Virus record (IMG/VR): IMGVR_UViG_3300032397_001280
Coordinates: 1 to 32,982 of that record
Source: a virus
Reading direction: 5' to 3' (one strand)
Length of the DNA stretch: 32,982 bases
The notes beneath the pieces are model-generated. The model saw only the letters and a program-made list of their open reading frames with translations. It searched no databases and had not been told where the DNA came from. How positions within the stretch are numbered: position 1 is the first letter of the stretch; the number at the start of each line of letters is the position of its first letter. The position numbers were made by a program, and so were the translations under genes. Positions 1 through 32,982 of this stretch are shown here, piece after piece.

Positions 1-5
1 TAAAT

Positions 6-314
6 ATGTTACCGAGAAAGATTAAATCATTTTTTCAGAGAGGTTATAGAGGTTGGGCAGATGAGGATACCTGGAGTTTAGATTGTTATTTAGCTATTGT
101 TATTTCCCAATCTATTAAACATTTAAAAAAATACTATCATGGGAACGAACCTACTAAAAAGGAATTAGATATTATCATTAAGGGTTTTGAAGCAAATTTA
201 AAACTAATGGATTATAATATTAAACCCTACAGTAAAGATTATACAGTGTTACAGGATAAATTTCATAAAGGTATGAAATTATTAGAAAGATATTTTAACC
301 ATCTCTGGGATTAA
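6..314 (+). CDS. Small conserved-type phage protein, function unknown
   Basis: A 102-residue soluble protein with no catalytic motif. The N-terminal half contains a Gly-Trp-Ala-Asp-Glu-Asp-Thr-Trp-Ser motif (about residues 16-24) followed by helices. From memory, this pattern resembles a group of small tailed-phage proteins of unknown function that often sit near packaging or structural genes. The window begins only five bases before the ATG, so the ribosome binding site and any longer start cannot be judged. It ends 2 bases before the next gene and looks like the upstream member of the packaging operon. No function is assigned. Confidence 0.75.
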   Translation: MLPRKIKSFFQRGYRGWADEDTWSLDCYLAIVISQSIKHLKKYYHGNEPTKKELDIIIKGFEANLKLMDYNIKPYSKDYTVLQDKFHKGMKLLERYFNHLWD

Positions 315-316
315 AA

Positions 317-688
317 ATGCGTATATTAGTATTAGAGGATAATCTAGAACGAATTGAATTCTTTAAAAGAGTATACAAGAATCATGAATTGTATATTACT
401 CATGATATTAACGAAGCTTATCACATTGTAGAAAATAAAGAATTAGATATTATGTTTTTAGACCACGATTTAGACCCTGATAATTTTAAAGCTATAAAAG
501 AAGGTAAAACAGGGTATGATTTTTGTAAATCTTTAGTAGAAGGAAGATTACAAAAACATTCAATCATCTACGTTCATTCAATGAATCCCATCGGAGGTCA
601 AGCAATGGTAAATTTATTAAAAGATAATGGTTATGAGGCACTGTGGGTGCCTTATCATTTATTAAAATTGGAGGATAGAGATGGATAA
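317..688 (+). CDS. cREC: cyclic-phosphate-processing receiver-like domain protein
   Basis: A 123-residue single-domain protein. It has a receiver-like start (LVLEDN, residues 4-9), an LDHDL motif at residues 48-52 and a conserved HSMNPIGG block at 87-94. This combination matches the cREC family, described from comparative genomics as a CheY/receiver-fold derivative predicted to process cyclic phosphates or RNA 2',3'-cyclic ends, rather than a phospho-acceptor response regulator. There is no output domain. It follows the first gene by 2 bases and overlaps the next by 8, so it is co-expressed with the packaging genes. The family call is fairly firm from the paired motifs. The biochemical role in this phage is inference. 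Confidence 0.72.
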   Translation: MRILVLEDNLERIEFFKRVYKNHELYITHDINEAYHIVENKELDIMFLDHDLDPDNFKAIKEGKTGYDFCKSLVEGRLQKHSIIYVHSMNPIGGQAMVNLLKDNGYEALWVPYHLLKLEDRDG

Positions 689-1391
689 AGATAAATTAAT
701 TCAAAAGTATAGAAATATGGTGCAATATAAAAATCTTTCTGATGAAGAATTAGAACAATTAGTTCAGAAGAAGATTGATGAAGAAGGATTATTAACAGCT
801 TTTGTTGGACTGAGCGATATAGAAAAACAAAAAGCTATACAACTTTATGACCAGTATGTTTCTGAACATTCATTCGAATCATTAGCAGAAAAAAGTACAT
901 TAATTAACTTAGTCTATCTAGAGATGTTAAATGATAGAGTTAAATTGTATATTGAAAAAGAAGGCAAAGATAAACAGGGAGCAATTCCTTTAAGAATGAC
1001 TGAACAACTTGTTTTTAATAATACACAGATAATGCAATTTAAAGAAAAGTTAGGCATGATGAGAGATGCAGACTCTGAAAATGCTTTAGAATTAATGAAT
1101 GAATTAAAAGAAAAAGCTCTTACCTATTACAATGAACATGCTGGTTGTACAACGATTCGTTGTCCGTATTGTCAACAACTTTTTAATTTATTAATGGATG
1201 TAAGTAATCTAACACCAGAAAAATGTTCATTTTTTAGGGGTACGATGTTATATAATTTACCATTACTCAATCTTTATCATAATAAAAAAATAACTAAAGA
1301 AGAAGTTGCTAATGTATTAGGAACTCACATAAATTATGTGGATTTTATTTATAATAATCTTTATCTTAAAGAATTAAATAGCAATGAATAA
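681..1391 (+). CDS. Zinc-motif protein upstream of TerL; candidate small terminase subunit
   Basis: A 236-residue acidic, helical protein. It has a Cys-rich stretch near residues 156-164 (CTTIRCPYC) that could bind zinc. The C-terminus has a helix-turn-helix-like stretch (ITKEEVANVLGTHINYVDF, about residues 206-224). Its place just before TerL, separated only by an HNH gene, is where phages usually carry the DNA-recognising small terminase subunit, and an HTH would suit that role. Sequence alone does not prove it: TerS proteins diverge strongly and this one is longer than many. It overlaps cREC by 8 bases and the HNH gene by 8 bases. Call it hypothetical with TerS as the leading guess. Confidence 0.6.
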   Translation: MDKDKLIQKYRNMVQYKNLSDEELEQLVQKKIDEEGLLTAFVGLSDIEKQKAIQLYDQYVSEHSFESLAEKSTLINLVYLEMLNDRVKLYIEKEGKDKQGAIPLRMTEQLVFNNTQIMQFKEKLGMMRDADSENALELMNELKEKALTYYNEHAGCTTIRCPYCQQLFNLLMDVSNLTPEKCSFFRGTMLYNLPLLNLYHNKKITKEEVANVLGTHINYVDFIYNNLYLKELNSNE

Positions 1392-2058
1392 ATGCATAGA
1401 TTGTAAAAAAGAATTATCAAAAGATAGTAACAGTAAAGCAAGGTGTAGAAAATGTCATTTCCAATATTTACATGATAATCCCCAAAGTTGTGCAAATTTT
1501 AAACATGGGAGAGCAATAAAAAAATATTTTAATTGTATAGATTGTGGTATAAAATTAAGTAGCAACCCTTTTGCAAAAAGATGTCATATTTGTGCTACAA
1601 AACATTTGCATAAAATTGGATTAATAAATTGTAAAGGAGAAAAAAATTCGAATTGGAACGGTGGAAAACCAAAATGTATCGATTGTGGTAAAAGAACAAA
1701 AGATTATAATAAAAAACGATGTTGGGAATGTTATATAAAGTGGACTCAAATACCAAAGAATAATGCTATGTATGGAATTCATAGGTTTGGTAAAAAAGCT
1801 CCTGGTTATATACATGGAATGGCATATTTACCATATCCCTTAGAATGGTGGAAAATAAGAATTGAAATTAGAAATAAATTCAATCATAAATGTATTATAT
1901 GTAATAAAAAAGCCAAACATGTCCATCACATAGATTATAATAAAAAGAATTGTAAAGAAGATAACTTAATTTTATTATGTTTAAAACATCATGTACGAAC
2001 AAATGGTAATCGTGATTATTGGTATGCTTATTTTAAATATTTAATGGAGAATAGATAA
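1384..2058 (+). CDS. HNH homing-type endonuclease with multiple zinc knuckles
   Basis: A 224-residue protein. Six CxxC pairs (CIDC, CRKC, CIDC, CHIC, CIDC, CWEC) occupy the first 120 residues and suggest tandem zinc-binding modules for DNA recognition. The C-terminal HNH nuclease has CIIC, the HHIDY motif with both histidines at about 181-182, NLILLC, and a closing HH...N pair, so it looks active. The last residues NRDYWYAYF are shared with other HNH genes here. It overlaps the upstream gene by 8 bases and ends in TAATG, reusing its last A for the TerL start, so it is wedged neatly between two packaging genes. It is best read as a free-standing homing endonuclease rather than a packaging factor, although HNH proteins near terminases do assist packaging in some phages. 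Confidence 0.85.
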   Translation: MNKCIDCKKELSKDSNSKARCRKCHFQYLHDNPQSCANFKHGRAIKKYFNCIDCGIKLSSNPFAKRCHICATKHLHKIGLINCKGEKNSNWNGGKPKCIDCGKRTKDYNKKRCWECYIKWTQIPKNNAMYGIHRFGKKAPGYIHGMAYLPYPLEWWKIRIEIRNKFNHKCIICNKKAKHVHHIDYNKKNCKEDNLILLCLKHHVRTNGNRDYWYAYFKYLMENR

Positions 2059-3674
2059 TGATTGCTAAGATAAAAGAAAACGATTTAAAGATTTTTCAAG
2101 TCTTATCTCATCCGATTTCTTGTGCGGAAGTGATGTTCCACGATTTTGATGCATTAGGAATGTGGAACAAAGACAATTTCGGGTACGTCAGAGTTTATCA
2201 ATATCCCATGATGTCATTTGATAGTTTATTTTTAGAAGATAAAAAAATATCTAAAGAAAAGAATTGGGAAATTAAAAATAATTTAGCAGAAAGTTATAAC
2301 TTAGGTGGTCGTTTAACTGGTAAAACCAGAATTTCTATTATAATAGATTTTGTAATGGCTACTTTTAATAAAAGTTATAATTGGGCGGTAATTTCATCTT
2401 ATGATAAATTACATGTGTTAGAAATATTTGAAAAATTAATAAATGGTTTTGAAAATCACAAAATACTTAAAATACTAAATTGTCATTCATTAAGGAGTCC
2501 TACATATAAATTAAATTTTGCTAATGGATGTTTATTAGAAAGTGTAAATATGAATATTGCTAGTAAAAATCCAGGCGGACAATTCTTTGGTAAGCACGTT
2601 GACCGTCATGCGATGGAAGAGGCTTCTTATTTGACAAAAGAAGTATCTGGTAAAATGTTAATGGCACAGGCTGAAAAAGGGTGTATTAATCGTTATAGTG
2701 GTATGACTATTTTTACAAAGACATCTCCTATGGGAGAAATCTTTTTCGATTTAAAAAATAAAAAGAAAATAATAAATATTCCTTCTTATTGTAACCCAAC
2801 ATGGAATGATAAAAAAGAAACAGATGCTATAAAAGAATTTGGTGGTAAAGATTCTCCTGGCTATCAAGTTCAAATAGAAGGTAAAGTTATTGAAGGAGCA
2901 GAAAGTGTTTTTGATATTCAAAGAATTAGACAGACTTATATTGTAGATAAAAAAGGAATTGGAATTGAGATTAAAGCATTTGAAATAAATAAAGATTCAT
3001 TTTTTAGATATAAAGAAATTGTTATTGTTGAGAAACCAATCAATGCAGATTTTTTAGGTGTCTATGCAGATATTGGAGAAGGTGGTGCTCCTTCAGAATA
3101 TATTATTATTTCCAAAACAAATAAAATTTATAAATATATTTACAGAATTACTACATTCCAACTTTCTCCAGAAGAAGAAAAGGATTTTATAAAATATTTA
3201 ATTAGTATTTTACAACCTAATATTATAGGATTAGATAATACTTCTGGTGTAGGTAAGGCATTAATAAGTGCATTAATAAAAGATTATCCAGATAATATTA
3301 TTCCAGTATCATTTAATGAAAATATAGATATTGATTATGAAAAAGATAAGAATAATCAATATATTAGAGGCAAAGATGGAAGTTATGTATTCAAACAAGC
3401 CAATGTTGTAGATTGGTCTATGCAATGTTTAAAAGATATTTTTTATAGCAAGAAGATACAAATGTATGAAGATATTAAATTTGATACACAGATTAATAAT
3501 ATAATTGTTGGAAAAACAAGACAAGGGAAAGTTATGTATGATTGTAAAATTGGACAGAACCATTTATTCCAGGCTTTTCAGGTATTTGCAATTTGTCATT
3601 TTTTAACTGAATTTAAAAATATCAAACCCATACAGAAAAGAAAACCAGGTATGGGAAGTTTTGGGAGTGCATAA
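2058..3674 (+). CDS. terL: Terminase large subunit (packaging ATPase and nuclease)
   Basis: A 538-residue protein of usual TerL length. The N-terminal ATPase has a Walker A-like GGRLTGKTR at about residues 82-90. A probable Walker B region ends in AMEEAS near 184-189, with Glu-Glu where Asp-Glu is usual. The C-terminal RNase H-like nuclease shows an acidic YADIGEGG near 335, GLDNTSGVG near 390 and a last YDCKIGQNH near 493, consistent with the three acidic/His clusters of TerL nucleases. The enzyme drives DNA into the prohead and cuts concatemers. It is translationally coupled to the HNH gene upstream (TAATG) and to PolB downstream (TAATG). No portal gene follows, which is an unusual order. 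Confidence 0.88.
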   Translation: MIAKIKENDLKIFQVLSHPISCAEVMFHDFDALGMWNKDNFGYVRVYQYPMMSFDSLFLEDKKISKEKNWEIKNNLAESYNLGGRLTGKTRISIIIDFVMATFNKSYNWAVISSYDKLHVLEIFEKLINGFENHKILKILNCHSLRSPTYKLNFANGCLLESVNMNIASKNPGGQFFGKHVDRHAMEEASYLTKEVSGKMLMAQAEKGCINRYSGMTIFTKTSPMGEIFFDLKNKKKIINIPSYCNPTWNDKKETDAIKEFGGKDSPGYQVQIEGKVIEGAESVFDIQRIRQTYIVDKKGIGIEIKAFEINKDSFFRYKEIVIVEKPINADFLGVYADIGEGGAPSEYIIISKTNKIYKYIYRITTFQLSPEEEKDFIKYLISILQPNIIGLDNTSGVGKALISALIKDYPDNIIPVSFNENIDIDYEKDKNNQYIRGKDGSYVFKQANVVDWSMQCLKDIFYSKKIQMYEDIKFDTQINNIIVGKTRQGKVMYDCKIGQNHLFQAFQVFAICHFLTEFKNIKPIQKRKPGMGSFGSA

Positions 3675-5935
3675 TGTTTAATCTAAATGTAACTAATATT
3701 GCTAGTATAGGAAGAGAAATCTATGTATGGCATAGAACTGGTAAGACTCTTTCCTTATTTAAAGATAAAAATTTCTTTCCGTATTTCTATCAAATCTCTC
3801 CTACAGGAATTTATAAAACAATAGATAATAAAAAAGTAGATAAAATAGTATGTGCCCGACCTTCTGATTTATCAAGAAGAAAAGACGAAAATAGTTATGA
3901 AGCAGATGTATCTTTTACCAAACGGTATGTTATAGATAAGATTACATCTTTTGGTAAGGCAGATTTAAAATATTCTTTTGTTGATATCGAAGTATTATGT
4001 AAAGAATTACCCAACTATCTTTATCCAGAAGACCCAATTTCATGTATTTCATGTTCTAATTCTTATAATAATAAAATTTATTGTTTCTTTTTGTCAGTTT
4101 ATACAGGTACAATTGAAGAACAAGAAAAGGAATTATTAAATAATTTTGTTAAATTTATTAGAACAGAACAATTTGATTTGTTATTAGGATGGAACTTTAT
4201 TGAATTTGATTGGCTTTATCTTTGTGCAAGATATAAGAAAGTATTTGGATGTGAATTAGCAGAAATATTAAGTCCAATAGCACAATCTAAATATTTGGGA
4301 AGTTCTCAAAAGGTAGAACCTACATTAATTCCTGCTGGTATAAGTATATGCGATTATTTAGAAATGTACAAAAAAATATATCGTACAGAACCTTCTTATG
4401 CTTTAGATGCTGTTTGTCAAAAACAATTAAAAGAAAAAGCCTATATAAAAATAAATTTTAATAAATTATCTTTAGAGATTAAAGAAAAGAATATTAATGA
4501 TGTTAAGAGAATGATAGATTTAGAAAAGAAGTTTAAAATTATAGAATACTATGATGAACTTAGGCGGATGTCGATGTGTGAATGGTCTGATGTTACTTGG
4601 AATAGTAAGATGTTAGATATGATTCTTTTAAGAGAAGCCCATCAAAAAGGAATAATCCTTCCTTCTAAACATTATGGAGAAGGAACTGAAGTAGAAGAAA
4701 TAGGATTTGAGGGAGCTTATAGGAGATGTGATACTGGTCTTTATAAAGGACTTTGGAAACTCGACCTCTCATCTGCTTATCCAATGGCAATTATTGACTT
4801 TTGTTTAGATATTTCAAATATTAAAACTGAAGGAATTACCATAAACAAGGTAAAGTTTTACCAGAATGATAATGCTCTCCTTCCCACAATTGCAAGAAAA
4901 CTAATCAGTAAAAAGGATATTTTAAAATCACAATTAAAAGCAACCAATCCAGAATCAGAAGAGGCTAAGGATTTGCAGGTTAAATATGATGCTATTAAAG
5001 CAGTTGTTAATTCTCTTTTTGGTGTATGTGGATTAAAGATTTTTAGATTATTTGATTATAGGGTGGCTGCAAGTATTACATTTTTAATCCGAGATTTATT
5101 ACACTACATTGAAGATGAACTTAATAAACGTAGTGTAAAGGTTATTTATATAGATACTGATTCTGTTTTTATAGATGCTCCAGAGAATCCCAGAGATTTA
5201 TGTAATGATTTAATCAAACAATGGGCAAAAGAAAAGTATAATAAGGATAAGATAGGTATCGAATTTGATTTAGAAGGTCAATTTGAAAAACTTTTTGTTA
5301 TAGCCCTATGTCATTATAAGGGATATTTATCTACACCAAAAGGTGTAAAAGAAGAAATAAAGGGTATTGAAGCTCGTAGGAAAGATAGTTCTAATTTTAT
5401 TAGAGAATTCCAAACTACATTAATAGGTAAAATAATGAATGAAGAACTACAGGAAGAAATAGTTAAATGGATTAATTCAGAAAAAGAAAGAATTAAAACT
5501 CTACCTTTAGTTGATATAGGATTTCCTTGTAGAATTTCTAAAGAAGTAGAAACCTATAAATCTATTCCAGTCTTTATAAGAGCCCTACAATATACTCAAG
5601 AATTAGTACCCTCTTTTCAGAAAAATACAGGAGATAGTTTCTATTGGATTCCTGTAAAATCATTTGGTACTGCTACAAGAAAATCTAGTAGGAATAAAAC
5701 TAATAAAGAAACAAAAGAAATAACTATACAATCTTCAGAAAAAGAAGTTAATAAGGATGTTCTTTGTTATGATGAAGATACTAATACCCATATTAAAGAA
5801 GTTAATTATGATAAAGTAATTGATAAATCTATTACAATGAAGTGCGAAGCAATCTTTTTAGCATTGAAATGGGATTTATCTTTAATAAAAGAAATTAAAC
5901 CTAAAAAAGAGAGAAAGAAAAAATGTACTACATAG
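3674..5935 (+). CDS. Family B DNA polymerase with 3'-5' exonuclease
   Basis: A 753-residue replicative polymerase. Exonuclease motifs: ExoI FVDIE near 102, ExoII NFIEFDW near 173, ExoIII YALDAV further on. Polymerase motifs: A KLDLSSAYP near 363, B KAVVNSLFG near 442, and C YIDTDS near 493. All catalytic acids are present. Only about 80 residues separate motifs A and B, so there is no large TPR2-type insertion as in protein-primed phage enzymes; it looks like the RNA/DNA-primed, archaeal/T4-like type. The C-terminus is rich in Lys. It shares a base with TerL's stop and overlaps the next gene by 13 bases. It is the probable replicase of this phage. Confidence 0.95.
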   Translation: MFNLNVTNIASIGREIYVWHRTGKTLSLFKDKNFFPYFYQISPTGIYKTIDNKKVDKIVCARPSDLSRRKDENSYEADVSFTKRYVIDKITSFGKADLKYSFVDIEVLCKELPNYLYPEDPISCISCSNSYNNKIYCFFLSVYTGTIEEQEKELLNNFVKFIRTEQFDLLLGWNFIEFDWLYLCARYKKVFGCELAEILSPIAQSKYLGSSQKVEPTLIPAGISICDYLEMYKKIYRTEPSYALDAVCQKQLKEKAYIKINFNKLSLEIKEKNINDVKRMIDLEKKFKIIEYYDELRRMSMCEWSDVTWNSKMLDMILLREAHQKGIILPSKHYGEGTEVEEIGFEGAYRRCDTGLYKGLWKLDLSSAYPMAIIDFCLDISNIKTEGITINKVKFYQNDNALLPTIARKLISKKDILKSQLKATNPESEEAKDLQVKYDAIKAVVNSLFGVCGLKIFRLFDYRVAASITFLIRDLLHYIEDELNKRSVKVIYIDTDSVFIDAPENPRDLCNDLIKQWAKEKYNKDKIGIEFDLEGQFEKLFVIALCHYKGYLSTPKGVKEEIKGIEARRKDSSNFIREFQTTLIGKIMNEELQEEIVKWINSEKERIKTLPLVDIGFPCRISKEVETYKSIPVFIRALQYTQELVPSFQKNTGDSFYWIPVKSFGTATRKSSRNKTNKETKEITIQSSEKEVNKDVLCYDEDTNTHIKEVNYDKVIDKSITMKCEAIFLALKWDLSLIKEIKPKKERKKKCTT

Positions 5936-6666
5936 TTAGTTTTTCAGGGGGTAAGGATTCTACTGCGGTACTTCTAAGATTATTAGAAGAAAAGAAGCCC
6001 ATAGATGAAATTGTGTTCTTTGATACAGGCTGGGAATGGCCGGAAGTATATGCTCATGTTAAAAAAGTAGAAGCATATATAAAAAGACCTATTGTATGGC
6101 TTACTTCTGAAAAATCATTTGATTGGTGGATGTTCGAAAAACCTTGTGCAATTGGTAAAGGAAAAGGATTCCCCCGATTTAATTTAAGATGGTGTACAGG
6201 ATTAAAACAAGATACTATTCGTAAATATTTAGTTGATAAAAAACCTTATATTAATTATATCGGTTTTACAAAAGGCGAAGAATACAGAATGGAAAGATAT
6301 ACCAAAGATACAACAAAAAGATTTCCTTTAATAGAATGGGGAATGACTGAACAGGATTGTTTAGATTATTGTAAGGCAAAAGGATTTAATTTTGAAAATT
6401 TATATAAGTATATGAATAGTACTTCTTGTTGGTGTTGTCCTTTACAACCCCTTACAGCATTAAGGAATGTATATAAGTATTTTCCTGATTTGTGGAAAGA
6501 ATTATTGAGGATGCAAAGTAAAACTAAAACCCCATTTAAAATTGACCACAAGAAAGATAAACAAGGAAAAAATATTTGCCCAGGAATTTATGTTACTGAT
6601 TTAGATACTCGTTTTAAGAAAGAAATTAAAGATGGAATTTTTGATAAAAAATTAGGGGGGAAATAA
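5923..6666 (+). CDS. PP-loop ATP pyrophosphatase, PAPS-reductase-like (first of two)
   Basis: A 247-residue protein beginning almost directly with the PP-loop SGGKDST (residues 8-14), followed by the DTGWEWPE strand and RWCTGLKQ, as in the CysH/PAPS-reductase superfamily. A cysteine cluster CWCC near residue 168 could hold zinc or an Fe-S cluster. PP-loop enzymes adenylate or reduce sulfate/carbonyl substrates; phage members are common but mostly untested. Possible roles are sulfur metabolism or a nucleic-acid modification. Start ATG lies within the PolB tail, with purine-rich AAAGAGAGAAAGAAAAA upstream. Its neighbour is a divergent paralogue, suggesting the two act together. Specific substrate unknown. 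Confidence 0.82.
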   Translation: MYYIVSFSGGKDSTAVLLRLLEEKKPIDEIVFFDTGWEWPEVYAHVKKVEAYIKRPIVWLTSEKSFDWWMFEKPCAIGKGKGFPRFNLRWCTGLKQDTIRKYLVDKKPYINYIGFTKGEEYRMERYTKDTTKRFPLIEWGMTEQDCLDYCKAKGFNFENLYKYMNSTSCWCCPLQPLTALRNVYKYFPDLWKELLRMQSKTKTPFKIDHKKDKQGKNICPGIYVTDLDTRFKKEIKDGIFDKKLGGK

Positions 6667-7595
6667 TGCCTAATAAAATTCAGATTTGGGAATTAAAACA
6701 AAGACAATCATTACCTTTAGAACAAAAAATAATCTTAACAAAAGAAAGAATAAGAGCATTTCATGATAAATTACAGGGAGAAGTATGTATATCTTTTTCT
6801 GGTGGTAAGGATAGTACAGTTCTTTTGCATATAGTTAGAAGTATGTACCCTGATGTTAAGGCAGTCTTTGTTAATACAGGACTAGAATGGCCGGAAGTGG
6901 TACAATTTGTCAGAGAAACAGATAATGTAGAGATTATTAGACCTGAAATGACCTTTAAACAGGTATTGGATACTTATGGATACCCAGTTACCAGTAAAAA
7001 GATTGCTAAAATGCTTGAGTGTGTACGTAATCCAAGTGAGGGAAATGCTACTGTAAGAAATCTTTATTTAACAGGTATAAGAGGTGATGGAAAGAAAGCA
7101 TCTGGAAGTTGGAAATTACCAGCAAAATGGAAATTTCTAATAAAGGCTCCTTTTAAAATTTCAGACCAATGTTGTAATGTAATGAAAAAACTTCCATTTA
7201 AAAATTATACAAAGAAAACAGGGTTACATCCTTATGTAGCTACGATGGCAAGTGAAAGTAGATTAAGAGAAATTACTTATTTACAAAATGGATGTAATAG
7301 TTTTACAGGTAAAGTTCAATCAAGACCTATGAGTTTTTGGTTAGAAGAAGATATCTGGGCATATATTAAGAAGTATAATTTAAAGTATGCTACAATTTAT
7401 GATAAAGGGCAACAAAGAACAGGATGTATGTTTTGTATGTTTGGAACTCATTTAGAAAAAGAACCTAATAAATTTCAATGCATGGCAAAGACACATCCGC
7501 AACTTTGGGATTATTGTATTAATAAAATAGGAGTAGGAAAGGTATTGGACTATATTAAAGTACCCTATAAATTAGTTGAGAAAAATGAATTATAA
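6666..7595 (+). CDS. PP-loop PAPS/APS-reductase-like protein (second of two)
   Basis: A 309-residue protein with PP-loop SFSGGKDST at about residues 43-51, the VNTGLEWPE strand, a QCCNVMKK double-Cys motif near 174-175 and a late GCMFCMFG. The CC plus CxxC layout resembles the [4Fe-4S] ligands of assimilatory APS reductases, so a cluster is plausible. It has an N-terminal helical extension of about 40 residues that the first copy lacks. It starts on the last base of the upstream gene's stop (TAATG) and overlaps the RuvC-like gene by 11 bases. Its placement between PolB and resolvase suggests a nucleic-acid-linked role, but that is inference. The substrate cannot be told from sequence. Confidence 0.82.
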   Translation: MPNKIQIWELKQRQSLPLEQKIILTKERIRAFHDKLQGEVCISFSGGKDSTVLLHIVRSMYPDVKAVFVNTGLEWPEVVQFVRETDNVEIIRPEMTFKQVLDTYGYPVTSKKIAKMLECVRNPSEGNATVRNLYLTGIRGDGKKASGSWKLPAKWKFLIKAPFKISDQCCNVMKKLPFKNYTKKTGLHPYVATMASESRLREITYLQNGCNSFTGKVQSRPMSFWLEEDIWAYIKKYNLKYATIYDKGQQRTGCMFCMFGTHLEKEPNKFQCMAKTHPQLWDYCINKIGVGKVLDYIKVPYKLVEKNEL

Positions 7596-8157
7596 AATCA
7601 AAGATATAGAAAAACGACTGGGGTTTAAATTAAGAATTAATACCTATGTCGTTGGCGTGGATACTGCTAGTATAACAGGATTAGCAATTCTTGAGACAGA
7701 TAAAAAGAATCTTAAAGTAAAAACTTCTATTTTTAAATTACCTGTGGTTAAAAAGACTGATGAACTATCTGATAAATTTGTGGAAAAGTTAGAATTTATG
7801 TTAAGGAGTATAAGAGATTTTAAGAAAAATGAATTCGGTCAGAAGAAAGCAAACAAAACTGTATTAGTATTAGAAAATTCTTTTCTTAGTTTTAACCCAG
7901 TAACATTTGGATTATTACGTATGTTAGCAGGAATAATTTTCGCAGAATTATTTGATAATTTTGAAGAGATAAAAATAATATTTCCTCTATCAGCAAGAAA
8001 AGGAATAGGATTTAAATCTCAATTAAAAAAAGGAAGTAAAAGAGAAGAAAAGAAAAAAGAATTAGTAGATTTTATAAATAATATTTTTGGAACACAAGAA
8101 ACTTCAGATGATATTACAGATGCAATTATTTTAGCACTTAATGGATTAAAAGAATAA
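7585..8157 (+). CDS. RuvC-like Holliday junction resolvase
   Basis: A 190-residue RNase H-fold nuclease. The first strand carries GVDTAS (first catalytic Asp). The second acidic site is VLVLENSF. The last helix has SDDITDAIILAL with the closing Asp pair. The stretch LSARKGIGFK and basic residues before the last helix suit branched-DNA binding. Phage RuvC-like enzymes resolve branched replication intermediates before packaging. A TTG three codons earlier (7576) would add MRK; I prefer ATG 7585. It lies 1 base before the ligase gene and after the PP-loop pair. Family confidence is good; exact substrate is inferred. Confidence 0.82.
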   Translation: MNYKIKDIEKRLGFKLRINTYVVGVDTASITGLAILETDKKNLKVKTSIFKLPVVKKTDELSDKFVEKLEFMLRSIRDFKKNEFGQKKANKTVLVLENSFLSFNPVTFGLLRMLAGIIFAELFDNFEEIKIIFPLSARKGIGFKSQLKKGSKREEKKKELVDFINNIFGTQETSDDITDAIILALNGLKE

Positions 8158-8158
8158 T

Positions 8159-9055
8159 ATGAAAAACTTCAAACCAATGCTCGCACCTAATCAGGCAGTC
8201 GATATTAAAACATTACAGTATCCTTTACTTGTTAGTTATAAATTAGATGGGATTAGATGTATATTTAAAGATGGGAAAATGTATAGTAGAGCATTAAAAC
8301 AATTTCCTAATGTACAATTAAGAAAGAGATTTGAACATATAGCCAAGTATACATTAGAAGTGGGATTAGTTTTTGATGGAGAATTACTTGCAAAATCAAT
8401 TACATTTAATGAGTTATCTGGAATTACCAGACAACTTGATAAAGAACTCCCAGATGATTTATTCTTTTATTGTTTTGATTGTATTATAGATAATGATTTT
8501 AATGCTCCTTTTATAGATAGAATTAATTGGATTAAACGATTAGATATAACTAATTATGTTAAAATAGTGAGTCAACATGTAGTTGATTCACAAGAAGCAA
8601 TTAACAATATTTACGATGGGGCAATTGGTTGGGGATGTGATGGATTAATTTTAAGAGACCCTAACGGTAGATATAAATTTGGAAGAGGAACTATTAAAGA
8701 AGGTTTAATTTATAAAATGAAACCATTTCACACTTTCGACTCTAAGATTATAGGAATTGTTCAAGCAACAAAAGTAAGAGAAGATGCAGAAAAGAAAATT
8801 AATGAATTGGGAAGGTCAGTAACCAGTAAAAAGAAAGATGATAGAATACTAATTAAAAAAGCAGCAGCATTTGTGGTTATGTATAAAGGAAAAGAATTAA
8901 AGGTTACTATTGCTATGAATGATGAAGAAAAAGAAAATATTTGGAAGAATCCTAAAAATTTTATCGGAAAATATGTAGAATATAAGGGGATGCTTGTTGG
9001 GGCAAAAGACCTTCCAAGACATCCAACAACTATTAGAATGAGGTATGATAAATGA
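8159..9055 (+). CDS. ATP-dependent DNA ligase
   Basis: A 298-residue minimal ligase. Motif I YKLDGIR holds the nucleotidyl-accepting Lys28. Further motifs are FDGELL (III), FYCFDC (IIIa), DGLILRD (IV) and YKMKPF (V), followed by an OB-fold C-terminus ending near PRHPTTIRMRYDK. It seals nicks during phage replication and recombination. Length suits T7-type phage ligases with no extra DNA-binding domain. It follows the RuvC-like gene by one base, and its TGA overlaps the next ATG (ATGA). All catalytic motifs are intact. Confidence 0.94.
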   Translation: MKNFKPMLAPNQAVDIKTLQYPLLVSYKLDGIRCIFKDGKMYSRALKQFPNVQLRKRFEHIAKYTLEVGLVFDGELLAKSITFNELSGITRQLDKELPDDLFFYCFDCIIDNDFNAPFIDRINWIKRLDITNYVKIVSQHVVDSQEAINNIYDGAIGWGCDGLILRDPNGRYKFGRGTIKEGLIYKMKPFHTFDSKIIGIVQATKVREDAEKKINELGRSVTSKKKDDRILIKKAAAFVVMYKGKELKVTIAMNDEEKENIWKNPKNFIGKYVEYKGMLVGAKDLPRHPTTIRMRYDK

Positions 9056-9285
9056 AAAAACTAATTCCTATTTTAGTATTTATTAGTATTTTGTTAGTAT
9101 TTACAATCTCATATGCTGCGGTACCTCAGTTTAAAGTACATATACTAAAGAATTTAGCTCCAGGAGTTAATTATTCTATCAACTATCCTGTAGTAATTGA
9201 TTATGATGGAGATGGCGACCAAGATGTTCTAATCATTACCAAAGAAGGAATTCTATACTTTTTAGAAAATTTAACTATACAATAA
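9052..9285 (+). CDS. Tiny exported protein with a single FG-GAP/VCBS-like calcium loop
   Basis: A 77-residue protein. Residues 1-23 form a classic signal peptide (Lys-Lys, hydrophobic core, SYAA with a likely cut after Ala23). The mature part of about 54 residues contains DYDGDGDQD (residues 50-58), the acidic calcium loop of FG-GAP/VCBS repeats, followed by a short beta stretch. Such repeats normally occur in many-bladed propellers; a single repeat cannot form one alone, so it may oligomerise or be a fragment of a captured gene. It starts by ATGA overlap with the ligase gene. It is probably envelope-located. Function unknown. Confidence 0.65.
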   Translation: MKKLIPILVFISILLVFTISYAAVPQFKVHILKNLAPGVNYSINYPVVIDYDGDGDQDVLIITKEGILYFLENLTIQ

Positions 9286-9286
9286 A

Positions 9287-10108
9287 ATGAGCGACTGGAA
9301 AGAACAATTAGATAAAAAAGAAAAAGAACTTAACCTAACCAAAGGAGGAACAGATGGACAGATTGTTTCATCTAGTAGTGTTGTTAATAGGAATAGTAGT
9401 AGGAGCAGCAGGGATGTACATAGGATATCCGTATATAAAGAAGTAAAAATTGTACCAGAAAAAGGAGGGAACAGAAAAGAACATTACAATGTAGGAAATG
9501 ATAATCCAAATCACAAACATGGAGAATGTATTAGAACAAATTTGAAATGTATCGATTGTGGAGAAGAAGTAAAAAGATATGATGCTGACCGTTGCGGAAA
9601 ATGCCATGCTAAAAGACTTAAAACACCAGAGAATAATCCAAATTGGCAAGGTGGATTGAGTTTTGAACCTTATTCTTTAGAATGGACTGAAACATTAAAA
9701 GAAGAAATCCGTAAACGTGATAATTACAGATGTGCTATTTGTTACAAATCTGGTAAAGATGTACATCATATTGATTATAATAAACAAAATTGTTCTAAAC
9801 ATAACTTGATTACACTTTGTATTGGATGTAATTCTAAAGTTAATTTTAATCGTGATTATTGGAAGAATTATTTAATCAATATTAAATACAAAATAGGAGG
9901 TGTTAAAGTGATAACGGTTGATGGAGCACTTAAAGATTTGGAAGCAATTGAAGTATCTACAGTTAGCGATGGTGTAAAGGTAGTCAGAGCATTAAAAGTA
10001 GTAGTAAAATTTTTAAGTACAATGAGAAGTAATCAGCTTTTAACCGAAGAAGAAAAAGTAAATATCCGTAAAGCAAAAGAAGCAAGAGCAGCAAAAGAAG
10101 TAAAGTAA
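9287..10108 (+). CDS. HNH endonuclease reading frame, fused in frame to flanking small genes
   Basis: A 273-codon open frame whose middle (about residues 68-200) is an HNH nuclease: NPNHKHG, CIDC, CGKC, a NWQGG linker, CAIC, HHIDY (His160-His161), NLITLC and NFNRDYW. The first ~65 residues look unlike an HNH: a helical charged start, then a Ser-rich run that merely reflects a nested membrane gene in another frame. No ATG, GTG or TTG occurs in frame between the first codon and the nuclease. The last ~66 residues look like a separate gene with its own Shine-Dalgarno. I read this as a homing endonuclease inserted without its own start or stop. The 9287 ATG has no clear ribosome binding site, so the expressed form is uncertain. 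Confidence 0.65.
   Translation: MSDWKEQLDKKEKELNLTKGGTDGQIVSSSSVVNRNSSRSSRDVHRISVYKEVKIVPEKGGNRKEHYNVGNDNPNHKHGECIRTNLKCIDCGEEVKRYDADRCGKCHAKRLKTPENNPNWQGGLSFEPYSLEWTETLKEEIRKRDNYRCAICYKSGKDVHHIDYNKQNCSKHNLITLCIGCNSKVNFNRDYWKNYLINIKYKIGGVKVITVDGALKDLEAIEVSTVSDGVKVVRALKVVVKFLSTMRSNQLLTEEEKVNIRKAKEARAAKEVK
9354..9446 (+). CDS. Nested 30-residue single-span membrane peptide
   Basis: A short frame inside the HNH reading frame, shifted by one. ATG at 9354 follows a strong Shine-Dalgarno (AAAGGAGG, 9341-9348) at ideal spacing, far better than that of the surrounding frame. The peptide is one hydrophobic segment (LVVLLIGIVVGAAGMYIG, residues 7-24) followed by Tyr-Pro-Tyr-Ile-Lys-Lys. The Ser/Arg-rich composition of the overlapping frame here suggests this frame is the one under coding selection. 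It could be a holin-like or spanin-like peptide, or the remaining start of a longer membrane protein cut by the HNH insertion. No homologue recognised. Confidence 0.55.
   Translation: MDRLFHLVVLLIGIVVGAAGMYIGYPYIKK
9908..10108 (+). CDS. Probable separate small helical protein with internal GTG start
   Basis: The last 66 codons of the HNH reading frame are preceded by ATAGGAGGTGTTAAA and a GTG at 9908, a near-perfect Shine-Dalgarno and spacing. The product is a compact helical, Lys/Val/Glu-rich protein ending in a charged helix (KAKEARAAKEVK). It has no zinc or nuclease motif and does not resemble the tails of the other HNH genes here, which stop soon after NRDYW. I infer an independent small phage gene that became fused to the HNH frame through loss of the nuclease stop codon. 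It may be made alone, as a fusion, or both. Function unknown. Confidence 0.55.
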   Translation: MITVDGALKDLEAIEVSTVSDGVKVVRALKVVVKFLSTMRSNQLLTEEEKVNIRKAKEARAAKEVK

Positions 10109-10115
10109 CTTAGAT

Positions 10116-10141
10116 GGAGAGATGGAAACTTCCTTCTCTCC
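10116..10141 (+). other. Hairpin in intergenic gap; possible weak terminator or processing site
   Basis: GGAGAGA pairs with TCTCTCC around a T-T mismatch and an inner GGA/TCC stem with an AACT loop. It lies just after the 10108 stop. No T-run follows, so it is not a textbook intrinsic terminator. It could be an RNA processing or stability element between two transcription segments. Confidence 0.4.
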
Positions 10142-10162
10142 CCAAAGAATCGTTACAAAATA

Positions 10163-10171
10163 TGTTATACT
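10163..10171 (+). promoter_or_regulatory. Putative extended -10 promoter
   Basis: TGTTATACT is an extended -10 (TGn plus TATACT) about 20 bases before the ATG at 10191. It sits in the only sizeable plus-strand gap (82 bases) and just downstream of a hairpin. No convincing -35 is seen, which extended -10 promoters can tolerate. The short distance to the start codon would give a short leader. Confidence 0.35.
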
Positions 10172-10190
10172 TGTATAGAGGTAGAAAAAG

Positions 10191-10556
10191 ATGAATATGG
10201 CACTTAAAGAAATAGTAGGTGGATTATTAATTATAACATCTATTTTCGATGCTATAAAATATTCTTTGCAAGCAGCTAAAATTCGAAAAACTAAAACTGC
10301 TAAATCCCAAAGTAGAAAATTTATTAATTTTGCTATTTTAAATGACGTAGTAAAATTAGGATATGGATATGTTATTATAGATTGGTTTATTATTATTTCT
10401 TCATTATTAGCTATAGGATGTATGTTAGATTTGTGGTATACTACTTATATTTATTATCCTTATAGATGCAGAGGTCTAACGGGTTTTAAGAAACCGAATA
10501 TATTATTTTATTTAATAAATAGTATCTTACCCAATTCAATTAGGAAAAGATTGTAA
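10191..10556 (+). CDS. Three-span PQ-loop/SemiSWEET-like membrane protein
   Basis: A 121-residue membrane protein with about three transmembrane segments in the first 85 residues. Residues 20-75 follow the SemiSWEET/PQ-loop pattern: a segment ending LQAAKIRKTKTA, where Leu-Gln replaces Pro-Gln, a Ser-containing turn, a second segment, then VIIDWFIIISSLLAIG, which resembles the family's KDWPIIxxN segment. SemiSWEETs are dimeric bacterial sugar transporters of about 85-100 residues. Residues 86-121 form a basic tail outside that family. Start ATG has GAGGT eight bases upstream, and a putative promoter lies just before it. Remote similarity; a non-transport role is possible. Confidence 0.5.
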   Translation: MNMALKEIVGGLLIITSIFDAIKYSLQAAKIRKTKTAKSQSRKFINFAILNDVVKLGYGYVIIDWFIIISSLLAIGCMLDLWYTTYIYYPYRCRGLTGFKKPNILFYLINSILPNSIRKRL

Positions 10557-10568
10557 CAAGGAGACCAA

Positions 10569-10865
10569 ATGCAAATAACTTACTGCGATTTTTGTATGGC
10601 ACCATTAAAAGAGCATGATTATTACATGATGTATGTTACTACACCCGTAGGAGATTCTACTAGCGAAATAAAAGATTATAACGATTATATGGAAAAGATA
10701 TCACGTGAAGTAAAACAAATCTGTCCTGGTTGTAAAGATATTTTTGATAAAATGTTTGAATTAAAATTAAAAAAACTATCTGAACTAGCAGAAGAAATTG
10801 ATGGAATTTATAAGTTACCTTCTAAAAAGAATCCAAAAGAAAGAAAAAATGAAAAAGAAAAGTAA
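10569..10865 (+). CDS. Small zinc-ribbon-like protein, function unknown
   Basis: A 98-residue protein with CDFC at residues 6-9 and CPGC at about 57-60, a four-cysteine layout typical of a small zinc ribbon. A charged helical tail very rich in Lys/Glu follows (KKLSELAEEIDG onward). GGAG lies six bases before the ATG. The gene overlaps the next by 17 bases. It may bind nucleic acid or protein. No family recognised. Confidence 0.7.
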   Translation: MQITYCDFCMAPLKEHDYYMMYVTTPVGDSTSEIKDYNDYMEKISREVKQICPGCKDIFDKMFELKLKKLSELAEEIDGIYKLPSKKNPKERKNEKEK

Positions 10866-11097
10866 TTTAAAAAGTATCTGTTGTAATAAAGAAGTAAGAG
10901 TTGAAGGTATGAACGATTTTAATAAACAATGTACAATGTATCATGTTTGTACTTATTGTAACAAACCTTGTGATGTTACAGTTAAAGTAAGAAAAATATG
11001 GACAATCAATCCTTCTACTAAAGTTAAAGGAGACGAACGTGGCAAACAAAAAAGAAAAGAAATCGAAAAGGAAATTAGAGAAATTGGTAGTGCGTAA
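10849..11097 (+). CDS. Small cysteine-rich basic protein, function unknown
   Basis: An 82-residue protein from ATG 10849; an earlier TTG/ATG pair at 10798/10801 would extend it inside the upstream gene. Cysteines at CC and at CTYCNKPC suggest a zinc-binding fold, followed by a basic tail (RGKQKRKEIEKEI). No strong Shine-Dalgarno is seen, so translation is probably coupled to the upstream gene. The tail overlaps another small frame that starts at 11039. Likely a small regulatory or nucleic-acid-binding protein; not recognised. Confidence 0.6.
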   Translation: MKKKSNLKSICCNKEVRVEGMNDFNKQCTMYHVCTYCNKPCDVTVKVRKIWTINPSTKVKGDERGKQKRKEIEKEIREIGSA

Positions 11098-11182
11098 AAT
11101 TTTATGGGATAATACCTATGGCGAGATGCCCACAATGCATGCTCTCGGTTCCACAGGTCATCCTTCCGAAAGAGATTATTAA
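11039..11182 (+). CDS. 47-residue basic small protein (GTG start)
   Basis: A GTG at 11039 follows AAAGGAGACGAAC, a good Shine-Dalgarno at 6-base spacing. The product starts with a Lys-rich helix (ANKKEKKSKRKLEKLV) and continues with a polar segment ending HPSERDY. It overlaps the upstream gene by 59 bases in another frame and ends two bases before the SbcD start, filling the gap that would otherwise be empty. No family recognised. Support comes from the ribosome site, the gap filling and a non-random composition. Confidence 0.6.
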   Translation: MANKKEKKSKRKLEKLVVRKILWDNTYGEMPTMHALGSTGHPSERDY

Positions 11183-11184
11183 AG

Positions 11185-11811
11185 ATGAATAATATTCTGT
11201 TATTTTCAGACCTTCATATTACACAATCCTCACTTAAAGAATGTGCCTTGATTCTTGAAGAAATCGGCATGTTGGCAAATAAGTATAATGTCGATACTTT
11301 AATTAATCTTGGAGACACCTTTGATTCTCTCAAACCTACATCCGCAGAATTAGATGTCTTTGCTACCTTTATTAGAAGACTCAATAAAAAAATTATTATC
11401 CTAGCAGCAAATTCACATGAATCAGAAACTGAAGAAAGAAGCATCTTAAATCATTATGGTATACTTTCTAATAATGTACAAGTAGTCAAAGAATATAAAG
11501 ATGGTAATCATCTTTATTGCGGACATTTTTCAATTAAAGAATCTAAAAGTAATTATGATGCCAAACTTTCAAAAGAAGAATTTAAAAATTATTTATATGT
11601 TTTTTTGGGACATATTCATAGTTATCAATTAATTCCAAAAAATATTGTGCATTTAGGAAGTTGTAGGTATGTTAATTTTGATGAAGCCGAAGATAAGGCA
11701 AAAATCGTGGCTCTTATTACAGACTACGGAACCGAGACTGAAAAAGTGCATTTTATGAAACTCAAAACACCAATAAAAATGATAGAGATAATATTAAAAA
11801 ATGAAAACTAA
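11185..11811 (+). CDS. SbcD/Mre11-like metallophosphoesterase (nuclease subunit)
   Basis: A 208-residue calcineurin-like phosphoesterase. Metal-site motifs are FSDLH (Asp9, His11), NLGDTFD (Asp44), ANSHE near 75-79 in place of the usual GNHD/E, a CGHFS histidine near 114 and LGHIH (His143, His145). Family members pair with an SbcC/Rad50 ATPase (gp47/gp46 in T4) to cut hairpins and process double-strand ends. The ATPase partner is at 13070, three genes downstream. No capping domain follows, so it is a minimal form. The C-terminus overlaps the HNH gene by 11 bases. Role: end resection in phage recombination. Confidence 0.85.
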   Translation: MNNILLFSDLHITQSSLKECALILEEIGMLANKYNVDTLINLGDTFDSLKPTSAELDVFATFIRRLNKKIIILAANSHESETEERSILNHYGILSNNVQVVKEYKDGNHLYCGHFSIKESKSNYDAKLSKEEFKNYLYVFLGHIHSYQLIPKNIVHLGSCRYVNFDEAEDKAKIVALITDYGTETEKVHFMKLKTPIKMIEIILKNEN

Positions 11812-12388
11812 AATTTGTAGTAGATGTAAAATAGAATTACCTATAACCGATTTTTGTAAAGGTAATGATAAAGACGATTTAAATTACCACTGTAAAAATT
11901 GTCAAAATAAATATTATAAAATACATCATAAACCGATAATTAAAAAAAAGAAGATTTGTTTAATTTGTAAAAAAGATTTTATTCCACCTGGTAATCATCA
12001 AAAATTTTGTTCTAAAGAATGTGGATTAATTGGGAATAAAAAACAAAGAAAAAATCATAGATTGACTCCCAATGTAATTTTATCTATAATAAAACAAAAT
12101 ATAATCAGAAGGAATATCGAATTAAATATAACAAAAGAAGATTTTATTAATTGGTATAATTCTCAAGTCAAAACTTGTCATTATTGTAAAAGAACTTTAG
12201 AAGAAATAAATTGTGATATAAAAGAAAAAAGATGTAAAAATAGATTATCAATAGATAGAAAAAATAATAACAAGGGATATGTATTAAATAATATAGTATT
12301 AGCTTGTTATAGGTGTAATACAATTAAGGGGGAATATTTTACGGAGCAAGAAATGTTACGAATAGGTAAAACAATTTATCAAAAATAG
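11801..12388 (+). CDS. HNH endonuclease, distinct subtype
   Basis: A 195-residue protein. Two N-terminal zinc-knuckle pairs (CSRC with CKNC; CLIC with CSKEC) precede a helical stretch and a C-terminal HNH domain: CHYC, a LSIDRKNNNKGYV block where Asp takes the place of the double His, NIVLACYRCN. This is not the HHIDY type seen in the other HNH genes and resembles the endonuclease-VII-like/small HNH group. It sits between the SbcD-like gene (11-base overlap) and an unknown gene, splitting the SbcD/SbcC pair. Most likely a free-standing homing endonuclease. Cut site unknown. Confidence 0.8.
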   Translation: MKTKICSRCKIELPITDFCKGNDKDDLNYHCKNCQNKYYKIHHKPIIKKKKICLICKKDFIPPGNHQKFCSKECGLIGNKKQRKNHRLTPNVILSIIKQNIIRRNIELNITKEDFINWYNSQVKTCHYCKRTLEEINCDIKEKRCKNRLSIDRKNNNKGYVLNNIVLACYRCNTIKGEYFTEQEMLRIGKTIYQK

Positions 12389-12398
12389 AGGTAACTAA

Positions 12399-12800
12399 AT
12401 GCAAGACAACAACTTAGAACAAAATAGGCAAAATTCCAATAGTAAAGATGATACCCTATCTAAAGATAATTGCTCTATGGGGCTAAAACAGGGCAAAAAT
12501 GCCTTAAATTTAGGTCAATGTCAGACTTATTTAGACAAATTAGACCCAAATACTAAAGTAAAGGTTAAAATCTTGGATTTCGAATCCTTCAGACAGTTCC
12601 TTCCTCTGTGTCATAAATATAGTTCAAAATTCGAAGTATTTAAATATTCTACAGAGTTCAATGTGGTTTCGGATTTAGTACCGACAAGTGCGAAAACTGA
12701 AATGAATAGTTTTAAAGAATCTTTTACTAATTGGCTCAAGAATCAAAAAATAGATATAAAAATTATGGAGATACTAAAGAAAGAAATAGACAATGATTAA
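12399..12800 (+). CDS. Hypothetical protein in the SbcCD operon
   Basis: A 133-residue soluble protein. The first ~40 residues are polar and probably disordered (rich in Asn, Gln, Ser, Asp). The rest (from about residue 45) looks folded, with a KVKVKILDFESFRQFL core and a charged C-terminal helix. It starts 10 bases after the HNH gene and overlaps the next gene by 8. No motif is recognised. Its place between SbcD- and SbcC-like genes suggests a recombination or replication accessory, but this is context only. Confidence 0.65.
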   Translation: MQDNNLEQNRQNSNSKDDTLSKDNCSMGLKQGKNALNLGQCQTYLDKLDPNTKVKVKILDFESFRQFLPLCHKYSSKFEVFKYSTEFNVVSDLVPTSAKTEMNSFKESFTNWLKNQKIDIKIMEILKKEIDND

Positions 12801-13068
12801 AATAAAATTCGTAAAAGATGTTTGGCAGAAAAATGATTTTATGGGAGTTTATGACTATTTGAATAATACTATTAGAATTCAAAATAAATTATCTTTAAAA
12901 GATAAAATAGATACCATTCTACATGAATTAGGACATTACATTATTTACAAATTAAAATTAGATAAAAATTATAATTATGTATATGATATTATTTGCGGAT
13001 TACTTGATAACAGATATAAAAACAAAAGAAAACACTTTAAATTCTTAACTAACTATTATTATAAATAA
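12793..13068 (+). CDS. Mini HExxH zinc-peptidase-like protein
   Basis: A 91-residue protein with an HELGH motif (His44, Glu45, His48) in TILHELGHYIIY, the standard zinc-peptidase helix of gluzincin and ImmA/IrrE-type proteins. It is far shorter than most active members, and a third metal ligand is not obvious; an Asp or His in the following helix could serve. Possible roles are cleavage of a host repressor or SOS-type regulator, or a fold reused without catalysis. It overlaps the upstream gene by 8 bases and precedes the SbcC-like gene by 1 base, so it is co-translated with recombination functions. Confidence 0.62.
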   Translation: MIKIKFVKDVWQKNDFMGVYDYLNNTIRIQNKLSLKDKIDTILHELGHYIIYKLKLDKNYNYVYDIICGLLDNRYKNKRKHFKFLTNYYYK

Positions 13069-13069
13069 A

Positions 13070-14536
13070 ATGATAATTAAATCCTTGAAGATTACTAATC
13101 TACAACTTTTTAAATCGGTTGAAACTACTTTTGAGAAAATAAATATTATATCAGGAAGAAATTTAGACAATCAAAACGAAAGTGGTAATGGTAGTGGGAA
13201 ATCTACTTTAGTGTTAAGAGCAATTTTGTTTGCATTATATGGTTATTGTGAAGAAGGACTTACCCTTAAAGATTTAATTAGAATAGGAGAAAAGGAAACG
13301 AGTATTACAGTTGTAATACAAAAAGGTAACGATACATTTAAAATAGTAAGGAAGATTCCCAGCGAGTTACAAGTTTTTCTAAATGATAAAGAAGTTCAAG
13401 CCAATACTGCAACTATTAAACAGCAATTTATTAATGAACATTTCGGAGATGTTAATTTCTTTAGGCAATATAGATGTGTAGATTTAAAGAATGGGATAAA
13501 TGTTCTAGATTTAGGTATTGTTTCTTTAAGAAAGACATTAATGGGATTTATAGAAGGTATTTTTACAAATATTAGAACTCAACTTTTAACTAAAAAGGTA
13601 GAAAGAGAAAGATATTCGGTAGATAAGAAATTATATAAGCATTATCTTTCTATAAAGCGATTAGACCTATTAAATGCTTCATTAGATGAGATAAAGAATG
13701 ATTATGATAGATTTGAAAAAGATAAGAATACCCAGCAAGGAATTATAGGGCAGATTAAATCTGAAATCTCAAGTAGAGAAAAGATTATTAATTACAAACA
13801 ACAAGAAATGAAAAAGGTAGATGAAGGTATATGTCCAGTTTTAAAAACAAAATGTGAGAAAATTGCTCCTAAGAATAAACCCAATATTTTAGGATTAACT
13901 AAAGAAATAGACTTATTAAAAGAAGAGATAATTAACTATAAAAAACAGTTAGAATCCGAACAAGAATCTATAGGATATTATGACGATACTCTGTCAGTTC
14001 TGCGGAATAAGGAGAACAAAGCAAGAGAAAAACTACTAAGATTGAAGGGTGCTTTCCAATTTAAGGATTATAAATACACAAAATATGATATACTTATATA
14101 TGATGAGGCTATAAAGGTCTTAGATTCGTTTGCTGGGGAATATATAAAGGAATGGCTATCTTCTTTGCAGATTATTATAAATAATCTTTTACAACCTATT
14201 AATATCTCTGTAGAATTTAGTGCTGATAAAGATTTTCTTAAAGTAAAGGATAATGAACAGATACTTAAATATGACCAATTATCAACCGGCCAAAGATGCT
14301 TTCTTTCGGTTATTTTTAAACTAGCAATTCTAATGCAGCAGAATAAGACAGGTATTGTTATTATGGATGATTCTTTAAATAATTTAGATAGTATTAATTT
14401 TAAAAATTTAATAGAAATTTGTAAAACACTTCCTTTTCAAATTATAGCGGTATATCAATCAAGAGTTGAGCTTGAAGAAGTTAAACAGTTTATAGTTACT
14501 AGAGAGAAAGGCATTAGTAATGTTCAAGTGTCCTAG
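13070..14536 (+). CDS. SbcC/Rad50-like ATPase
   Basis: A 488-residue SMC-family ATPase. Walker A GNGSGKST (residues 39-46) follows an N-terminal beta sheet. A coiled-coil region of roughly residues 175-335 folds back around a CPVLKTKC pair, which may be a modified zinc hook (the usual motif is CxxC). The signature LSTGQR lies near 404 and Walker B IVIMDDSLNNLD near 428, with Asp-Asp in place of Asp-Glu. It is short compared with SbcC (~1050) and somewhat shorter than T4 gp46. It should act with the SbcD-like protein in end processing. It overlaps the next gene by 17 bases. Confidence 0.88.
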   Translation: MIIKSLKITNLQLFKSVETTFEKINIISGRNLDNQNESGNGSGKSTLVLRAILFALYGYCEEGLTLKDLIRIGEKETSITVVIQKGNDTFKIVRKIPSELQVFLNDKEVQANTATIKQQFINEHFGDVNFFRQYRCVDLKNGINVLDLGIVSLRKTLMGFIEGIFTNIRTQLLTKKVERERYSVDKKLYKHYLSIKRLDLLNASLDEIKNDYDRFEKDKNTQQGIIGQIKSEISSREKIINYKQQEMKKVDEGICPVLKTKCEKIAPKNKPNILGLTKEIDLLKEEIINYKKQLESEQESIGYYDDTLSVLRNKENKAREKLLRLKGAFQFKDYKYTKYDILIYDEAIKVLDSFAGEYIKEWLSSLQIIINNLLQPINISVEFSADKDFLKVKDNEQILKYDQLSTGQRCFLSVIFKLAILMQQNKTGIVIMDDSLNNLDSINFKNLIEICKTLPFQIIAVYQSRVELEEVKQFIVTREKGISNVQVS

Positions 14537-14774
14537 AAAAAATAAAAATTGTAAACCTTGTTTAATATATCAGTGTAAGGGTAGTAATTTTATTTGTTCT
14601 GGAGTAAATAAAAAACCTACAAAATATAAGAAAGATTATATTACTTTATGTTTAAAAGGACAATTAGCAAATAGGTCAATAGAAATGACTGTAGAGGAAG
14701 CTTGTTTTATTGCCTCTGCCATAATGGGTACCGCAGGTAATTTAGCACCTTCTATTATAAAGGAACCGAAATAA
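14520..14774 (+). CDS. Small Cys-rich protein, function unknown
   Basis: An 84-residue protein. Five cysteines in the first 26 residues (CPRKNKNCKPC, then a C in YQCK and one in FICSG) suggest a zinc- or Fe-S-binding head. The C-terminal half (MTVEEACFIASAIMG) is a likely amphipathic helix. It begins inside the end of the SbcC-like gene and shares a base of its stop with the next gene (TAATG). No family recognised; context links it to the recombination operon. Confidence 0.65.
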   Translation: MFKCPRKNKNCKPCLIYQCKGSNFICSGVNKKPTKYKKDYITLCLKGQLANRSIEMTVEEACFIASAIMGTAGNLAPSIIKEPK

Positions 14775-15001
14775 TGACTCATTCACATAGAACTCAGAAG
14801 TCGCAAGTTAAAAAAGTAAATACTCGTAAAACTGAAGAAAAAATTTTAACAGGAGTTAATGTTAGGGGTATAGCAGATGCGTTTATTTTATCTATAGAAG
14901 ATAGATACATGACATACAGAGATTTCAAAAGAATACAAGAAATATTAGATAGAAAGTATTGGAAACCTGATTGGGTACCAGAGAAGAGGATAAATGCTTA
15001 A
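14774..15001 (+). CDS. Hypothetical small basic protein
   Basis: A 75-residue protein with a basic, polar first 25 residues and a helical second half (GIADAFILSIEDRYMTYRDFKRIQEIL). Starts by TAATG overlap and ends 8 bases inside the next gene. No motif is recognised. Such basic-head/helical-tail proteins often bind nucleic acid or a host protein, but nothing here proves that. Confidence 0.6.
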   Translation: MTHSHRTQKSQVKKVNTRKTEEKILTGVNVRGIADAFILSIEDRYMTYRDFKRIQEILDRKYWKPDWVPEKRINA

Positions 15002-15425
15002 ATATTGTATTTTTACTGTAATTTTAGCTATTATAACAGCCCTGTGGGAAATTCAGGTAGAAGGAAAATGGGGTTGGGCAAAACTTCTACCTACCTTTCG
15101 TATTAATGTTTTTTTTAGAAAATTATTAGGTGGAAAAGCATTGACTGGTTATCACATTTTTTTATTGTTATTATTTATAACTGTATTTCATGGTTTATTT
15201 ATTAATGAATTGGGAACTTGGAAAATAGAAAGTACTATATTTGGAATGGTATCTTGGTTTTTTGTTATTGAAGATGTATTGTGGTTTATTTTTAATCCTC
15301 ACTATACTTGGAAAAGATTTCGGAAAAAAACAATAGAATGGCATAATAGATGGTTTTTAGGATTACCAATTACTTATTGGTGGGGAATGATTGTTGGTAC
15401 AGTTTTATTATTAGGAGGAAAATAG
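14994..15425 (+). CDS. Four-span membrane protein, Trp/His-rich, function unknown
   Basis: A 143-residue membrane protein with about four hydrophobic segments (residues ~3-17, ~53-72, ~80-102, ~122-140). Conserved-looking polar blocks lie in the loops: WEIQVEGKWGWAKLLPTF, LTGYH, and FNPHYTWKRF with a WHNRW stretch. The patterned Trp, His and charged residues suggest a real family with a polar, perhaps ligand-binding, site rather than a random hydrophobic protein. I do not recognise it. It begins the membrane/peptidase section and is followed by a tiny membrane peptide 2 bases downstream. Confidence 0.65.
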   Translation: MLKYCIFTVILAIITALWEIQVEGKWGWAKLLPTFRINVFFRKLLGGKALTGYHIFLLLLFITVFHGLFINELGTWKIESTIFGMVSWFFVIEDVLWFIFNPHYTWKRFRKKTIEWHNRWFLGLPITYWWGMIVGTVLLLGGK

Positions 15426-15427
15426 TA

Positions 15428-15535
15428 ATGTTAGTATATTTATTAATGATAATTTGTATAATAGGACTTACAATAGTAGTTTTATGTCTATCAGAAGTTC
15501 TTTCTGAAGAATATAAAGGAGATAAGAATGATTAA
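15428..15535 (+). CDS. 35-residue single-span membrane peptide
   Basis: ATG at 15428 follows AGGAGGAAAATAGTA, a strong Shine-Dalgarno. Residues 2-23 form one hydrophobic span (LVYLLMIICIIGLTIVVLCL), followed by a polar acidic tail (SEEYKGDKND). An upstream in-frame extension to 15350 exists but would sit inside the previous gene and lacks a ribosome site. It overlaps the deformylase start by 8 bases. Its position directly before a deformylase and an intramembrane protease makes it a candidate substrate or partner. That is inference; it may simply be a small membrane effector. Confidence 0.65.
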   Translation: MLVYLLMIICIIGLTIVVLCLSEVLSEEYKGDKND

Positions 15536-15998
15536 ACCGATTATAACTAATATAAAAGAACTTCGGAAACCCTGTCTGGAAGTTACTAAAGAAGATGATA
15601 TTAAATCTATTGTTCAGGACTTAAAAGATACATTAGAATCAAAAAAGTGTGTTGGACTTACAGCAAATCAAATAGGATTTAATAAAAAAATTTCTTACAT
15701 AAAGATACCCAAAACTATTGATAAAAATAAACAGGTACAATACGGTGAATACGTTCTTATTAATGCTAAAATTATAGAAAAAGAAAGACTCATTAAAGTT
15801 AAAGGAGAATCCTGTATGAGTTTTCCTGGGATTGATGTTATTACTCGTAGATATGTTTTTTGTATTGTGCAGTATTATAATGAAAAAATGGAATTACAAA
15901 CAGGAGCCTTTCAAGACCTAGAATCTATATGCGTGCAGCATGAACTAGACCATCAAAACAGTATAACTATCTTTCAAAGAAAGTGGGTGTCCAAATGA
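15528..15998 (+). CDS. def: Peptide deformylase
   Basis: A 156-residue enzyme with all three family motifs: GLTANQIG (43-50, motif 1), ESCMS (94-98, motif 2, metal ligand Cys96) and QHELDH (137-142, motif 3, His138, Glu139, His142). It removes the formyl group from nascent chains. Length suits the compact phage/cyanophage and bacterial type I/III-like enzymes with no long C-terminal helix. Motif 1 has Thr-Ala-Asn where Ala-Ala-Pro/Thr is common, and motif 2 has Ser-Cys-Met for Gly-Cys-Leu. Start GGAGATAAGAATG is good. Its TGA overlaps the next ATG, tying it to the S2P gene. Confidence 0.92.
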   Translation: MIKPIITNIKELRKPCLEVTKEDDIKSIVQDLKDTLESKKCVGLTANQIGFNKKISYIKIPKTIDKNKQVQYGEYVLINAKIIEKERLIKVKGESCMSFPGIDVITRRYVFCIVQYYNEKMELQTGAFQDLESICVQHELDHQNSITIFQRKWVSK

Positions 15999-16579
15999 TA
16001 ATTTGTTTTATAGTCAGTTTAATTATTATTACAATTGTGCATGAAGCAGCTCATCTAATTGTAGCTAAGAAGTGTAAATGTGGTGTTATTAGATATAGTA
16101 TAGGATTTGGTAAGCCTGTTTTATTAAGTAAAAAAATAGGGAATACAATATATCAATTAACTCCCTGGTTATTTGGAGGATATTGTGAATTAAAAGGAGA
16201 GTTAAAAGCAACAAAAATAAAAAATGCCTTTATAAATCTTCCTTATAGAAAGAAACTAGCAATTGCAATAGCTGGATGTGCAGTAAATATGATTTCTGGA
16301 GCTATTATAATGTACATCGGATTAAGATTTCAAATTTATAACTTATATTACTTTGGATATCTGTCATTAGCATTAGGCGTAACTAATTGGTTTATACCGA
16401 TACCTTGTTTAGATGGAGGTTATGCTTTATGGTATCCTATTTTAACAAGAAAATTCGGTCTTAAAAAAGGTACTAAAATTTTTGCCAAAGCAGTAAGAAT
16501 TAGTTTTATAATAGTAATAATATTAAATATAGTTTGTATTCCTTATTTGATATATTTATTTAAAGTTGGGAGAATATAA
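15995..16579 (+). CDS. Site-2-type (M50) intramembrane metalloprotease
   Basis: A 194-residue multi-pass membrane protein. HEAAH (residues 16-20) lies in the first transmembrane helix and PIPCLDGG (Leu139-Asp140-Gly141) in a later one; together these are the metal site of M50 proteases (RseP, SpoIVFB, Eep). No PDZ or CBS domain is inserted, so it is a minimal core. It should cut single-span substrates within the membrane. I chose ATG 15995 (ATGA overlap with the deformylase stop) over an upstream GTG. M50 proteases are rare in phage genomes as far as I know. The small membrane peptide at 15428 is a possible substrate by proximity only. Confidence 0.85.
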   Translation: MIICFIVSLIIITIVHEAAHLIVAKKCKCGVIRYSIGFGKPVLLSKKIGNTIYQLTPWLFGGYCELKGELKATKIKNAFINLPYRKKLAIAIAGCAVNMISGAIIMYIGLRFQIYNLYYFGYLSLALGVTNWFIPIPCLDGGYALWYPILTRKFGLKKGTKIFAKAVRISFIIVIILNIVCIPYLIYLFKVGRI

Positions 16580-16794
16580 TGAGAAAATTAATACTTAATT
16601 TATTAGAAAAGATTCCATATCGTACATCATTTGGACTTTCTCTTGCAGATGTATTAAAAGTAAGATATTATCAAAAGTATAGCAAATATCATATTAAATG
16701 CTTATGCGGAGGAACTATAGTTACATACGGAATACCACCCGATGGTTGGGAAACTGTATGCATTGATTGTGAATTTATCTACGACGAAGATTAG
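16579..16794 (+). CDS. Small zinc-ribbon protein
   Basis: A 71-residue protein. A helical N-terminus (ILNLLEKIPYR) precedes a zinc ribbon: CLCGG at about 42-46 and CIDC at about 61-64. It starts on the last base of the S2P stop (TAATG). The spacing of the two Cys pairs suits a single zinc-binding beta-hairpin fold. Target unknown. It may be an adaptor or a transcription/translation-binding protein. Confidence 0.68.
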   Translation: MRKLILNLLEKIPYRTSFGLSLADVLKVRYYQKYSKYHIKCLCGGTIVTYGIPPDGWETVCIDCEFIYDED

Positions 16795-16801
16795 GAGTTA
16801 A

Positions 16802-16972
16802 ATGGAAAATCTTATTTGTTTAAAGTGTCAACATTGCTACGAAGTTTGCAGGACAGGTTATTTAAGACATTATTGTAAATATTTTAAGTATTGGTTACTA
16901 CCGAATGATAAAAAAGAACCCCAAAGAACTACAGAATGTAATCAGTTAGGAGGAGAAAATGGGATTGAATAA
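16802..16972 (+). CDS. 56-residue Cys-rich small protein
   Basis: A short frame starting 7 bases after the previous stop, with AGGAG upstream at suitable spacing (AGGAGTTAAATG). Seven cysteines occur: CLKCQHCYEVC in the first 16 residues, one in HYCK and one in TECN. It is likely a metal-binding knuckle protein. Its end overlaps the M17 gene start by 14 bases, and the Shine-Dalgarno for that gene lies inside it, so the two are coupled. It is too short to have been picked by length-based calling. No family recognised. Confidence 0.62.
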   Translation: MENLICLKCQHCYEVCRTGYLRHYCKYFKYWLLPNDKKEPQRTTECNQLGGENGIE

Positions 16973-17852
16973 AGTTATTGCTAATGCGAAGAAATTGATA
17001 GATTTACCTTATAATCAATTCAATCTAGAAAATTATTATAAAGTTTTACTTGGTTATGGACTTCGTACAATTTCTGTAGATACAAAAGAAAACCAACCTA
17101 TTAAATTAATGTCAGGTAATAATTTTTATGCAAGAATACAAACTTTAAATTATCAATTTAATAAAACACCAAAAATTTATATTATAGGAAAAGGAATTTT
17201 GTTTGATTCTGGTGGATTGAATTTAAAACCAAGTAGCAAACTAGATAGTATGACTGATGATAAAGCGGGTATGATTATTGCTTTAAGTGTAGCCAACTAT
17301 CTTGGAGGTAATGTAGTTGCTTATTGTCCTGTAACCACAAATTTTATTCAGACATCTAAAATAACTCCTGGTGATATTATTTCTATAGGTAATAAAAAAG
17401 TAAAAGTTACAGATACAGATGCTGAAGGAAGATTGATTTTGGCTGAAGCGATTAGTAATTTAAATGTCTCAAAAAATGATATAATTATCACTGTCGCTAC
17501 ATTGACTGGAGCAGTTGGCTATGCCATAGGCGATAAAGCCACTGGAATATTTTCTGATAGTCCAAAATTATTAGGAGATTATTCAGAAGAATCTTTTAAA
17601 ACTGGAGAATTAGCATGGGGATTACCTATGTTTGATTACATGCAAGATTACTATAAAAATAAACCTATAAAAAATCATATAGAAGAATTTAAAGGTGGAG
17701 CGAGTCAAGGTGCTATGTTTATTAAACAATTTATAAAATATCCTGAAAACTGGATACATCTTGATATTGCTTATAGTGCTTTTGGTAAAGATGGAAAAGC
17801 AAATGGGGCACCTATTAAAACTTTGATTAATTTTATTAAAAAATTACAATGA
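16959..17852 (+). CDS. M17 leucyl-aminopeptidase catalytic domain
   Basis: A 297-residue protein carrying the M17 core. GKGILFDSGG (Lys78, Asp83), Lys90, Asp101 and the signature DTDAEGRL (Asp154, Glu156, Arg158) keep the same spacing as the two-zinc and catalytic residues of bovine and E. coli leucine aminopeptidases. Full-length family members are about 480-500 residues; the N-terminal regulatory domain is missing, replaced by ~70 unrelated residues, so hexamer control may differ. It removes N-terminal residues from peptides. Start follows TTAGGAGGAGAAAATG, a very strong Shine-Dalgarno. It sits after deformylase and S2P and overlaps the next gene by 4 bases. Confidence 0.92.
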   Translation: MGLNKVIANAKKLIDLPYNQFNLENYYKVLLGYGLRTISVDTKENQPIKLMSGNNFYARIQTLNYQFNKTPKIYIIGKGILFDSGGLNLKPSSKLDSMTDDKAGMIIALSVANYLGGNVVAYCPVTTNFIQTSKITPGDIISIGNKKVKVTDTDAEGRLILAEAISNLNVSKNDIIITVATLTGAVGYAIGDKATGIFSDSPKLLGDYSEESFKTGELAWGLPMFDYMQDYYKNKPIKNHIEEFKGGASQGAMFIKQFIKYPENWIHLDIAYSAFGKDGKANGAPIKTLINFIKKLQ

Positions 17853-18382
17853 AAAATAAAAATATACTTGTAAAAATAGGAACATTTTTTATCCCCATTC
17901 TTGGAGGATTTTATGGGGCTTTAGCAGGGGCTGAGAATGGTAATAAAGCATTAAGAAGAATAATGATTCCTTTTATGTTATTTGGTTTAGCTTATCAACA
18001 AACAGAAAATCCATTAAGTATAACCATAATGACTATGTGCTTCTTTATTTCGATGGGTTATGGAATTCCTGGAACTGGAGATAATGGAAGTATATTGGGG
18101 AGATTTTATTATAATCTTTTTAATCAAAATCATCATTTGGCGGATGTATTTACTAGAGGAACAATAGGATTATTTATTGATTTATCATTAATCTCCATTT
18201 CTGTAATTAATCATAATTGGATAGTCTATGGACTGGGGTCTTTGGGAATAATTTTAACTAATGCTCTATTAAGTTGGAGAAATTTGGGGCAATATACTTT
18301 ATTTAATAAAAAATTAAATTGGAGCGAAACTTTAACATGGGGATTAATTACTTTATTTGCAGTATTAATTATTAAACTATGA
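17849..18382 (+). CDS. Multi-span membrane protein, function unknown
   Basis: A 177-residue protein with about five hydrophobic segments. Loop blocks GAENGNKALRR (about 27-37) and GIPGTGDNGSILGRFYYN (about 73-90) look conserved and resemble, from memory, an uncharacterised phage/bacterial membrane family. A His-containing FNQNHHLAD stretch follows. It overlaps both neighbours by 4 bases (ATGA) and lies between the M17 peptidase and a transporter, which suggests a shared membrane role. No function assigned. Confidence 0.65.
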   Translation: MKNKNILVKIGTFFIPILGGFYGALAGAENGNKALRRIMIPFMLFGLAYQQTENPLSITIMTMCFFISMGYGIPGTGDNGSILGRFYYNLFNQNHHLADVFTRGTIGLFIDLSLISISVINHNWIVYGLGSLGIILTNALLSWRNLGQYTLFNKKLNWSETLTWGLITLFAVLIIKL

Positions 18383-19548
18383 AAATAAATACAAAATTAT
18401 TATGGATTTACATACTTTCTAGTGCCATATATTTTACTCAAGGCATAGAAGGTCTTCCAGGGTTAAGTCTATTCTTCTATCTTAAAGAAACTTTAGGCTT
18501 TACCCCTGAGAAGATTATGTATATTGGGTCTATTACTGGACTAGCTTGGTTGATAAAACCGTTGTGGGGTTATTTATGTGATAATTTTCTGAGTAATAAA
18601 AAATGGATAATCCTATCATTATTAGGAAGTATAAGTATTGCTGGATATTTTGGATTAGTTTCTTTTCTACCTTTATCACTTATGGTGATATTATTATCAC
18701 TAGCAAGTTTCAATGCAGCTTTAAGAGATGTTTCAGTAGATGGAATAATGTGTATAGATGGTAAAAAAGCCAAAGTTTGCGATAAAATACAGGCAGTTCA
18801 GTGGATTTCTATAACTATCGCAGCAATCTTCGTAGGGCTTGCGGGCGGATACATAGCAGACCATTTTACCTATAAAATAGCCTATTTATACCTTATTCCT
18901 GTGTATTTAGTCATTATAGGGGTCGTATTGAGGTATAAAACGTCTGTTCTACGGAATAGAACAACTGTACCATTATTGAGTACAATTTGCTCTTATAAAG
19001 AGTTATTTCTTAATAAAAAGTTCTTATTTGCATGTTTATTCTTATTTCTATATAAATATAGTCCTTCTTTTGGAACTCCACTATCGTTTGTTGAAAGAGA
19101 CGTATTTAAATGGTCTGGACAGTGGATGGGAATTTTAGGAGCGATTGTATCTTGTTTTGAAATATTAGGAGCAATCATTTTCTTTAAATTATGTAAAAAA
19201 ATCAATATTAAAAAATGGCTTTATATTTCTGTATTTTTAGGTGCAGTTACTACATTATGTTATCTCAAATTTACTCCTGTAACTGCGGTAATTTATGGAG
19301 TATTATTTAGTGTATTAGGAATGTTTATTCATTTAATAGTGATGGGATGGATGGCTAATTCTACTTTGCCCGGAAAAGAAGCAACTAGCTTTGCTCTGCT
19401 ATGCTCCATTAATAACCTAGCAGGAACCGCTTCAGGACTATCAGGAGCCTTTCTTTTCCCCAAAATAGGTCTCCATTGGCTTATTATCGCATCAGCTTTA
19501 ACTTCATTCGCATGTCTGCCCCTGATTAAGAAATTGGAGATAAAATGA
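18379..19548 (+). CDS. MFS transporter, BT1/folate-biopterin-transporter-like
   Basis: A 389-residue protein with about 11-12 transmembrane segments. The N-terminus YFTQGIEGLPGLSLFFYLKE then LAWLIKPLWGYLCDNF matches the signature arrangement of the folate-biopterin (BT1) branch of the major facilitator superfamily, and LRDVSVDG matches its fourth-helix Asp-Gly motif. Substrate could be a pterin, folate or other small compound or peptide; it cannot be fixed from sequence. The 3' part is visibly richer in C and G than neighbouring genes, suggesting recent acquisition from a host. It overlaps both neighbours by 4 bases. A complete transporter is unusual for a phage. Confidence 0.8.
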   Translation: MKINTKLLWIYILSSAIYFTQGIEGLPGLSLFFYLKETLGFTPEKIMYIGSITGLAWLIKPLWGYLCDNFLSNKKWIILSLLGSISIAGYFGLVSFLPLSLMVILLSLASFNAALRDVSVDGIMCIDGKKAKVCDKIQAVQWISITIAAIFVGLAGGYIADHFTYKIAYLYLIPVYLVIIGVVLRYKTSVLRNRTTVPLLSTICSYKELFLNKKFLFACLFLFLYKYSPSFGTPLSFVERDVFKWSGQWMGILGAIVSCFEILGAIIFFKLCKKINIKKWLYISVFLGAVTTLCYLKFTPVTAVIYGVLFSVLGMFIHLIVMGWMANSTLPGKEATSFALLCSINNLAGTASGLSGAFLFPKIGLHWLIIASALTSFACLPLIKKLEIK

Positions 19549-19742
19549 AAATAAATAAAAACGATTTAGTTTTTACTAAAGTAGATAAGGTAGATGAAAA
19601 GACTATGATTGGTATTGGTAGAGTTCTGTATATTCGCAATCCTCCGCAGCACAATTGCAAAAAGCCATATCGGGTAATGTGCAACGGAAAAATTTACGAT
19701 TTTAATAAAAAAGATTTATATAAATACGAGGAAGAGAAATGA
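19545..19742 (+). CDS. Small beta-rich, SH3-like hypothetical protein
   Basis: A 65-residue protein with pattern DLVFTK, GIGRVLYI, YRVMCNGKIYDF, KKDLYKYE. The alternation of short strands with a Gly-Lys turn resembles small SH3-like barrels that phages often encode. ATGA overlaps join it to the transporter upstream and to a Cys-rich gene downstream. No function recognised. Confidence 0.6.
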   Translation: MKINKNDLVFTKVDKVDEKTMIGIGRVLYIRNPPQHNCKKPYRVMCNGKIYDFNKKDLYKYEEEK

Positions 19743-19945
19743 TAAAGAATTGTTCTACTTGTGCTGAATGGAAATTATATATGCGAATCGATAACATGTG
19801 TGCATGTATGGGAAGAAGTTCTGGATGCAATCCAGGAGGACAGCTTTATACTTCCCCAATTAGCAATTGTAAAAACTGGAGTAAAAGACCTTCATACGCA
19901 AAGTTTAGAAAATCTATTAAAATTAAAAGGAGCATTTTAAAATGA
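19739..19945 (+). CDS. Small Cys-rich protein
   Basis: A 68-residue protein with CSTC at 5-8, CAC near 21-23, a single Cys in SGCNPGG and NCKNW near 43. These could form one or two zinc sites; the ISNCKNW ending of the domain is reminiscent of short phage zinc-finger proteins. The tail is basic (FRKSIKIKRSILK). It overlaps both neighbours by 4 bases. Function unknown. Confidence 0.62.
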   Translation: MIKNCSTCAEWKLYMRIDNMCACMGRSSGCNPGGQLYTSPISNCKNWSKRPSYAKFRKSIKIKRSILK

Positions 19946-20382
19946 GTATTAAAAATTGTAAATTAGGTAGAGATGTAAAGATACCACATCCAAATTTAGT
20001 CAACTTATATGGATGTGAAATTGGTTCTGGAAGTTTTATAGGTCCTTTTGTAGAAATAACCAGAGGAGTTATAATAGGTAAAAATTGTAGAATTCAGAGT
20101 CATTCATTTATATGCGGTGGAGTTATAATTGGTAGTAGAGTATTTATAGGACATGGAGTAATGTTTACTAATGATAAATATCCCAAAGTTAATAATAAAG
20201 ATTGGATTATGGAAAAAACATTTATAGGAGATGATTCTTCTATAGGTTCTAATTCTACAATTCTTCCTGTGAGAATAGGTAAAAATGTATTAATAGGGGC
20301 TGGTACAGTAATTACAAAAGATGTACCCGACAATACTATAATTTATAGTAATTATATAAAAACAGAAAAAAAATATGAATAA
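19942..20382 (+). CDS. Hexapeptide-repeat (left-handed beta-helix) acyltransferase
   Basis: A 146-residue protein made of hexapeptide repeats (IGSGSF, IGPFVE, IGKNCR, IGSRVF, IGDDSS, IGSNST, IGKNVL, IGAGTV) that fold into a left-handed beta-helix. The layout, ending IGAGTVITKDVPDNTI, matches sugar N-/O-acetyltransferases of the WbbJ/WlbB type. A histidine in IGHGV is a candidate catalytic base. It likely acetylates a nucleotide sugar or glycan, fitting the glycosyltransferases that follow. It overlaps the neighbouring genes by 4 and 8 bases. Confidence 0.85.
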   Translation: MSIKNCKLGRDVKIPHPNLVNLYGCEIGSGSFIGPFVEITRGVIIGKNCRIQSHSFICGGVIIGSRVFIGHGVMFTNDKYPKVNNKDWIMEKTFIGDDSSIGSNSTILPVRIGKNVLIGAGTVITKDVPDNTIIYSNYIKTEKKYE

Positions 20383-20542
20383 TTTCTTTTTAGATTTGAG
20401 TAATAAATTTAAAAAAATGGGAATGAATGGAAAAGATTTAGACCATATGCTCGCTTCGTTAGATTGGAAAGAAAAAGAACGCAAATCTGACGGTACAATT
20501 GTTTACGAATGTGAAATACAAAAAGGAGTAATAAATGAATAA
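20375..20542 (+). CDS. 55-residue hypothetical protein
   Basis: A short frame filling the gap between the acyltransferase (8-base overlap) and the GT2 gene (8-base overlap). It encodes an amphipathic helical start (FFLDLSNKFKKMGMNG), then LDHMLASLDWKEKE and a beta-like tail. The Shine-Dalgarno of the next gene (AAAAGGAGTAATAA) lies at its end. No family is recognised; fit between neighbours and protein-like composition are the support. Confidence 0.6.
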   Translation: MNNFFLDLSNKFKKMGMNGKDLDHMLASLDWKEKERKSDGTIVYECEIQKGVINE

Positions 20543-21620
20543 AGAAAAAACTATCTGTTTAGGTATGATAGTAAAAAATGAAAAATTGAATATTAAACAG
20601 ACTTTAGAAACTGCCAAACCTATAATTGATTATTGGGTCATAGTTGATACTGGTAGTACAGATGATACTATAGACATAATAAAAGAAACTATGAAGGGAA
20701 TTCCAGGAGAAGTAATTCAGAGACCCTGGGTAAACTTCGGATATAATAGAAGTGAAGTTGCAATGCTAACTAGAAATAAAGCAGATTATTCTATAATGTT
20801 GGATGCTGATTTTTTAGTTAGATTAAATGGATTTAATAAAAAAGATTTAGTCGATGACCAATATGATGTTATAATTAAATGGTTTGGTACGAGTTTTTAT
20901 AATCCTTTATTATTTAGTAATAGATTAGCCTGGAAAAGTGTAGGATGTGTACATGAATATTGGTATGCTGAAGGTGTACAAACACGTAGTAAGTTAAATA
21001 CATTGTATTTTGACCATGATAGACATGGACCCGCTCGCCCTAAAGGAATATATGACTTAAAATTATTAGAACAAGGAATTATAGATGAACCGAATAATTC
21101 TAGATACCATTTTTATTTAGCAAATACACTTAGGGATGTAGGTCAATATGAAAGAGCAATTGAAATATTTGAAAAAAGAGTAGAGATGAAAGGTTGGGAT
21201 GAAGAAGTATTTTATTCAAAATATCAAATTGGATTATGTTATGAATTATTAGATGAGATAGAAGCAGCAAAAGCATACTATCTCAATGCATGGGAATATA
21301 GACCTACTAGAGCAGAACCATTGTGGAAAATAGCTGCTATTTGTAGAAAAAAGGGAGAGTATCACCAAGCATATTTATTTGCTAATAAAGGAATGGAAAT
21401 ACCTTATCCAAATGATATTATATTCGTAGATAGACCAACTTATGATTATGTTCTACGATTTGAAAGGAGTATTGCTGCATCTTGGATAGGAAAATTAGAA
21501 GAAGCTATTACAGATTGTAAAACAATTGATGCAATGAATGATATTCCTGAAGATGTTAGAAAAGTAAATAAATCAAATCTTAAAATTAATGAAGATGCAT
21601 TACAGAGGAGGAAAAAATGA
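20535..21620 (+). CDS. Family 2 glycosyltransferase with C-terminal TPR repeats
   Basis: A 361-residue protein. The N-terminal GT-A domain has LGMIVKNE (9-16), VDTGSTDDT (37-45) and DAD (90-92) for metal and nucleotide-sugar binding. A HEYWY block near 140 suits the acceptor side. From about residue 185 come TPR-like helices (NSRYHFYLANTLRDVGQYE, KYQIGLCYELLDEIEAAKA, PLWKIAAICRKKGEYHQA). GT2-TPR fusions occur in bacteria and large viruses and modify proteins or glycans; the TPR part probably binds an acceptor. It overlaps the ClpP-like gene by 4 bases. Acceptor unknown. Confidence 0.86.
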   Translation: MNKEKTICLGMIVKNEKLNIKQTLETAKPIIDYWVIVDTGSTDDTIDIIKETMKGIPGEVIQRPWVNFGYNRSEVAMLTRNKADYSIMLDADFLVRLNGFNKKDLVDDQYDVIIKWFGTSFYNPLLFSNRLAWKSVGCVHEYWYAEGVQTRSKLNTLYFDHDRHGPARPKGIYDLKLLEQGIIDEPNNSRYHFYLANTLRDVGQYERAIEIFEKRVEMKGWDEEVFYSKYQIGLCYELLDEIEAAKAYYLNAWEYRPTRAEPLWKIAAICRKKGEYHQAYLFANKGMEIPYPNDIIFVDRPTYDYVLRFERSIAASWIGKLEEAITDCKTIDAMNDIPEDVRKVNKSNLKINEDALQRRKK

Positions 21621-22210
21621 TAAGAAAAGACGAACACGAAGATGTATGCAAAAAAGAAGACCGTTATGGAGAAGAGTTCTATTTCAAAATTTTAAATAAA
21701 AATAGATATATTCTTCTTTATGATGAGATTAATAATGTTTCTTCTGATATTGTTGTTTCTAAACTAAGAGCTATGGACATAATAAATCATAAGCCTATTT
21801 ATCTAGAAATTAATAGTCCAGGAGGTTCTGTATCAGATGGTATGAGCATTATTAATGCTATGGAACATATTAAATCTCCAGTTTATACTATTATTTCTGG
21901 GCAGGTGTGTTCTATGGCTGCTTTGGTCAGTATATGTGGAGATAAAAGATTTATTTACACAAACTCTTACTGGATGCAACACTCTACTTCTGATATTGTA
22001 GGTGATTATATTCAATATATAAAAGATAGAACTAAGTTTCTTTGCGAATTTGAACATCGTACAGAAAAGATATTAAAATTACATACTAAATTATCTAATA
22101 ATGATATTATGAAGATTAGGACTGGAGAATTATGGCTTTCAGCAGACCAATGTCTCGAAAAAGGTATTGTAGATACGGTAATTTCATTTAAATCTAAAAA
22201 AGGGAGATAA
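21617..22210 (+). CDS. ClpP-like serine protease
   Basis: A 197-residue ClpP/crotonase-fold protease. LEINSPGGSVSDGM (63-76) is the oxyanion strand, GQVCSMA holds the nucleophile Ser99, and MQHS gives the catalytic His122. The closing WLSADQCLEKGIVD matches the ClpP C-terminal region; the third acid is not clear. Phage ClpP-like proteins often mature capsids, but this one is not near capsid genes, so a regulatory role or partnership with a host Clp ATPase is as likely. Start overlaps the GT2 stop after a GAGGAGG Shine-Dalgarno. Confidence 0.86.
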   Translation: MIRKDEHEDVCKKEDRYGEEFYFKILNKNRYILLYDEINNVSSDIVVSKLRAMDIINHKPIYLEINSPGGSVSDGMSIINAMEHIKSPVYTIISGQVCSMAALVSICGDKRFIYTNSYWMQHSTSDIVGDYIQYIKDRTKFLCEFEHRTEKILKLHTKLSNNDIMKIRTGELWLSADQCLEKGIVDTVISFKSKKGR

Positions 22211-22213
22211 TAA

Positions 22214-22747
22214 TTGTATTACTTTATTTCAGATACCCATTTTGGTCATGAGAAGATAATTGAGTACTGTAATCGCCCCTTTAAAAATGCAAAAGACATG
22301 GACGAAACAATTATCAAGAATTGGAATTCCAGAGTAAAAAAAGGAGATATAGTATTCTTTTTAGGAGACTTCTGCCTAAGTAAATCTTCAGAAGCTCCAG
22401 ATAGTAGAAAAGATGCCTTCGATTATTACAGAAATCAGTTAAATGGAGATATTATTTTCTTTAAGGGAAATCATGATGGAAATAATAAATGTAAATCAAT
22501 TATCGAGAGTATGATTATTAATCATGGTGGTAAAAGAATATATTTAACTCATAATCCTAAATTTGCTAAAGAAGATTTTCATTGGAATTTCTGTGGACAT
22601 ACACATGGTAATCAAGGTGTATTTAAAAAATTAGGAAAAAAATCCGTTATAATAGATTTATCAGTTGACTGTTGGGAATTCCGTCCTGTAGATGTGAATG
22701 AGATTAATCAGGCTTATTCCGAATGGAGTAGACGTGGACAGAAATAA
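22214..22747 (+). CDS. Calcineurin-like metallophosphoesterase (TTG start)
   Basis: A 177-residue phosphoesterase with the full motif set: SDTHFGH (Asp7, His9), LGDFCL (Asp52), KGNHDG near 90-95, LTHNPK and GHTHG near 137-141. It is unrelated in sequence detail to the SbcD-like protein and resembles the compact phage/bacterial phosphoesterases that act on small phosphodiesters. Start is TTG at 22214 behind AGGGAGATAATAA; no ATG occurs before the first motif. The substrate is unknown; nucleotide or RNA end processing is possible. It overlaps the next gene by 14 bases. Confidence 0.84.
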   Translation: MYYFISDTHFGHEKIIEYCNRPFKNAKDMDETIIKNWNSRVKKGDIVFFLGDFCLSKSSEAPDSRKDAFDYYRNQLNGDIIFFKGNHDGNNKCKSIIESMIINHGGKRIYLTHNPKFAKEDFHWNFCGHTHGNQGVFKKLGKKSVIIDLSVDCWEFRPVDVNEINQAYSEWSRRGQK

Positions 22748-22940
22748 ACTTAAAATAAGAATTAGTTGGGGTATTCTTTTATTGTCAGCATTTATAATTC
22801 TAGTAACTTGTGATTGGAAAAATTTAAAATACTCATTTAATTTATTAAAAGAATTACATAGATTAATAAAAAAGAACTCTATATATAAAGTAGATGGAGA
22901 TTTTGTATTGATTCATAAAACACAGATGAAAAAATTATAA
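22734..22940 (+). CDS. Small single-span membrane protein (GTG start)
   Basis: From GTG 22734 (GGAG five bases upstream) the product is 68 residues. A basic start (DRNKLKIRI) is followed by one membrane span (WGILLLSAFIILVT) and a Cys that could be a lipobox-like residue (VTC), then an amphipathic helix and a beta-like tail. A longer start at 22698 would overlap more of the upstream gene. The orientation by positive-inside would leave the C-terminus outside. Function unknown; it lies between a phosphoesterase and a GT2. Confidence 0.6.
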   Translation: MDRNKLKIRISWGILLLSAFIILVTCDWKNLKYSFNLLKELHRLIKKNSIYKVDGDFVLIHKTQMKKL

Positions 22941-23563
22941 TGAATAATCTAGCCATACTTATTACCACATTTTTAAGAGATAATCTACTTTATAAGTGTA
23001 TCCAGTCTATAGTAGATAATTATCCAAAAGATTGTATGGTTTTAATCGCAGACCAGGGCTATTCTGACTTTGAAAAAGATATCACTATGGATTATTATAG
23101 GTCTCAAATGTCTTTAGAGTATTATCCTCTTGCTTTTGATTGTGGATTATCAGTAGCACGTAATTTCTTAGTTCAAAAAGCATTTGAAATGAATATTCCT
23201 TATTGTTTAATTATGCCCGATAGTATTCAATTTACAGAGTCTTATAACTTTGAACCATTATTCGTAGATTTAAATAATAATATTATTATTAATTTTAAAT
23301 TAAAAAATGTTGAACCCACACCATTGAAAGATATTTTCTTAGCTAAAACAAATCTTATAAGTGATTTATGGGATAATGAGCTAAAAATATATGAGTATCA
23401 GTTAGCTTTTACAGAATGTATTAAAAGAGGTTATAAAATTGTATGGAATGAAGATTATAATTTTAAAAAAATAAATTCTCGGTCTAATGAAGAATATCAA
23501 ACATACTGTAAAAGAATTAAAGAATATAAAAAATTAACGGAGCAAAAACTAAAATGCATGTAG
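22940..23563 (+). CDS. Family 2-type glycosyltransferase, compact
   Basis: A 207-residue GT-A fold protein. LAILITTFLRDNLL opens the nucleotide-binding fold, followed by VLIADQGYSD, GLSVARNFLV and CLIMPDS where a DxD-like site would be expected (here Pro-Asp-Ser, a weak match). The order fits GT2 enzymes of the galactosyltransferase/chondroitin-synthase type. Because the DxD is degenerate, activity is less sure than for the GT2-TPR gene. It starts by TAATG overlap and overlaps the next gene by 10 bases. Likely works with the sugar genes around it. Confidence 0.72.
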   Translation: MNNLAILITTFLRDNLLYKCIQSIVDNYPKDCMVLIADQGYSDFEKDITMDYYRSQMSLEYYPLAFDCGLSVARNFLVQKAFEMNIPYCLIMPDSIQFTESYNFEPLFVDLNNNIIINFKLKNVEPTPLKDIFLAKTNLISDLWDNELKIYEYQLAFTECIKRGYKIVWNEDYNFKKINSRSNEEYQTYCKRIKEYKKLTEQKLKCM

Positions 23564-23721
23564 GAAAATGGTTACTAGTGAAACACGAAGGATTGGTACA
23601 AAGAGGAATAGTTGAACAATTTTTTATGGAAGATTTAGATATACGTTTAGATAACGGAGAATTAATAAGAAGAAAATACTGGGAAGTAAGGAAAATCGAT
23701 GAAGAAAAAGAAGATAATTAA
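23554..23721 (+). CDS. 55-residue SH3-like hypothetical protein
   Basis: A short frame from ATG 23554, inside the GT2 end (KCM shared in another frame), to 23721. The pattern GKWLLVKHEGL, RGIVEQFF, DIRLDNGELIRRKYWEV suggests a small five-stranded SH3-like barrel, as in the 19545 gene. It overlaps the amidoligase start by 23 bases. GGAG lies upstream in AACGGAGCAAAAACTAAA. No function recognised. Confidence 0.62.
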   Translation: MHVGKWLLVKHEGLVQRGIVEQFFMEDLDIRLDNGELIRRKYWEVRKIDEEKEDN

Positions 23722-24388
23722 AAAAGAAGAGATTAAATTAGTCGATATTAAGCGTATTAGGTACGCTCCAGAACTGGAAATCGAATTACCAGCTAAAATC
23801 GATGCTGATAAACTCATTGATAGAGGTAAAACTCTAAAGGGCTGGGAAATCAAAGCAGACGGGTCTTTAAATAATGGTATTGAACTTTCTCCAGAAAATG
23901 CTAATCATCTATATTATAATGAAGATTCTTTAATGCAAATTAAAGAAGTATTAGCATTAGTGAGGGTTTATAAAGGAAAGGCAATGCCTACCTGCGGACT
24001 TCATATTCACATAAATGTTCGTAATTTAACAGATAGACAAATTTTAACCATTATTAAAGAATGGGTTCATAAGCAGCGTTTTGTAGCTAAAAAGTTCCAT
24101 GTTAATAAAGACCGTATTGAAAATACTTGTAAACTATTACCTAAGAGTGAGTTACATAAATTAACAGAAAAGGAAATACATTCTTTCAGAAATAATTTAC
24201 GTACTACTTTTAGAAATTATTCTTATCTTGAAGAAAAATATTATAGTCTTAATGCTTCTCATTTACCAAAGACTGATTACCAGACAATCGAGTTTAGATG
24301 TTTTTCTGGAAGTGTTAATTATAGAGAAATTAAAGAAGCTATATATTTTGTCTTAAACTTTATTAAGGAGTCGTTAGAACGTGAGTAA
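23699..24388 (+). CDS. Amidoligase (glutamine-synthetase-fold COOH-NH2 ligase)
   Basis: A 229-residue protein matching the amidoligase-2 family. A PELEIEL strand (Glu25, Glu27, Glu29) gives the first metal ligands, WEIKADGSL follows (49-57) with GIELSP, then CGLHIHINV (His102, His104), a helical middle, and TIEFRCFSGSVN (196-207). The fold joins carboxylates to amines using ATP, and family members are predicted to make peptide tags or crosslinks. The basic N-terminal ~15 residues are extra. Its neighbours are an SH3-like peptide, glycosyltransferases and, further upstream, a ClpP-like protease. The substrate is unknown. Motif set makes the family call solid. Confidence 0.82.
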   Translation: MKKKKIIKKEEIKLVDIKRIRYAPELEIELPAKIDADKLIDRGKTLKGWEIKADGSLNNGIELSPENANHLYYNEDSLMQIKEVLALVRVYKGKAMPTCGLHIHINVRNLTDRQILTIIKEWVHKQRFVAKKFHVNKDRIENTCKLLPKSELHKLTEKEIHSFRNNLRTTFRNYSYLEEKYYSLNASHLPKTDYQTIEFRCFSGSVNYREIKEAIYFVLNFIKESLERE

Positions 24389-24956
24389 AACTAAAGGTAA
24401 AAATAATCCTAACTATAAACATGGCAATACATTAATTAAACATTATTGCTCATGCGGTAATGAAATAAGTTATAATACATTTAAGTATGGTAAAAAACAA
24501 TGTAGAAAATGTTATTTAAAAAATTCAATAAAAAAATATTATTGTATAAATTGTGGAAAAAAATTAAGTAAAAATACTTGTCAACGATGTTACTCTTGTA
24601 ATACCAAAGGTAAACGTAATCCTATGTTTGGTAAAGAAGGATACAATTTAAATAAACATCTATCAAATAAAACAAAAAGAAAATTAAGTCTTTCACATGG
24701 AGGAACGGGTATCCCCTATGAATTCAAAGATTATCCAGCAGTATTTTATTATATAAGAATAGATATTCGTAAAAGAGATAATTACGAGTGTCAGTTATGT
24801 CATAAAAAAGGTAATACCATTCATCCTATTGATTATGATAAAGAAAATAATCAAAGAAAAAATTTGATAACTTTATGCCCTAGATGTCATACCAAAACAA
24901 ATACTAATCGTGATTATTGGTATGCGTATTTTACTTATCTAGTGGAAAGGGAATAA
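24381..24956 (+). CDS. HNH endonuclease with probable loss of the general-base His
   Basis: A 191-residue HNH protein. It opens with GKNNPNYKHG, then zinc knuckles (CSC, CRKC, CINC, CQRC), then CQLC and NLITLCPRCH. The HHIDY motif reads IHPIDYD (His148-Pro149): the second His, the general base of HNH enzymes, is replaced by Pro, while the metal-binding His remains. It ends NRDYWYAYF like the TerL-adjacent HNH. Start is GTG after GGAG. It overlaps the amidoligase gene by 8 bases and shares its stop with the next ATG (TAATG). Probably a homing endonuclease that is inactive or impaired. Confidence 0.78.
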   Translation: MSKTKGKNNPNYKHGNTLIKHYCSCGNEISYNTFKYGKKQCRKCYLKNSIKKYYCINCGKKLSKNTCQRCYSCNTKGKRNPMFGKEGYNLNKHLSNKTKRKLSLSHGGTGIPYEFKDYPAVFYYIRIDIRKRDNYECQLCHKKGNTIHPIDYDKENNQRKNLITLCPRCHTKTNTNRDYWYAYFTYLVERE

Positions 24957-25096
24957 TGATTAAAAACTACAAAAAATGTGTATACAGAGATACTTCTAGA
25001 TGTGTATTGTTTTCAGCCTGTGAAGACTGTTATTATTATAAAGAATGTAAAGAAAAAACTAAAAAATCTGTAACTAAGAGAAAAAAAGATGCCTAA
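24956..25096 (+). CDS. 46-residue Cys-rich small protein
   Basis: A short frame starting by TAATG overlap with the HNH stop and overlapping the GT9 start by 8 bases. Five cysteines (KKCVY, SRCVL, SACEDC, KECKE) suggest a zinc site, and a Lys-rich tail follows. It fills the gap exactly between two longer genes. No family recognised. Confidence 0.58.
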   Translation: MIKNYKKCVYRDTSRCVLFSACEDCYYYKECKEKTKKSVTKRKKDA

Positions 25097-25925
25097 AGAA
25101 CTTCATTTAAATAGACCAGGAGCCATTGGCGATATCATTATGACTCTTATGGCAATCGACAAGTATAAAATACTTAATCCTAATGATAAGATTGTTTATT
25201 ATTGCGACCCAAGTTGGATGGATATCCCCGCAATTTGTCCTGCAGTAGATGAGATTAGAAGTAGTGCAGATTTCAATATTAAGACCCCAGGGGCACAAAA
25301 TTTGTATGGTTATGGTAAGATTCCATTAATTCATCACTTAACATGGTATTTTGGTAAAGAACTTGGACTAGATGACCATTTTTATAGATACGGTTTTGTT
25401 CCTATTTTTAAACCTTCTCAAAATAAAGAATTTAATTCTCTAATCACTTCTGAAAAGAAAATAATCACCCTACATTGTACTGCTGGTTGGTCGCCTTATA
25501 AAAATTGGGATATGAATAATTGGCAAGAAGTAGTAGACCGATTCTGTACACTAGAATATACAGATTATGTCTTGGTACAATTGGGGACAAAAAAAGACCC
25601 ACCCTTGAAAAACATAGTGGATATGAGAGACAAAATTACCTTAGTAGAATGTATACAATTAATTAATATGGCTAGATTACATTTGGGTGTAGATAGTTTT
25701 TCTAATCATGCAACTGCATTATTACCTTATACACCATCAGTTATTCTATGGGGTTCTACACATCCAAATATATTTGGTTATGGTCATAATATTAATATTT
25801 GGAAACCTTTAAAATGTTCACCCTGTAATAAATTAATGAATGATAAATGTCCTTTAGAACCTTATCCTTGTATATCTGCAATAACAGTAAACGAAGTATT
25901 TACTGAACTATTAAAATTATTATAA
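25089..25925 (+). CDS. Family 9 (heptosyltransferase-like) glycosyltransferase
   Basis: A 278-residue GT-B enzyme. The N-terminal loop PGAIGDIIMT matches the GT9 nucleotide-binding start. The second half has LHCTAGWSPYKNWD, GVDSFSNHATAL and VILWGSTHPNIFG, the donor-sugar site of ADP-heptose:LPS heptosyltransferase-like proteins. A Cys cluster near the end (CSPCNKL, CPL, PCI) is common in some GT9 members. It is shorter than cellular heptosyltransferases (~320-350). It closes the plus-strand block just before the terminator. Acceptor unknown; a host or virion glycan is likely. Confidence 0.84.
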   Translation: MPKELHLNRPGAIGDIIMTLMAIDKYKILNPNDKIVYYCDPSWMDIPAICPAVDEIRSSADFNIKTPGAQNLYGYGKIPLIHHLTWYFGKELGLDDHFYRYGFVPIFKPSQNKEFNSLITSEKKIITLHCTAGWSPYKNWDMNNWQEVVDRFCTLEYTDYVLVQLGTKKDPPLKNIVDMRDKITLVECIQLINMARLHLGVDSFSNHATALLPYTPSVILWGSTHPNIFGYGHNINIWKPLKCSPCNKLMNDKCPLEPYPCISAITVNEVFTELLKLL

Positions 25926-25934
25926 TTAAGTAAA

Positions 25935-25976
25935 TAAAAAAATACCCAGTACATTAATTTATATTGGGTATTATTA
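25935..25976. terminator. Bidirectional intrinsic terminator between convergent blocks
   Basis: AATACCCAGT (25941-25950) pairs with ATTGGGTATT (25963-25972), a 10-base stem with one G-T wobble and a 12-base loop. An A-run precedes and a T-rich stretch follows, so it can end transcripts from both the plus-strand GT9 side and the minus-strand tail side. It lies in the 70-base convergent gap. Confidence 0.75.
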
Positions 25977-25995
25977 TGTCTCCTTTATTATACAA

Positions 25996-27168
25996 TTAAT
26001 AAAACTTAATAGTACTCATTCCAATTATACAACTATTTTTTTGTAAATACATATAATGTATAGATTCGGGTTGTTGGTCAAAATAATTATCCCACGAGTT
26101 TGAATGACAATCCATTGTAAAATATAAAGCATCAACATATCCTGATGTAAAATATGGACCGTAAAATATTTTAAAATCATCAATTATATTTCTATCAAAA
26201 GATGCAAATTCACTAGGAGTCAAAACGATAGTATGCCTACCTCCTGTTGCAATTGTATAAAATATATACTCTCCAGTAGATAATGTAACTTGAATACGTA
26301 AAGAAGGTTTTGAGGGTAGAGGTAATTCTGTTGGAAATGGTATCCAGTCATAATAATGATGCCAAAGAATAGGGTCCGTAGGTAAATGACCCGTTACGCT
26401 TCCCAATTCAGTATAATTTCCTAACGATATTTGAAAACGAGTATGTTCAGTTATTTTAGGTCTTGGAGATAAATATAAATAAATAATCCCTGTACTACTT
26501 GCTGAGCCATAATCTAATCCTACAGGAGTATTTATCTCATTCGACCCAGAAAATAAAAAATTAGAAGCTAAATTAATACTTGCAATAGCGTCTCCTCCTG
26601 CATTACCTACTCCTACACCTACCCCATAAAGCCAATCGTGGTCAGCATGAATAATTCCACTATGAGAATCTGAAGGAGGAAGCCATCCAGAAGTATGAAC
26701 ACTATCGGAATAAATAACTCCTGTCCAAGTTTCCATCCAGCCAGTCTTTATAAAATGTCTCAAATCTTCAATATGAATTGCTTTACATTGATATTTTATT
26801 TCTTCTAAATTTGAATCGGTCCAATTACTTTTTGAAGTCATTGGATTTCCATCTTCGTCTGTACTTAAAAATTCTGGTAATGTCTGTCCAGTTATTACCA
26901 ATATTTTTTCTGTAGAATCTCTTAATTCTTGTATATATGGTTTGATATTTTGAAAAAATCCAGAATCGTTTATGGGAGAGAATTCGGTAAGAGGAGTAAT
27001 TCCGTTATCTATTTCTTGTTGATGTCTTTCAGCTTGTAATTCTTCAATATGAGTTCTAATTAATTGGGTAAATCCCTTAAATTCATCCGTAGAAAGACTT
27101 GGAGTTGTTAATAAAGGGTCGTTTGTAAACTCACCTAAATGTCTACCACAAATAGGACAATTAGCCAT
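25996..27168 (-). CDS. Putative virion/tail-associated protein with N-terminal CxxC
   Basis: A 390-residue protein. A short zinc-knuckle-like CPIC begins it (residues 4-7), then helices to about 130, then a beta-rich part with many Gly, Ser, Tyr and Trp (VGVGVGNAGGDA, SSTGIIYLYLSPRP, FYGPYFTSGYV) typical of tail or receptor-binding proteins. The position at the distal end of the tail gene block suggests a fibre, tip or decoration role. No domain is recognised. It lies 4 bases from its upstream neighbour with GGAG before the ATG. Confidence 0.6.
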   Translation of the reverse strand: MANCPICGRHLGEFTNDPLLTTPSLSTDEFKGFTQLIRTHIEELQAERHQQEIDNGITPLTEFSPINDSGFFQNIKPYIQELRDSTEKILVITGQTLPEFLSTDEDGNPMTSKSNWTDSNLEEIKYQCKAIHIEDLRHFIKTGWMETWTGVIYSDSVHTSGWLPPSDSHSGIIHADHDWLYGVGVGVGNAGGDAIASINLASNFLFSGSNEINTPVGLDYGSASSTGIIYLYLSPRPKITEHTRFQISLGNYTELGSVTGHLPTDPILWHHYYDWIPFPTELPLPSKPSLRIQVTLSTGEYIFYTIATGGRHTIVLTPSEFASFDRNIIDDFKIFYGPYFTSGYVDALYFTMDCHSNSWDNYFDQQPESIHYMYLQKNSCIIGMSTIKFY

Positions 27169-27172
27169 TTAT

Positions 27173-27874
27173 TTATACTCCAGGTGCGTATGCAGCATAT
27201 AATCTCCAACAATTACCATTTTCATCCCAAACTATTGATGTTTTTGTTGGGTCGGTATTATAAAGTGGGGATTTCATTTCTCGTCCTTTAGAATCTACTA
27301 CAATAATTCCATTTGCATCTCTTTCAACTAAGTAACATTTCTTTACATCTATTTCATAAGCAGGAGTGCCCCATGTTTTTGTTGAAGGATTAAAAACTAA
27401 ATCTAACAATCCTATTTTTTCAACTGTAGGTTTTTTTGGATTGGAAGTATCAATTTCGGTTTTTATATTAGGCTGTGTTACCCAAAATTGTTGACTATGT
27501 TTATTTGTGATTGGTGTAGTAACAAAATCGTATTCTACAATTTCTATAACATCTTTTATTAAAGCCCCACCTGAAAATCTAGAATGAGAATGTTTATTAT
27601 ATCCTTTTCCTGTTATGGAATCTGGAACTGGAGGTTCCACATTACTAGGAGGATTTCCTAATTCAGATGTATTCCAAATTACAAATCCACCTTGAATTTG
27701 TCCCATTCCAGCTTTAATATCAACAGAACTTACAGTTCCTCTATCTCTACCACCACCAACTACTGTGATAGGTTTTTTATAAGTTCCTTCAGTATTTCTT
27801 GATAAATCTTCAACCTTAGCAGTTAGTTCAATTATTATATTTTCTAATTCTGTTATTCTACTATTTAGGGACAT
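27173..27874 (-). CDS. Putative tail/baseplate protein with N-terminal coiled coil
   Basis: A 233-residue protein. The first ~28 residues are a heptad-like coil (ITELENIIIELTAKVEDL), probably a trimerisation segment. A Gly-rich linker follows (VVGGGRDRG), then beta-rich sequence and a C-terminal domain with ERDANGIIVV and WDENGNCWRLYAAYAPGV. The architecture, coil plus beta tip, fits a tail fibre or baseplate spike accessory. AAGGAG precedes the ATG. It lies downstream of the HNH gene and upstream of the CxxC protein. No family named. Confidence 0.6.
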   Translation of the reverse strand: MSLNSRITELENIIIELTAKVEDLSRNTEGTYKKPITVVGGGRDRGTVSSVDIKAGMGQIQGGFVIWNTSELGNPPSNVEPPVPDSITGKGYNKHSHSRFSGGALIKDVIEIVEYDFVTTPITNKHSQQFWVTQPNIKTEIDTSNPKKPTVEKIGLLDLVFNPSTKTWGTPAYEIDVKKCYLVERDANGIIVVDSKGREMKSPLYNTDPTKTSIVWDENGNCWRLYAAYAPGV

Positions 27875-27876
27875 TT

Positions 27877-28401
27877 TTAATTCTCCTTACTTTTTATTAT
27901 ATATGCAAAATACAAATACCAACAATCTCTGTTATAATTTACTTTAATATTACATTTATGACATAATATAATCAAATTCTTTTCTTTACAGTTAGTCTTA
28001 TCATAATCAATATGATGAACATGTTTTGCTTTTTTATGACATAATTGACATTTATAATTATCTCTTTTACGAATTGATTCTTTTAATTCTAAATTAAAAA
28101 GATATGAATAACCTTCCTTTGAAATACCGTTTAACCAATTTGGATTATTTTTACCCTTCATAGTGCAAGAGTGGCATCTTTTTGATGTCCATATAATTTT
28201 TTTACCACAAACACAATATTTTTTAACTAAACTTATACCATCCTTCCAGTTACCATTATTTTTACCTCTATTTAGTTTATGTCCTTTTTTAAATTCTGTA
28301 CTTGGAGAGCAATGTTTTCCTTTAAGAGAAATTTTATTAGCTTTTCCAATTTTTATTTTATGTTCTTTGGTTAGGTGTCTTTTTTTCATACTATTCACCA
28401 T
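27877..28401 (-). CDS. HNH homing endonuclease with NUMOD3-like start
   Basis: A 174-residue protein. The first part, HLTKEHKIKIGKANK, is like the NUMOD3 DNA-binding motif of homing endonucleases. A zinc knuckle (CVC with CHSC) and NNPNWLNG linker follow, then an intact HNH: CQLC, HVHHIDYDK, NLIILCHKCN, ending NRDCWYLYF. It belongs to the same family as the 1384, 9287 and 24381 genes. It overlaps the end of the large tail protein gene by 11 bases and sits inside the tail operon, the usual situation for a free-standing homing endonuclease. A second ATG four codons in is possible. Confidence 0.85.
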   Translation of the reverse strand: MVNSMKKRHLTKEHKIKIGKANKISLKGKHCSPSTEFKKGHKLNRGKNNGNWKDGISLVKKYCVCGKKIIWTSKRCHSCTMKGKNNPNWLNGISKEGYSYLFNLELKESIRKRDNYKCQLCHKKAKHVHHIDYDKTNCKEKNLIILCHKCNIKVNYNRDCWYLYFAYIIKSKEN

Positions 28402-31400
28402 GTGATTGATAACTTATTGAACGAGAGTAATAACGACTATTTTCTAATGTTAAACTAACCGTAAAACTAGACATATTATAAGTTATTCCAGTTATATTCA
28501 TTGCCTCATCTGTAATTCCTGCAATGTAAATTCTATTTGTTAAATTAATACCGTAAAAACATAATGCATCTAATGTAATTTCAATAGTACCTTTTATTTT
28601 TTTATCACAAGACTTACTTAACGTCCAGTCTGCTATATCCTGAGCAAAAGCTGTATCATCCCATGTAGGAATAATTGTATCTATTCCTGTAGCATAATTA
28701 TGTTGAACCATTCCAATTTGTATAGATAAATTTGATAAATTTAAATCTTTAATAATAGTATCTGGATAAGTTCCCATTTTAGCAGTAAAGAACATTAAAG
28801 GATTTGATATATCAGTTTCTGGGTCGTCAGTTGGGTCTAAAGTATAAGTATAATAATTCTTTTTCCATAAAACTACCTTAACTATTGGTGCTCTGACCGC
28901 AGTACATTCTCCATTAGCACCAGTTTGATATAAAAACATCGGTTCGCTAAGTTTTAATATTCCATTTTCATAATCAATAGTAAATCCTTCTTTTAATACT
29001 GTTTCTAATGATAAATTTAACGGACCAATAAATCCAAAAGCATTTCCTACATTATAAATTTCTACTCTAGGTGGATATTGGTCTGACCACGATGATAATT
29101 CTGGATTTAAATAAGGCATGTCATATTTTGTGAAAACATCAGAATAATCACCTGCTGGATTACGATGGTCAAATCCATATCCCGATGATGTATTATTTGA
29201 CATTAATTCTAAACTTCTATCCCATGCTGGAGTAACAAATTGAACATAACTCGCATAATTATATCCAGTATATTTATGAGTACGATTGTCCTTTTGAACA
29301 ATTTTGTTTCCCATCTGTACTCTAAATTTATTTACTATATCTTCTACAGATTCATCAAAAGAATGATTTATAACATCATAAAGATTTATATTTGCTCCTA
29401 ATGCTTGTCTTTTTAACTCAATGACCGACCCTTCCCCAGCAGACCATAATTTCTTAGTTCCATCCACATCATAAAACCATCCATAATTACCCATCTCTTT
29501 GATAAGATTTGTAATTGCTTCTGATTTACCTACTGAAAAGTTATCCATCGTTTCTGGACAGAAATTACCAGGTCCTGGAGTCCAACTATGCTGTGTAGTT
29601 AAAGCAGCAGCTAATGTTTCGTAATAAAGTTCTTTATTGTCTGTAGGTTTATGACCAATATGATAATAAACATTTGATTTATTCTGTTTCCAATATTCGT
29701 CTTGGCAGTTTATTCTCATTTTTTCTGGGTCTTCAGAAGGTGAAATGCTGGTAATGTATCCAGAAAATAATACCCAATTATTATATTTAATTTCTATTGT
29801 TGCTTCCATTGCAGGTTTCGTTGTATCATAAGCTCGACCTAAATCAAAAGTTGCTGTATGAGAAGAATCTAAATCTTTAGAAATACTGATAGAATTAACA
29901 TCTACATCGGTCTGTTCTGCTCCAGCAATATAAACTTTGATGTATCCTTTTCCTAAAGATTGTAGAATACCACTTGCAGATTTTTGCCAACTATATAAAA
30001 ATCTTATATCATTTACTACATTATTTAAAGTTAATTTTTGAGTTCTAAAATCATTTACTGCATCAGAAATAACTGATTTGCATGTATTAATAAAATTATT
30101 AACATCTGATAAATTCTGTATAACTGTATTTACTTTATTATTTATATCTGAAAGTACATCTTTGACAAAAGTTATTTTATTAATAATATCATATAATACT
30201 CCAACACATATTTTAGCGTCAGATAGGATAGTTTTCTGTATAACAGCTAAAATAGATGTATCGGATAGAATAGTTTTATTATATTCATCTACTAATTTAG
30301 CATCTGATAAAATAGTTTCTTGTATATCTAATGCCAGTATTTTAGCATCTGACTGAATAGTCTTCTGTATAATAGAAGTAATTAAAGCATCTGATAGTAT
30401 TGTTTTCTGATTGTCTACAGATTTTATTTTGGTATCAGATAGGATAGTTACTGTTTTTGTAGGATTTAAAAAAATTGAATCAAAATAAATAGTATAAGGA
30501 TTAGATGAACCTGTAGTATATTCTACGTAAAGATATTGAGAATCAGAAATACATACTGATGGATATTTATCTACTGCTATATCACTCGTTATATCTACTT
30601 GAGATTCCCAAGCAGAACCATTCCATTTTCTATAGGAAATATTATATTGAGTTCCTGTATAATCTGTCCAAATAATAACTGGATTATTTGCTACAATTGA
30701 TAATGCAGGGTCTTGGTCATTTGAATTATCTGATAATAAAGTACCAGAATCCCAAGAACCTGTATAATTATATATTTTTATTCCTGAACTTGTTCTTACA
30801 GCAGCAAAGATATTAGAATCAGAAATTTTGCAAGCTCCTAAAGAATATGAACTATTGGTAATTCCTGAAGCAATATCAGTAGGTGCGTTCCAAGATTTAG
30901 CAATATCATTCCATATAAATTGTTGTAATTTACCACCAGCAGTAGTTACTATACACCATATAGTAGACCCTACTTCAAAACATCTTGTTCCGCTAAGGGT
31001 ATCTGTTAAAGTATAATAATTATTATTCCAACTAGCTCCATCATCCGTAGAATAAAATCCGTAAAGTCTCCAAGCTCCACTATATCCATAAAAGAACGTT
31101 ACAAATAATTCACCACTTGCACGTTTAACTAAAGAAACATAATAACAATAATTACCCGCAATAGTTCTTCTAGTACCAACGGTCCAAGAACCACCGCTAT
31201 AAGTTAATTTATATAAATAAATTCCTCCAGAACCGCCACCATAAAAAACTGTATAAATATTATCACTACCATCAATAATAACATCAAAATCGCCATCAAC
31301 TGAATAATTAGATGATTCTACTGTAGTCCAAGAAGAATCCCAAGTTACTCCATTATCTGAAGAAGTTTTATATCTTAAATGAGCATCGGCAGCATCTGCA

Positions 31401-31501
31401 AAAAGAACAAGAACTCCTCCAGAAGTTTTTACTATTTTATGTTGATATGAATACCGAGTAGATGCATCTATTGATGTAGTTCCTACATTTACTATTGCCA
31501 T
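28391..31501 (-). CDS. Chimeric tail protein: Asp-box propeller, tandem repeats, baseplate-hub-like C-terminus
   Basis: A 1036-residue protein in three parts. Residues ~1-345 have BNR/Asp-box motifs SSDNGVTW (47-54) and STDDGASW (near 148) and repeated Trp/Tyr-rich strands, typical of a sialidase-like beta-propeller. Residues ~350-435 hold six repeats of the type KTILSDAKI with 14-15 residue period, then a helical linker. From ~505 on, VYIAGAEQTDVDVNSISIS, WVLFSGYITSISPSEDPE and later parts resemble phage hub proteins (gpD/gp27-like). AGGAG precedes ATG. Inference: a hub that also carries a glycan-binding head. The hub call is from pattern memory. Confidence 0.65.
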   Translation of the reverse strand: MAIVNVGTTSIDASTRYSYQHKIVKTSGGVLVLFADAADAHLRYKTSSDNGVTWDSSWTTVESSNYSVDGDFDVIIDGSDNIYTVFYGGGSGGIYLYKLTYSGGSWTVGTRRTIAGNYCYYVSLVKRASGELFVTFFYGYSGAWRLYGFYSTDDGASWNNNYYTLTDTLSGTRCFEVGSTIWCIVTTAGGKLQQFIWNDIAKSWNAPTDIASGITNSSYSLGACKISDSNIFAAVRTSSGIKIYNYTGSWDSGTLLSDNSNDQDPALSIVANNPVIIWTDYTGTQYNISYRKWNGSAWESQVDITSDIAVDKYPSVCISDSQYLYVEYTTGSSNPYTIYFDSIFLNPTKTVTILSDTKIKSVDNQKTILSDALITSIIQKTIQSDAKILALDIQETILSDAKLVDEYNKTILSDTSILAVIQKTILSDAKICVGVLYDIINKITFVKDVLSDINNKVNTVIQNLSDVNNFINTCKSVISDAVNDFRTQKLTLNNVVNDIRFLYSWQKSASGILQSLGKGYIKVYIAGAEQTDVDVNSISISKDLDSSHTATFDLGRAYDTTKPAMEATIEIKYNNWVLFSGYITSISPSEDPEKMRINCQDEYWKQNKSNVYYHIGHKPTDNKELYYETLAAALTTQHSWTPGPGNFCPETMDNFSVGKSEAITNLIKEMGNYGWFYDVDGTKKLWSAGEGSVIELKRQALGANINLYDVINHSFDESVEDIVNKFRVQMGNKIVQKDNRTHKYTGYNYASYVQFVTPAWDRSLELMSNNTSSGYGFDHRNPAGDYSDVFTKYDMPYLNPELSSWSDQYPPRVEIYNVGNAFGFIGPLNLSLETVLKEGFTIDYENGILKLSEPMFLYQTGANGECTAVRAPIVKVVLWKKNYYTYTLDPTDDPETDISNPLMFFTAKMGTYPDTIIKDLNLSNLSIQIGMVQHNYATGIDTIIPTWDDTAFAQDIADWTLSKSCDKKIKGTIEITLDALCFYGINLTNRIYIAGITDEAMNITGITYNMSSFTVSLTLENSRYYSRSISYQSHGE
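30216..30447 (-). repeat. Six tandem 42/45-base repeats encoding KTILSDAKI-type units
   Basis: On the plus strand, copies of a GCATCTGATAxxATAG-like core begin near 30216, 30258, 30300, 30345, 30387 and 30432, with spacing 42, 42, 45, 42 and 45. They encode in-frame units of 14-15 residues (core Thr-Ile-Leu-Ser-Asp-Ala-Lys-Ile) in the large tail protein. All spacings are multiples of three. Confidence 0.8.
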
Positions 31502-31502
31502 T

Positions 31503-31952
31503 TTATTCTCCTAAGACCCAATTACCTTGTTCATCTATTATTAAGACAATTTGCCTATTATTTCCATTTTTATCATTGTATTGAAATCCAAGATGATAAT
31601 TTATATCGTGATTCATTTTTTTACCCAATTGATTTAATTCTATTCTATGTCTACGGAAAAAAATTAATCTACAATTTTCTTTTGTTTCTTTTTTTTCTAC
31701 AGATAAATGATTGTTAAAAAATATAAAACCGTTTATCAAATCTACACAAAACATTTTATCTAAATTATTGGTTAGATAAAAATATCTTAAATCATTAAAT
31801 TTATCCCTAACTATCTGAAATTTATTTTCAGTTTCATCTTTATTAAATTGATAGATTATACTATTATCTGAAAATCTTGCTTGCCAGTGAAACTGTAGTG
31901 AATTCATTGAATTGTCTTCACTACCTAAATTTATGTCCATTGAATTGGTCAT
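31503..31952 (-). CDS. Hypothetical tail-operon protein
   Basis: A 149-residue protein with alternating aromatic/charged strands (FHWQARFSDNSIIYQF, LRYFYLTNNLDKMFCVDL) and a beta-rich C-terminus ending IVLIIDEQGNWVLGE. No membrane or catalytic motif. It sits one base upstream of the large tail gene in the same operon, with an AAGGA Shine-Dalgarno. The short distance suggests a chaperone or minor structural role, without direct evidence. The sibling gene at 32601 has a loosely similar pattern (both describe a beta domain ending with an internal VDL/MKTG-like turn), so distant relation is possible. Confidence 0.6.
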   Translation of the reverse strand: MTNSMDINLGSEDNSMNSLQFHWQARFSDNSIIYQFNKDETENKFQIVRDKFNDLRYFYLTNNLDKMFCVDLINGFIFFNNHLSVEKKETKENCRLIFFRRHRIELNQLGKKMNHDINYHLGFQYNDKNGNNRQIVLIIDEQGNWVLGE

Positions 31953-31964
31953 TTTAATTCCTTT

Positions 31965-32444
31965 TTAAACCTCGTCATATTGGAATGTTAATGTTTTCTG
32001 GAAAACTGAACCACTAGGTGTAGTTATTGCTGTTTGTTCTTGTAATCGAATATATTTTGTATAACCAGGAGCTGTGATAGTTGCTGTTCCTGCTGCTGAC
32101 TGAATCGCTAATGATGTACCTACTGATAAAGGTATATTAGAATCCGCATTAGCAGTTGCTGATGGAGTTGCAAAAGCAACATTCGCTGCTGCCTTTAATG
32201 CTTCGTCTGTTTTATAACCTAAAACATCCGACCTCCAAAATTTCATATTACTAATTTCTGTCCAACCAGTTCCTCCAAACTTTGCTCTAATGTATTTCTC
32301 AAAAGAAGCATTACCTCTCGTAATAGGATAAGTCGTTGTATTTAACTCATGGTCATCAACAGAACCAAAATTTAAATTAGTAATTCCATCTTGAACTATC
32401 TCACCTACTAAATTACTTTCGCTGAACTGATGTGTAGCTGCCAT
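31965..32444 (-). CDS. Probable virion structural protein
   Basis: A 159-residue Ala/Thr/Ser-rich soluble protein, unlike the Lys-rich non-structural genes around. Motifs include GSVDDHELNTTTYPITRGNA, then a mixed Ala-rich middle (ALKAAANVAFATPSATANAD), then LTFQYDEV at the end. Composition and the very strong Shine-Dalgarno upstream suggest abundant expression, as for a tail or decoration protein. It lies 12 bases upstream of the 31952 gene. No family is recognised. Confidence 0.62.
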   Translation of the reverse strand: MAATHQFSESNLVGEIVQDGITNLNFGSVDDHELNTTTYPITRGNASFEKYIRAKFGGTGWTEISNMKFWRSDVLGYKTDEALKAAANVAFATPSATANADSNIPLSVGTSLAIQSAAGTATITAPGYTKYIRLQEQTAITTPSGSVFQKTLTFQYDEV

Positions 32445-32453
32445 TTTTTAATT

Positions 32454-32463
32454 CACCCCCTTT
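32454..32463 (-). promoter_or_regulatory. Very strong Shine-Dalgarno for the 32444 gene
   Basis: On the minus strand, AAGGGGGTGA ends about nine bases before the ATG at 32444. It pairs better with the 16S anti-Shine-Dalgarno tail than most sites in this window and supports high translation of a structural gene. Confidence 0.6.
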
Positions 32464-32587
32464 ATTTTATAAATTTGTGTAATAATTTATTTCTTTTTTC
32501 AATCATTTCATCTAAAGTTGCATCTTTAGGTAAATTTGCCTCTAAAAGTTTTCTGATAAGAAATAGAGTTCTTTCTATAAAATCATA
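32462..32587 (-). CDS. Small helical protein, probably frameshifted at its start
   Basis: A 41-residue frame from ATG 32587. The better-placed ATG at 32600, with GGAG five bases upstream, opens a different frame that ends after 24 codons. Removing one T from the five-T run just after codon 6 would join the two into a 45-residue protein beginning MEKRYDF and continuing IERTLFLIRKLLEANLP. The tail (LDEMIEKRNKLLHKFIK) is a plausible helix. So either the gene is really broken, or there is a homopolymer sequencing error, or the shorter start is used. Function unknown. Confidence 0.5.
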   Translation of the reverse strand, partial: YDFIERTLFLIRKLLEANLPKDATLDEMIEKRNKLLHKFIK

Positions 32588-32600
32588 TCTTTTTTCCATG

Positions 32601-32969
32601 TTATCTCCAAAAATTTGGATTTAATTTTTTTAAAAACTCATCATCATTTTTAATATCTTTTACATTGATACATCCAGTCTTCATATCTATTTGGTAAATA
32701 GTTGTATAATCTTTTTTCTGACCGATTATATAATCAAATTCAAGATTTTGTATTCCAGCTTTATCACCTGTTACATCTTTAGTACATTCTACCATATGAT
32801 AAAATCTTTCATATCCACCCAAACCAATATAATCTCCAGTAGGAAGTAAATAGAATAATGTCCTTATTTTTTTATCAGTAGAAATTTCTAACCATTTAGT
32901 TTTTTGATAATCTCCACCATTAAAATTCGTGTTATCTTCAAAAACTATTTGAAATAAGGGTTTATTCAT
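32601..32969 (-). CDS. Hypothetical tail-operon protein
   Basis: A 122-residue soluble protein, likely beta-rich (LFQIVFEDNTNF, KWLEISTDKKIRTLFYLLP, YTTIYQIDMKTGCINVKD). GAAAGGAGAAATA precedes the ATG at the window edge, so the start is well supported. The stop lies just before the ATG at 32600. The DMKTG/VKD turn loosely resembles the VDLINGFIFF turn in the 31952 gene. No function recognised; operon position suggests a tail accessory or structural role. Confidence 0.6.
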   Translation of the reverse strand: MNKPLFQIVFEDNTNFNGGDYQKTKWLEISTDKKIRTLFYLLPTGDYIGLGGYERFYHMVECTKDVTGDKAGIQNLEFDYIIGQKKDYTTIYQIDMKTGCINVKDIKNDDEFLKKLNPNFWR

Positions 32970-32982
32970 TATTTCTCCTTTC

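Follow-up and report, generated by a model that had tools for sequence, protein, structure and literature searches.

A 229-residue open reading frame with an ATG start, carried by the 32,982-nucleotide stretch of viral DNA analysed here over its whole length (IMG/VR record IMGVR_UViG_3300032397_001280; hereafter the window), appears to encode a minimal carboxylate-amine ligase, stand-alone and dependent on ATP and Mg, that is probably of the gamma-glutamyl type and serves a small molecule or peptide. We place the probability of this reading at about 0.6, on the basis of family membership, the fold of a predicted model, invariant residues, purifying selection and the presence of the gene in every related record searched.

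Family, fold and conservation of the short amidoligase

The reading frame matched the Amidoligase_2 family (PF12224; E 3.7e-16, 60.2 bits against a curated Pfam cut-off of 22) and the PHROG family named 'amidoligase enzyme' (phrog_2443; E 3.6e-18). Both matches lie far beyond chance and bear out a preliminary description of this DNA, which had called the gene an amidoligase from its ELEIEL, GLHIHI and IEFRCF motifs; all three are present, at residues 25-30, 100-105 and 197-202 (Table 1). When the window protein was aligned with six relatives (identity 54% for one of them and 20-27% for the other five), 11 columns were invariant (E25, D54, S56, E62, C99, G100, H102, H104, N185, E198 and R200 in window numbering), and the residues that are invariant in Amidoligase_2 (E, D, E, H-x-H, N and E-x-R) are all found in the window protein. 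The position of S56 is a threonine in one close relative in the subfamily alignment. An AAGGA sequence lies six bases before the start codon, which, together with the 23-base overlap with the preceding 55-residue gene, suggests that translation of the amidoligase is coupled to that of its neighbour. The window amidoligase is a genuine, conserved and minimal member of its family whose catalytic site is apparently intact.

Table 1. Positions of the amidoligase gene, its motifs and its surroundings in the window
Feature	Position	Strand	Evidence
ClpP-like serine protease; a neighbour that we do not count with the unit	21617..22210	+	PF00574, E 7.3e-35
GT2-type glycosyltransferase, overlaps the 55-residue gene	22940..23563	+	PF00535, E 1.4e-5
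55-residue neighbour gene, sharing 23 bases with the start of the amidoligase gene	23554..23721	+	alignment A2
Short amidoligase gene, catalytic domain only	23699..24388	+	PF12224, phrog_2443, model with GS/GCS fold
ELEIEL, first-strand acidic motif, residues 25-30	23771..23788	+	E25, E27, E29 invariant in 9/9 subfamily rows
DGSL...GIELSPE, residues 54-66	23858..23896	+	D54, E62, P65 invariant in 9/9 subfamily rows
GLHIHI, H-x-H motif, residues 100-105	23996..24013	+	H102 and H104 invariant
IEFRCF motif, residues 197-202	24287..24304	+	E198, F199, R200 invariant in 9/9 subfamily rows
HNH endonuclease gene behind the amidoligase	24381..24956	+	phrog_1271, E 8.1e-12
GT9 (heptosyltransferase-like) gene, ending the forward run	25089..25925	+	PF01075, E 7.3e-9
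Weak hairpin where the forward genes meet the convergent tail genes	25941..25972	+	-11.9 kcal/mol, z -2.13, 8/200 shuffles as good

An AlphaFold2 model of the amidoligase, built from nine sequences (mean pLDDT 79.4, pTM 0.77), was compared with known structures using VIA-align 2. The best match was YbdK (1r8g; Z 10.3, 188 residues, rmsd 3.7 Å), and the glutamine synthetase (GS) of the bacterium P. aeruginosa and a plant glutamate-cysteine ligase were matched at Z 10.0 and 8.9, respectively. All 50 of the matches listed, with Z values of 8.3-10.3 over 168-195 residues, fell within the group formed by GS, YbdK-like proteins and glutamate-cysteine/glutathione ligases. What the window amidoligase shares with YbdK, gamma-glutamylcysteine ligase and GS is the fold of the model, whereas its sequence identity to them is 8-11% and a sequence search of the PDB returned no match beyond chance level (E 1.5). 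Foldseek ranked GS and YbdK first among PDB entries, above E 0.001, with no match at E≤0.001; among the predicted viral structures of BFVD the model had 39 matches at E≤0.001, and those with functional names were amidoligases except for two, named LIM and glutamine amidotransferase. These comparisons support a GS/GCS fold for the modelled protein and agree with the membership of the glutamine-synthetase-fold family that the preliminary description had stated. Given this fold and the full set of family-invariant residues, ATP-dependent formation of an amide or isopeptide-like bond would be the expected chemistry.

The Amidoligase_2 proteins of Arthrobacter phage Salgado and Pseudomonas phage UFV-P2 have the same domain, invariant residues and predicted fold as the window protein, which differs from most full-length relatives examined in its length (229 as against about 320-390 residues). 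The usual gene partners of phage amidoligases were not found beside the window gene.

A scan with the subfamily alignment (the family-wide alignment A5 was too diverse to scan the collection) identified 18 IMG/VR records with a relative 36-81% identical over the matched part, 14 of them 40-110 kb in size; the subfamily census does not include L014 (345 residues, 26% identity). The records compared in detail have tail or replication genes in common with the window, except for the 16.6-kb locus of L004, where the amidoligase is the sole gene that matches any window protein. It is among the window genes common to all five large records compared, at 53-73% identity, and it was present in all nine related records searched, a count that partly reflects selection, as most records, eight of these nine included, were found through their amidoligase. 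The ninth, G009, was first reached via the 55-residue protein and carries an amidoligase too. Pairwise dN/dS values against L001, L003, L004 and L008 were 0.077-0.119 (dS was saturated against L002), and the gene is therefore under strong purifying selection: it is a conserved and constrained gene that a group of uncultured phages has in common, rather than a passenger. In cultured phages, 108 records hold distant homologues, all below 60% identity, with 40 matches listed at 23-30%. Two scans of the genomes of 84,980 species yielded no cellular relative, the scanned patterns being short ones that distant relatives could escape.

In two near-identical records, L012 and L013, the amidoligase gene (4780-6444 in each) contains a LAGLIDADG intein and reads as one 554-residue frame that includes the insert. 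The insertion site falls between the second histidine of GLHIH and the residue that matches I105 of the window protein, corresponding to 24010/24011 in the window. The insert begins with cysteine, ends with HN and is followed by cysteine, and it matched LAGLIDADG_3 (E 2.9e-16), with weak, sub-threshold Pfam matches to Hint/intein-splicing families; it is presumably spliced out. Inteins commonly sit at the active sites of conserved enzymes, and the location of this one thus independently supports a functional centre at the H-x-H motif. We found no paper in the open-licence literature with an amidoligase intein in its title. The same pair of records differs at a second gene: the MFS transporter gene of L012 (1390-3480) is split by an HNH-like reading frame at 1634-2377, whereas that of L013 is whole (2284-3480).

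Gene neighbourhoods and alternative readings

The preliminary description had named a ClpP-like protease and glycosyltransferases near the amidoligase, and Pfam matches confirmed the ClpP-like, GT2 and GT9 genes of Table 1; the glycosyltransferase operon of the window also holds a TPR glycosyltransferase and a hexapeptide transferase, and it adjoins tail-fibre genes. No HNH gene was found at the corresponding position in L001, L002, L003, L004 or L008. The hairpin behind the GT9 gene is a possible terminator for both the forward genes and the tail genes that converge on them.

Several other features of the window are recorded here. An SbcD/Mre11-like gene looks split: in each of five records a single protein is matched by both the frame at 11185-11811 and that at 12399-12800, and the frame between them (11801-12388) has the look of an HNH gene, like an insert of the intron or homing type. 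Genes for protein processing follow one another at 15528-17852, with a peptide deformylase at 15528 (read by eye from its motif), an M50 peptidase at 15983 (PF02163, E 3.4e-26) and an M17 aminopeptidase at 16959 (PF00883, E 1.1e-55). At 18379-19548 lies a BT1/folate-biopterin-type MFS transporter (PF03092, E 1.2e-16; TIGR00788 sub-threshold); homologues occur in all five large records compared, and a membrane transporter is unusual as a shared phage gene. The reverse strand encodes a large tail-fibre-like protein (28391-31501) with several near-repeats of the TILSDAKI type in its middle. Beside the tail-fibre genes of G004, at 52-62 kb, there is a cassette that varies among relatives (L029, L030): read by eye, its genes look like glycosyltransferase, PIG-L, WbqC-like and radical-SAM ones, depending on the relative, as if these phages swap surface-glycan genes there.

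In a census of the window and the 18 records, we then counted neighbours up to 6 kb from the amidoligase, as far as each contig reached. The amidoligase was called as a reading frame in 18 of these 19 (that of L056 is cut off at the contig end), and the near-copies L008/L009, L012/L013 and L047/L048 were counted as separate records. A GT2 homologue and an MFS transporter were each found in 7/19 records, a small membrane protein in five, a GT9 gene in four and classical GATase-II/ATP-grasp genes in one. On a tree of 16 of the 19 amidoligases, which leaves out the intein-bearing L012 and L013 and the contig-end L056, three changes are needed between glycosyltransferase and M14 neighbourhoods (the latter described below), and 56 and 68 of 500 shuffles were as low. 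The clustering of neighbourhood types on the tree is not strong, and the three changes indicate that the amidoligase gene has probably moved between sites. Because neighbourhoods vary within the subfamily, context is a weak guide to function.

Phage amidoligases often come as members of a gene set. Their founding sequence-based prediction is reportedly that of Iyer et al. in 2009 (doi 10.1039/b917682a). PMC10580990 and PMC11318856 cite that prediction for a role in changing the cell wall against superinfection in phiEco32; PMC10945688 proposes a role in nitrogen metabolism, and PMC7824862 and PMC12419801 cite the prediction and say nothing more. According to PMC3890496, the set in UFV-P2 comprises an amidoligase, a COOH-NH2 ligase, a class-II glutamine amidotransferase, an ATP-grasp ligase and a gamma-glutamyl cyclotransferase. 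The window gene could likewise belong to such a peptide-ligation set, suggested to alter the cell wall and block superinfection, with its partners merely absent from the window fragment. Partners do accompany amidoligases elsewhere: among seven annotated regions of cultured phages, L020 has the glutamine amidotransferase, ATP-grasp ligase and cyclotransferase, L023 and L026 have the glutamine amidotransferase and L025 has the cyclotransferase, while L021, L022 and L024 have no classical partner annotated (the amidoligase of L022 is labelled aminotransferase-like). The short relative of L050, of 38% identity, has a full-length amidoligase, a GATase-II-like gene and an ATP-grasp gene at a distance of 0.9 kb. 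The GATase-II, ATP-grasp and cyclotransferase genes of the set were partly found near the amidoligase in this distant record and not found in the window, itself a fragment. Against this explanation, ATP-grasp_3, GGACT and AIG2_2 had no match in any of the ten records of the window group, six of which span 77-110 kb, and GATase_4 matched one of the ten, below cut-off and at another locus. G007 does carry a long amidoligase with a GATase-II-like neighbour, but as a separate locus 39 kb from its short amidoligase. We consider membership of the classical set unlikely for the window gene; the short form may have started within that set and later become independent. Around the amidoligase cluster of L050 (2546-12474), about ten short reading frames start like KFKxGDKVKVV and perhaps form a small SH3-like family.

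Another reading takes its lead from the operon: the amidoligase would form an amide between a sugar acid of a glycan made by the operon and an amino acid or amine, decorating the host surface or the virion. The additional transferases of the window operon and the recurrence of GT2 and GT9 genes in the census are consistent with it. However, no tested glycosyltransferase was found within 6 kb in L011-L013, L047-L052, L054 or L055, and the three changes on the tree also count against this reading. Glycan decoration is an improbable role.

The preliminary description had proposed that the amidoligase could act with the ClpP-like protease and small partner proteins to tag or cross-link proteins or cell-wall peptides, which we took as tagging of proteins for degradation or cross-linking of them. 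PafA, which has the GS fold, ligates Pup to proteins and provides a precedent; ClpP, which lies 1.5 kb upstream of the amidoligase in the window, was present in eight of ten records searched. However, it lies within 6 kb of the amidoligase in 5/19 records, is 32 kb away in G004 and was undetected in the 77.6-kb record G009, although both carry the amidoligase; homologues of the amidoligase without ClpP or without the glycosyltransferases nearby also occur, which speaks against the neighbourhood half of the preliminary proposal. On this linkage we rejected ClpP as a partner, and the proposed functional unit did not hold up. The 55-residue protein, whose homologues are 39-50% identical and which has no Pfam or PHROG match at E≤1, fared somewhat differently. 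Its suggested pairing stood in 6/19 records, where its gene is directly upstream of the amidoligase, as it always is when near, with an overlap of 11-23 bases or, for the weakly matching protein of L008/L009, a 134-base gap. The pairing failed elsewhere: some 40 kb separate the two genes in G004 and G009, and the protein was not detected in G007 or G008. We therefore rejected it as an obligate partner. The pairing is a lineage feature (the window, G001, G002, G003, G005 and G006), and ClpP and the 55-residue gene are both near the amidoligase in two of the 19 records (the window and L010). Tagging or cross-linking of proteins by such a unit is very unlikely.

A part in DNA hypermodification, suggested by the amide-linked amino acids found on some phage thymidines, is the least probable reading: its usual entry enzyme is of the thymidylate-synthase family, and, as a weak argument against it, no gene of that family was found in the seven records searched.

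An M14-fold hydrolase beside the amidoligase in relatives

We favour a stand-alone carboxylate-amine ligase, and in some relatives its gene has a different neighbour. An M14-fold hydrolase is encoded within 6 kb of the amidoligase in six of the 19 records, or five distinct ones, as L047 and L048 are near-copies. Its gene lies directly behind the amidoligase, overlapping it by 1-19 bases, in G004, G009 and L051, where the protein has 246-254 residues; an HNH gene intervenes in L047 and L048, and one 170-residue reading frame in L052. Peptidase_M14 (PF00246) matched the proteins of G009 (E 3.8e-14) and L051 (E 9.7e-8); for those of G004 and L052 this match was below cut-off, and AstE_AspA_cat was better, also sub-threshold. 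All eight aligned rows keep H58, E61, H140 and E216, an arrangement that we take to be the zinc ligands and general base of M14 enzymes. A model of the hydrolase (pLDDT 78.3) matched a Shewanella metallopeptidase (2qvp) at Z 23.4 over 227 residues (3.0 Å) and REP34 at Z 22.0. The relatives' hydrolase thus shares the PF00246 match, fold and zinc-site residues with the M14 metallocarboxypeptidase and AstE-AspA families, but differs from them in being phage-borne, about 245 residues long and placed beside an amidoligase; its best NCBIfam match, N-acetyl-ornithine deacetylase, scored 47-54 bits, far under the cut-off of 400.

The association is not universal. In G005, L058 and L063 the M14-fold gene stands behind a small membrane protein without an amidoligase there, and a distance of 37-38 kb separates the amidoligase from the M14-fold gene in G005 and G003. 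It was not found in the window, G001, G002, G006, G007 or G008, of which G002, G007 and G008 span 86-110 kb, and so the hydrolase is not needed everywhere. Finding genes for a ligase and for a hydrolase of the opposite reaction side by side is suggestive and makes more chemical sense than the neighbours that the preliminary description had named, but the linkage at five distinct loci, none of them in the window, constitutes modest evidence. One tentative extension, which we regard as doubtful, is a reversible phage modification system in which the GS-fold ligase would write a glutamyl-type amide and the M14-fold hydrolase would erase it. Such a pair would work like tubulin glutamylation, with its ligase and M14 deglutamylase, although the ligase sides are unrelated.

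Proposed reaction and implications

As we found no biochemical assay or substrate of an Amidoligase_2 protein in the open-licence literature, and no paper there joining carboxylate-amine ligase, phage and gamma-glutamyl, we infer the bond and the substrate of the enzyme from the chemistry of its fold. ATP and metal would be bound through the E-x-E, E62, H-x-H and E-x-R residues, and a carboxylate, most likely the side chain of glutamate or a glutamyl compound, would be phosphorylated. Attack by an amine on the phosphorylated carboxylate would then yield an amide of the gamma-glutamyl type. The enzyme probably acts on a small molecule or short peptide, perhaps one from the host envelope, and not on a protein destined for ClpP; in relatives with a coupled M14-fold gene, the hydrolase would probably trim or reverse the product of the ligase.

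Amidoligases are common in phage annotation, and the Amidoligase_2 family itself is known; what is new here is the small size, the missing partners, the M14-fold linkage in relatives and the intein. The window protein is the smallest form that we met, a single domain without the usual partners, and would therefore be the easiest amidoligase to assay. The M14-fold neighbour makes a concrete prediction, namely that the hydrolase should cut the product of the ligase. If this is true, these phages would have a modification system important enough to them for an intein to settle at the active-site motif of its ligase.
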